Source: Siphonodentalium dalli (lineage: Eukaryota > Mollusca > Scaphopoda > Gadilida > Siphonodentaliidae). From it: a DNA stretch of 64,000 bases. The stretch covers positions 207,554,151 to 207,618,150 of the forward strand of contig CP136065.1 in the NCBI GenBank assembly GCA_032622095.1, written 5' to 3'. Positions within the stretch are counted from its first letter, which is position 1. Each line of letters opens with the position of its first letter. The translations under genes and the position numbers were made by a program. Below the pieces are notes generated by a model, which was given only the letters and a program-made list of their open reading frames with translations, did no database searches and was not told where the DNA came from. This document shows positions 1 to 64,000 of this stretch, piece after piece.

Positions 1-345
1 ACGCATTGAAGTAATCAAAAATAACTGTTAATACTGTTAATACGGTGTTTGGTGTTCCAAACACACCATTTGCGGGACATGGAACAGAAAAGAGCGTTCC
101 GTGATAGTCTATTCCTGATGTGGTAGCAATAAATTAAGAGCGTTTGTCAGATGTCTGACATCTGGCGAAAAGTTGAAAACGGCTGAAAAATGGCCGTGAC
201 TTTGGTAAGTGTTTTTCAGAGCATACGAAGTCGGTATATAAATAGTTCGTTTATTTATCGACCTATCGAATCAGTCGTTCCAAATTACGTAGAAAAAAAT
301 TTGGAGGTTCGAATGAGCCATGTCCGTTTAACACCATATTTACAA
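1..345 (+). repeat. Dispersed element with paired AAAGAGCGTT motifs, copy 1
   Basis: This stretch aligns over its whole length with 27485-27810, and its landmarks also match parts of 22058-22510. Shared landmarks in order are an AAGAGCGTT motif near 88-100, 'tattcctgat.tggtag', a second motif near 131-144, a 'tttatcgacctatcga' block near 250 and 'gttcgaatgagccatgt' near 306. No coding capacity is apparent and no terminal repeats were identified, so the class is unknown. It may be truncated by the window edge. Confidence 0.7.
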
Positions 346-560
346 TACGATATGTTCGTACGAACACATATTTACAAGTCAAAGAAGGGTCATAACTCTG
401 GTAAAAATTAATGGACGAAACCCGTAGGATGTGTGTATCATTTCTCCAACCTGTGCTATTGCCACGCCAAAGGACATCGAAACCGAATTACAAGCTGAAC
501 TGTTCGGACGAACGGATGGAACCCTCGGATGTATACGACCTGAACCGACTCTTTTTTTTT
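346..560 (+). repeat. Dispersed repeat shared with 51.8-52.3 kb
   Basis: The phrases 'cataactctggtaaaaatta', 'atggacgaaacccgta', 'caacctgtgctat' and 'ccaaaggacat' recur in the same order at 51,930-52,200, where the repeat ends with a 'gatggacggac' stretch. The same ending occurs here as 'cggacgaacggatgg'. It is a non-coding interspersed repeat of a kind common in bivalve genomes. It directly abuts copy 1 of the AAAGAGCGTT family. Confidence 0.6.
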
Positions 561-1074
561 TTTTAAGTTAACCGCCCTCGTATATACACAGATTGGGGTC
601 GTATTGTTTTATTTTACCCTCCGGTCAAGGTGTTGACCTATATTTCCAATGTCAATTGGATTTCGATGGTAAATATATCCATTCCCATTACCACCGGCCG
701 ATCCGCCCTCGTATTAAGGTCCGTGGGACAAATTGTCATGCTCGCAGAGAGGTGCTAAATTTCCGAGTAAATAAACAAACATCACCTCGTCCGCTACTAC
801 CGGTCCTCGCATCAAGGTGATAATTATCGAGAAAAGAAACCGGGATTTCGCGGGGAGCGTGTTAAGTGGCCCGATTCGGGGCCAAGGTGCTAATTTACTG
901 AATTAATCTCTTATCCCTTCAAACATGTAGCCACACCTTTTGTGAAAATAAACTCAAAATGTGGCGGAAAGTTACAAAGAAACAAACAAGATACAGCACA
1001 GCAACCCATTCATCAGTTATATATATGGTTCTTGTTTGTGCAGTTCGTCTACATTATTTGTGTGGTTCGTACAT
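561..1074. other. No gene seen
   Basis: Short open frames only, none with a recognisable domain or a credible exon structure. A poly(T) tract lies near 551-564. Confidence 0.5.
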
Positions 1075-1275
1075 GTACCTGCATGGGGGATTATTTTACC
1101 AACATTCACGAGCATCCGCGATTTCTATCAAATAGTTAGTGCAAAAGAAAACATGCAAACAGTATTATATAGGTTCTCGAAGGCAGCAGTTCAACCCATG
1201 TCATCCGTGTCTTGAAGTCCAGATACCACATGTCCCTGGAATCAATGTGCGTCTATCTATTTTGGATTTAAACTG
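1075..1275 (+). repeat. Orphan upstream flank of the module family
   Basis: This aligns with 10,613-10,860, the sequence immediately upstream of core copy D. Shared phrases include 'ccaacattcac', 'catccgcgatt', 'gcaaaagaaaacatgc', 'ctcgaaggcagca.ttcaac' and 'ccatgtcatccg'. No core follows. A piggyBac-like MITE is inserted at the next TTAA, and only diverged pieces of the family resume at about 3.0-3.3 kb. I read it as a broken module. Confidence 0.65.
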
Positions 1276-1673
1276 TTAACCCTTTACCCAACAAACCGGC
1301 CAAAACCGGCCAAATAAAGCTTCAACAGCCTAAAATATCTTCGGTCTGTCTCAATAGAACCATACAAATATGGATATCATTGGAACCGGCTCCTTGACCA
1401 CATTGTGATAGTTACAGTTATGCCCTGTGCCAATGCATTCTCTTATATATGCGAGTCGACCATAGGTCGCCTCGCATATATAAGAGAATGCATTGGCCTA
1501 AAAAAAAAAAAAATAACACTTTTTACCATTTTTTCTTACATTCTTTAACAATTTTATAATTTTTAATGTGTTAAGCCAATGCATTCTCTTATATATGCGA
1601 GGCGACCTATGGTCGACTCGCATATATAAGAGAATGCATTGGCACAGGGCCGTTCTGTTGGGTAAAGGGTTAA
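1276..1673 (+). mobile_element. piggyBac-like MITE with nested palindromes, copy 1
   Basis: The element is flanked by TTAA on both sides. Its terminal inverted repeat reads CCCTTTACCCAACA at the left and TGTTGGGTAAAGGG at the right. Inside are two near-perfect hairpins of about 68 bp at roughly 1432-1499 and 1575-1643, each starting GCCAATGCATTCTCTTATAT. The second hairpin is the reverse complement of the first. Nearly identical copies lie at 37,644, 39,759 (inverted) and 42,733. There is no transposase, so it is non-autonomous. TTAA duplication and CCCTTT ends fit piggyBac-type transposition, an inference from known families. Confidence 0.85.
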
Positions 1674-3299
1674 ATTAAAACTAAAGTGCCGGAACAGTTA
1701 GCAGAAGTTGATATATTGCGGACGACATAATTATGCATTGGAAAATATTATTGAAAATTATCACCGCAGAAATATAAAATGTTACAATAAAGAGCGTTAT
1801 TGTTAATTGTGTGCTAATGCAATACAATAAAGAGCGTTGTTCTTACTTTTATGCAGAAAAGAGACAATTGCTGACAAGATAAGTTCATATTATTGTGGTA
1901 TGTCTTTTATGCGGAGTATATAAGCGCGGAAATACAAATTTTAGGTCTGAACATTTTATGACGCTTTATAATGTAAAGCTGGTTTCAAATCGTTTGTGAA
2001 GACATGTGCGTATGCAACATATCCTTGTGGAAATAGGTTCCCATTGGACCTATCTATCCACATAGGATCATATTGGACTAATTTGATTCTGGAATAAGCT
2101 CATTGTTGACTTATATCCGTTATTCCGTTGGATGGCGCGGGGCACAGTGAAAACACGTTATAAAGAGCCTATACATCTGGTAAGTCGTGTGTTGGTTTAT
2201 TCCCGTTATTTTCCAGCCAAAAATAAGCAAAATATGGGCTTATTTCATATTGAAATAGCCCCATATAGAGCTGTTTTAATAACCAGCGTTTTGGCCCACA
2301 TATGGCTTATTTCACATCTATATAATACCGGTTCACTATATATGAGCTTATTTCCGCGAGAATAGGCTGGCGTATGGGTTTCACCGAAAAATGTGTCTGT
2401 CAACAATTTTAAATGATGCCTACATGACAAATAAACAAGATAAAAAAAAAACATCGAGTGAAGTAATGTTTCAATCAGAATGCTGTTGGGATCCCGAATC
2501 CCGACCGGCCCCATGTAGCCAATTGTCATTGGCGAAAAAACTGACGTGTGTAAATATTTTACTAGGTTTCGTGTAATTATAGAGAATCGCGCACCTCAAC
2601 ACAACTAGTATGGTTGCTATCCAAGTGATCCATTCCCCGCTATCAAGCAATTCTGTGTCATGCCTATAATCGCAGGTTATGCCAGGTATAAGTGTAAACT
2701 GCTTTGTTGTTCACCCCAATGATATGTCTGCGTTAGTAAGACATACAATGGGCAGTGTCAGACTATTGTTATGTTTCTAACTCAGAAGCAATCTATCTAA
2801 AACGAACAAGGAAATCTGGACAGAAGTCATCAATAATCCTAAATTATCACTGGATAAATGCATGTTAGCGGATATCCATGTAATGCATGTTAGCATGTAG
2901 TTACATTGTTCATACATATAATTCAAAGGTTTGCCTGCATGGTAATATTCCATAGCTTGACGTTTCACAATACTGCTCGTGTAAATAATACAAGATAGTT
3001 AATCAACACACGTCTCACCAATACTATATAATGTCCAGGAATCAATGTACCTGGCAATTACTTGTGCACCTCCCCATGGTGTATACAACTACGTCTTTGG
3101 TCTTAATCCCCGTTGTCTTTCTGTGAACATCCAGTCTTTCTCAATGATAGACAGGTTTTACGTATTGTGCACAGAAAAGACAAGGTGAGCAATGGGGGTC
3201 TAGCATAGGTTGTTTAACAAGATGAAGGACATAGTGACATGATCAAAAGTAAATACCACACAGAATGCCAACCCTTCCTCCCTTATATAAAAAGACAAA
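1674..3299. other. Gene-free stretch with one AAAGAGCGTT motif pair and diverged module pieces
   Basis: Two AATAAAGAGCGTT motifs stand at 1787-1799 and 1827-1839, 40 bp apart. The segment 3030-3300 is a diverged relative of the flank before core D, with matches such as 'caagatgaagga', 'aaaagtaaa' and 'ccacacagaatgc.aacccttc', but the conserved core itself is absent. Nothing else is recognisable. Confidence 0.5.
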
Positions 3300-3518
3300 A
3301 ACGAACGGTTAAGAATTGAGTTGTAAATATGTCCACAGCACAGCCATCGCTGTTTCCGTAAATAATTGCATTATTATTATTTACTGAACATGCATTCTTG
3401 GTAATACAGATTGAAAACATCAACCAACCCTGAAGATGTCTGCGACTGTTGCTTCTTTACTACAAAAAAAACGCTCTATGTTTCTAACGCTATCATTTTC
3501 TTTATACTTTTTTTTATT
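3300..3518 (+). repeat. Module A, upstream part
   Basis: It contains the family's conserved upstream block, 'agccatcgctgtttccgtaa' and 'ctgaacatgcattcttggta' at about 3342-3404, followed by an AT-rich spacer. The same block precedes cores B, C, E, F and G but not D. Confidence 0.7.
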
Positions 3519-3698
3519 AACCACTCAGATTGCGAGCCCTTCCTCCTTTACGTCAAAAGACAGAAAGGAACGGTCATCAATGACTTCGCGCTCAGAAGGG
3601 CACGCTACGACTCGTCATCGTGGTTTACGATCCAGTCAGTATTACCTGACGTATCGTCGATACATACTATAGAAATGATCCCTAAAAGTATGATCTTA
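3519..3698 (+). ncRNA. Conserved core module, copy A (39-bp internal deletion)
   Basis: The core runs from 'aaccactcag' to 'tatgatctta'. It is 180 bp instead of 217-221 because 39 bp are missing between 'atgact' and 'tcgcgctcag', exactly the segment that forms the first stem in the other copies. The right 100 bp is essentially identical to every other copy. An open frame with a hydrophobic N-terminus (3436-3672) crosses it, but conservation continues past the stop codon and the frame is broken in other copies, so I do not call it protein-coding. The ncRNA label is a hypothesis; it could be a repeat cassette. Confidence 0.4.
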
Positions 3699-4199
3699 AT
3701 GATTTTGGTAGTTCAGTCTGATAGCATAGTTATGTTAAACGATGGACTGAGGTGTAGTAATATATCTCTTTTAAATATATATAGTTTGTTTGAAAATTTC
3801 ACTATGTTAACTCGGCAAACTCTTATAAGTTCATCGATATCAGTAACATTTATTCAATGTATTTTAATTACGTAAGGTTTGCTTTAAATTTCGTAAGTTT
3901 TATATTGAGAAGAAATACTTTATCACGCGTCTGAATCTAAATAGAGTTACGGCCTCTCTTGTTCCGAATGTACAAAGTAAAACAAAGCTTATTGCCAATC
4001 TTAAACTATTTTCCGCAGTGGTGCATACCGTTCAGTTCTTCAATAATCACAAGTAGCCTACTTGACATACTTCCGGCTTAGTCGTCAGGAACAGGGGTTA
4101 TCAAAAATTCAACTGTACCAGATTTAATAGTATTTCTTATCAGCAATTTTTTTTCACAATTAATTATTTTGTCTTAGCCAAACTCACGATTAATTTCAA

Positions 4200-4513
4200 G
4201 CTCTTTGTGGAATAAATGTAATTGGACCGAGGGGATATCAAGACATACACATATACACCGAATAAATTCAACCAATTTGTCAAATACATTTTGATGAAAA
4301 TGAACTTTAGCATTATCATGACTTTTTGTACAATGAGTTGCAGACGGAGTTGGAAATGTGTCTCCAGCACAACCATCGCTATTTCCGTAAATAATTTTGC
4401 ATCAATTGTACTGAACATGTATTTTAGGTAACATGATGCTTGATATTCCTGAAGGTGTCTGCGACTGTTGCTTCTTTCATAAGCTACCATTTTATTTATT
4501 TATACTTTGTAAT
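4200..4513 (+). repeat. Module B, upstream part
   Basis: It begins with 'attggaccgaggggatatca' and has the conserved block 'accatcgctatttccgtaaa' near 4371. It is nearly identical to 23,765-24,064, the upstream part of module F, which shows that the two arrays descend from one block. Confidence 0.75.
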
Positions 4514-4732
4514 AACCACTCAGAATGCGAACCCTTCCTCCTTTAAGTCAAAAGACAGAAAGGAACGGTCATCAATGACTCAAGATCAACCGACAGAGGT
4601 CGGGGGATCCGAGTCCGCTTCGCGCTCAGAAGAGCACGCTACGACTCGTCATCGTGGTTTACGATCCAGTCAGTATTACCTGACGTATCGTCGATACATA
4701 CTATAGAAATGATCCCTAAAAGTATGATCTTA
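4514..4732 (+). ncRNA. Conserved core module, copy B
   Basis: A 219-bp copy whose variable middle reads 'caagatcaaccgac', the B/F/G type. The inner segment can pair CCGAC with GTCGG and the outer segment GACTC with GAGTC. The right half forms the hairpin GTCAG-TATTAC-CTGAC common to all copies. The core is visibly richer in GC than its flanks. A structured RNA is my preferred reading; a conserved repeat cassette is the alternative. Confidence 0.45.
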
Positions 4733-5219
4733 ATGATTCCGGAAATTCCGAATGATAGCATAGTTCTGTCAAGCGATGGATTGAGGTGTAGTAAAATTTC
4801 TCTTTTAAATATCTGAAATTATCTGTGGGAAAAAATCACTACTATGTTGACTCGGCTGATTCTGAAGTTCGTCGCTATCAGTAACAATAACAATTATTCA
4901 ATGTCATTTTATTTTATTGGTTTTGCTTAAAATTTCATAAGTTTTACATATCGAGAGGAAACACTTTATCACGCGTCTGTTCTAAATAGAGTTACCGCCT
5001 GTCCTGTCCAAAATGTATACACAAAGAAAAAAAAACCAATTGCCAATCTTAACCTATTTTCGGCATTGATGCATACCGTTCTGTTCCTCTATAATATCAC
5101 GTATACTTGGACATTTTCGGCTTATAGTCGACAGGGACAGGGATTATCTAAATTTCAGCTGTACCAAATTTTATAGTATTTCTTATCAGCAATTTATTTT
5201 TCACAATTAATTATTTTGT

Positions 5220-5641
5220 CATAGCTAAACTCACGATTCATTTCAAGCTCCTATGGAATAAATGTGTTTGATCAGAGGGGATATTAAGACATATACCTAC
5301 AACGAAGAAATTCAACCAAAGACAACAATGAATCTAACAATTGCGATAATATGCCAATCGTCGAAACATAATTCAAATATAATCGAGATCCGATAAATGA
5401 TTCTGCAATAATTTCACAAACAAAAGATATGTATACAGGACATTTTGCATGCAATGTAAATATGCCCACAGCAAAGCCATCGCTATTTCCGTAAATAATT
5501 CTGCATCAATTTTACTGAACATGCATTCTTGGTAATGCAGCTGGATAACATTAATTATTACTGAAGATGTCTGCACTGTTTCGTCTTTGCTACAAATCTA
5601 TGTTTCTAATGCATCTATCATCTTCATTTATATTTTTAAAT
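5220..5641 (+). repeat. Module C, upstream part
   Basis: It matches 24,770-25,194 (module G) over its length, including 'gatcagaggg', 'acaacgaagaaattcaacca' and the conserved block 'gccatcgctatttccgtaaa' near 5476. Confidence 0.75.
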
Positions 5642-5859
5642 AACCACTCAGAATGCGAATCCTTCTTCCTTAAAGTCAAAAGACAGAAAGGAACGGTCAT
5701 CAATGACTCGGGATTCTCCGACAGCTGTCAGAGATCCGAGTCCGCTTCGCGCTCAGAGGGGCACGCTACGACTCGTCATCGTGGTTTACGATCCAGTCAG
5801 TATTACCTGACGTATCGTCGATACATACTATAGAAATGATCCCTAAAAGTATGATCTTA
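5642..5859 (+). ncRNA. Conserved core module, copy C
   Basis: A 218-bp copy with the D/E-type middle ('cgggattctccgacagctgt') although its upstream flank is of the G type. Its downstream flank (5860-6180) matches that of copy D. Copy C is therefore a mosaic. The frame that is open across copies A, B and F is shifted by one base here, which argues against a protein product. Confidence 0.45.
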
Positions 5860-6182
5860 AATGTTTCTGAAGTTCAGTCTGATACCATGGCTATGTCTTA
5901 CGCTCTAGTGAGGTGTGATTAATATCACTCGGATATATTTATTGATTCTTTGTAAAAATTAGAATTGTTACAGCTCAAGATAATCTAATGTTCTTCTCCT
6001 TTTGTCAAAGCAGCACTTATTTTAAAATAATATATATTGCTTTTTGTTTAAATTTGTTGTCTTCTGTGTGGTGAGAAAAAGTTATCACTGGTCTTATTCT
6101 GAATAGAGTTACCACCCTAGCTAGCTGGTTGGTTAAATTGCAACTCGACCTTGACCATTTCACCCTTCGTAACATGCAGCAT

Positions 6183-7567
6183 AGTGACTGACTAGTCCAA
6201 GTCTTCTTGTACTAAAACCAGCTAAGATATTGGGATGGCGATGCTGGCGTTTAGTCCAAGCCCGCTTGCATACCAATCCTACCACACGACTTACGCCCAC
6301 GATCTGTGGCGGGAATCTGTGGTGTATTTTACTCGATTTACCTAGCAAATCAATACATGATGCTATATACATCGGAAAGGCTTACATCTTATGGTCACAA
6401 TGGTGTATAATAATCTAACTTTAATGTTAAATTACACATAGAATATTCCGGTTGATTGCCATAAACATCGATTTGTTTCTCTGTTTGTTTACGTTTTAAC
6501 CGAAAGCCGAAGTGGTCCGAATAAGTTCGGCATAATCCGCTGTTTGTTCTGGGAATTCTACTTTCCGTTTCTATATATAGCGCGGGTTTTCCGAACAAAA
6601 ATAGCGAAAACCGATCGCCCGAAAGTCCAGTTTTCTATGTGCTTTCAGAACAATTCCCGCACTAAAAACTTAATGACATAATGGAGGATCAGAACGGTAG
6701 TTTTGTTGACAATTTTCGCAAGCAACTTGTCAAAATTGGAGCAAATTAGAACTCTTGTGTCTGACTTTCCATCCGTGTGATTTTCATCCATGTGCATTTT
6801 GACGTTTGTGTTGATAAAATAATCGGAGTACCGAATCACACAGTTTCGAAATATAGTTCTTCCGTTTTAGTGGGACTTTTCAAACTTAAGGTTAAAAATT
6901 TATACAAATTTTGTTTGATTTTTTGTGTGCTTAACAAGAGCAGTATATTGCTCTGTTCGCTTAGTATATATCTTAATTTCGCCGAAGTCCACCAAATGTG
7001 GGAAATGTAGCACCATATTATTTATTCTAATACTCGTTGTGTTTACACTGTTTTAAACTTTGAGAGGGTTGTAATTCCCCGTAATTTATTTAATGTATTA
7101 CATTTATATCTTCAATGTTTAATTAATCTATTTATTATTTTATTTATTGACACACATAATTACGATTACAATGGAGAATTCTTCGTAATTTGCGTTGTTG
7201 TCCAAAATCTACGGAATATTTTCAACGGAAAATGCCGAACACAGTTCGCGAGGTCAACCGAGTTCGCATACTTTAAAAAAATTGTAAACATTGAGGTAAA
7301 TGTCTCTTTTCGCATTAAATTACCGTTTTAAATTCACAACTGATGTGGGTTTCAGATAAAATAGCATGTCTTCTGCGGAAAATATCCGTTTATTGTCGCA
7401 ATTGTGATATTTTATTTCATATAATTGTGGTTTTATTTGAGCGGGTCACTAACGCTTAAGCCGTGTCATAAGCGAGCATATAGGGCGGTCTTGGACTAAA
7501 CGCCAGCATCGCCATCCCAATATCTTAGCTGGTTTTAGTACAAGAAGACTTGGACTAAGTGACTGAC
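6183..7567. mobile_element. Mutator-like (MULE-type) non-autonomous element with 10-bp target duplication
   Basis: The element occupies 6193-7557 (1365 bp). Its terminal inverted repeats, about 70 bp each (6193-6264 and 7487-7557), begin TAGTCCAAGTCTTCTTGTAC and are nearly perfect. The 10 bases AGTGACTGAC are duplicated exactly on both sides (6183-6192 and 7558-7567). Long terminal repeats and a 9-11 bp duplication are the signature of Mutator-like elements. No transposase frame is visible inside. A related but unoccupied target, 'tactgactgatgcaaattcg', is seen downstream of core D at 11,711, which supports the borders. Confidence 0.85.
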
Positions 7568-7684
7568 ATGTTCGGAAATATTGAATCGGATAGAAAGCAA
7601 CATTTTTATTTATTTGATCATATCGACCAAATTACCTGAAACAACATTGATATAAAGTCTACACGACTATAGACCAGACGAAGA

Positions 7685-8547
<863 letters not shown>

Positions 8548-8873
8548 ATGTCTGACAACAAGGAACGACGTGTTTCAAATTTGGTGGACTTACCACCAGA
8601 ATTCGCTGGATTGTTCTTCAATTCGACTTGTACTTCATTGAAATCGCGACAACAAGAATACAAGTACTTTAGTGAAGGCTACATACATTCAGTTTCAATG
8701 TTTATTTGCGACGACAAGCTCTTTATTGGGGCAAATTATACCACCGAAGCATGATGAAAAATGAACCTGCACATGGCGTCGATTTTGAGATTAATTGTTC
8801 GATAATTTCGGATATTCACTGTTCTTGTCAAGCTGGATATGTAACACATAATAAATATTCAATGTTATTATAA
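8548..8873 (+). pseudogene. Fragment of a SWIM-type zinc-finger protein
   Basis: The frame from 8548 reads MSDNKERRVSNLV and continues to KYFSEGYIHSVSMF and KLFIGANY. After a frame shift near 8740-8751 it continues as SMMKNEPAHGV to IHCSCQAGY and stops at 8871-8873. The arrangement (Y-K-F/Y-F-x-E-G-Y, later K-N-E-P-x-H, then C-x-C-x-A-G) is that of SWIM zinc-finger proteins that are abundant in mollusc and cnidarian genomes, often beside YqaJ-type nuclease domains and mobile DNA. The second half of the finger (C-x-H) is not recognisable and two TGA codons interrupt the first frame. It is therefore a broken fragment, or a single exon carrying a sequencing error. Family assignment is from memory of the motif. 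Confidence 0.45.
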
Positions 8874-10586
8874 CATATCTCTTCACAATAGACACACGAT
8901 CTATCAATTTATAGATAGTGTACCATACAATTTCCCTATTTCGATAACAAATTCGAGGACTTGTATGTTTTCATCCGTTGTAGTCATTTTTTTGTACTTT
9001 TCCGAAGATGCACCATACTGGTATCAAAAAGTGTTCCATGTCATAATTGATTGTTTTTTTCTGGATAACTGATTTTTTTTCCCTGGATAATAGATGGGCA
9101 ATATTGGATCCTATACTGGACTTATGAACGTGAACCTATTGGTCATATATGGAGATGGTTGTGTCACCGACCGCCTTCGACCTCTTTGACTAAACTATCT
9201 ATACGTACGTAGCAGCCCACCATCCTTCCCGATACACCGAAGCATCTGATATTTGTTTTTTTTCTTTATTAACTCCTTAGTCACTAATTTAGAATTTGAA
9301 AATACCACGCCTATACAGAAAGTGGGGGCAATGCCATAGACATATGTTCCAATACATACGGCATATATTGCTCTATAGTGTTTATATATGTCCAAGAATA
9401 ATATAGGGACTGTTTTCCGTGTGTATGGAGCCTCTCTGTTGTAACTTGTAATAATTTTCCCACAATGACGTAGAGCAGACCACCCTATTACCAAGAAGGG
9501 CGTTATGGAACAACATCTGTACAATATATAATATTCCTTTTATTTCAGACAAAAAGAACGCCCTTATCCCTGCCACGTGGGTGTGTATGGGCTATGTAAA
9601 AACGTGACTTATATATCTAAGGAATTAATAGAGACATTTAAATTAAAAAAAACAAAATGTTATAATAACAATTAATAATATTCATAATTGGCACATTACG
9701 CGTATAGAAGAAACATGTTTCAGTATATTGAGAAATTATTTTTCATTTCACAGTTCCCTAATATTCCATTGGTCTGTCATAATGTTTGTGTATGTAAGTC
9801 CACGTATAAATGCCATGAATACCATTTATTCACAAAATATACCAATAAATGCTGTATAATGTACCAAATCTAACCATCACAAATCCGAAAGCTATCAGGA
9901 AGAGGCGCCCTAATCAGCCTGTATTAATCAACAACAGGTGAATTTAACAGGTGCTGTCATATACTTTGGCCATTTTAGTGTCCCTCTTTCCCCAACAAAT
10001 CATCTCTTGGAGATTATAACACTATGTGGTCCATTATCTCAAATGTGTACATAGTTTGATTTGATAGTTTTAACTAATAAGATTATCTAGCACTTCCTAA
10101 TCCCCTCATCATATTTCCATTTGTCACCTCTCTGGCTCAACCTTCATAATTTACTAATCCAAAAAGCCCATAGGGCGAAGCTTTCGCATTCTGTTACTGT
10201 TATATCATTATATTGTGTCAACTTGTACATGAAACCAATACTATTTTATACAAAACAAAATCAAAGCGACATAGAGCTGGGACTAATATAATATGTGTTA
10301 TATTAGTCCCAGCATAGAATAAGCCGGTAAAATGAGTCTTTTTGTCTAACCGCCTGTTCGCGGAAGCGACCATTGCTCCAGGCTGTATAATGCAATTATC
10401 TCATTGGCTCACATAGCTAATTACGGTAGGGTCAATTAGGTGCTGGTTGTTATTGTTATTTTAACGGAATTCTGAATTGGTCATTCGCGAAACCAATATA
10501 TTTTATATTCTATAATTACAATCATGGGTATATAATATATGATCTTGAGCGCGTTACCATTTCTGACATTGGTTTTCTTGTAAACC
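8874..10586. other. No gene seen; one short perfect hairpin
   Basis: AT-rich DNA without a recognisable gene. The only clear structure is the inverted repeat at 10,276-10,313. Open frames on the minus strand at 9195-9576 have no family features. Confidence 0.5.
10276..10313. repeat. Short perfect hairpin
   Basis: The 16-base arms GCTGGGACTAATATAA and TTATATTAGTCCCAGC are separated by 6 bases. No related copy was noticed elsewhere in the window. Confidence 0.85.
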
Positions 10587-10996
10587 ATGATCTCGAGTTC
10601 GTATGCGTACACTGTACCTGGGGCAATATTTCTCCAACATTCACAACCATCCGCGATTCAATCAAATATTTATTGCAAAAGAAAACATGCCAACGCTAGC
10701 GCATGCGAGATGCATATGCTAAAGAAGTTCTATATTAATCCATGTGTGATTATATATAACTGCTCGAAGGCAGCATTTCAACCCATGTCATCCGCCTCTT
10801 GAAGTCCATGCCACATTGCCACGGAATCAAGGTGCGTGACTATATCTGAATTCAATAAACACAATCTTCTCAATAAGAGACAGATTTTGCGTCGTATTGG
10901 GCACAGGTAGAAGACGTTAAGTGACGTTGTTTAGAACCGGATTTTTGGCAAGATGAAGGAAACCGACAAATGGATTAATCATATCTTAAAAGTAAA
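10587..10996 (+). repeat. Module D, upstream part (second flank type)
   Basis: This flank differs from that of the other six modules. It matches 1075-1275 and, more weakly, 3030-3300. It ends with 'agatgaaggaaaccgac' and 'aaaagtaaaaaccactcaga', running straight into the core. Confidence 0.65.
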
Positions 10997-11214
10997 AACC
11001 ACTCAGAATGCGAACCCTTCTTCCTATCGGTCAGCTGACAGAAAGGAACGGTCATCAATGACTCGGGATTCTCCGACAGCTGTCAGAGATCCGAGTCCGC
11101 TTCGCGCTCAGAGGGGCACGCTACGACTCGTCATCGTGGTTTACGATCCAGTCAGTATTACCTGACGTATCGTCGATACATACTATAGAAATGATCCCTA
11201 AAAGTATGATCTTA
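10997..11214 (+). ncRNA. Conserved core module, copy D
   Basis: A 218-bp solitary copy outside the two arrays. GACTCGG (11,060-11,066) can pair with CCGAGTC (11,091-11,097) around an inner GAC-AGCT-GTC hairpin. A second stem pairs CGAT and GTCAG (11,144-11,155) with CTGAC and ATCG (11,162-11,172). Its upstream flank is unrelated to that of A, B, C, E, F and G, so this copy defines where the shared core starts. No similarity to 5S, U1-U6 or tRNA was evident by eye. Confidence 0.45.
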
Positions 11215-11545
11215 ATGATTTCGGAAGTTCGGTCTGATACCATGGCTATGTCTTACGCTCTATTGAGGTGTGATTAATATCACTCGGCATGTTTATAGAT
11301 GATCTGGAAAATCAGAATGGTTCAACAGACTCTAGTATTCATCGTGTAGTCATATGAGACCGATGTTCAATATTTTTAACAATCATATATTCATCTTGTT
11401 TAATTTAGTTGTGTTTTGTGTGGTCAGAACGACTCATTAATGGCCTTATCCTTGTTCTTGTTAGAGTTACCTCCCTATAGTTTGCTGGTCAGCTGGAATG
11501 AACTGGACCCCGAATTTTACTTTACTCCATTGGCAATAGAAACAA

Positions 11546-11702
11546 TTCCACCCTGGTCAAGTGGTCTTGTTAGTGTGTTATGATCTGGCGGGTCCTGCTG
11601 AATTGCTATGATGCTGTTAGGGCAAAGTGTTTCTAAAGTTATAATTTTCAACAGGACCCACGAGCATCATAGCACTTTTGAATGACCACTTGACCGGGGG
11701 GG
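11546..11702. mobile_element. Small fold-back element next to module D
   Basis: The ends are inverted: CCCTGGTCAAGTGGTC at the left and GACCACTTGACCGGGG at the right. Inner blocks 'gggtcctgctgaa' and 'ttcaacaggaccc' also pair. The right end runs into an 11-base poly(G). No target duplication could be fixed because of the G run. Confidence 0.6.
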
Positions 11703-12375
11703 GGGGTGAATACTGACTGATGCAAATTCGGAATATTGAGCCGTGCATAAGGTTATATTTTGATTTATTTGTTCATTTGCCCAATCGTTATATATTTGAC
11801 TGGCGTTCGTGTCGGCCGAGTGACTCAAGATTGGTGTACAAATATTCAGCCGTTTACCATTTAACAGAGGTCACGTTGATTACGACTCCGCCCTATATAT
11901 ATTATCGGTTATCAGTTAATCTATTTTGTGTGTGCTCTTTTGAACTAATTATGGGGCTTTGTTCGCACAAATTTATTCGTATGCAAAATGAAGCAGTATT
12001 TCAGCAATTACGTTTGATCCAGAAATGACATAAGAATATGAATTGAATGACAAAAAGGTACATTTCTTTGCCTATACATAAGGCACGTCCTGTGACAGAG
12101 TTCAGTTCATTATAATTGCGTTCTGGCCTAACATTCGGTCGCAGAGTTTAAGCAATTTAAATTCAATGCGCATAATCGATTATAAATATTTTGATCTCAT
12201 TAATTTTTATTTTAGAAGTTTTCCTTGACAGAAATAGACCAGATTGAATAGAGTGCATTTTATAAGTAGGTACAACACATTGCATACCAGTGTGTCGTTG
12301 ACAATGACTTCTAACCGTGGAATGCGGGGTATGCAAACCGTAACGGCGGAAGCAATTGTAGTTTAATAATATCGG
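11703..12375. other. Module D downstream flank, then no gene seen
   Basis: 11,711-11,770 aligns with the right flank of the Mutator-like element at 7558-7620, for example 'attcggaatattga' versus 'ttcggaaatattga', so it is the continuation of the module. No recognisable gene follows. Confidence 0.5.
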
Positions 12376-13023
12376 ATGAGGCAGCCAGTGTATTCCATTC
12401 CAAAATTGCATACTATGTTAGATAAAATAGGCTATCCACACAATATCTGTCTCTTTTCAACAATCACAAACTACCGTGGGAACATCTTTTTTTGCAAGTT
12501 CATAAATGAATCTCAGCCCGGAATAAGTATATCCGAATCAGGGGCGGCTAAGCAAAGGGGCATGTATCGATCTACCGTTCGGCCATCAATTACCATTACG
12601 ACTGTTTGTCCTGAAAGCACACCTGTACAGACTATATACAATCGCTCCAGTGGTTTTGTACAGGAAATGTTCTCCATATTAGCCAAATACGATCTTTTGA
12701 ACTATTTGAACGACTACCTGGACATTGGGGTCTTCCCAAAACTGTCAACGTGGATAACTCTTGTGAAGGCAGCTGTCAGGGGAACGTTCATTTCCTCGTG
12801 GCAGACCAAAGTTTCGTCCGATCCATCCTTGCGAATTATGTGGAAAGTTCATCCTAATCCCCTATCAAACTGGGCAGTCTGGAAACTTCTCCATGGAAAC
12901 GCTCACATGTTGAAATATCTCGAAAACTTAGTACTGCTTCTCAACAGGACTACCTATGCCAACAATTTAGTGTGTCATCTCTGCAGCGAAGTGTACTCGA
13001 ACGAAATCGACCACGCCATGTAG
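12376..13023 (+). pseudogene. LINE (non-LTR retrotransposon) ORF2 C-terminal fragment
   Basis: A 215-codon frame. Residues from about 100 onward carry spaced hydrophobic, Trp and Arg features (KYDLLNYLNDYLDIGVFP, a WITLV segment, MWKVHPNP, NWAVWKLL). It ends in a truncated C-x2-C...D-H motif (CHLCSEVYSNEIDH) where LINE ORF2 proteins of molluscs often have a C-x2-C...H...C knuckle. The frame stops with two TAG/TAA codons before the last cysteine, and no reverse transcriptase or endonuclease domain is present upstream. I infer a 5'-truncated, decayed LINE. The call rests on motif spacing only; a host exon cannot be excluded. Confidence 0.4.
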
Positions 13024-16000
13024 TAACGACTAATTATCTTCTCGACACCCACGCATGTTGTAATGACTAACTTTCAAATCTGTTGGACAAATCAGATTTT
13101 CCTGCAACAAAAACTGTAGTGAACATTCAAATGCATATATGCTTCACTCTTGTGGTTTCCAACACCTCTCCATACTTGTACATAACGGCCCACCACACTG
13201 GCCAGGGGAGCCCACTTTAATCCAACTGTATTTATATGTGATGTATATTGATCTCTCCTATACTTGGAGGTAATAAAGATATCTCTCTGTGCCACTACCG
13301 TTGAGTACATTCGCCAACCCTGATGTGAGTGGTATACACGAAGTGTTATCATAACAGGTGGATTACGGCAATGGTTTGTTGAACAATTATATCTATTCTC
13401 ATTTTCGCTTTTGAGATATTATATATATAAACGAAACAACTCAACTATATTTAAGCACGAACAAAGGTCTTTCCTGTCTGAACAAGAATGACAATCTGTC
13501 TTCGGAATTTAATAGCTTTTCGAAACATTCTTTCAGAGGACCAATAAATGAGGTGTGTGGTTCCAAACAATGTATTGAGCAGTTCGTTTCGGACTCTTGT
13601 AGAATAATATATTTGAGACGAGAAGTGCCGCATAAAACTGTTAAAAGTGTCGTCGCCTTGGTCATATATAATATGGAATGCATGCGAATGAATTGTTCAA
13701 CGTATACCTATCACTTATTTCATTTTTGACATTAAATACCGACCTGACCATTTATTTCCAGCCACGAACTTTCCAAAAAACTGAGACTATCTAATAATTT
13801 GCTCGACTTTATCTGGTTCAATGGGTTGCAGCACAGTTGTAAATTCGTGGTTGGACGCGAAGACACTCTAGCCACGCGCCTGTATGTCCCAGAAATTTAT
13901 AGCCATATAGAATGTGGATTTTCACATCAAGTGTATGTATAACGACGAAAAATAACCTATATTATGTCATCTTAAAGACATATTATGTACTTGCTCGGGT
14001 GCGTGTAACTGATAAAATAGAATTCAGGAGCTATGCCAACTGGAGAAATGTAGTATTCTATTAACATCGCGAAAATCTGAAGCAAATCGAATGTGCCACT
14101 CCATAGAAAACATCGTCTGAACTACGCTCAATTGTAAATATTTCGGGACGCATCTATCGGCGATAAACTAATGAAAATTATTTCCCCATCGAGAGTCACT
14201 GCATTTAATTAATATATAAGAATGACGGTGTTTGTTGTCAATTTGGATATAATATTTGTGAAAATACCAATTCTTTGGACAAGATTAATCTACATTTCTA
14301 TTTGATCACCATACCGGAGTATTTCACATTACTTTTATTTATATTATTAAATCGGACCTGACCTTTTGAAATTAAGGCGCCAAATATGTACTGAACCCAA
14401 CACTGATATAGCAAATGGCTTTGCTCACCTTTGGCCGCCTTCCTCTGTTTTTATGACCATGCATGCGATACGCTCGCATGGAGTCATACATATCCACCTC
14501 TCCGCGGGTCTCATGTGAATTACCAGTATTAACGCATTAATAGGAAATGCTCTGTTTGCCATATTTTCTGCCTGCTGAATATTTAATATGTTCTTTATGA
14601 ACGCTCGAGAAGGCCCCTGGCGGGGGAGCGTGTAGAGCCTTTCAATGGGCGGTAATCGAGCGATAAATTGCAGTCATATGGCGAGAAGGGGGACACGGCG
14701 TAACAAATGTTGTCTCCAGGACAAAGAGCCTCCGGTCAATTTAAACACAGTCATTCCCAGCGTATAATTCCACTCGTGAATATTGTATGATACTTGTATC
14801 GCTTCTTGGTGAGGTTCAAGCATATATCGAGGATGGGGCCGTTTCTTATGGCGTATATAAGTGTCTTCTGGAATGGGGTGCCCATTTTCGATTTCCAATT
14901 GCACACCAAGACCTGACTTAATTCCAAACAATTGAAAACGCATGTGCTCTCCATTCTCAAGTGTTCAAACTGTGCAAAGAAACGAGTGGTGATCCCTGCG
15001 TTCGTGGACAATTTTAAGAAACGTTTGCCCGGAACGTCTGCACATGAACACGGTGTCACGGAGCCAAAATGTATGTTGGGGTGGTCAGAACACAAACATT
15101 GTTGGTAGATCATATTTTGGGAACATTATCAGGGACGCCGCGATACATAGAGTAGCTGCCCCTCTTGTTCTCCGCAAACGGGGGGCGTGGCACAGGGGAT
15201 ACAAAGTACAATTTTTATCCTTCATACAAGACTGAAATAAAAAATAAACATAAACATTGTCGTGAAAGTAAACTACATGCCGCCTAATTCCAAGTTTCTT
15301 TGAAATTGTGTAATTTATTAGCAATTATATACATGTACATAATTATGCATATATGGTGAAATAAACAATGTGGTATATATTAACAATTCGACGTCCTTAA
15401 ATGCTGCGTAAGTAGCACACTGTTATCTTTTCGGCATTAATGCTCTATATACCTCCGATTAAAATCGTGGTCTTTTAATGGAGGTTGTGCCCTTTGCACA
15501 TGGTTGCTTCCCACAACTTCTCTGATAATACAAGTGCAGAAAACAAACAAAATAGCCATGCATCACATAATATAAGTTCAACAAACGACGTAAAGTTTTG
15601 TCGAACTTTTTATCCAAAATCCCCAGGTTTTTTTTCACTTATTATCCGATATCCCCGAAGCGAATCTAAGCATAATGGAAGCACTGGAGGGCGAGGGGCA
15701 CAACCTTCAGACAGACACTTTGTCACAAAGTTATATATGCAGGGCCGAGTTAATTTCTTCTTGACTCGCAAACGTTAGTTGCAATGTGATTCAAACTACT
15801 ATGAGATTAGTGTAATGCCTAACCTATCATCATATACGACATTATACATATATAGAAACAACGAAATACCACATGCATGGGCAATTAATACACGTCCGGT
15901 ATTGTTTGTTGATGAGTATTTGTAGACCCACTGAGCAGTATTTGCATTTAGTGAATTATTAACGCATAGTGAAATTGCGCATTGAGATACACCAAGTCCC

Positions 16001-17596
16001 AGTGACACCCGGTGATCATCTGATTCTAAATTCCAATTAATAAACAAGTTGTATAATGGCAAGCGTGCCAGCATATAAAAAACTCGACACGTGCATGTGT
16101 TGACTGCCATGACTATTAGCATTTAGTGGAGTTTGCGTGCAATGGATAATTGCACATGCAGATATATCATGACTCAGTGACAATGATCTAAATATGACAC
16201 AAGAAATGATATATTTCGTACACATGGCATACACTCGAGATAATTTACTTGTCACCCGAATATTCATGTCTGGCAATAAGCATGCAATTCTGTATATCAC
16301 CTCTTGAGCAATGGATTTAAAATGCGAGCCAAATTGGTGAGAATGGGCGGGTTCTATAGCCGTGAAGAGACTTGCTCTTTTAGAGAGGGAACTTGCGGAT
16401 TGGAGAGGAGAGATTTACAAAGGGTACGTTTTGGATATGTATATAGCAACCGTATGCTCGTATTCTGCTGACCCATGCATGGCAATGTTAGTCTGCCTGG
16501 GCTGATCGTTTGTTAACTTTCTTCACATCGGAAATAGAGATGTGCAACAGCACGACTATATATATGCGCCCCAGCCAAATATTCCCCTCTGTGATAACGT
16601 TTCCCTCTTGTAAATTATGCATTCAATGATTATCCGGTCAGCAAATGACTGGAAGGGACCGAAGGGTGTTTAAAGTCGAAGTTGAAATATACCCTGAATT
16701 CAAAAGATGTATTCGATCGTTGTACATCGCGCTCCACTTTGTCCCACTAACCACACCTGTCGCATGCATACATTTACTCACGTTCGAGTGGCCATTGAAG
16801 AGTGCAAATAATCGCACAATATGCGCCGCGATCAATTGTCACTACAGACTCCTAATACCCAACTCAAAAACCAACATCGCCGCATAATCTATACAGTCTA
16901 ATGGTGCTGATCTCGTCATTCGATATACGCGGCTTTAACTTTGACATTACTGCATTATCTACAAACCACTGATGGGGTGCAAATCGTTGTTCGTGATTAC
17001 TGGACGTAACCAGATCCTTCATTGATATGCAAGATGCCATCTCGTCTTCCTATCGTTAAACGTCGGCCAAATACTTGGATATAATGAAACCTTTATCACG
17101 TAATTCTATTCATGTGCAAAGGTAAGTTGGAATGATGAATTTTAATTGCCAGTGCCGCACCTGGTATCATGTTGCAATCTAGTTATTACTACACTATCCA
17201 TACCACACATTCTGTATCAATGTTATAACGTTAGAACGGTTGGACTAGTGCCTATATATACTGTAGCTCAGTGTTTCAAACTTTTGAAAAACTAATGAAA
17301 AAATAAATGTCTAAAACTTTCCAGATTGATTGATTGATCGATATAGTGGTAACATTTTAAAATATATTAACAATTTCAACTCATTTCCAGTCTGAATGTT
17401 TCAGCTCATGTTGTGTCGAGTGCGAAATTTATAACTATTGAAATTCTCTTCCATATTCACACCACCATCCAAGTCACCATCTATACACTGATATATCTTT
17501 AATAGTTGGGTTGTATAAATATTGCGAGGAGCACTTTATAATATAATAAATTTTAATGGAACTTCTGTTCAGTACAATTAAAAATTCACTTTCATG
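13024..17596. other. No gene or repeat recognised
   Basis: About 4.5 kb of AT-rich DNA. Open frames up to 120 codons on either strand show no family features, no convincing splice sites and no shared repeats with the rest of the window. The first 400 bp may still belong to the decayed LINE. Confidence 0.4.
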
Positions 17597-17825
17597 CCTA
17601 ACCCTGTCTTAGTAAAGACTCATTGACGAGTATAGTGTACCCTTTGTTGAACTTATTATCTGAACATTTTTTTCCATTTGCAGTATTAATCCTTCTGCAC
17701 TTGTATTATCTTTTCGCCTGTCTGTCGTCTGTTCTATTTCCTGAACATGTCTCCAAATGAATAATAAACTAACCCAATATGTATATATATTAAATAACAT
17801 GTTCCATTGGTCTAGCATAACCACC
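17597..17825 (-). mobile_element. Degraded TTAA-type MITE (CCCTTTCTTTAGTAAA family)
   Basis: It contains 'gtaaagactcattgacgagta', 'tgttgaacttattatctgaa' and 'cctgaacatgtctccaaatg', which recur at 48,182-48,440. Its ends are decayed, so borders are approximate. Confidence 0.5.
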
Positions 17826-18183
17826 TCTGTATGGTGGGACTGTTCGGCACCATGCAGATATACAGTTCAATTATTACCACATTCATCATTATGTTTGTTG
17901 ATCTCGGGACATGTTGGGTTTTGTTTTCAAAAGTGATCAAAGTGAAAGCTGATTTGAACAATATTTCTGATTATTCCTTCAAGACGTCTTGTCCAACCTC
18001 GGACTAACATAGCAATGTGGATATAGCCGTATGGTTTAGTTTTTCCCGACCGAGAGCCATTTTGTGATGACGTTTTGTTTGTTTCTTGTAGGCCAGAGAC
18101 GTGCAGCCCGCATAGCATGGCGGTGTGAGGATGCCTCGGACGTGAAGACATCTACGTGTCTCTCTTATGGATTCTCCTCTTGT

Positions 18184-18705
18184 TTACATGTGAATCCTCT
18201 GATACATCTCAGAAAGTGGGACTTGTCTCCCCTCGTCTGACAGTGCATGAGTAAGGATAAAGTAACAGTCAGACCACGGTGCTTCGTTGGGTACAATGAC
18301 CTTCAGTTTCTCTACGAGATTGGGATCTTTACATGTTTCAAAATTGTTCTTCTGTGGATCTAGACTACCCACGTGTTGGGAACTTTGGATGCGTGATGAT
18401 ATATTTCATGTTGACCAGTTGTTTTAGTATCCGAGAAACTGGTGTTTACAAACCAACAGCAACCAGTGTGCTTTCGAGATACTGTGAACATCGACCGCGC
18501 AGATGACGTATTTCAACTCGTAATCTGCATGCGATATATATCTACGGTTCTTGGTTGAGAATAATACTGTTCCATCCGTATTTTTGAACGTGATATTCCA
18601 AGGATTTCTGAGGACGTGGTCGTGACGCCGTAGTGACAGGTGTGGCATGTGAAACAACCATAAACTATTACATTACCTGATTGTCAAATATATACCTACT
18701 TACTG
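18184..18705 (-). other. Possible coding exons or relic, unidentified
   Basis: Two neighbouring minus-strand frames, 18,657-18,424 (78 codons, including RNPWNITFKNTDGTVLF) and 18,372-18,184 (about 60 codons, including LKVIVPNEAPWSDCYFIL), look protein-like: mixed composition, alternating hydrophobic residues and higher GC than the surroundings. They are in different frames. An intron of about 60 bp or a frameshift would be needed to join them. A possible acceptor ('taatgtaatag') lies at about 18,670. I do not recognise the family and did not find more exons on either side. Confidence 0.25.
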
Positions 18706-19490
18706 ACAACGACAACCATTTAGCCGAATCAAATATAAAAATATTTTGCCCAGAAGGCACGAAACGTCGCCCGACCGTGTGGGTTTTATAGTTTATCGGG
18801 AACACATAACATATACCACCGCTTATTGGACACATTCGATTCAACAGTGTTATTAAAGGAACTTATAAGGCGTAATTTCACAGCTGAATTCTTAAAAGGA
18901 TTATATCGCCCGATATTAGGCGAGCGCTGGCTTACGGTCAAAAGAAATTTATGGAGAACATACAGGGGGATTAGAAAGCTCTGGGTGATTAAATTAAGCT
19001 ATTGCAGTTATTATTCTCTATGTCAATGACTCCAATTTGTGAGTACATTTCTGGATTTTATTTGCGTTGGTCACTTCTGCATTTCGCTGTTGGATTTATT
19101 GTGAATATTGGAGTGATGTTATAGTCGACGACCTGAAGGAATATTAAAAGGGAAGAGCAGTACAGAGAGCCTTTAACAAGCAGTATAGAGCCTTTGACAG
19201 CTTCCGATGATGATATGGTGTTTTCGCACCGCTTTGTTGGTTATTTTTTCGGATGAGACGGGAATTCAACACGATACCAAGTGCTGATTTGTATTGGATT
19301 ATTTCGGAGTATGTTCGGGTTAGCAGAACCACTGTCTAGGTCTATCTGCGACCAGGAGTTTGACTCGGTCCACACCATCCTCACACACAGGTAAGCTCAA
19401 TATCAAAGGATACCATATTAACTACATGTACCTAAAGTTACCTAAGATGGCAAAGATACAATAGGTGGCATAATATCCTTTAACTCGTTG

Positions 19491-19640
19491 TTTACTAAAC
19501 GGATTCTCCCATCTGTTAAAAAGGGTATTAATTGGAATGGTATATTATTCATTTGGAGGGGTGCTCATTAAGTAGAAGCAGACTACAGACAGACGAATTG
19601 ATAATCCAGGTGCAGAAGGGTGCACTATTTATTGGCTGGA
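19491..19640 (+). mobile_element. Truncated TTAA-type MITE
   Basis: It starts TTAACTCGTTGTTTACTAAA and continues with 'ggattctcccatctg' and 'attattcatttggaggggtg', matching the right-hand half of the family seen complete at 51,358-51,621 and 59,464-59,668. The other end is missing. Confidence 0.55.
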
Positions 19641-19699
19641 ACTGTCCAGATGATATGTTCAAGATATATTTAGAAATAGCCGTATGAGTCTTGTGTATA

Positions 19700-20029
19700 C
19701 GATAATGGTCAATCCCGGGTATAAATTAACAGTAAAATAACACATTTTTAGACTCATGAGATATATTATTGTGCAAATATAATGTTACACAATGCACGAT
19801 CTTTCGATCCTTCTATGGATCTTTATCAAGTGAAGTGGATCGTTATCATTGGAGTTGTGATGCCACGGACAACGCCGACGATATAACGACCCACTTCACT
19901 TGATAAAGATCCATAGAAGGATCGAAAGCTCGTGTATTGTGTAACATTATATTTGCACAATAATATATCTCATGAGTCTAAAAATGTGTTATTTTACTGT
20001 TAATTTATACCCGGGATTTACCATTATTG
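19700..20029. mobile_element. Fold-back element with 139-bp arms
   Basis: The arms 19,700-19,838 and 19,891-20,029 are inverted copies with few mismatches. They contain AATCCCGGGTATAAATTAAC, GACTCATGAGATATATTATT and CTTTATCAAGTGAAGTGG. The loop is about 52 bp. No open frame and no clear target duplication were found. It would extrude as a cruciform or form a long dsRNA hairpin if transcribed. The class is unknown. Confidence 0.85.
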
Positions 20030-21740
20030 ATGAATATTTCACAATAATTTTTCAACAAAGAACGGCTTAAGCATTCCCCGTCCGACCCGACGCCAAAACA
20101 ACAACTATATATTAACTCATTCTCCGGACGATTTGATTGTCAGATATCTATTTTCAAGGACGTCGTTTTATCATGTTTTGAAATTTGGTCGCTGAATAAT
20201 TAAAAAGATCGCCTTCGATTAAGATCGCATATGGTATAACCCATTAACGACGAAATATTAAAGAGCGTCCATAAACTATGTTTTGTTTGTTCTCATATAG
20301 TGTTAGTTTTTATGTTGTTGTGGGATCTTCGGGATGCCATGTCTGTTACTATAGTAACATACAGACATCGCGAAGACCCCCCAAGAATATAATGACGTTG
20401 GTTGCAAATAATTTATATGCGTTATTTACCTGGTAAATGAGAAATACCTTCAAACAGTCTGACTAATTTGGTGTCAAATCGGTTGGGAATCTTTAAAGGT
20501 CTTGGTGGCATATCACCATCTCTATTTCAAACGACACCCTTGGTGACGTACGTGGAAATGCATATGACATTCATCATATAAATAACCTTGATTAATTAAT
20601 AAAGTCTGATAGTTTTCAAAATTCAGATTTGATACACTTTCAGAAAATTCGATTTTGTCGAGCGACACATGGTCATGCACCGTTGGAGTCAAGACACAAA
20701 CAACGTAGCACAACTAATGCTGCGCGTCTTCTCATTCAGATAAAATAAATCTAAATTAAATGAGATTGTCGTTCGGTACACGTCCAAACACGTTAGGTCC
20801 TCCTTTATTTGGCTTGTATTTACACCCCTCCCTAAACCCCTGATAATCCTGATAACTGCTTAATTGATTGTATCAACTATTGTAGAAAAAATGTTTTCCG
20901 CTTTATTCGCCAGAGTTCATTCGGTGCGAAATTGTGGGACCATCTAGTCATTCTATGAGCGTGAGTGTCATTGTTCATAGAGTTTAGCAGAGTACAGATT
21001 TCCTAAGTGGGCCAATTCTATTGATGTATTGCGAGTGTTTTCCTTTTTCAAACACCCATGCATTCAACTTTATCGAAACATCAAAATGACTTTAATATGT
21101 GTGTCTCAGTTCACAGGGGGCTAAAATGCTAAGTCAGAACATTATAATATCAACTGAAATATCTCGAAGGGTGATCACGTCATTATATTATTTTGGTGTG
21201 TTAAAGAGGAGGCCAAGTGACCAATTTTGAATAGGCATTTCCATGCAAATCTCCGCAGCAAAAGTTAAGAGTTGCACATATTGTGGGTGTGACTTCGTGC
21301 GATATTGAAAACATGCTACACATATTTATCTGGTGGGTCGGCTTGGAATAATTATGTCCATTAGAGAGTGGGTGTACTTATTTTTTAATTTTATATTGAT
21401 TTATCAAAACTAGGTCAGATCAAAATTCTCCATAACAAATTTATAGTAAAAATTGGCAATTTACACAGCCCAGCCGCCAGTTAAATATTGTGTCTGTTTA
21501 TTAATGATATGACTGCTTTGTCGCCAGCAAACTGCTTCATATATAACTTTTGCAGTGGATATTTGCATGGAAATCCGAATTCACTTGACCTGCCCCTTAA
21601 AACACGCAAGAAAATAGGTCACTTATATATATTTACGCGTGCTTCGCCCAGAAGTACTGAAATAGAACCAGGAACGCAAATAAATCTATATCTCCGTCAG
21701 ATGTCGATTACAAAAAGATGCTCCGTCGCCAAGTGAAAAG
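20030..21740. other. No gene seen
   Basis: A small palindrome lies near 20,339-20,370 ('atgtctgt', 'tactatagta', 'acatacagacat') and a single AAAGAGCGT motif at about 20,259. Nothing coding is recognisable. Confidence 0.45.
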
Positions 21741-21747
21741 ATAACTT

Positions 21748-22560
21748 TATAAAGAGCGTTTATACATCACACCAAGTCGTTGTAAATATTATAAAGAGCG
21801 TTTTTAATCCTTTCTTGACAAAATGACGTTGTCTAAAAGTAAATTTCATCATATGCATGTTTGATTAGCCGAAATTTGGCTTTTGGAAATATTTACCTGA
21901 TTTGTGTCAATTCGAGTGGACTATCTTTAAGAGAAAAAGAAGCGATGTTCATATAAAGTAAGTTCAACACCGCTCGATTTTGTAATACCCTGGACATCCG
22001 CTTCCGGGGATCAACGAGAATGCAAATACTCTAATACGGATTGTACGACATGAAGCAATAAAGAGCGTTACTCGTTCGTCTATTCCTGATATGGTAGAAA
22101 TAAAGAGCGTTTATCTCAACCGTGTGTGACAAGCGTTTTTATCCAGAATAAATAAAGCCTGTGTGTCGATTTCATGTATTTATATTGATCTATCGACCTA
22201 CATGTATATCTCCTTCGATTTCATGTATTTATATTGATCTATCGACCTACATGTATATCTCCTTCGATGTCATGTATTTATATTGATCTATCGACCTACA
22301 TGTATTTATATTGATCTATCGACCTACATGTATTTATATTGATCTATCGACCTACATGTATTTATATTGATCTATCGACCTACATGTATTTATATTGATC
22401 TATCGACCTACATGTATTTATATTGATCTATCGACCTACATGTATATCTCCTTCCAATTTATGATATAATTTGCAGGTTCAATGAGCCATGTTCGTCTTA
22501 ATGCATTGTTTTTGGTTAGATTAGGCCGCATAACAAAGAGCGTATAATCGTGTCGTATTT
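21748..22560 (+). repeat. AAAGAGCGTT-family region with two motif pairs
   Basis: Motif pairs occur at 21,748/21,790 and 22,058/22,099, with an extra degenerate one near 22,533. Between and after them are the family landmarks 'tattcctgatatggtag' (22,081) and 'ttcaatgagccatgttcg' (22,478). The internal 'tttatcgacctatcg' block has been amplified here into the tandem array described next. No frame is coding. Confidence 0.65.
22158..22455 (+). repeat. 28-bp / 49-bp minisatellite
   Basis: There are eight copies of GATCTATCGACCTACATG. The first three are spaced 49 bp apart (28-bp unit plus a 21-bp insert 'tatatctccttcgatttcatg'), the last five 28 bp apart (unit: tatttatattgatctatcga + cctacatg). 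Copies are nearly identical, so the expansion is recent. Confidence 0.9.
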
Positions 22561-22769
22561 CCCGATGAAGTGACCCGTGAATAGCGTTTAATTTGGTCTA
22601 TGATTGTGTAAATGGCTGGACATATGGCTTGCTGAATATGTTTGTTTAATTGCAGTAAGCCTTAACACAGTATGCTCGTGTCTTCAATCACTTTTGACCG
22701 ATATATAATGTCAATATGTTATGTTTCCATGTGCCAAGTAGTCACCACGGCTGTTATTTTGCACTCGCT

Positions 22770-23069
22770 TTTCTAACAATTGGGATAATATGTCAATCGT
22801 TGAAACATAATTCGAATATTATCGAGATACGATAAACGCTTCTGCATTAATCCCCCCTCCAAAATATACATGACTGTAGACAGAGTTGGAAATATGTCTC
22901 CAGCACAACCATCGCTATATATTCCGTAAATAATTCTGCCATTAATTGTATTGGAACAGTTATTTTAGGTAACATGCTGCTTGATAACATTAACTATACC
23001 TGAAAGTGTTGCTTCTGTATTATAAAAAAAACTTATGTTTCTAATGGTACAACTGTGTTTTTTTTAAAT
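22770..23069 (+). repeat. Module E, upstream part
   Basis: It has 'aaacataattcgaatattat' (shared with module C/G flanks) and the conserved block 'aaccatcgctat' with 'ttccgtaaataattctgc' near 22,908. It starts the second array. Confidence 0.65.
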
Positions 23070-23286
23070 AACCACTCAGAATGCGAACCCTTCTTCCTAT
23101 CGGTCAGCTGACAGAAAGGAACGGTCATCAATGACTCGGGATTCTCCGACAGCTGTCAGAGATCCGAGTCCGCTTCGCGCTCAGAAGGGCACGCTACGAC
23201 TCGTCATCGTGGTTTACGATCCAGTCAGTATTACCTGACGTATCGTCGATACATACTATAGAAATGATCCCTAAAAGTATGATCTT
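23070..23286 (+). ncRNA. Conserved core module, copy E
   Basis: A 217-bp copy whose left half ('ttcctatcggtcagctgaca', 'cgggattctccgacagctgt') is the D type, while its downstream flank (23,287-23,530) matches that of copy A. The core type and the flank type therefore do not go together, as if the core had been exchanged. Confidence 0.45.
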
Positions 23287-23764
23287 AATGGTTTCCGTAG
23301 TTCAGTCTGATAGCATAGTTCTGTTAAACGATGGACTGAGGTGTAGTAATATATCTCTTTTAAATATATATAGTTTGTTTGAAAATTTCACTATGTTAAC
23401 TCGGCAGACTCTTAAGTTCATCGATATCAGTAACATTTATTCAATGTATTTTAATTACGTTAGTTTTGCTTCAAATTTCGTAAGTTTTATATTGAGAAGA
23501 AATAATTTATCGCGCGTCTGTTCTAAATAGAGTTACGGCCTCTCTTGTTCAGAATGTACAAAAAAAAAACCTTATTGCCATTCTTAAACTATTTTCTGCA
23601 GTGGTGCATACCGTTCAGTTCTTCAATAATCACTAGCCTACTTGGCATACTTCCGGCTTAGTCGTCAGGAACAGGGATTATCAAAAGATTTTATAGCAAA
23701 TTTTTTTCACAATTAATTATTTTGTCGTAGCTAAACTCACGATTAATTTCAAGCCTCGTGGAAT

Positions 23765-24064
23765 AAATTCAATTGAACCGAGGGGATATCAAGACAATCA
23801 CATATACACCGAATAAATTCAACCAATTTGTCAAATACATTTTGATGAAAATGAACTTTAGCATTATCGTGACTTTTAGTACAATGAGTTGTAGACGGAG
23901 TTGGAAATGTGTCTCGAGCACAACCATCGCTATTTCCGTAAATAATTTTGCATCAATTGTACTGAACATGTATTTTAGGTAACATGATGCTTGATATTCC
24001 TTAAGGTGTCTGCGACTGTTGCTTCTTTCATAAGCTACCATTTTATTTATTTATATTTTTTAAT
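23765..24064 (+). repeat. Module F, upstream part
   Basis: Near-identical to 4200-4513 (module B), including 'accgaggggatatcaagaca' and 'ttccgtaaataattttgcat'. Confidence 0.75.
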
Positions 24065-24283
24065 AACCACTCAGAATGCGAAACCTTCCTCCTTTAAGTC
24101 AAAAGACAAAAAGGAACGGTCATCAATGACTCAAGATCAACCGACCGAGGTCAGGAGATCCGAGTCCGCTTCGCGCTCAGAAGGGCACGCTACGACTCGT
24201 CATCGTGGTTTACGATCCAGTCAGTATTACCTGACGTATCGTCGATACATACTATAGAAATGATCCCTAAAAGTATGATCTTA
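24065..24283 (+). ncRNA. Conserved core module, copy F
   Basis: A 219-bp copy of the B type ('caagatcaaccgaccgaggt'). It sits exactly 995 bp after core E, the same distance as A to B. Confidence 0.45.
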
Positions 24284-24769
24284 ATGATTCCGGAAATTCC
24301 GAATGATAGCATAGTTCTGTCAAGCGATGGATTGAGGTGTAGTGAAATTTCTCTTTTAAATATCTGAAATTATCTGTGGGAAAAAAATCACTACTATGTT
24401 GACTCGGCTGATTCTGAAGTTCGTCGCTATCAGTAACAATAACAATTATTCAATGTCATTTAATTTTATTGGTTTTGCTGAAAATTTCATAAGTTTTACA
24501 TATCGAGAGGAAACACGTCTGTTCTAAATAGAGTTACCGCCTCTCCTGTCCAAAATGTATACACAAAGAAAGAAAAAACAATTGCCAATCTTAACCTATT
24601 TTCGGCATTGGTGCATACCGTTCTGTTCCTCTATAATATCACGTATAACTTGGACATTTTCGGCTTATAGTCGACAGGGACAGGGATTATCTAAATTTCA
24701 GCTGTACCAAATTTTATAGTATTTCTTATCAGCAATTTATTTTTCACAATTAATTATTTTGTCATAGCT

Positions 24770-25194
24770 AAACTCACGATTCATTTCAAGCTCCTATGGC
24801 ATAAATGTGTTTGATCAGAGGGGGTATTAAGACATTATACATACAACGAAGAAATTCAACCAAGGACAACAATGAATCATAACAATTGCGATAATATGCC
24901 AATCGTGGAAACATAATTCAAATATAATCGAGATCCGATAAATGATTTTGCAATAATTTCACAAACAAAAGATGTGTATACAGGACATTTTGCATGCAAT
25001 GTAAATATGCCCACAGCAAAGCCATCGCTATTTCCGTAAATAATTCTGCATCAATTTTACTGAACATGCATTCTTGGTATAATGCAGCTTGATAACATTA
25101 ATTATTCCTAACAATTGGTGCATCAGCACTGTTTCATCTTTGCTACAAATTCATGTTTCTAATGCTCCCATCATCTTTATTTATATTTTTAAAT
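24770..25194 (+). repeat. Module G, upstream part
   Basis: Near-identical to the module C upstream part at 5220-5641, including 'tcatttcaagctcctatggc' and 'acatgcattcttggta'. Confidence 0.7.
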
Positions 25195-25415
25195 AACCAC
25201 TCAGAATGCGAACCCTTCCTCCTTTAAGTCAAACGACAAAAAAAGGAACGGTCATCAATGACTCAAGATCAACCGACCGAGATCGGGAGATCCGAGTCCA
25301 CTTCGCGCTCAGAAGGGCACGCTACGACTCGTCATCGTGGTTTACGATCCAGTCAGTATTACCTGACGTATCGTCGATACATACTATAGAAATGATCCCT
25401 AAAAGTATGATCTTA
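25195..25415 (+). ncRNA. Conserved core module, copy G
   Basis: A 221-bp copy of the B/F type, with a 7-base A run that shifts every frame relative to copies B and F. It sits 1130 bp after core F (B to C is 1128 bp). The right-hand 100 bp is identical to the other copies, including the bases after the TAG that would end the putative frame. Confidence 0.45.
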
Positions 25416-26015
25416 AACATTGCGATAGTTCAGTCTGATAGCATAGTTCTGTCAAGCGACGGGTTGAGGTGTAGTGATATTTCTATTGTGTAGCTTATCT
25501 CCAAAAAAAGAAATTCACTGCTATGTTGACTCGACAGACTCTGAAGTTCCTCGCTATTAGTAACAGTAACATTTATTCAATGTCATTTAATTTTATTGGT
25601 TTTGCTTTAAATTTCCTAAGTTTTATATATCGAGAGGAAACACTTTATCACGCGTCTAAATTCTAAATAGAGTTATCGCCTCTCCTTTCCAAAATGTTTT
25701 CTCAAAGAAAAAAAAACAAATCGCATTGGTGCATACCGTTCAGCTCCTCAGTTATGTCACGTATACTTGGACATATGTTCGGGCTTATAGTTGCAGGGCA
25801 TGGATTATCTAAAATTTAACTGTACAATTTTTTTTAGATTTCTTATCAGCAATTTAATTTTCACAATTAGTAATTTTTTCATAGCAAAATTCACGATTCA
25901 TTTCAAGGTCCTTGTTGAATAAATGTAATTGATCAGAGGGGATATTAAGAAATATACCAACAACAAAGAAATTCAACCCCAATTGGTGTTTTCATTTTGA
26001 TGAAAATGAAGTTTT
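25416..26015 (+). repeat. Module G downstream and start of a truncated further module
   Basis: The sequence continues into the beginning of another unit ('attgatcagaggggatatta', 'caaagaaattcaacc') but breaks off near 26,015. The array therefore once had, or was copied from, a longer array. Confidence 0.6.
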
Positions 26016-26527
26016 TAAAGCGTACTTTTGATAAATTTTCCGCTCGTCGTGTCATAACTTGTGAGTCCCTTTACTAATATTTTTATTTTACGCTAGTGTG
26101 TGGGGATATACAAGATTGTTTCCGCGAGTCCACAGCAAAGTTGTATTTGTGTTGTAGCTTCTGTAACGTATTCCGGGAATCTAACGACACCCTGATTGAT
26201 CGATTTACTTTGTACATGTAATGTTGTCATGTCAATCTGGTTTTCGTTGCAATGTTTTACTTAATGGTTTAATTAATTAGAATTAACACAGGGTCAGTGT
26301 AATCATTTTAGGTGATCAATGAGCCAGATGCATGAGCCAGGTGCGCTAATTGGTAAAGTTTATATATTATGTGTATATGTCTTGCTATTTTTGGACCACT
26401 CCGATTCTCTGAAAATTAAATTCGGTTCTGTGCAAGATATCGGGATTCAAAATGGTTTAGAAATTATTGGATCTCCGAGCCTTGGGTATACATCAAAGTG
26501 CACCTGACCGCACATTCTTGTATTCAA
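26016..26527. other. No gene seen
   Basis: No recognisable feature; a 62-codon frame at 26,319 has no family features. Confidence 0.4.
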
Positions 26528-26987
26528 TTAAAGGTACTCAACCCGTAAAGAGGGTCCCCATCTCAACAGATTTCAACAACAACAATCCGATCGGAGGGTC
26601 CTATATTACTATTTCTTTGGGGGTAAAAAATATTTGATTCGAGTCGAGGAACCCATCAAACAAAGCTCAGAGTTATTAGATATTGATTTTAGAAATTTGT
26701 TATAAACTCGAGATGAGTACTGCTAACTGCCGTAATCTGCTCTGGATGTGTTCTCCAAATCTATTCAAACAGACAAGGATGGATAACTCTAAAATCAAGT
26801 GGCAATTTTGACTGAGTTCTGGGCCAGATAGTATTCCCGATAATGAAAAATAATAGATTTCTAAAATCGATATCTAACAAATCTGAGCTTTGATGGGTGA
26901 CTTCCTCGACTCGAATCAAATATTTTTGACCCCCGAAGCGATTGAAATAGTAATTGAGAGGAGGTTTATCGGGTTGAGTACCTTTAA
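26528..26987. mobile_element. TTAA-flanked MITE with about 140-bp terminal inverted repeats, copy 1
   Basis: TTAA stands on both sides. The ends read AGGTACTCAACCCG and CGGGTTGAGTACCT, and the arms stay alignable for roughly 140 bp (for example 'gattcgagtcgaggaa' and 'ttcctcgactcgaatc'). There is no coding frame. A diverged copy lies at 43,936-44,357 in an INTU intron. Confidence 0.8.
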
Positions 26988-27019
26988 GAGAATAAGGTCA
27001 TGAGATATTACTATAAAAT

Positions 27020-27240
27020 GAGATATCAAATTTAAAGGGACCCAATGCACTCACAGTGGGTAAATGTTCAAAAATTATAAAAGTTTGTAAAACATCACCA
27101 CCAAGAAGAACATGGAGAAATAGATAAACTTTGTTCATATATTCATTATTGGTTGGTCTTCAATGACGAACTATCGTGTGTTGAGACCGTTGTTAGGTAA
27201 ACAAAACTGTCACAGTGATTTGTCAACAAATATCACTAAT
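27020..27240 (+). repeat. Dispersed repeat, part of family at 41.97-42.43 kb
   Basis: It shares 'tttaaagggacccaa' at the left and 'acatcaccacc.agaagaac' plus 'gaaatagataaactttgttc' with the INTU intron sequence at 41,970-42,430, where the latter phrases are in the opposite orientation. It looks like an internally deleted inverted-repeat element. Confidence 0.55.
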
Positions 27241-27289
27241 CATGCATGTAGTAAGTTCAAATATTTTAGTCTGAATATGATTTTCAGAA

Positions 27290-27480
27290 TGTTTAAATGC
27301 TTGGACCTTTTCCAATGTTTACCGATAATTATTATTTTTTTTATTAAACGTTGGTATCTTAAAGCCACATGGCGGTTTGATCTCCAAAATACACATAACA
27401 TTATTCGCTTTTGAATTTTTCTCATCACCGAAATAGGTCGATATATATCTGAACTACCTTTCTATGAGCATTATGTAACC
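27290..27480 (+). repeat. Dispersed repeat shared with 45.4-45.6 kb
   Basis: 'aaagccacatgg.ggttt', 'ctccaaaatacac' and 'ctgaactacctttcta.gagc' recur in the same order at 45,460-45,570. Confidence 0.6.
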
Positions 27481-27810
27481 CAAAACGACACATTGAAGTA
27501 ATGAAAAATACAACTGTGAATACGGTGTTTGGATCCCAAACAAAAAAAACCGTTACTTGCGCGACATGGAACAGAAAAGAGCGTTCCGTGGTAGTTTATT
27601 CCTGATATGGTAGCAATAAAGAGCGTTTGTCTGATTTCTGGCAAAAAGTTGAAAACTGCTGAAAAATGGCTGTGACTTTGGCAAGTGTATTTCAGAGCAT
27701 ATGAAGCCGATAGATCAATAGTTCGTTTATTTATCGACCTATCGTATCCGCCGCTCCAAATTACGTAGACCAAAATTTGATGGTTCGAATGAGCCATGTC
27801 CGTTTAATAA
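27481..27810 (+). repeat. Dispersed element with paired AAAGAGCGTT motifs, copy at 27.5 kb
   Basis: A full-length relative of 1-345 with motifs near 27,570 and 27,615, 'gcgacatggaacagaaaaga' and 'gttcgaatgagccatgtccg'. It directly follows the preceding repeat. Confidence 0.75.
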
Positions 27811-30800
27811 TGACAATAAGATCAAAGTAAATCATTTTTTTCGCGTACTTTTTGATGATAGTTGTTTTACAGAGTTTCATGTTATTTCGCACGCACCCAC
27901 CTCGAATGCATTGAGTCCTCTTATGAGACGAAAACGTCGTTACTAAAATATGCAATTCAATTCCTCGGGCGCAAGTGCAATAATAGCTATTAATCGTTCA
28001 CAATTGAGATTTGATTTAGTGCAAACGAGTATCAATGTTTATGATCCATGCAGCAAACAAAAATCAACACAATGATCGAGATATTAAAATTAAGGTATAC
28101 ATGTACCAATATTAAATGTATTTCAGATGTAATGTTATGAGAGTGCATATCTATTTCATTTTCATATTTAATGGTTATAGTGCAATAAATAGTTCTCATT
28201 TCATCTAATCGTTGATCATTATAAACAGTTTGTATTGTACAAATGAGTAATCCCAATGCCTTTACTTCGTACTCGTACTCTATAGCCAGTGCACTTAGGT
28301 AGCTGGATTCAAAGTGCACGTGGTAATTATGTAAGTCACTCTTTGCTATACTGTTTTAGGGCGGGATTAGATCCTTTCTCAATTTCATATCGTTTGTTGT
28401 AAATGCCATGTTGACACCAATGTAGCTGCGAGTGACAGGGATGAGCAAAACGCATATCTAACGTCTATCGGAAACCGAAAATTGACCGCTTGGGAATGTC
28501 TGTAGTTCACACATCCCGCATATAGATGCAAAGCAGGTTCCCCGGAGAACCAACTAGCAACATATAGAACCAAATAGTTTGGTTCCACACTGCTTTGGGT
28601 CCATCTGGAACCAATATCCTAAGTTCGGTCCTTCAAAGAACCCACCGAATCCAAGGTGTGTGGGAACACGGCCTATAGCTTAAATGTTCTATTCTAAAAT
28701 ATGTCCACGCATTTTAGTATTAAGATGATATGGGGAAGATTTAATCAAGCTTTGAAATACTATTGCACGCATGCCTATAAACTGTTTCGAGCCATGTGTA
28801 CATACTATGATCATTTTATTGCTGGTGGGGGGGGGGGTAACGCTATTGCTCATATCACAAATCTGGTGGGAAGTATGGAACAATAACGTTAGTAATAATT
28901 CGATATCTCCTTCAGACATGTCAACATCTTCCGATATTCGTGGTCTTCTCGGTGAACCAACAGCGTGTGATATAAATTTTAAACGGTATAACGCATTTAC
29001 GAACTAATAGAACATTCATAAACAAAGTGCTTATAACCTACACACAGTGTCACGGGACAATTTTTTTTCATAAGCAGTAATTTTTTCCTATAGTATACGA
29101 ATGTAATGAACCAAATGGGGAACCCAAAGGAACTATTTAGTTCCATGTTCTGGTTCTATCCGGGGAACCAGATAGAGAACCAAAGCAGGACAAAAATAGT
29201 GAAACATGTTTGGTACCATGTGGAACCAGAATGTCTTGTGTACTTAACTTGGTTCTTTAATTTGGGTCTTCGAGTAACCAAAACATGTTTGGTTCTTCAT
29301 TTGGTTCTTTGTCTTGGTTCTTCGTGAACCAAAACATGTTTGTTTGGTTCTTCGTTTGGTTCCCCTATGCTTGGGACAAACCTTGGAACCAGTTTTGATT
29401 CCCCGTGGATCCAAATTTTCTCTGTGTGTATGGTCAGACGGACAGAGTAACCATCAACTGATTCATGCATGTGCGAGGACTCTTTACTAATAAACTCCAA
29501 AAACAGCCATATTTTCTTTGTTGAACTTCATATATATGATATATGACGCGGGCGGGCTATATATCGTCACATGATACAAATGAATGAGTGTGAATTGAGT
29601 AAATATTGACAAGAGAGTAGTCGGTTTGTTACATGTATGTATCAGAGATTAAAGATGCCAAAATGTGGCATGACACCATATTATAATTAACAACGATAAA
29701 GCCGTTATGGCTAGGCCTTAAGATTCCCGACAATAATCAAACATAGGAATTTTTTGGGGGAGATTTAAACTGTCAGTTTGCAACTTCAAATAGAGTTTCA
29801 CCAGGCTTTATGGAATGTGGGTCTCTGACATATAGCGTACACTGTGTGTATGTCAATGCACATGGTGCGAAATAGTGCGCGAATTAGAGACAGCGTTAGG
29901 TTTAATGTTGCACACAGTCGGACCCCTGTATGGTGTCAACACTTGAGGTTTTTCAGCAATTCTTACAAACATTTCGTTTACTCATCAGATTTACGCTTAA
30001 TTGCTTGCTATGCTCGGGATGCCCAGAAGAGCTATACCACCGGGGTACACGGCGCCAACTCTGTTTGCCTGGAGTAAACATAACCTAGCGAGTGGTTTGC
30101 TCGAGGCAAGTGTCACCAAGAAGAAGCAACATTTGTAGCAAACATTGATTTATCTGCTGCCCATAAGGCCTGATGATAAGGGTCAGCTGCGCATGCGCAT
30201 CTGACCAGGAGGCACGCGCCCGTCGATGGTCATTTGTTTGGAAAGAATATCGACCATTGTCAAATCTGTCTGTCTCGTATAATCCTGCAAATATTTTAAG
30301 TAAACTGACTGATTTAAATTGAATATTTCGTTGAAAAAAGATTGATTCATGGATAAACCGATAAACCAACATAATGCGTCGCCAATTTACTGTCGACTAA
30401 AGTCGGTGACCAAACGCCCCGGCGGGTTTATGACTACTCCCCAATGGTACGTATTGTGTCGTCAATATACAATATACAAGACAAGACCAAACGCTAGCAG
30501 ACACTGTTGTCCATTCTCATTCCTGTTTGCTATAACAGGGACATGGCCGCATGGTGTTGATGTGTCTCCCCTAAAATTGGCCAAACATTTTTAAAATTTG
30601 ATATGCTATGCCTGGCAGAACATATTTTCCTACTTTCCTATCAAATTTTTGACTAAAATTACAATTTTCCAAACTTAGGAGTGATAGGTTGGAATTTTCC
30701 AATAGCTAAAAATCGTGCGCCAATTCCAAGGTAAACGTCCCCTCCAACGGATGACGGAAGCCCTCTAGCATCGTCCCTGATAACATTAAGTACTGGCGGT

Positions 30801-31614
30801 CTATTATGTCGTACATTATGTGTATTTCAAGTAGAAATTTGATGAAAAAATAGCCTAGAAAAAAGTATATATAGGGGCTACTATATAACAGGAAATGCGG
30901 GGGGGGGGGGGTCGTGAGACAATTTACACATACAGCAGTATACAGGGCCCCAAAAAAAAATACAGCCCTTTTGCTACCCACCCACCCTTTTTGTGCAAAA
31001 AAAATATTTTCCCGCCTGATTTTTTTGGACCCACCCCCTAAAATAAGAAAAAAATCATTTTAAATCTATTCAAGACCAAATCAAACAGAATCAAAGTTTT
31101 AAATTGGTCCGTTTCTGGCAGATTCCGAGTGTTCAAACAATTGAAAAACTATCAACGGTTTTGATGTTGTTTTCGACATTGAAAAATACATTTTGAAATA
31201 AAAAGTGTTTTATTCTACAGTATGCACAGATATTGTGAGGTAATATTTATAGTGCCAATAAGCCAACATTGTGTTTAATTTTTACATAAATAGTCCAGTT
31301 ACTAATTAATGACTTCTTCACTGTTGTTCCCAAAAAGGTGCCACCAACCATCATATCAGAACACCTTATAGCCATACCTGCCATGACAGTTATATAGTAA
31401 ATAAGTATCACTCTTTGGAGCCAAATAAACAGGCTGGCATGTTTATTTTTTAATTTGAGGTATTTTGTTAGCCAGCACTCTGCAGCACTAGTATTATTTG
31501 GTCATTAGACATGCCAGAGTGAAAATGCCAGCACTATCAGGCACTATTCAATATTAATTTGAGGTGAAATGCAAACCAGCACTCCTATTCAGTCATCACT
31601 TTTATTTGGCACAA
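27811..31614. other. No gene seen; GGTTC-rich stretches and poly(G)
   Basis: GGTTC/GAACC words cluster at 28,540-28,660 and 29,105-29,410 in both orientations, forming an irregular low-complexity block. Poly(G) runs lie at 28,827-28,837 and 30,899-30,911. No coding features are recognisable. Confidence 0.5.
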
Positions 31615-32036
31615 GAGAGTGCTTTATCTTATACCTACATATGTTCTTAAGTGTTGGTTAAGGTCATAATCTATGTTAGAACACATTTATTAGTGAAAAC
31701 AACTTAAAACAATGTCCATAATGTGGGTTGAAAAAAACTTGCACAAACAATTTTTTTCAGGCCTCTGAGATGCACCCACCCCGCCCGGTATAGGTATTTT
31801 TTTGGAAGATCTCCCCTGTATTACTTTTATCTTATACCTACCCTGTTCCTAAGTGTCTGTAAAGGCCATAACCTGCCTTAGAACATAATTATTAATGAAT
31901 ATATTTGAAAACAACTTAAAACATGGGCAAAAATGTGAATAGAAAAAAATTTGCACAAACTCATTTTTTCTGGCCTCTTCGGACCCACCCACCCCGGCAC
32001 TGTATGATAAAACTTTTGTGCGACCCCCCCCCCCCC
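31615..32036 (+). repeat. Diverged direct duplication of about 200 bp
   Basis: 31,620-31,795 and 31,820-32,000 share 'ttatcttatacctac', 'gttagaaca', 'gaaaacaacttaaaac' and 'ttgcacaaac' in order, each ending in a C-rich 'cacccaccccg' stretch. A C13 run closes the block at 32,024-32,036. Confidence 0.6.
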
Positions 32037-35000
32037 AGGGAACTGACAATATTCCGGGCTCTTTATGCACTCTGGCTTATGTTTGCGACGTCCATAAAAT
32101 TCAAACTGCCAGTCACATTCCTACCAGACGAATTGGGCACCGCCATATATATGACACATCTGAGAGGCCCAGAATTTGCTGCGCAGTGCACAATTGTCCG
32201 AATGCATGTTGCGAATGACACGAGACAAACTCCATGCATCGCCCATCACTGCGATAGATCACTGCCGGAAGGATGGTGCTTTGCGGACCGATACATCTAT
32301 TTTCGTATCGTCGGAACTATATTTAGTCACATATTATCTTATTTTGTCTACCAAAACTTTGCGATAATGGTGCAGTAATGGTAATTCTTTCGGTATTGAT
32401 AAGAACAATATTAACTGAGCCAGACATGGGCAATTTTAATCATAAAACATAGGAACTCAGATCATGTCAGAAATCCTTACAAAATGTCCGTGTGGCAGTG
32501 GTATCTCAGCGGAGCGATGGGTGATAACTCTGCCTGCATGGAGCTTGGACACGAGATTCAAAAGCAGACGAAGCATTTGGCGAGCACGCTGCATGTGCGC
32601 ATCCCACTTACAATCCAAGCTATATACAGAGCAAAATAGGCGCATTTCACTTCCCTCGGGCACGTTAACTTACGATTTATTACCAATGACCCTGCCTATA
32701 TTTACCCCGCCTATACCCTCCTCTCTATTCGACAAAAGGTTCACACACAACAAAACAGATACACTTATGTAACGAAAACACCGGAGGGTATGCGTCTATT
32801 CCGTCTATAAATGTTTACCATCTGGTCTTTGATAGAGCGCCATTCTTGATGTAATGTTTACTGATTTTTGACGTGTTCAAATACTTGAGACTGGGTTGTG
32901 TATTCGAAACATTAGTTATATTCTTTCTTAGGGCGAAACTTGTTGAATGACCTTGCTAGTGGCTATAATAGCTTCTGAGCGTTCCTTTCCCCCTTCTTAA
33001 AGCATATATACGACGTATTTATCCACTAAAACATTTGGCTCTCTGAAGTTCACTGTCCCAACGAAGATCGATTGTATCTGTTTTCTTCTGTTTGCACTGA
33101 CGATTAGTTCGGTGCAAAAATCACACAATCACGCGGCCATCAGACCGACTTTATAAGGATATATGCCGGTGAAATGACAAACACCACAACCATTCCGTCC
33201 AGCATAACATGTCGCTGTCTGATTTATTAGCATGTGACACAGTGTGAGTCTGTCCTCGAAGATATTTCACCTATTCCATTATACCCTGTCCCCAATGATA
33301 TATAGTCCAACGTGTGGTGCACTATATATGGTGGGCAGAAAATATCCCTGTCCTCCCCAAATTCCCACAACGCATAGTAAGGCCTTGAAAAAGTAGCATG
33401 AAAGGAAGTTTATATAGTTTCAAAAGTGAATAGAGCCATATTCACCGATTCAAATGAACCTGCATGCACGACTTACATCTTTGTAAATGTATATGTATAC
33501 AATCATGCATAACGATATTCTGACATATATATTTTCCAGCTGTTAGACCATGTTAGCACTTATATGTTGAAACTATATACCAAGTCTTATTGTTGACCTT
33601 CAAGAATAGTCCCTAATTTTCTCGCAAATCACGCTGTGCGCCCGCGTGTGGGAACGTGTTGTGGTGAATATAGATGTAACGTTTAGTACCCAGAGCTACA
33701 TGTAGTTGCTACTTGTTATCGAAGACAACAATGGCCTTATTAATAGGCTCGGATACGACACGTGAACCTGTTTGTTCTTGTTTTCACCTGTACCATTTAA
33801 TTATACACATTATTTTCAACTCCATCGATCGCGGCGGTAGAATAACTCCGTAATTCGGTTTTAATTGATTCTATTCTTCGTGAACAATTACCTGGTTCGA
33901 TTTTCAGATAAACCTTGAAATAATGCCTCTCTAGGGAAACTAACTATTCATTGTACAGCTAGCAGTTGTTTGACATTTCGCTACACATAATATATATTGA
34001 ATACCGTTATAACGATAAACTGGTCTGGCTAATGTACGACAACGAGTCAAGCTTATTACTAAGTTGACTTGACAGGACTGTTCTCCCTCTCCAAAGTTTC
34101 CAAACGTCAGCGGTTAATGGGATGCTCTGTCAAAACTGAAAAGGAAAGAGCTGCCAAAATAGCCAAATACAAAATGGTAGAAAATACTGGAGTCCGAGTA
34201 TTAGTACTAATGTTTGTGCATGGACGTGGCGAGACGACATGGGCGACGGGGAGGGGGGGGGGGGGGGGGGTGGTGCAATTCGGTCAAAATGTTTAACAGT
34301 TGGAAATGCCATGCCTGGGACAACATTAATCGGAAATTTCACGCCACATATAGATTGAAATTGGTTTCATTGCTTGATATACCAAGCATTTTTTCGGTCA
34401 AAATTTTAGTTTGAAATGGAAATGTTCCAACCTTATGGAGTCGGTTGGAGGTTGCCACCAGTTGGAAAGTTCCAATCAATGGGGGGGTGCTAACAATTTG
34501 GTTGTTTTGGTTCAAGGGATGAAATTTGGAAAATTCAACATGTACACCCCAACAGAGATCCTCTAGTCATGTCCCTACGAGAGGGACAGAATGGCAGTTT
34601 GGGAAATTTTCTCTGCCCTTATTTCATGGGATAGAAATTTCCAGCTGACACCCATTGTGGTTGGAAATTAACCAACTGGTGGGCCATTTGAGTCCATAAA
34701 TGTGACCGAAAGTTAGTAAAAGTGCATGTGGAAATTGGAATGCAGTTAATAAATTTCTCACAAGCTATTTACAATTATCAGAGTATATGAATCATGTATG
34801 TGTTGCCTATTTGTGTAATATATATGTATCACCCTAATTCGACATAATTATATGAGCAGAACTCATGCAAAAAAGTCTAGACCTGAATGTGATATATGCC
34901 TGCAGTTAATTAAGACAGAAGTTTCTGCCAATATCGGATTGTGCTTTGAACTCCTGGTAAACAGATTATTAAAGGCATAGTCCATTTATATCCAAGTGGC

Positions 35001-35286
35001 ATTAACTTTGGCAAACTTTATAGTCATGTCAAATAGCAATCAATTCAATTGAGAGGGAAAGTCCATGGAAAAAATGCAGCATATTCAACAATATACATTC
35101 CTTTTTTGCAACTCAAATAAAATGTTTGTTCTGCCATTTTTCTTTCCATAACCAGGCCGTCGTCGCTATATGGTTGGGAATATTGCCGAAAGCCCATTCA
35201 ATTCAATAAAGATAAATCACTGTGAATTGAAAGTGACTATAAAATTTGGCAAACTTTATGCACTTGAAAATAACAGGACTGGGACA
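32037..35286. other. No gene recognised upstream of INTU
   Basis: The block 32,040-32,780 is relatively GC-rich with frames on both strands but no family features. It could hide a small exon. The 5' exon of INTU should lie here or farther upstream, yet no acidic exon ending in a suitable donor could be singled out. An 18-base poly(G) lies at 34,253-34,270. Confidence 0.35.
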
Positions 35287-35776
35287 TTAACCCTTACTTA
35301 TTAAATACTCATTGAAGAGTAACATTCTCAATCTGTTGTATACATCTTCTATTTGTATCTCTAAAATATCTATTTGATTAGAGATCAAATGCATTCTGAT
35401 GAGTTCCCCAAGGAACTGTTCAGTTAGTAAGTTCAACAAACGACCATAGTTTGAACTTATTATTTGAACATTTCAGGCCATGCGCACGGGTGTAGATATA
35501 AAACAATATGTGATCCTCCGTAGGATAGGGTATCATATAATATGTGATCCTCGTCTCAGGAGTCACTCGTGGCTCAACGAAGGCAGGATCATATATCAAA
35601 ATGAGAGGATATGGTGATCCCATGAAAAGGGGATCACCATATCCTCTCATTTTGATATGTGATCCTAAAATAAGAAAATATTTTTATTAACTAAATAACG
35701 GAAATATTTGAAGTGTTTTAAAGAGCGTATGTTCCAATGTAAACTTTAATAACTGAAAATGAAAATCCATTTAGTC
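35287..35776. mobile_element. Composite TTAA-type MITE just upstream of INTU exons
   Basis: It begins TTAACCCTTACTTATTAAAT with 'actcattgaagagta' and 'ttgaacttattatttgaac', the left half of the family seen at 48,182. It ends near 'aatccatttagtccatgg'. In its middle lies a perfect-looking hairpin, described separately, suggesting one element nested in another. Confidence 0.5.
35585..35666. repeat. Hairpin with 37-bp arms
   Basis: AGGATCATATATCAAAATGA and the following bases pair with 'tcattttgatatgtgatcct' across a loop of about 7 bases, with one mismatch. It lies 207 bp before the first recognised INTU exon. Confidence 0.85.
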
Positions 35777-35872
35777 CATGGACCGTTTTAAAATTTTACT
35801 TGATAATAGTATATATGTTCTATATTGTATTGATTTTGCAAATTGTTATACACTCTACGTTTGTGTTTTCAG

Positions 35873-36372
35873 TGGATTGAATGGAAAGCTGTCCAAAGCT
35901 GTGAATAAGAAGAAGAGGCAAGAGAATGGAGATCTGTTTCTGTTGGAGGTGGAGGAGAGCGAGGATGACACATCGAGTGCCTTCAGTAGCAGCTTTAGCT
36001 TTGACTGCGGGAGTGAGGCGGAAGCTGATAGTGGTTACAGAAGTGACGTAGATCACTCGATGGAGATCCATAAACTCTCAGAAAAACCCTCCAAAAAGTC
36101 TTGGAGTTGGGTGAAGGCAATAAAGGCTCAGAGTAAAAAGGCAAAGCCTCCACCAGTATGTGGTGGCCATGTATCTAAGCCGTCACGGGAGGTAACTCTA
36201 GATGTTAGTTCACAGAAGGAGAACAGGGGTTCCATATGTGAGAAGATGCTTGGTATAATTCCGGTTCCAGAGAACTATGAATGTCCGGGCATCGAGTTGT
36301 CGAGGAAGAAAGTTATGGTGAAGTCAATATGTACAAAAGGACCTGCTGCTAAGACGAAAGAGATATATGTTG
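35873..36372 (+). CDS. INTU: INTU exon 1 of 17 seen (acidic N-terminal region and start of PDZ)
   Basis: Acceptor 'gtgttttcag' before it, donor GTGAGT after it. It encodes residues 1-166 and enters with the last base of a split codon, so an upstream exon must exist. An ATG at 35,778 gives an open frame through the acceptor, but the 32 residues it would add are hydrophobic and unlike Inturned, so I reject it as start. Residues about 18-60 are acidic and serine-rich, then a basic KKSWSWVKAIKAQSKKAK patch, then the first PDZ strands (EKMLGIIPVP, KVMVKSICTKG). Confidence 0.92.
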
Positions 36373-39300
36373 GTGAGTTGTTTATTTTAGGTACATGTAG
36401 CTCTATATATAATGACAGCATAGAGTGCAAATATTGTGCTAGTCGAAACACATTGCCGAAATCACAAAATATGAGCAGTTACAGACTAACAGTATATACT
36501 GTTTGTCTCACTGATTAATTATGTGCCCATCCCTTCATAAGAGACCTCTTATGAAGGTGGTTAAATAACATAAGAATTAATTAATTAAGGCAGATATTGA
36601 TCAAGTTCCAAGCTCCTGTGTCTCAATAGAGATGACCTGTTGTAGGCATACAACTGAATTAGTACATAAGCATCACAAATATTGTTGGCTGGAGCTGCTG
36701 GACTAACACAAACACTGAAATTGCTTGATGAACAAAGAATGATAACTCTTAAAATAGGAAACGCAAAAACAATGTCATTGAATCCCCTTTTGAATCGTTT
36801 GATATCAATCACAAAAACCAAATCCTGTAACAGATTTATTAAGGTAGATAAACACACATTAAATCAACATTTTCAAACAAATAATTACATGTTGGGGTAG
36901 CTCTAGAATGTGGGGAAATAATAAACACCATTGAGAATGTTTTGAAATGCATGCATGTTTGTAGATATACTCCACATCAAACTATGTTATGGAGATCCAA
37001 TAACACAAGGTTGAGTTTTTATGGTGGTTTGACAGACACGAACAATCGGATATAACCTCCTCCCTATTTTCTTCAAACATATGGGGGGGGGGGGGGGGGG
37101 TATGAAAAATACCATAATTATAATTTCTGGAAGATGTAGGTCGGTCGTAATTGAATATAATGTCAATTAAGTTATACTCTAATTATTTTATTCTCCAGAT
37201 GATTGGATACAAGAGATCAACAACATAGAAGTAACATGGGAGAATCTGGAGGATATACTCTCCTCACTCAAATACCATAAAAAGGTGGGTTAGAAATTTT
37301 GGAATAAAATAAAATACAGTAATGCCCTAAATAATCGACTCCTTAACCACAGCAGAATTATGGGTAATTTTTCAGGATTTATTTGGAAATATGGCTTGTT
37401 GCCATTCATTGGAAAGCTCTCACTGAGAGCTTTCCGATGAATGGCAAAAGACCATATTTCCGACTAAATCCTGAAAAATTACCCATAATTCTGCTGTGGT
37501 TAAGGAGTCGATTATTTAGGGTATTACTGTACTTTTTGAAACATGTGATCTCCCATGTTTTTGGTTTTTGTTTATGATCTAGTTTTGTTTTCATGTATCA
37601 TTTTGTATGAACATATAGGAAGACACATGCCAGACCGTGCTTGTTAACCCAACAAAACGGCCAAAACCGGCCAAATAAAGCTTCAACAGCCTAAAATATC
37701 TTCGGTCTGTCTCAATAGAACCATACAAATATGGATATCATTGGAACCGGCTCCTTGACCACATTGTGGTAGTTACAGTTATGCCCTGTGCCAATGCATT
37801 CTCTTATATATGCGAGTCGACCATAGGTCGCCTCGCATATATAAGAGAATGCATTGGCCTTAAAAAAATCTTTTTTTACCATTTTTTCTTACATTCTTTA
37901 ACAATTTTATTATTTTTAATGTGTTAAGCCAATGCATTCTCTTATATATGCGAGGCGACCTATGGTCGACTCGCATATATAAGAGAATGCATTGGCACAG
38001 GGCCTTTCTGTTGGGTAAAGGGTTAATTAATTAAAATTATTGTTATGTTTTTCTCATGGATTTGGTCACAACATTTTCATGTGGCCATTATATAAAGCCA
38101 ACAAATATATGTGTGTCATTGTTTGCAAATATGAAATAAATATATTATAGAGTATGCCCCATGCAATTAAACATGATGACCAGACAGACCCATGCACTCA
38201 TTATTCAGGAAGAAGCATACAACATTATATTGTCATCGTATATTTTGAATCTAATATATTTGGAAGCCAATTAAAAGTTAAAACTTTTATTACTTATTAC
38301 TGAGAACATGGAAATTCATTTTAATATAATTGTTTTACTATTTCATTTGCAGGCAAATTGAGAGTAATGTCTTTTCTGTTCTATTAAATAATATGTATTA
38401 TATTTAATCCTGTAGGTGAAGTTGAAACTCTTTAGCTTCCCACCAACACCCATACCACAGCCAGTAACTACCAAGAAGAACATCTCAGGGGAATGCCTAG
38501 CCCAGCTAATTAGAGGAGAGAGACTGTCCGAGACAGGACCACCGCTCTCTCAGGGATACAGATTCCTATATTTATCTAGTGCTACATCCAGCTGTGATCT
38601 TAATTTTACTCAGGTATGAACACACCCTTTTGATTATTTCAGAGCTGGCATTAGTCAACAAAATAATTTATGGCCAGCTGGGTGTTAGTTGAATGACCAA
38701 TTTTTACCATACACTCATTAAATTGAAAATAGTTTTGAAAATTTAATCCATCATGTTTTTTGTAATATTCTATTCCCATAGGTGTAGATTGGAGTGTGTT
38801 ATTGAGATAAGAGGTGTTAGTTGTAATGTGTAATTGGTAGTGACAGCTAACTTCACTTTCAATAAGAATAAGTTTCATGAACTAGAAATATTAATCGGTT
38901 GTATTTTTCAATTTCCCACCATATTTTATATATGAAATATCTTCAGCTCATCACCTGTTTTATTATAGGATGACATAGTCTACAGATACCCTCCAGGTGA
39001 CGGTGTCCTGTCTGATGTCAGAGGGTCGTTCATCACACTCAGCAGGCTGATGAGCGACCTCACAAATTACTGTCTAAAAAGGTAGGTCTAAATTTGGCAC
39101 CAAACTCTTCAGAGTCTTTGTCAGAAACGTCAAACCGAAAGGTTCCTTTCTTGGATACATTTAAATTCACATTTAAAGACATGAGTCACTTAAGAGTGGA
39201 ATGTTGTCACTGAAGTTGATAGTGTGATTTTGTTCTAAATTCAACAAACCTTCTTGATTTAAAAAAAAAACTTGTGCAATGCCATAATATTCTCATTTGT

Positions 39301-42300
39301 TTGATCACTTCTAACATTAATGAGCTTCTCATTATGGAGCATTTAGGTCCCCAGGCTACTCAGAATTAATATCCTTGACAACAGTACTTAATTTGTTGTT
39401 ATTAGGCCACAACAATATTATAGCCTAGTTTATAAACATTTGCGTGTTGGAAGGGGGGGGGGGGGGGGGTAGTAGAAGCAGGATGGAAAACAATTTGAAA
39501 AAAAATTCATTAGAACCAAAATAATTGGCAAATAGTGGAACTGAATTTACAACATATATATTTAAAAATAGTACGTTTTATTCAAATTATAGCAGTTCCC
39601 TTGATATAGTTTAAATGATGGGAAAGAAAAAGAAAGGACTCTGACATCATTTATTTTCTACACCATTATGCTTACAATTTTAGTCAACTTGATAAAAGTC
39701 TAAGCGGTAAAACAAAGTTTATAAGTTGTAGGATGGGTTCTAATAAATTTATATTGCCTTAACCCTTTACCCAACAGAAGGGCCCTGTGCCAATGCATTC
39801 TCTTATATATGCGAGTCGACCATAGGTCGCCTCGCATATATAAGAGAATGCATTGGCTTAACACATTAAAAATTATAAAATTGTTAAAGAATGTAAGAAA
39901 AAAATGGTAAAAAGTGTTAAAAAAAGATTTTTTTTAGGCCAATGCTTTCTCTTATATATGCGAGGCGACCTATGGTCGACTCGCATATATAAGAGAATGC
40001 ATTGGCACAGGGCATAACTGTAACTATCACAATGTGGTCAAGGAGCCGGTTCCAATGATATCCATATTTGTATGGTGTTATTGAGACAGACCGAAGATAT
40101 TTTAGGCTGTTGAAGCTTTATTTGGCCGGTTTTGGCCGGTTTGTTGGGTAAAGGGTTAAATTTCTATTGCCTTATATGAAAAAATAAATACAGGATTAGC
40201 TGGGATTAGTGTCATTTTTTATTCAAAATGTCAATACACATCTAAACACAACAATAAAGAGATATTTCCACTTATTTGCTCTGCACAACTTCTATTGAGT
40301 TGCTGACACATGATGTTCTATCTAATTCCTTTTTAGCTCCACACTTGTGATCAGGGACAAACTCGTTCATGTTGTTTACTATCAGGAAGACAGGGACCTC
40401 ATGTTCCTTGCTGCTGAAGCTGAAAGGTAAGACAACAGTCATACACTGGAGTATTAAATTGACAAATATAATAAAACACAAGCATTAACCCTTTCATGGC
40501 GGGACCTGGGCTGGTGCAGCATTAAATATCCTGTGCCAGTGCATTCTATTATATATGCGAGTCTCTCATAGGCAGCCTCACATATATATGATAATGCACT
40601 GGCTTATGAGGTCAAGGTAAATATTGTTAGGTCAATACATTCTCTTATATATGCGAGGCTCCCTATGGCACAAGTTTTTGCAAAAATTTCAGGAAGCTCC
40701 TGTCATGGGAGGGTTATAATACACCAAAATCTAGAGTAACTTCCTCATGAGAGAGGAATCAAGCTTCATTTGAAGTGTTTTCTTTTGACAAACAGACTTA
40801 TTGTTGCTTCTATTCAGTTGAACATGTGTGGCAGAATCTTCATTTTTATAGAGCAATTCAATGAATTCAATTATTTAATACTTAGCTCCAAGAATTCTCA
40901 GTTTAGGTGAAAAACACATTTAATAAGAGTCCATTCTATTAGTATAATTTATGATTCCAGAATAACATTTGTATCATTTTGAAAATATAAATGGATTATG
41001 TATATTTCCAGGCACACACCTACTACTCTTCAGAAGCTACTGAGAGAGATGGTGAGGCTACTGAGGGTGTCTCATGGTTCCATGGAGGACGCATTCAGCA
41101 GGAATAATATCGGACAGTTAGATAAGACACTCGCATTATTCTTCCAGTGTTACATCCTCCCGTCCAACAATCAATCACACAAAAAATGCCTGTCCGATAT
41201 CAGCGGTGATCAGTGCTTCAATGGGAACGTGCAATGGCTCCGGCTGCCTCATGATGTCCAGGTTCGTACATTTATATAAATCAGAAAGTGCCATGTACAT
41301 GTAGATCGAGGATGCTTAACTCCAAAAACCACACCTTTTCTTCAGGTAACAGGGAGATGTTTTGATGTTTGACATATTTTCTTTTGTGGTTCTCCCATCT
41401 GCTGTCACTAATTGACAATAAACAAAAATATAAACTTATATATTTTGGTATTGGGCATAAAAACAAAAAGAGTTCACAGATTTCTGATATCTCTTATGGT
41501 TTCTTTGGATATATGCTTGTCTCTGTAAATAAACAGCTTGATCCATCACAAATTTTGGCTGGCGGATTTTGTGGAGTGACATTTGTCATTACATGTTTCT
41601 AGAGCCTAATATTTGGACCAGTACGGTACGGTTGACTGCATCCACAAAAATATTGAAATTCATCCCATGTTATATCTGTAATGAACTTAATGAACTCCAT
41701 TTTTGTTACTTTAATTATCCCATTATCGACGTACCCCCTCCCATTTCATACAGCAGACTTACATATAACTTATCTTTATACTTTTTCAGGAACATATAAG
41801 CAATACAATCAGTGATTATGAAGCTGCAGAATATGTTAACATGGTGAGTCTGGTGTTTTGTTTGAAATAAATATGGGTAAATTAAGTGACGATCGCAATA
41901 TCTGCATCTCTTCATTTTGTATATCAGTTTCTTTTCCTAAGTCAACTGAGATTGGAGTTACAAATGATTTTAAAGGGACCCAAGGCCTTCGAAATGGATT
42001 CATGTGAAAAATAATAAATGTGATGAAAGTCTGTATTTTAAAACAACTATCATCAACAAATACATGAAAAAATAGATTGTCTTTTTTATAATTTTCATTA
42101 TTAATAACTCTCCAATATCAAGATTTCACAAATCAAAACAATTGTTATTGTAAAAATTACTGTTACAGTGGCATTACCAATCAATGTCCAATTAGTCCAA
42201 AAAGATTAATTAATAAGTTTGTTCAAAACTTATTTTGAGCTTAAGTGATAAACTGTAACAGTTTTGTTTACATAGCAATGGTTTCAACATGCGAAAATTA

Positions 42301-45300
42301 GTTATTGAATAACTTTTAATACATGTAGTTAATATAAGAACAAAGTTTATCTATTTCTTCATGTTCTTCTGGGTGGTGATGTTTTTTACAGCCTTTTATA
42401 ATGTTTGAACATTTACCCACTGCAAAGGCCTTCGTCAGCTGGTCAATATTTTTTACCATTATCATTCCGGGCAGAAGCTATTGACATTGAAAGCAGTTCT
42501 TGTAAAGCAGATTCAACACTTTTTCTAATATAAAATTTCTGAAGTCTTCTGATTTCTGTTATGTTATATTTTCAAGATTATTTTTCCAGGGCAACATTCA
42601 TGAAAGACCTCGGAGATTGTACAATATACTGGGATCATGCCTTTTCCACAAGGTAAATCACCACCCTATATTAATAACTTTCCACATATCCAACATGTTT
42701 TAGCAGTCATATAAACAGAGTTAAATTTTCATTTAACCCTTTACCCAACAAACCGGCCAAAACCGGCCAAATAAAGCTTCAACAGCCTAAAATATCTTCG
42801 GTCTGTCTCAATAGAACCATACAAATATGGATATCATTGGAACCGGCTCCTTGACCACATTGTGATAGTTACAGTTATGCCCTGTGCCAATGCATTCTCT
42901 TATATATGCGAGTCGACCATAGGTCGCCTCGCATATATAAGAGAATGCATTGGCCTAAAAAAAATATTTTTTTAACACTTTTTACCATTTTTTCTTACAA
43001 TCTTTAACAATTTTATAATTTTAATGTGTTAAGCCAATGCATTCTCTTATATATGCGAGGCGACCTATGGTCGACTCGCATATATAAGAGAATGCATTGG
43101 CACAGGGCCGTTCTGTTGGGTAAAGGGTTAAAAATTGTCAACAACTGACAAGATGCAAACAAATATCAATTTTTTTTGTGTGAAAAGGATTATGCCTTAG
43201 AAATGAAATTCCAATTCTTACAACCACAAATTTAGCTTGGAATAATATCTATTTGCCACTCATAATCACTGACTAGCAATGTACTGCGTGTAAATTAAAC
43301 ATGTTTTAAAAGGGCAAGCCTAGTTTGAAAGTCTTAACTGGTTTAAAATTTGTACTGATCCAGAGTCTGGAAAAGGTATTGGAAATATTTTAATATTTAA
43401 TTTACATCTTTATATCTTAAATGTTAATATAGAAATAGACTTTCAACTTCACTGTAAATCCAGACATTGTCTGCAAATTTTAACAGTGGGGCAAATCATA
43501 TAGAAATATTAGAATGAATAGCATTTAAATGATAGACAAATCAGATGACCAAAATGGTATGTTTTTACCCATAATTCTGCTGTGGTTAAAGAGTCGATTA
43601 TTTAGGGCATTACTGTAACATTCCTCTGGAGGGTATATTCCTGACTTGAATTGAACGTTTCTTGTTCCAGGGTTTTCTCCTCTGCAATCATCTCCCTAAG
43701 GAGGACTTCACAGATCTATATTTATACCTCAAACATCACTGTCTCCTCGTTCTATCCGGAGAACATCCCGTCAAACAGCTTGTCATCTGGAAGGAGATCT
43801 ACCCGACGCGTCGGTGTCATGATGCCTGTGATAGCGAAGTGTTCGGCTACTCAGAGAGATACGCCAGATGGTATCTCCTCATTGTCGGACTGGTAAGATT
43901 TAGTGTTCTCTCAACAATTACTATCTGTGCAGAGATTAAAGGTACTCAATCCGATTTGATGGTCCCCATATAATCATATTCCAACAACAACATTTTTAGA
44001 AATGCTGCTTCAGTTATCAGAATCGATTAATTGCCCAAAAATAATGCTAACCACTGTCAACTATAGTATAAAATTGCCCAAAATGTGTTGTTTATCAACA
44101 TGTTGTTCGAGGAAATTTGGTCTTATTATCAACACAAATTCTCTTGATTTTAGAGCTAGCCATCTTCATCCGCAATTTGGTCCGAGACGTCGGGCCACTA
44201 ACAAGTCTTGACGGTGCAAAACAATAGATTAAAAAAATTTATATCTAATAACTCTGAGCTTTGATAGGAGGGGTTCCTCGACTCGAATCACATATTGTTT
44301 ACCCCGAATCTAAATAGATAGTAATAGAGGGGCGCTTAATCAGATTATGCATCTTTATATAGGCTACAAAGAGAAGGAGTAGAGTAATTAATTAGGTAAA
44401 AATAATATCTCCACCATTTATGTTTCAAATATTTCATGCAATATATCAAAATACAATACAAGAAACATTCTTGATTTTTAAGAAAACTTGTGCAATGCCA
44501 TAATATTCTCAATTGTTTGATCGAATAACAATGTACGATCAGAAATTCCTAGCCTTCACCCATGCTATTTCTAGATAATTTCAAAATTCAATAAAAAACT
44601 TCAACCCAAATGTGCATCGGCGTATTAGTTAACAGTATGTTAGCAGTTATGTACAACATGCCAATGGAAGATGTTCCCAGATCAGTTTGTACTGCGAGAC
44701 TGAGTCTTTCACCACTATAAGTTTCCTATTCTGACTTCAATACAGAAGTTTACTTCAGTGGGAATGTTTAATTGACTGATATCACATCTTTTCTTTTTCA
44801 GAAGAATAATGTAATTGCTACATTGGTGGAGACTGGTAGTTCAATTCAGATGTGAGTATTAATAAAATGCTTATTTGTAAATCCATTTTGAGGATACAAG
44901 GATTTTTTTTTTTCAGGCATTTTATGTTGGGATAATAAAATATGATATGAAACGCATCTAATTTAGCGCATTGGGAAGAATTCATAGTTAATGTCACTTA
45001 TTCTGAGAAATGATCGCCAACCTGTGCAAAATAAAGATAAAAATTGTCTCCATCGTTAAAATTTTGTGAAAACAGAATATTTTTAATGGCCATATTATCT
45101 CTCTGTTTCAGGACTTCTGGAGAATGTACGCCAGATCCATTCCTCATCGATCAGACGAAAGCCACCCTCATGCAGCTTAACTCACTCCATATCGAATCTC
45201 ACTGCAAGAACATGTAAGTAATCAAGTGGAAGTGATGTTCTGTATCAGAACAATCATATCCACTGGTCATACAAGCTAGGCTTTTTTGATGTAGTCCCTA

Positions 45301-48300
45301 GTGTTCCTGGAAAACTCACGTTAGAGGCAACGATGAAGGGATGATGCACAGAATGTTTTTATTGCCTTAATTTATAAGGAATAAACATTGAATGATTGTG
45401 ATATTTTAATAGTGAGCTTTCGGCTGTTCTGGCAGTGAAACAAAGTTTATTTTTACACCATTTAAAGCCACATGGTGGTTTACGCTCCAAAATACACCTA
45501 ATAATATTCTGGTTTTTTCCCAGTAACGAAATAGGTTTATAGATACCTGAACTACCTTTCTACGAGCAATATATGTCCCAGAAAAATAAATACAACTTTC
45601 GAACACAATGTACATGCCCCGTACAAAAACTGTGTCATTAGTATTCATCGGAATTCTGTAATCGAAAGGAAATATCCGTTAAAGGTATATGGCGTTATCT
45701 TAACATGAAACTATTTTTAAAATTCACTCACTGCTTTCACTTCATTGCAATTTTGACACGACTGCTGACTAAAAAAATTAAACCGGCACAAATGAAACAA
45801 TCTCAAATTTATTGAAAAAATATATAAGAGACAAGTAAATGTCAATGCGTTATCAACAAATTTGTTCGGAATTTTTTCAGGCATTTTTATTCAGTTTCTC
45901 TTTAATTCGATAAAAGATTTATATTATCAAAAGATGTTTTTGTTTATCTTAACAGAATAAAAGAAGAAAAGATGGAAATGACAGCTATTGACCACTTCCA
46001 TGAAAGAAAAGCCGCATCTGTCCAAGAATCACAGAAACGTCACACTTTCTCAGGTATACACCAGTTTACCATATTATAACATCCATGTTTCTTACGACCC
46101 TATATCAAAATAATTATTTTCACGTTTATTGTTCACCTCATTTCCCTATCCATAAATTTACATCTAACTAACCACTATGACTAGCTAACTTTATGCCAAT
46201 CATTCCACTAAATATAAATAAAATATTACTCTGGGAACCTGGTTATATTCTTGCTAGTGTCTTTTTTCCAATTGTGGTCAATGCTGTGGCCTCCTTATCC
46301 ACATCAATGCAAATATTAAAAGTGGATATTCACCGTCCAAACACTCAGACCACTCAAGTACAAATTATTTTTATAGTTGTCTCTCTTTATATAAATTGAA
46401 ATTCTGACTTAAAATGATGACCAATTATGTAATAATTATCTTCAAACAGGGAAACTATTTGACAGTAATGTCATGTCTGCTGACTCAGCACAAATCAGAA
46501 GATCACAGAGACATGGTTCATTTGAATCAACGGGGTCTAGTGAGAGTGGAGGCAGTGACAGTCTATTCAAGGTATATCACATTTATTCTTATCATTTTAA
46601 CTTTAACATGCCTTTTTACAGAGAAACCTGTTATTCAACACTATTGGTATGATCGACACCATGCAAATTTGAGTTTGTCTCACATTGCTGGATTTACATA
46701 GAAATGTTGTATTCTATTTTTTTCACTCTTACAATGACTATAAGGGTAAGATGTGGTCTCTGACATATTTTTCATGAGACATAAGCCATATTGTGTGTTA
46801 TTTCATTGTTGTGTCTAGGTCTGGAACCCTAAAAGCATCTCTAAAGACAAATTCTGAGTTTCAGACTAATTTTTATCAATCATATTTTAATTTTAATTTA
46901 CATTCGAGTGTTAACTAATCATGTTTGAGTTGATATGTGCTTTGTGGAAAATAATATTTTGGTTTTAATGTTTAATGATTTGAAGAAAGCTAAAAGTTCT
47001 AATGATGTTATTGCAATAAAAAGACTTATTTGTTATTTTCAAGTGTTAGTTAAATAAATGCTGTTTCGATTAAGGTTATGCAGTTATAACCAAAAAGTTT
47101 TAAAGACAAATTAAAGACAAATATAGTAAATTTGTCTTCAATCTTTTCGCTTATAACTCATAACCTTAATCGAAACAACAGTTATTTCTTATAATTTAAT
47201 CCGTCATTCACAGAAGAACCACTATAAGTTGAAGATATAGAAGTAAAATTAGCATAACAATTCTGATGAAAAAGACATCTGAAACTGACCGTGACACCCT
47301 GTCAATCAAACATCCAATTATTGATTGCTCAAGTGGCGTCATAAATTTGTCACTTTTTATTGGCTAGTGAGCGGTGTGCATGCACCACGTAGTGAGTCAC
47401 AGAACCGCAGCATCTGTTCGAGACATGAGTTGTTAGTTTCTGAAATAACATTTCCTTACAACTGTTAGAACAGGTGAGACTTGTTGATTTCTCTTGGTAC
47501 TTATATACCGGTATGCAGGGAAGTACTGATGATTAATTAGCAGTTAAGGTTATTGGCAGGGTATAGTCATGTAACTTAACTGAAGGAATTTTGATGCAAC
47601 ATCGAAATTCCATTTTAATTTGTAGAAAGTATCGAAAGGTTTCCATGTACATTTTTAGGCACGCGGTATAGGCGTGGTCACTCGAAGCTGCAGTTGTCAT
47701 TTCTGTAGCGGGAAATTAACCACAAAATTCAGGTTATCGATAAATAACCTTAATAGCAAAGTGTGTGGCAGTTTTTGTGGATTGACAGCTTCATGTGATT
47801 AAATTATTGTGTTATAAACTTACAGGTCCAGAGGACAAACAAGCTATTCTCTCCATCCCTTAATATGTCAGCTCTCCAACGAAGTCTTGATAATCTGTCA
47901 GTGGAAGGAATTAAAAGGTATACATATCATCATCATTGAGCCTCAATGGATCAACTTCATGTGAAATATCTCAGTTATTATGATTCCAAGTTATCCGTAT
48001 ATAGAACATTGGATATGTATGTACCTTATATCTTTTTCAAACACTAATATGTTACCAAAAAGCAACGATAATTACGTTAATTTATTAGCTTGACAATTCT
48101 TAAAAAATAATGTTGTGCTCTCTACCTTTTAAAATCCCTAAATTGCATTTATTTAAACCCAGTTATTTGTATGTTATTTAATTAACCCATTCTATACAAA
48201 ATACTCATTGACAAGTAGTTCCCTTAGGAAATGTTCAGATAATAAGTTCAACAAATGACCATAGTCATCTGTTGAACTTATTATCTGTGCATTTCCCACC

Positions 48301-50651
48301 GATTAATAGCACAATATCATGTATTGTCATTTCACCTGTCTGCTATATTTCCTGACCATCCCTCCAAATGAATAGTAGACCATTCCAATATAAACTTTTA
48401 TAACTGGATGGGAGAATTCATTTAGTAAGGAAAGGGTTAGAAAATACACAGGGGCGCTGGAAGAGGGGGGCAGAAGGGGCAGCTGACCCCCCTGCCCTTG
48501 ACCAAGGGGGGGGGGGGGAGACAGAAAATGCTTTTTGTGTGTTTAATCTCGTGTTTTTATAGCAAAATGTGACTTTTTTGGTCCAAATACCACCAATTTC
48601 ACAAGGAATATTAATTTTATCACAAAACGGCCATAAAAACCGACAAATACCATTAAAATAGGGATTTTTGCCACAATGAATTTATGGTTATTTTCCCGAG
48701 TTTGCGGAGAAAATGCCCTTTTTTGCGGAAAAGTGCCCTTTTTATAGGCTCTGCCCCCCGAACTTACCATAATACCTCTTCTCTCATTCAGGCATCACAG
48801 GAGCCTCAGCAGTCATATCCTCCACTACATGTACCTCGATAATCTCGAGGGGATATTCATCTCACCAACCAACAAGCAACCAGGCAGCAAAGTCAGCCCA
48901 ATCCACAGTCAGCTCATTCTTAACTTCAACAAATCTTGTAGGAAAATATCAGAACTTCTCAACAAAAGGAAAAATGCCAAGGTAAAGATTATTCCTGGTG
49001 CCAAGCATTGTGCACAACGTCATCCATAAAGGCTGGCAGTGTCAAGTTATGAATCGATTGAGAACTGCTCTGCTATGCTTTGAAGTAATTCATAGGCAAT
49101 TATAATAAATTCCAGGTTTGAAGTCAATGCTTGGAATTTAAATTAGAAATGTTTTATTTGAGCTCAAAAGTTTTGATTCAATGCTGACGTTGAAATTTCA
49201 AGTATAAAGTCAATGGTTTAGAGTTTAATATCAATATACTGGAAATGTCAAACTTGACACTTGTAATTTCAAGCCTGTGGTCTGAATTTGTTGTGAAGCT
49301 GTTCAAAGATAAATTATTTAAATTGAAATATTAATTTCATATTTGCATTTTAAATAAAATTGAGAGTTTAAGCTCAACATTAAAGTTTCAAGGCAGTTTT
49401 CGAATTGAAAGTAATAACTTAGTTTTTTTGTGTCAAGTTATCTTATCGTATAAATTTCCCTAATGTATACTCTTAGTTTCTACTGGGTTCAACATATATA
49501 AGAGAATACATTGTCCTAACAATATTTACCTTGACCTTGTAAGCCAGGGCATTCTCTTATATATGCAAGGCTCCCTATGGGAGACTCGCATATATAAGAG
49601 AATTCACTGGCACTGGATCTTTAATGCTGCACCAGCGCAGCTCCCAACATGAAAGGATTAAGACTGCAGCAAAACTCACTTTTAAATATTTTTGTTTTTC
49701 TCCAACAGAAATGGCGCGGTGTGGATGCAGGCATAACATTTGATGATGAGAGTGAGTTTCATGGCATCAAGGAACATGGTGTTATGTTCGAGTGCAATGA
49801 TGGGAATGGTTCTCTCAGCTACTGGGTTGTCGGGTAGGTACTGCTGTGAATATGTTTGCATTTCAAAGCCTATATATCCACTTAAACACCTGCACGGAAT
49901 TCAGACACAGCAGGGTTATTTTGCCCATGGAAAAGTATGGAACACATTGAAATAATTAGGGATGGTCTACCTCTTTCCGGAAAGATTTATATAATTTTCG
50001 GTTATAAAATAATAAATATGAATCGAGGAGACCTGTCCGGAAAAATTCCTATCAATTATAAATTTTATTTAGAATTTCTCATCACATCTGCGGGAGTTTT
50101 AGGGGCTATTTTTATAACAGAAATCCGCTTGTAAACATTCAGAGAGTACCAAAATGGAGAACACATGTTAGCACCCTCAATACAGAAAATTGCATTTAGA
50201 ATATATATTTCACCACAATCTTATGAATGAAATAAACAACTTTATTATTCATTTAGAGAAATAATATTCAAAATCTTCTGTTGTATCAGTATCTGTATTT
50301 CATTCACAACGTAGCTATTGGTTGTCTTAAGTTATTCATGAAAGTGAATCATTTATAATAGATTGTCCTCATAATAATGGGGAAAACAAGTCATGTGGTC
50401 CACATAAGTTACATTATTTAATGGAAGAATTTTAGCTTCCACAATAAAGTACATAAACTTAAAATCAATGCAGTTTGCTATTTTTCAGTTTTATCCCATA
50501 TATTTTGAACTCATACGTTTATATTTACAGACGGCAGATTACCAGACCTTCCAGACAGGAGATATACATTTGCTTCCATGAATCTACACCAGATAATGCT
50601 ATAGAAGAAGCATTCCGTGTTGCATTTGGAATAGACTTTGCACCTGTGTGA
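35873..50651 (+). CDS. INTU: Inturned, planar cell polarity and ciliogenesis effector (17 exons, 5' exon missing)
   Basis: Seventeen exons join in phase with GT/AG sites to give 824 residues plus a stop: 35873-36372, 37199-37284, 38416-38613, 38969-39081, 40337-40426, 41012-41261, 41790-41843, 42590-42652, 43671-43892, 44802-44851, 45112-45213, 45956-46053, 46450-46571, 47826-47917, 48792-48981, 49709-49833, 50531-50651. Vertebrate Inturned is about 940 residues, so roughly the first 100 residues (first exon or exons) are missing. Recognised segments: ENGDLFLLEVEESEDD (about 18-33), a PDZ-like region (about 118-205), and longin-type regions with SDVRGSFITL, LGSCLFHKGFLLCNHLPKED, KQLVIWKEIYP, EGIFISP, GIKEHGVMFEC and SYWVVG. 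In animals INTU works with Fuzzy and WDPCP (CPLANE) at the base of cilia; INTU-Fuzzy is a Rab23 exchange factor. No frameshift or internal stop is seen, so the gene looks functional. The identification is strong; the start is unknown. Confidence 0.95.
37199..37284 (+). CDS. INTU: INTU exon 2 (PDZ middle)
   Basis: Acceptor 'ttattctccag', donor GTGGGT. Residues 167-195. DDWIQEINNIEV corresponds to the GD-x-L-x-x-(V/I)-N-x-x-x-V segment of PDZ domains, followed by the helix ENLEDILSSL. Confidence 0.9.
37317..37529. mobile_element. 213-bp mariner-like palindromic MITE in INTU intron
   Basis: TA duplicated on both sides (37,315-37,316 and 37,530-37,531). The ends read CAGTAATGCCCTAAATAATC and GATTATTTAGGGTATTACTG, and the arms pair for about 100 bp across almost the whole element. 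CAGT ends with a TA target fit Tc1/mariner-type MITEs. It starts only 33 bp after the donor of INTU exon 2. A 51-bp remnant of the same end is at 43,565-43,615. Confidence 0.85.
37644..38026 (+). mobile_element. piggyBac-like MITE with nested palindromes, copy 2
   Basis: Nearly identical to 1276-1673, but the left terminus lost the bases TTTACCC (it starts TTAACCCAACAAAACGG). TTAA on both sides. It sits in the INTU intron between exons 2 and 3, in the sense orientation. Confidence 0.85.
38416..38613 (+). CDS. INTU: INTU exon 3 (PDZ end and linker)
   Basis: Acceptor 'ttaatcctgtag', donor GTATGA, phase 0 at both ends. Residues 196-261. The first strand VKLKLFSFP closes the PDZ domain; the rest is linker and the entry to the first longin region. 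Confidence 0.9.
38969..39081 (+). CDS. INTU: INTU exon 4 (first longin region)
   Basis: Acceptor 'ttttattatag', donor GTAGGT. Residues 262-298. YRYPPGDGVLSDVRGSFITL matches the conserved start of the first longin domain of Inturned. Confidence 0.92.
39759..40159 (-). mobile_element. piggyBac-like MITE with nested palindromes, copy 3 (inverted)
   Basis: The complete element in reverse orientation relative to copies 1, 2 and 4. Left end TTAACCCTTTACCCAACAGA, right end GGTTTGTTGGGTAAAGGGTT. It lies in the intron between INTU exons 4 and 5. Confidence 0.85.
40337..40426 (+). CDS. INTU: INTU exon 5 (first longin region)
   Basis: Acceptor 'attcctttttag', donor GTAAGA. Residues 299-328. IRDKLVHVVYYQEDRDLMFL is the paired-strand segment of the first longin fold. 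Confidence 0.9.
40485..40717 (+). mobile_element. Diverged relative of the palindromic TTAA MITE
   Basis: It starts TTAACCCTTTCATGGCGGG and contains 'tgcattctattatatatgcg' and 'cattctcttatatatgcgag', the family's hairpin arms in decayed form. It ends near 'catgggagggtta'. An older subfamily copy, in the intron between INTU exons 5 and 6. Confidence 0.65.
41012..41261 (+). CDS. INTU: INTU exon 6 (first longin region, helical part)
   Basis: Acceptor 'tatatttccag', donor GTTCGT. Residues 329-412. LRVSHGSMEDAFSRNNIGQL and LALFFQCYILP correspond to the helix pair of the first longin domain; NVQWLRLPHDVQ closes it. Confidence 0.93.
41790..41843 (+). CDS. INTU: INTU exon 7
   Basis: A 54-bp exon, acceptor 'ctttttcag', donor GTGAGT, phase 0 both sides. 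Residues 413-430 (EHISNTISDYEAAEYVNM), aligned with the acidic 'DLEAADF' stretch of vertebrate Inturned. Confidence 0.8.
41970..42430. repeat. Dispersed inverted-repeat element in INTU intron
   Basis: Left part 'ttttaaagggacccaaggcc' and right part 'acccactgcaaaggcc' are inverted relatives. The inner phrases match 27,020-27,240. No coding frame. Borders are approximate. Confidence 0.5.
42590..42652 (+). CDS. INTU: INTU exon 8 (start of second longin region)
   Basis: A 63-bp exon, acceptor 'tatttttccag', donor GTAAAT. Residues 431-451. RRLYNILGSCLFHK is a hallmark Inturned segment. Confidence 0.92.
42733..43131 (+). mobile_element. piggyBac-like MITE with nested palindromes, copy 4
   Basis: A complete element with TTAA on both sides and CCCTTTACCCAACAAACCGG at the left end, 81 bp after the donor of INTU exon 8. 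Almost identical to copy 1, 41 kb away, so transposition is recent. Confidence 0.85.
43565..43615 (-). repeat. Remnant of the mariner-like palindromic MITE
   Basis: Contains 'acccataattctgctgtggt' and ends 'tttagggcattactg' before TA, one terminus of the 37,317 element. Located 56 bp upstream of INTU exon 9. Confidence 0.75.
43671..43892 (+). CDS. INTU: INTU exon 9 (second longin region)
   Basis: Acceptor 'cttgttccag', donor GTAAGA, phase 0. Residues 452-525. GFLLCNHLPKEDFTDLYLYL, KQLVIWKEIYP and RWYLLIVGL are strongly Inturned-like. This is the best conserved exon in the window. Confidence 0.95.
43936..44357. mobile_element. Diverged copy of the AGGTACTCAA TTAA MITE
   Basis: It starts TTAAAGGTACTCAATCCGAT and contains 'ttcctcgactcgaatcaca' near its right end, as in 26,528-26,987. 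It is more decayed and sits in the intron after INTU exon 9. Confidence 0.65.
44802..44851 (+). CDS. INTU: INTU exon 10
   Basis: A 50-bp exon, acceptor 'ttctttttcag', donor GTGAGT. Residues 526-541 plus a split Met codon. KNNVIATLVETGSS matches the strand after VVGL in vertebrate Inturned. Confidence 0.85.
45112..45213 (+). CDS. INTU: INTU exon 11
   Basis: Acceptor 'ctctgtttcag', donor GTAAGT. Residues 542-575. PDPFLIDQTKATLMQLNSL matches the end of the second longin region. Confidence 0.9.
45956..46053 (+). CDS. INTU: INTU exon 12 (linker)
   Basis: Acceptor 'tatcttaacag', donor GTATAC. Residues 576-608, a charged, poorly conserved linker (KEEKMEMTAIDHFHERKAAS). Kept because phases fit on both sides. 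Confidence 0.75.
46450..46571 (+). CDS. INTU: INTU exon 13 (Ser/Gly-rich linker)
   Basis: Acceptor 'cttcaaacag', donor GTATAT. Residues 609-649. GKLFDSN and STGSSESGGSDS correspond to the RRTLFGDYS...SSGGSDNG linker of vertebrate Inturned, a likely phosphorylated flexible stretch (inference). Confidence 0.82.
47061..47181. repeat. Imperfect inverted repeat in INTU intron 13
   Basis: CTGTTTCGATTAAGGTTATG...CAGTTATAA (47,061-47,089) pairs with 'ttataactcataacctta...atcgaaacaacag' (47,151-47,181). The loop contains 'aaagacaaatt' and 'aatttgtctt', which can pair again. Possibly a small fold-back element. Confidence 0.75.
47826..47917 (+). CDS. INTU: INTU exon 14
   Basis: Acceptor 'taaacttacag', donor GTATAC. 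Residues 650-679 (NKLFSPSLNMSALQRSLDNL). Linker before the third longin region, low conservation but correct phases. Confidence 0.75.
48182..48440 (+). mobile_element. TTAA-type MITE (CCCTTTCTTTAGTAAA family)
   Basis: Left end TTAACCCATTCTATACAAAA, right end CATTTAGTAAGGAAAGGGTT. Internal inverted pieces 'aagttcaacaaatgac' and 'ctgttgaacttattatctg' form a hairpin. Inserted in INTU intron 14. Confidence 0.65.
48792..48981 (+). CDS. INTU: INTU exon 15 (third longin region)
   Basis: Acceptor 'tctcattcag', donor GTAAAG. Residues 680-743. LHYMYLDNLEGIFISP and HSQLILNFNKSCRKI align with YVALETVQGIFITP and HPQLIKNFHQCC of vertebrate Inturned. Confidence 0.93.
49485..49661 (-). mobile_element. Diverged palindromic TTAA MITE in INTU intron 15
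   Basis: Contains 'attctcttatatatgcaagg' and 'gactcgcatatataagagaa', then 'catgaaaggattaa' as the right end. Related to 40,485-40,717, in reverse orientation. Confidence 0.6.
49709..49833 (+). CDS. INTU: INTU exon 16 (third longin region)
   Basis: Acceptor 'ttctccaacag', donor GTAGGT. Residues 744-784. GIKEHGVMFEC and SYWVVG are near-diagnostic. Confidence 0.95.
50531..50651 (+). CDS. INTU: INTU exon 17 (C-terminus and stop)
   Basis: Acceptor 'tatatttacag'. Residues 785-824, then TGA at 50,649-50,651. RQEIYICFHES and AIEEAFRVAFGIDF match the ELYVCFHDS...IEIAFKLFFGL end of vertebrate Inturned. Confidence 0.93.
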
Positions 50652-51200
50652 CAGTTGAGGACATGAGAGTCAGACTGAACTTTTGCTAAACTTAATCTCC
50701 ACAAAACCATGAATGTTATTCAATTAAACAACGCAGAAAATAAATGAAACAGGACAGTAAACATATACCTTAAGCTTCGAAAAGGTGGTCAACCATGATT
50801 TGGAGTCAAATAAAATTCACCAGCCTCTGGCTCAAAATATACAAGTATGAGAATAGGGGGAACATATCCAGAGAAACACTGACGAGATCCATTCTCAGAA
50901 TACTTATTGAAGAATATATACTTCAAGTTGTACACTAATGTAGTTTGAAAATCTCAAAATATCTGATGATTCTTGAGGACAAACTTTCCTTTAATGAGCT
51001 TGTTGATGAGGTTTTATTGGTGTTCTTCATTTTCAATCTGACAATTTTGATTTTAAGATAGCATATTCAGTCTCGTCTCCAAAACCTGACTTGACAACTT
51101 CTTCAAATCTCATGGATGAAATTTGTGCAAAATCATTGGATTTTCTGCTTTGTTGAAAATTATTTAATATATTTGTTATTTAAATGAATAAAATGTTACA
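50652..51200 (+). other. INTU: INTU 3' untranslated region
   Basis: Candidate polyadenylation signals AATAAA are at 50,739-50,744 and 51,187-51,192. Which one is used cannot be told from sequence. Confidence 0.55.
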
Positions 51201-51357
51201 AATCTACAATATTCATTCTTACTGGAGATTCAGAAGAATAAAAACAAATTCCCCACTGGGCAGAATAAGACAATTATAATAATGGCAGAATAAGACAATT
51301 ATAATAATTCCCAGAGATAAAAATCCTAAATGTGATTTGAAAGTGATCAGTAAGGCT

Positions 51358-51621
51358 TTAACTCTTTCTTTGCTAAATGGAATCTCCCTTTCAGTAATAA
51401 AAAATTAACATTGGAATGGTCTATTATTCAACTGTAGGGGAGTTTAGGAAAATATTAGCCAATAACACACAGATGAGCATGCAATACAAGTGCAGAAGGA
51501 TTCCTATTCATTTGTGGGAAATGTTCATATAATAAGTTCAACAAATGGCATATGGTCATTTGTTGAACATATTTCCTAAGGGAACTACTTGTCAATGAGT
51601 ATTTTGTAAAGAAATGGTTAA
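51358..51621 (-). mobile_element. TTAA-type MITE, nearly complete copy
   Basis: TTAA on both sides. Left end CTCTTTCTTTGCTAAATGG, right end 'ttttgtaaagaaatgg'. Internal hairpin 'aagttcaacaaatgg' with 'catttgttgaac'. The most complete copy of the family also seen at 17.6, 19.5, 35.3, 48.2 and 59.5 kb. Confidence 0.75.
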
Positions 51622-51799
51622 TCCTCTTAATATTCGTAACTGGGACTAATCCACTTATCCCCTGGTATTATGATGGCCCTCCCAGACTAGTTTCATAATG
51701 GTTTCTAAAAAAAATAATTTAGTTGCACAAGTAAACGCAAAACTAACCTTAACAAGTGCAAAGCCAAGCATGGCATATGCCTCCCCCCACCCCTTGCCC

Positions 51800-52295
51800 G
51801 AATTACAGGTTGAAATGTTTGTACAGCGACAAAATTCACAGATGTGCAAAGGGAACTGAATCCGATGATCATTGCCCAAGTTACAAGCTGAAATGTTCTT
51901 TCGGACATTAAATTCACAAAGTTCCAAGGCAAACAAGGGCTGTAACTCTGATAAAATTAATGGACGAAACCCGTAGTATGATGTATCCTTTCCTTCAACC
52001 TGTGCTATCACCATACCAAAGGACATGGAAATCCGATAATTAGCACCCTAGTTACAACCTGTAATGTTCGTAAGGACACAAAATTCACAAATTTCCAAGT
52101 CAATCAAGGGGCGTAACTCTGGTATAAATGAATGGACGAAACCCATAGTATGGTATCATTTCCCGCAACCACGCAAAAGGACATCAAAATCCGATAATTA
52201 ACACTCGAGTTACAAGGCGATATGTTCAGATGGACGGACTGATGGACAGAGCCCTCAGCTTTTTACCCTGAACCTCCTACAGGGTCGGGGGCCTA
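51800..52295 (+). repeat. Dispersed bivalve-type repeat with internal duplication
   Basis: The phrase set 'gttacaa', 'tgaaatgttc', 'aaattcacaaa', 'cgtaactctg', 'atggacgaaacccgta' occurs twice in succession, and it ends 'gatggacggactgatggac' then 'cagggtcgggggcctaat'. A shorter copy is at 346-560. Confidence 0.7.
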
Positions 52296-52432
52296 ATACA
52301 ACATATATGTTGTTGTAACTGGAGGTCTGGAAACCTGAATATATCTTTACACTTTACACTTCTAGTGATAACAGTTTTCACAATAGATTATAAGGAATGA
52401 GCAATAAAGGAGAAATGGTAACAAAAATAATG

Positions 52433-52438
52433 TTTATT
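52433..52438 (-). promoter_or_regulatory. Candidate polyadenylation signal of a minus-strand gene
   Basis: TTTATT on the plus strand is AATAAA on the minus strand, in an AT-rich setting. It is the first clear candidate between the INTU 3' end and the minus-strand exon at 56.7 kb. Its use is an inference. Confidence 0.3.
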
Positions 52439-53990
52439 CACACAACATCATGAAGACAAGTTAACAAAATAGTAGAAAAAAAAACAGAAATAATTTATTT
52501 TGTAGCACTAAAAATATATTTAAAGATTCAGAAATCATAAACATACTAAACATATAGACCCTTGCTATCTCCAGGATAACAACCATAATTTCATATTTGA
52601 ACAGTGCACTTAATGAGTGGTTATATCCATACATGTATTAGAGACTTTTGTGTTATTGACCTTGAATTTATGACATGACTGTGATTTGAAAGGATAGCAC
52701 AAGAGTTCCCTCAATGCTATCATTCTATGACTACAAGAGTTCCATGTATGCTATCATTCTACGACTACAAGAGATTCCAGTATGCTATCATTCTACGACC
52801 AAAAGAGTGTCAAAATTGTCAGCTGGCAATAACACTCATGTCCGGTTCTGGGAATCGGTTATTTGATTTCCGCCCGACACATTATTTAGGACTGCACATT
52901 TAATTGGAACAGACAAATATCTGTGAGAGTACAAAGTCACTTGCACTGATTTCTGTGAGAAATACTAAATGCTAGATTAACACTAAAAGACAATAAATTT
53001 TAATATTAAGTAAAAAAACAATGAAAATATTTCAAGCAGCCGGCAGTCTCCAGGCAACAAGTTCAAGTGCTCAAATATGAAATTATATCTTTCATCAACC
53101 ATTTCATTTTAATATGGGTAAATAAATGGTTAGACCTTGTCTTGTATGTGTTGACATGACATAATATGCTATTATATAAATTCATAGCAAAAAGATCCAG
53201 GATGTAAGAGCCTGGAAAAGTTCAATAACCAAAAGAGAATTCAAGCCTGTTGATACACATACTAGTCAAGATCTAGGATATTTGTATTATGCATGCAAAT
53301 ATGAGAATTCAGTGTTGGATATGTACAGAGAACAGTATCATATTCAACAAATGGATATATGGTGAGTTTGACTGATAAACTGGAAAAGAATGATATTAAA
53401 GTTTAGCAAGGGAAGCCTAACTGTCTTAGTATAGCGTTGGTCGAGTTGAGTTCTCGTAAGTTGCTTGTTAAGTATGATAACTTAGGTGATAAGTATGTGG
53501 TATACTAGTACTATGTTTATAGTTTAGTGGTTTTACTGATTTCGCTTGGGTTAAGCTCTTCAGGTGTTTGTCACTGGAAAAGAATGATGTTGCTTGTTAA
53601 AAATGGAATATTGACAGTGATATTTTTTACAATATGCAGTGCAATATGTGCAGTTTAATAGCAATTCTTTGGAACTAGTTTAGAATCATCCACATGTTAA
53701 ATCTCTTGATGAATAGAACAAAAATGAGTATATTTCATGATTTCGATAATTTGGAAATGTATCTATTGACCAAACATAAAGTACAGATGTATGTATTCTG
53801 CTGTGGAGATTTTACAGATTAAAGAAAGCATATAAATCAAAACAGAAATTTTGAAGTAAAAGCATGGAAAAGGACGTCTGAAAATACAGAAATATCTTGT
53901 ACTATGAGATTACAGGTTCATAAATTGGAGAAGATATACTAATCAGACTGCTGTTACACAATTAGTTAACAATCACAGGGAGTTGGATAA

Positions 53991-54112
53991 CTGGATGAAT
54001 AGATCAATGTATAAAATGTGCTACTGTTGAGTTTCTACATGAATTATTACATCAATATTTTTTAGTTTCATTAATGAAATAAAATTTTGAATAAGGAATA
54101 GCAAGTGCACTA
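53991..54112. repeat. Direct duplication, left copy
   Basis: Shares 'agatcaatgtataaaa', 'gagtttctacatga' and 'aatagcaagtgcacta' in order with 55,350-55,477. The two copies lie on either side of the hAT-like element. Confidence 0.75.
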
Positions 54113-54330
54113 AAGGAAGAGTCGTGGCTTACATTTGTGTGTATATATGCTGCCCCATAGAGCATCGATTTGAATGATCAGGTTAGCATATAATGTCTGT
54201 ATATCTGTCCGGTTGCAAATCGAACCATCTGTCTTCAGGCATACATGCCTAACTTGAATATCTTCATGTCAGGCTGTGCACTAGAGTGCAGACGGGATCG
54301 GTAATGTGTATGCGAGTGTATACATGTGTG

Positions 54331-54383
54331 TATATATATATATATATATATTTGTATGATTGTACGTACGTACGTACGTACGT
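54331..54383. repeat. (TA)n and (CGTA)n microsatellites
   Basis: About ten TA units followed 10 bp later by about five GTAC units. Confidence 0.9.
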
Positions 54384-54393
54384 GTGTAATTAT

Positions 54394-55199
54394 TAGGCCC
54401 CTGCGAATTGTATTTTTTCTATCGAATCGAATACCGAATCGAATCAGGTAAATGGTATTCGATTTCGAATCGAATCAGACATTGTGTTGACATGTGAGGA
54501 GTTCATAAACAAAAGTAAATACTAATGAGAGAATTCATCTTACACACCGGCATTAATCCCTTGTGTGGGTTGTGGGATTGTCAACCGGAACCGATTCATT
54601 TTATCCACGGAAACAGCCGAATATGGACGATGTAATACGGAAATAAGTTGGGTTTACTCAAAATCGGGAATGACACATCGGAACGAGTCATTTGCACCAC
54701 TGGTGGTGGTTGTTGTAGCTATATAATATCTATGTTATAATTGATATCACAACTTTTGTGTCCGACTAAAAGGTTCGAGGGACAGTCATGCTGTGAGCAT
54801 AAGATTATAATCAAATGGCGATATCAATTCAAATCTTGATAGTGGGAAGCATATTTAATAGCTCAGAGACTAGTATGCCGATCTGTGGGGCAGAACATAA
54901 ATTGATTCAACAATACCATCGTTATCTAAAGGTGCTCAGAGTCATCACCTTGTTTCTAGCATTATAGACCCTATGTGACGGCACAATAGTGTTATTCCGT
55001 CAACGGGCGAGCCGACGAATCATGTGTGTGCGACATGAAACTGGTAAAAACGCTGACCGTAAACGACATCAATTGACTCAACCGTCGGCGAGAATGCCGC
55101 GATATATTCGATTAGAAAACGTCAACAGAAATCAAATCAAATCGAATGGCAGGAACGATTCGAAATTTCGAATCGAATTCGAATATTCGTAGGGCCCTA
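54394..55199. mobile_element. hAT-like non-autonomous element, 806 bp
   Basis: Ends TAGGCCCCTGCGAATTG and CGAATATTCGTAGGGCCCTA form short terminal inverted repeats. Next to both lie clustered AATCGAAT words (subterminal repeats, as hAT transposases use). Flanking 8-mers GTAATTAT and GTATGTAT agree at six of eight positions, a decayed target duplication. No transposase frame is present. Confidence 0.7.
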
Positions 55200-55349
55200 G
55201 TATGTATGTATATATATGTGTGTATATGCATGTGTGTATTTAAGTGTGTAAGTGAGGCCATTCCTGAATTGTGTCTCTGTTGTTTGTGTCTGCAAGTGGA
55301 CGTTTTTGTCTGCGAGACTGCGTATGTGTTCTGTTTGTGGAAGGTCCAC

Positions 55350-55477
55350 CTGGATGAACAGATCAATGTATAAAAAGCACTATTGTGGAGTTTCTACATG
55401 ATTACACAATATTACATCAATATTTTTTAGTTTTATTAATGAAACAAAATTTTGAACAACAAATAGCAAGTGCACTA
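55350..55477. repeat. Direct duplication, right copy
   Basis: See 53,991-54,112: 'gatcaatgtataaaaagcac', 'gagtttctacatgat' and 'aatagcaagtgcacta'. Confidence 0.75.
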
Positions 55478-56051
55478 TACACATAATCCTGGCAAAGGTG
55501 GCTTTTCATTGAGGTTCATTAATTTTCTGAGGTAACTTAATTAGAAAGATGTCTTATACTCTAAGGGCCATAACTTCAGAAGAAATGAATGGACATAAGC
55601 TGTTACATGTGAATATTGTTCCCTTCATGCTGCATCAAAAGCTGATTTAAAGATCATTCAAACATGACCTTTGAAGACTAAGAAACAGAGATCCATAGAA
55701 TAGACTGTCTTCCTTCTAGAATACAACAGAAATCATTCTTTCATATTCAGGTGAAAGTTCAATGGAGAACTATTAAAAAGCCTCAAGACTTCTCCATACA
55801 AAATTGGCATTTTAATCCAAATGGTCCAGCTCAAAAAACAACATGGGTGATTCAGTAATCTGTATAAGATATCGTCATTATCAAACCCATCTGTTTCTCT
55901 TCATCAAAAGGTGATCTACAATTACCCATACAATTCTTCCACATCAGGATGGTAAGGTATTATATTTTTATAGACGAGAAAAATCCTCCAGATTCTTTAT
56001 CATAGGATATGACACTCCGGAGCAAGCCTGAGTTTAGTGCCTGTCATTTAC

Positions 56052-56224
56052 AGAATGAGGTCCCCAGAGGGTGAATTTAGTGATGCTATCCCGCATAGCG
56101 GGCTAGCAGCACTAAATTCACCTTCTGGGGACATTTTCAGAATGAGGTCCCCAGATGGTGAATTTAGTGATGATATCCCGCATAGCTAGCATCACTAACT
56201 TCACCCTCTGGGGACCTCATTCTG
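56052..56224. repeat. Two consecutive AGAATGAGGTCCCC hairpins
   Basis: 56,052-56,134 and 56,140-56,224 each fold on themselves: AGAATGAGGTCCCCAGA.GG at the left, CC.TCTGGGGAC..CATTCT at the right. The same hairpin recurs at 56,431-56,516, 61,312-61,374, 61,737-61,825 and 62,081-62,165. A related but different hairpin ('ttcccaatgggtg' with 'caccatttgggaac') lies at 56,360-56,402. Confidence 0.8.
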
Positions 56225-56430
56225 CTTAGGCCTCATCTTCTCTGGAAAGTTTCTTTACTATAAAATTTCTATAGAAACTTCTTCACATAGATTCTATTTC
56301 TTTTTTAGTTTAGTTTCTCTATATCCCCAAATTGGCAGACGACACATTGTATAATCGAGGTTCCCAATGGGTGTTCATCACAATATTCACCATTTGGGAA
56401 CTTCAATCTGAGTCTATGTCTCCCATAGCA

Positions 56431-56516
56431 GATGAGGTCTCCAGAGGGCGAATTTGGTATGCTAGCCCGCTATGTGGGATAGTGTCACTAAATTCACCCT
56501 CTGGGGACCTCATTCT
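56431..56516. repeat. AGAATGAGGTCCCC-type hairpin
   Basis: 'gatgaggtctccagagggcg' pairs with 'caccctctggggacctcatt'. The loop carries GCTAGCCCGCTATG. Confidence 0.75.
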
Positions 56517-56659
56517 GCTAATGACAGACACTGTAATCAGGCTTGGTCCTGACAGTCACTTTTGGTATCTTCTTATCACAGATGTTGAGCTGATTGGACA
56601 TTTTTCCAATAAAGTATTGAAGCCCGAATGAGATCTATGAGGTCAATTTTCCTGAGTCT

Positions 56660-56749
56660 TTACCATGGATAGCACGGATCCTGACAGTTCTGTAGCCATG
56701 TTTCCAGCTGTCCTGTGTTCACTTGCATCAATGCAGTATATGTTGTCAG
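56660..56749 (-). CDS. Putative terminal exon of an unidentified minus-strand gene
   Basis: On the minus strand an acceptor 'ttttattgcag' (polypyrimidine-poor but with the required AG) is followed by 29 codons reading [20 protein letters not shown] and then NCQDPCYPW and TAA. It joins in phase 0 to the exon at 59,736-59,792. The alternative reading, shifted by one, stays open to an ATG|GTAAAG donor, so an internal exon is also possible. I do not recognise the protein. The convergent orientation with INTU and a downstream AATAAA at 52,433 support a last exon. Confidence 0.4.
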
Positions 56750-57559
56750 CTGCAATAAAAAACAAAACATTCATGGTTTCCATCGGTCAGACCTAAAAGT
56801 ATTAAAAGTTTTTCAAATTTTAGAACTGGAAAAATGTCAAATCATAAGACTTATAACACAGATTGATCCATGATGCTCCATGTCGATGAGCCTCTGCTGC
56901 AAACTGAATCCCCACACCTTCCACCCTACCCCCCCCCCCCCTAAATCCACCCACCCACTCCTCTCCCCACCCAAAAATATCCCAACCGAATGAACAGTAT
57001 GTGATATGTTTCTAACTGTAGGATTCTTGCTACATCTTACAATTGGCTGGATTTTGCAGCAATTTTAAGGCAACAATTCATACAAAGGCCTTAAAATCCA
57101 TCCATTTTCACGAGAAGCAAAGATGATTTTGATGGTACAAGAATCAAAATTGAATCATGTGCTTTAATTTTAATATAGCCAATATTTGAACAATAATATC
57201 TTACTTCAAGATCGTTAAAAAGTTACCCACTCCCTATATCTTCAGTCAAGTGAGTTGATGTGAATGTGACAGGAATGCAGAATTGCAATATTTATTGTAC
57301 ATGCAGAGCTTTCAATTTTGAAAGGTTTACTGTAATAGCCAAATAAAAGAAACACCTTGTAGCACCTACATGTATATGATATGACTATCTTTCTATAACA
57401 AAGCAGAGAATATGCTTGCCAGAATCTTCACTTTGCAAGAATTGATTCTGATTTACATACAGATTATAAGCCCTGCTGAGAACATGTATAATTTAATTGG
57501 TGTTATTAATTTCCATTTTAGAATATTGTGATCTGGAAGTTACTGGAACTATTGTTTAA

Positions 57560-59437
57560 AAGTAGTCCTCAAATGAGAATGAACCAAAGGAATAGTGGTG
57601 TTCCTGCTGAAGTAGTCCTCATGTGAGAATGAATCAAAGGAATAGTGGTGTTCCTGCTGAAGTAGTCCTCATGTGAGAATGTGTTCCTACTGAAGTAGTC
57701 CTCATGGGAGAATGAATCATAGGAATAGTGGTGTTCCTGCTGAAGTAGTCCTCATGTGAGAATGTGTTCCTACTGAAGTAGTCCTCATGGGAGAATGAAT
57801 CATAGGAATAGTGGTGTTCATACTGAAGTAGTCCTCATGTGAGAATGAACCAAAGGAATAGTGGTGTTCCTACTGAAGTAGTCCTCATGTGAGAATGAAT
57901 CATAGGAATAGTGGTGTTCCTACCGAAGTTGTCCTCATGTGAGAATGTGTTCCTACTGAAGTAGTCCTCATGGGAGAATGAATCATAGGAATAGTGGTGT
58001 TCCTGCTGAAGTAGTCCTCATGTGAGAATGAATCATAGGAATAGTGGTGTTCCTACCGAAGTTGTCCTCATGTGAGAATGTGTTCCTACTGAAGTAGTCC
58101 TCATGGGAGAATGAATCATAGGAATAGTGGTGTTCCTGCTGAAGTAGTCCTCATGTGAGAATGAATCATAGGAATAGTGGTGTTCATACTGAAGTAGTCC
58201 TCATGTGAGAATGAACCAAAGGAGTAGTGGTGTTCCTACTGAAGTTGTCCTCATGTGAGAATGAATCATAGGAATAGTGGTGTTCATACTGAAGTAGTCC
58301 TCATGTGAGAATGAACTAAAGGAATAGTGGTGTTCCTACTGAAGTAGTCCTCATGTGAGAATGAATCATAGAAATAGTGGTGTTCCTACTGAAGTTGTCC
58401 TCATGTGAGAATGTGTTCCTACTGAAGTAGTCCTCATGGGAGAATGAATCATAGGAATAGTGGTGTTCCTGCTGAAGTTGTCCTCATGTGAGAATGAACC
58501 AAAGGAGTAGTGGTGTTCCTACTGAAGTTGTCCTCATGTGAGAATGAATCATAGGAATAGTGGTGTTCCTACTGAAGTTGTCCTCATGTGATAATGAACC
58601 AAAGGAATAGTGGTGTTCCTGCTGAAGTAGTCCTCATGTGAGAATGAATCATAGGAATAGTGGTGTTCCTACTGAAGTTGTCCTCATGTGAGACTGAATA
58701 AAAGGAGTAGTGGTGTTCCTACTGAAGAAGTCCTCATGTGAGACTGAATAAAAGGAGTAGTGGTGTTCCTACTGAAGTAGTCCTCATGGGAGAATGAATC
58801 AAATGAATAGTGGTGTTCCTGCTGAAGGAGTCCTCATGTGAGAATGTGCTCCTACTGAAGTAGTCCTCACATGGGAATGAACCAAAGGAATAGTGGTGTT
58901 CCAACTGAAGTAGTCCTCGTGTGAGAATGAACCAAAGGAGTAGTGGTGTTCCTACTGAAGAAGTCCTCATGTGAGACTGAATCAACGGAGTAGTTGTGTT
59001 CCTACTCTCAGGTGCCTAATAATCGTGATGGCCTAATAATAGTGATGTGTGGGGATTTAGGCTGCAATTAATAATAGTGATGGCAATTCACTCTATGTCT
59101 CAATTCCAAATAATAGTGATCGTTGGGAATTTTCTCCAAAATTAATAATCATGCTGACACTATTATTTGGCACCTGTTTCTACTGAAGTAGTCCTCATGT
59201 GAGAATGAACCAAAGGAGTAGTGGTGTTCCTACTGAAGTTGTCCTCATGTGAGAATGAACCAAAGGAGTAGTGGTGTTCCTACTGAAGTAGTCCTCATGT
59301 GAGAATGAACCAAAGGAGTAGTGGTGTTCCTACTGAAGTAGTCCTCATGTGAGAATGAACCAAAGGAATAGTGGTGTTCCTACTGAAGTAGTCCTCATGT
59401 GAGAATGAACCAAAGGAGTAACTGTGATCCTGCTCCT
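57560..59437. repeat. 50-bp minisatellite with 33-bp short variants
   Basis: Several dozen copies of a 50-bp unit that starts GAAGTAGTCCTCATGTGAGA and ends 'gtggtgttcctact'. A 33-bp variant lacks 17 bp ('aaccaaaggaatagtgg'). Short variants are regularly followed by a unit with 'catgggagaatgaatc', giving a higher-order pattern. One unit is interrupted by a 168-bp element (59,009-59,176). It lies in the putative intron of the minus-strand gene. The leucine/serine-rich frame on the minus strand is a by-product. Confidence 0.92.
59009..59176. mobile_element. 168-bp mini-element inserted in the minisatellite
   Basis: The termini CAGGTGCCTAATAATCGTG and CACTATTATTTGGCACCTG are inverted repeats. 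The interior repeats TAATAATAGTGAT. The flanks are two parts of one minisatellite unit, with CTACT on either side as the nearest candidate target duplication. The class is uncertain; a hAT or CACTA-like MITE is possible. Confidence 0.75.
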
Positions 59438-59463
59438 GAAACACCTTAACAGATCATTCACAT

Positions 59464-59668
59464 TTAGTTTTCTTTAGTGAATGGATTCTCCCACCCAGTT
59501 ATGACTGTATACATTGGAATAGTCTATTATTCATTTGGAGGGGTGTTCAGGAAAAATTATCAGACGACAGAGACGAAATTTCAGTTACAACAGCACAAGA
59601 ATTCCTATTCATTAGTGGGAAAATAAGGTCAACTACTCGTCAATGAGTATTTAGTAAAGAAAGGGTCA
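59464..59668 (+). mobile_element. TTAA-type MITE, diverged copy
   Basis: 'tttctttagtgaatggattc' at the left and 'actcgtcaatgagtatttag' then 'taaagaaaggg' at the right, as in 51,358-51,621 and 48,182-48,440. Confidence 0.65.
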
Positions 59669-59735
59669 TAAATTATTAGGGATAGATAAACAATGTGTAT
59701 GGTAAGCAATAGGTTACACAATTTTGATTTCTCAC

Positions 59736-59792
59736 CTTGTTCAGAACAGGTTTCGATGACAGTACATTGAAAAGGCCTTGGAATCCGACATT
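59736..59792 (-). CDS. Putative penultimate exon of the unidentified minus-strand gene
   Basis: Minus-strand acceptor 'tctctttacag' and donor GTGAGA enclose 57 bp (19 codons, phase 0): NVGFQGLFNVLSSKPVLNK. Good splice sites on both sides and a length divisible by three make it credible. No family is recognised. Confidence 0.42.
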
Positions 59793-60593
59793 CTGTAAAG
59801 AGATTTGATCAGTAGAGCATTGAGGTAATATTACATTGTGAATAAGTTGAAATGTTTGGAAGGATCAACATACGCTCAGCTATATCACTTCTGTTATATA
59901 CTCCGTGTTTGGTGCAGGTCTAAAGTTTTACTGCAACTTCATTTTGGCATGTCAGTATTACAAAAAGCTGACTAATCTGTACAAAATTTTAGCAAAATTG
60001 GAACTAATTTACAAATTCTCAATCAATTTGAGATAGATATCACTGAAGCATTTTATTATTATGGAGACATCATAGAGGGTGTATTTGAATCTGCAGGCTT
60101 GTGTGTTTGAAATGGTTGACCACCAAGACGCAATCCAGGAGTGATGATTTGAACACCGTGAACAGACCCAGAACGTGCTTATGGGTTAGGAAGTTCACTC
60201 TCGGATTGTCGGGGAGTGAAAATCAAAACCCACAAACTTGACGTCACAGTGTTCCTTGGCCAGTTCTTGTTGTTCGATTCATCAAGAACCTGTTCTCAGT
60301 GTCTGTAACCTACCATTAACACACAATCAACGTGGATTTGAATAACCAATGTTGTGGGAAATACTTTTGTAAATAAATACATTTAGGATGGCTATAGAAG
60401 TCTGTTCAGACTGTTTACATGAACATAATTGATAGCCTGTACTGGATTTCAGCGTCAATGATATAAACCTAACATAATGTGATTTTATTGAGTTTTCAGC
60501 ATATAAATGACCACGACATACCTGATATTTTGTAAAAAATGAAAACATCTTTTACTGATAAACAAGACAGTCAATGACTGTGGGGTCGCTCAC

Positions 60594-60623
60594 CAGACTG
60601 CAAAGACTGATAAGACTGGGACT
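60594..60623 (-). CDS. Possible 30-bp microexon of the minus-strand gene
   Basis: Minus-strand acceptor 'gttttggtctccag' and donor GTGAGC enclose 30 bp (SPSLISLCSL in phase 0). It is compatible with the next exon but too short to judge alone. Confidence 0.2.
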
Positions 60624-60982
60624 CTGGAGACCAAAACAGTCAGCACTTTTCATAATCACTTTAAAAGAAGTAGATTTAAACAGGATATGTGGCTAGAGAG
60701 ACTTCAAGTATGTAGCTTGGTAAAAATCCACCTTGAAATTGCCAACTGTACACTACTGATCAACCCCCCCCCCCCCCCTTCGCTTGGCCCCTATTTGACC
60801 AGGTGACCCCATTAAAAAAATCTGAATTGCAGTCAAGGAAGAACATTCCATTCTATATAAGCCAACTAGTTCTTGCAAACATATTTTAAGAATTACTATG
60901 TAGTGAAATAGTTAAGTCTCTTGCTCTGCCCTTATTTGACTTTGTGATCCCATTTTCACAAATCTGATAAGGATAAAAATTA

Positions 60983-62165
60983 AGTTCCCCAGTTGAAGTT
61001 GGTGATATTCACCCATTGGGCACCTCATTTATGAATTTTATCTTCTGCAAATTAGGGGATATAGAAACTTCCTAGAAGGGAAATTTAACTAACAACAATG
61101 TAAATTTGATACTATAGATACTTCCCAGAAGATGAGGCCTAAGCAGAATGAGGTCACCAGAGGGTGAATTTGGTGATGCTAGCCTGCTGTGTGGGATAGC
61201 ATCACAAAAAGCGTGTCTGTTCCTACATTGTGCATGCCTGCATGGCCTCAAGCAACACAATGTATTATACAACAAGCCTTGAAATAGTGTGATAGTGTGT
61301 CTGTCATTTGCAGAATGAGGTCCCCAGAGGGTGAATTTAGTGACCATAAATTCACCCTCTGGAGACCTCATTCTGATAAGGCCCTCAACTGCTATGGAAG
61401 ACCTAGAATAAAATTGAATTTCCCCAGTTGAAGTTGGTGATGTTCACCCATTGGGCCCCTCAATTATGAATTTTATCTTCTGCGAAATTAGGGGATATAG
61501 AAACTTCCTAGAAGGGAAATTTAACTAACAACAATGTAAATTTGATACTATAGATACTTCCCAGAAGATGAGGCCTAAGCAGAATGAGGTCTCCAAATGG
61601 TGAATTTGGTGATGCTAGCCCACGGTGTGGGATAGTATCACTAAAAGCATGTCTGTTCCTACATTGTGCATGTCTGGCCTCAAGCAACACACTGTATTAT
61701 ACAATCAAGCCTTGAGATAGTCTGTCTGTTATTTGCAGAATGAGGTCCCCAGAGGGTGAATTTAGTGACGCTATCCTGCACAGCGGGCTAGTATCACTAA
61801 ATTCACCCTCTGTGGACCTCATTCTGATAAGGCCCTCAACTGCTATGGAAGACCTAGAATAAGATTAAAGTTCCCCAGTTGAAATTGGTGCTGTTCACCC
61901 ATTGGGCACCTCAATCATGAATTTTATCTTCTGCAAATTAAGGGATACAGAAACTTCCTAGAAGGGAAATTTAACTAACAACAATGTAAATTTGATACTA
62001 TAGATACTTCCCAGAAGATGAGGCCTAAGCAGAATGAGATCTTGAGACTCTAGATACTTCCCAGAAGAAGAGGCCTAAGCAGAATAAGGTTCTCAGAGGG
62101 TGTATTTGGTTATGCTAGCCTGTTGTGTGGAGCAACATGAATTCACCCTCTGGGAACCTCATTCT
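60983..62165. repeat. Tandem array of 435-450 bp units with terminal hairpins
   Basis: Three units start near 60,983, 61,418 and 61,868 with 'ttccccagttgaa.ttggtg'. Each contains 'aacttcctagaagggaaatt', 'tagatacttcccagaagatg' and an AGAATGAGGT hairpin. The third unit is shorter and more diverged. Confidence 0.85.
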
Positions 62166-62410
62166 AAAAATGCCAGACACTCTTGGAGAAAATGAAATTA
62201 ATCTGATTTTAATGACCACTGAGTGATAATGTAAACAACAAGGGTGCTTCATTGATAACACCATTAATCTCATTTAAATTATGAATGACATGAATACACT
62301 CCCTGGGGACTCTGCCTATAGCTACATAATACTTTATTTACCTGTGAGTTAGGAGGTGAGATAGGGTGGAATGCTGTTGGTTGGGGGCAAGGTGGGGTTC
62401 TGGGTCATGT

Positions 62411-62420
62411 GGGGGGGGGG
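62411..62420. repeat. Poly(G) tract
   Basis: Ten G. Similar runs (10-18) occur at 7685, 11,696, 28,827, 30,899, 34,253, 37,083, 39,453 and 48,506, and as C at 32,024, 56,929 and 60,764. Confidence 0.9.
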
Positions 62421-62459
62421 TGATAAATTTTTGTATGTTAAATTGATCAAGGAGTTCCT

Positions 62460-63330
62460 GAATTTTTTATTATTTTTTGGGGAATTATGGCCCTGGCTCC
62501 ACCCCTATTTGACCCAGTGACCCCATTTGAACAAATCTGAACCCCAGTCATTCAATGACCCCTCATACCAAATATAAACTAAATCGGCATAATGGTTCTT
62601 GACAAGAAGTCGTTATAAGAATTACCAAGGAGGAATATAGTTATGGCCCTGGTTTCGCAACTGTTTGACACAGTGACCTCATTTGAACAAATCTGAATGA
62701 CAGTCACCTAGAGAACATCCACACCAAATACGATCAAAATGCAAAAATGTAATTTTTTGGTTTTTAGAGTTATGTCCCTGGCTCTGCCCCTAATTGACCC
62801 AGTGACCCAATTTGAACAAATCTGAACCCCAGTCACCCAAGGTCTCTCTGTACAAAATATAAGCTAAATCGGCCAAATATTTTTTTAGAAGAAGTCATTG
62901 TAAGAATTACTATGAGTTATGGCCCTGGTTTCTCAACTAATTGACCGGGTGACCTCATTTGAACAAATCTGAACACCAGTCACCCAAGGACCCTCCATAC
63001 CAAATATTAGCTAAATCGGCACAATGGTTATGGACAAGAAGTCGTAAGAATTACTGTGGAGGAATAGAGTTATGGCCCTGGTTTCACAACTATTTGACCC
63101 AGTGACCTCATTTGAACAATTCTGAATGAGAGTCACCTAGGGAACATCCACACCAAATATGAACCAATTCGGTATGATGGTTTCAGAGAAGAAGATGTTT
63201 TTAAAAAAGTTGACGGATGGACGGACAGACGGCCAGACGGACAGACGGACGGACGCACGGACGGACAACGGACGAGGAGTGATGACTATAGCTCCACCGG
63301 AGACTTCGTCTCAGGTGAGCTAATAAAAAT
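62460..63330 (+). repeat. Bivalve-type dispersed repeat with GACG-rich end
   Basis: About four diverged internal units with 'ttatggccctgg', 'gacccagtgacc', 'atttgaacaaatctgaa' and 'gaagtcgt.agaattac' lead into a GGACGGACG-rich stretch (63,211-63,272), then 'gactatagctccaccggaga' and 'aggtgagctaataaaa'. I know this repeat type from bivalve genomes. It is the main basis for the organism call. Confidence 0.75.
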
Positions 63331-63469
63331 AAAAGGCCGCCAGATCACACATGTTCCTCAAGTAAGGTGGCTTTATTTGATGGGTGACTTTTTTTAGAAA
63401 TGAAATTTTTTATTCTGGAAACAATCTTTGAATCAAACTTTGCTTCCAACTATCTATGTTGTTAACATA

Positions 63470-63990
63470 TTTCATTAGATAAAGGGGCATATTTGTCAGT
63501 CCATACCGAAATTCGAACTTGACCTGAACTTTCATGCGATTAACCCACATACTAAATTTGAAAGAGCTCTATTGGATAATCAAAAATTGAGTTATCATCC
63601 GGCAGCCTTTGAAATTAACTACAACAAAAAGCAATGCTGAAGAAAAAGCCGCAGAAGCCAATGTAGAATTTAATGCAATTTTAAAGAAATGCCATTGAAT
63701 AAAAATGTCAATTTCGAGGGCTGATCGATCCAAACAACAAAATAACCAACAAATTCAAAGGGGCATAACTCTGCCAGAAATGGTTGGATCGGATCCAAAT
63801 TCGAACTTGACCGGGACTTTGTCATATGAAGGCCACATACATAGTTTAATCAAATTCTGTCAAATACTATTCAAGTTATCATCCGGACAACAAACGTTTC
63901 GGACGGACAGACAAGCGGGCAGAAAGATAGACAGGCATACACTGCTCATTTCTTATTCCCCCAAAAAAACATTTTGAGGTCAATAACTGC
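63470..63990 (+). repeat. Second bivalve-type dispersed repeat
   Basis: Two diverged units with 'aaaggggcat', 'attcgaacttgacc', 'ccacata' and 'gttatcatccgg' end in 'ggacggacagacaagcgggc' and 'ttattcccccaaaaa'. It runs to the window edge. Confidence 0.65.
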
Positions 63991-64000
63991 TGTATTTGGA

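Follow-up and report, generated by a model that had tools for sequence, protein, structure and literature searches.

A cluster of U3 snoRNA matches

The window, by which we mean the whole stretch of 64,000 nucleotides analysed here, contains seven closely similar cores, designated copies A to G in Table 1. When the entire window was scanned on both strands with the Rfam covariance models at the gathering threshold, all seven cores matched U3 snoRNA (RF00012) on the minus strand, end to end (model positions 1-219), and nothing else was reported. The scores were 142.3-156.5 bits, compared to a gathering cut-off of 34 (E = 6e-32 to 1e-35). An independent repeat search recovered the same seven copies, and an nhmmer profile detected them at E-values of 9.5e-57 to 1.9e-78, six rows of this profile of 14 intact variants being taken from the window itself. 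The copies lie where an earlier note on this DNA had placed them, its starts (those at 23070, 24065, and 25195 included) being one base low relative to the Rfam units. Copy lengths of 178, 216, 217, and 219 nt fit a non-coding unit. No tRNA or tmRNA was found in the window by ARAGORN.

U3 is a well-known small RNA that eukaryotes use in ribosome building. We consider it almost certain that the seven cores are minus-strand U3 snoRNA genes (box C/D, RF00012) and that every one of them is preceded by an snRNA-type element of its own, a PSE-like ACACC at approximately -58. Taken as a whole, this U3 cluster is ordinary: the RNA family is known, and the entry to which it belongs is RF00012. The earlier note had instead proposed an undescribed structured RNA or conserved cassette. 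The cores are conserved, structured, and non-coding, and its preference for a structured RNA over a protein is correct; this is the one point in favour of its proposal. "Undescribed" is refuted by end-to-end minus-strand matches more than 100 bits above the cut-off, and we give this reading practically no credence. A known consensus does cover the core, as the note had allowed for, and it is that of an RNA family, not of a SINE or satellite. The U3 boxes went unrecognised in that note since the plus strand, the one it had read, is antisense to these genes. As to protein-coding candidates, one of the four stop-to-stop frames of at least 150 aa in the window (3405-3875, plus strand) crosses copy A antisense to U3 and was rejected; a Pfam search with the other three frames yielded no family at E up to 1.

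Table 1. Features of the window and U3 clusters of the genome (positions refer to the window unless a contig is given).
Feature	Position	Strand	Remarks
Truncated 3' fragment, eighth U3 copy	~3255..3313	-	nhmmer E 1.2e-6; blastn 85% over 55 nt (3255-3309)
U3 copy A, 178 nt	3520..3697	-	RF00012 142.3 bits; probable pseudogene
PSE-like ACACC, copy A	3751..3755	-	at -58; read directly
U3 copy B, 217 nt, body intact	4515..4731	-	RF00012 156.5 bits; boxes
PSE-like ACACC, copy B	4785..4789	-	read directly
U3 copy C, 216 nt, body intact	5643..5858	-	RF00012 145.5 bits; boxes
PSE-like ACACC, copy C	5912..5916	-	read directly
U3 copy D, 216 nt, body intact	10998..11213	-	RF00012 149.5 bits; boxes
PSE-like ACACC, copy D	11267..11271	-	computed from ungapped alignment
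U3 copy E, 216 nt, body intact	23071..23286	-	RF00012 154.7 bits; boxes
PSE-like ACACC, copy E	23340..23344	-	computed from ungapped alignment
U3 copy F, 217 nt, body intact	24066..24282	-	RF00012 152.6 bits; boxes
PSE-like ACACC, copy F	24336..24340	-	computed from ungapped alignment
U3 copy G, 219 nt, body intact	25196..25414	-	RF00012 154.6 bits; boxes
PSE-like ACACC, copy G	25468..25472	-	computed from ungapped alignment
Segment with copies A-C	3318..5897		second occurrence at 22883-25453, holding copies E-G; 89.6% over 2641 columns in self-blastn
Cluster I	C6, 105.0 Mb		19 places, mostly tandem array of ~2.4 kb units; 15 identical bodies
Cluster II	C5, 100.5 Mb		6 places, plus outlier IIb at 100.2 Mb
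Cluster III	C5, 141.5 Mb		6 places
Cluster IV	C5, 206.2 Mb		3 places
Cluster V	the window		7 places

Box motifs and secondary structure

On the RNA strand each copy starts with AAGAUCAUACUUUUAGGGAUCAUUUCUAUAGU, which contains boxes A' and A. String matching identified box C' CGAUGACGAG, box B GAGCGCGAAG, box C UUGAUGACC, and box D (CUGA) in 7/7 window copies, and in all seven the boxes follow in the order A', A, C', B, C, D. The motifs were compared with those given in the available text of PMC5832005. The "last 100 bp" of the plus strand, which had been described as essentially identical among copies, is the U3 5' domain, and the description was accurate: each of the 21 pairwise comparisons gives 98-100% identity over the right-hand 104 nt, well above what chance would produce. 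The flanks are more diverged than the core, as also stated previously, with 42 to 98% identity over the stretches from -500 to -101.

Both stems that had been drawn from the plus strand are real on the RNA strand, where they are paired in 95.5-100% of the cells of the 14 variants. Boxes B and C are separated by GACTCGG/CCGAGTC, a stem present in 6/7 window copies and absent from copy A; the other stem, CGAT/GTCAG...CTGAC/ATCG, is the hairpin in the U3 hinge. The reported difference of CCGAC/GTCGG versus GAC/GTC between copies is variation within the stem between boxes B and C. For the U3 fold as a whole, 90.8% of 952 cells were paired in the 14 intact variants, compared to 34.7-44.6% for slid versions. 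The former percentage is biased upwards, since the fold was assembled manually, combining the structure line of Rfam with the hinge hairpin of the earlier note and a register of the last stem that was chosen by eye. Copy A was excluded from the fold and covariation counts. A de novo RNAalifold consensus of the same intact variants differed from the U3 fold, contained 2 pairs with double changes, and was dropped in favour of the hand-written fold.

In the 14 variants, two covariation measures support the U3 fold with compensatory change. Double-change cells in kept pairs numbered 20 against a shuffled mean of 7.3, and the covariation score was 0.102 against 0.074; both values were reached by 0/500 shuffles. 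The two other measures stayed at shuffle level and provide no covariation support, pairs with any double change (5) being equalled by 174/500 shuffles and further pair types (14) by 500/500. The double changes represent few events, because they mainly follow the split between clusters I-III and IV-V. The 5' domain is almost invariant and uninformative on covariation, and so is the near-invariant hinge hairpin.

Six of the window copies look intact. In copy A, 38-39 nt are missing from gene position 115 onward; they correspond to the stem that separates boxes B and C, and the alignment of this copy to RF00012 skips 37 model positions. The box B/C stem adjoins the box B/C motif, the binding site of U3-55K/Rrp9, and this motif reportedly mediates the binding. 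Since the lost stem adjoins the bound motif, copy A is probably a pseudogene, dead as a U3 gene despite its intact 5' domain and upstream element. The additional 3' fragment at 3255-3313 is not among the Rfam matches at the gathering threshold.

An upstream element shared by U3 and U1

The motif ACACC was found at -58 or -59 in 35/35 genomic U3 copies whose 5' end is intact, among them copy A, but in 0/7 copies with a replaced 5' end. All seven window copies have it at approximately -58, where it occupies bases 54-58 beyond the right-hand end of the gene. In a test with one representative from each of five clusters, ACACC was the sole 5-mer over -100 to -1 that was common, within 2 nt, to all five, and 0/5000 shuffled sets shared any 5-mer. 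Out of 42 U1 snRNA places, 12 loci with 8 distinct upstream sequences were inspected, and the same motif was present at -58 or -59 in 12/12. For U2 snRNA, 12 loci out of 46 places were inspected; they belong to one array, have a single upstream sequence, and contained no exact ACACC between -100 and -1, with AAACC at approximately -57 instead. This U2 tandem array, with many copies spaced 920 bases apart, is located at G000:C5:203.27-203.30 Mb (L039-L050).

Upstream of the U3 matches, CCCACATC, which we take to be the plant-type U3 promoter element, occurred in 0/42 stretches, while 1/42 had a TATA-like string between -36 and -18; one of the 42 stretches comprised merely 116 nt, up to the end of its locus. 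According to the available part of PMC7277114, polymerase II transcribes U3 in yeast and humans, whereas plants use polymerase III. We read ACACC as the putative core of a PSE, and its pattern fits snRNA-type (PSE) transcription by RNA polymerase II. Because the TATA-like string is confined to 1/42 stretches and the plant-type element to 0/42, we infer from these upstream sequences that polymerase II is the likely enzyme for these U3 genes, the window copies included. The ACACC at approximately -58, common to U3 and U1, may be of use in locating further genes of the snRNA type in the same genome.

U3 genes across the genome

Matches to RF00012 were found in at least 42 places of the 2.23 Gb assembly (9 contigs), distributed over five clusters and one outlier, this count being a lower bound from the 61 of 15865 candidates that were scored. 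Of 42 rows in overlapping loci, 7 were discarded as duplicates (2 of them cut at a locus end); the remaining 35 and the 7 window copies make up the count. Rfam at the gathering threshold identified only U3 in the fetched cluster regions. Bodies were intact in 32/42 matches, representing 14 variants, one of them with a changed base in the box C' string. The 10 defective matches consisted of 7 copies with a replaced 5' end, 1 with a replaced 3' end, 1 deleted copy, and copy A. In the deleted copy a 20-nt loss removes box C', and its Rfam match stops 5 nt early. Cluster II contains three identical replaced-5'-end copies (L023:4103-4326, L024:5268-5491, L025:7850-8073) and cluster III two near-identical ones (L015:4052-4278, L016:7957-8183); these have been amplified alongside intact neighbours.

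By their 3' domain the U3 copies fall into two classes, one of 215 nt in clusters I-III and one of 216-219 nt in clusters IV-V, the window included. Box D was CCGA, not CUGA, in 13/13 matches of clusters II, IIb, and III (L022-L026, L015-L018, C5), and 7 of the 32 intact bodies carry this variant. Box D (CTGA) is described as very stringently conserved in fungi in the available text of PMC5832005, which also reports no diverged U3 paralog families there, in contrast to the 3'-domain divergence between clusters I-III and IV-V in the present genome. We regard the two 3'-domain classes and the CCGA box D as mildly notable. That the genome keeps two U3 classes, possibly for different tissues or stages, and that clusters II and III may make U3 with a CCGA box D, seems to us rather improbable.

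Growth and activity of the cluster

Copies A-C lie in a segment that is repeated with copies E-G (Table 1). The upstream flank of copy E is 94-96% alike to that of copy A, and its 3' part just 81% (60/74). Copies E and D are identical in the 3' part (112/112), and only 63% identical in the first 100 upstream bases. The 3' parts of A and B are 95% identical (70/74). The copies are mosaics, which sequence exchange between them explains, and we propose that the cluster grew through tandem and segmental duplication. The mosaics, the local segmental duplication, and the damaged copies fit ordinary birth-and-death evolution with gene conversion.

Presence alone is no proof of activity, because 10/42 genomic matches are defective. 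The window copies could be U3-derived pseudogenes or a repeat, with the cell's U3 supplied by other clusters, for instance cluster I on C6 with its 15 identical bodies. Cluster I is indeed larger and homogeneous, and the damage to copy A and to the fragment at 3255-3313 would agree with such a decayed cluster, as would the defective share of the genomic matches. Decay is less easily reconciled with the six of seven window copies that retain the six boxes and the fold, or with a 5' part of 104 nt that remains 98-100% identical while the flanks drop to 42%. Retroposed pseudogenes would moreover lack the upstream element, and ACACC is found at a fixed distance in 7/7 copies. We therefore consider a cluster of pseudogenes unlikely and prefer to regard the window copies, copy A and the fragment apart, as U3 genes.

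Predicted role and pairing with rRNA

As U3, the RNA from these genes would serve as a pre-rRNA chaperone. The start of 18S rRNA and the 5' ETS would be the pairing partners of its 5' domain, and the snoRNP proteins would be carried by the 3' domain with boxes B/C and C'/D. Pairing with rRNA would explain why the 5' 104 nt are so constant; the 3' stems do vary, and their changes are partly compensated. Possible pairs with the 18S of this genome join U3 nt 16-22 (box A) to 18S nt 8-14, U3 nt 8-11 (box A') to 18S nt 18-21, and U3 nt 3-5 to 18S nt 22-24. The available text of PMC5832005 places the yeast U3-18S interaction at 18S U9 to C25, and the predicted register is that known from yeast, which is consistent with the pairing and not proof of it. 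The energy of the U3-18S duplex was equalled by 164-179/1000 shuffles and was not significant. For the hinge-5' ETS duplex, three loci were used, one with a strong 18S match from model position 4 (L053), one with an SSU match from position 57 on (L052), and one with no SSU match above threshold (L051); the duplexes were equalled by 41, 27, and 11 of 100 shuffles, none significant.

Comparison with known U3 genes

The window copies have the same full-length sequence and structure and the same box order as U3 snoRNA (RF00012; SNORD3 in humans, as named in the available part of PMC7277114), together with the same PSE-like upstream element common with U1. They show no defining difference from it, except that copy A is without the B-C stem. 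In Euglena gracilis, U3 likewise occurs in many copies that differ mostly in the 3' stem-loop domain and are attributed to duplication in the available text of PMC2784804; the linked U5 or tRNA gene described there is absent from the window (Rfam at the gathering threshold, ARAGORN). In fungi, too, there are several near-identical U3 paralogs that carry box motifs and are presumed to evolve in concert, as far as the available text of PMC5832005 goes. A literature search for U3 snoRNA in a bivalve found none. The main value of these results is a correction: what seemed an undescribed RNA turns out to be a household gene whose antisense strand had been read. Annotation gains a U3 cluster that includes one probable pseudogene and one fragment.

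Other repeats in the window

An element of approximately 400 bp is present in four copies with 94-98% identity and in both orientations (1276-1674, 37644-38039, 39759-40161, and 42733-43132). Its first copy contains inverted arms at 1422-1515 and 1557-1650 and is MITE-like. A separate inverted repeat at 19702-20027 has 145-nt arms that are 97% complementary, with a spacer of 36 nt. Two tandem arrays were also observed: a long one at 57560-59420, with a 50-bp basic unit and higher-order periods of 83, 133, 183, and 333 bp, and one with a 28-bp unit in approximately 10 copies at 22173-22445, less than 1 kb from copy E.
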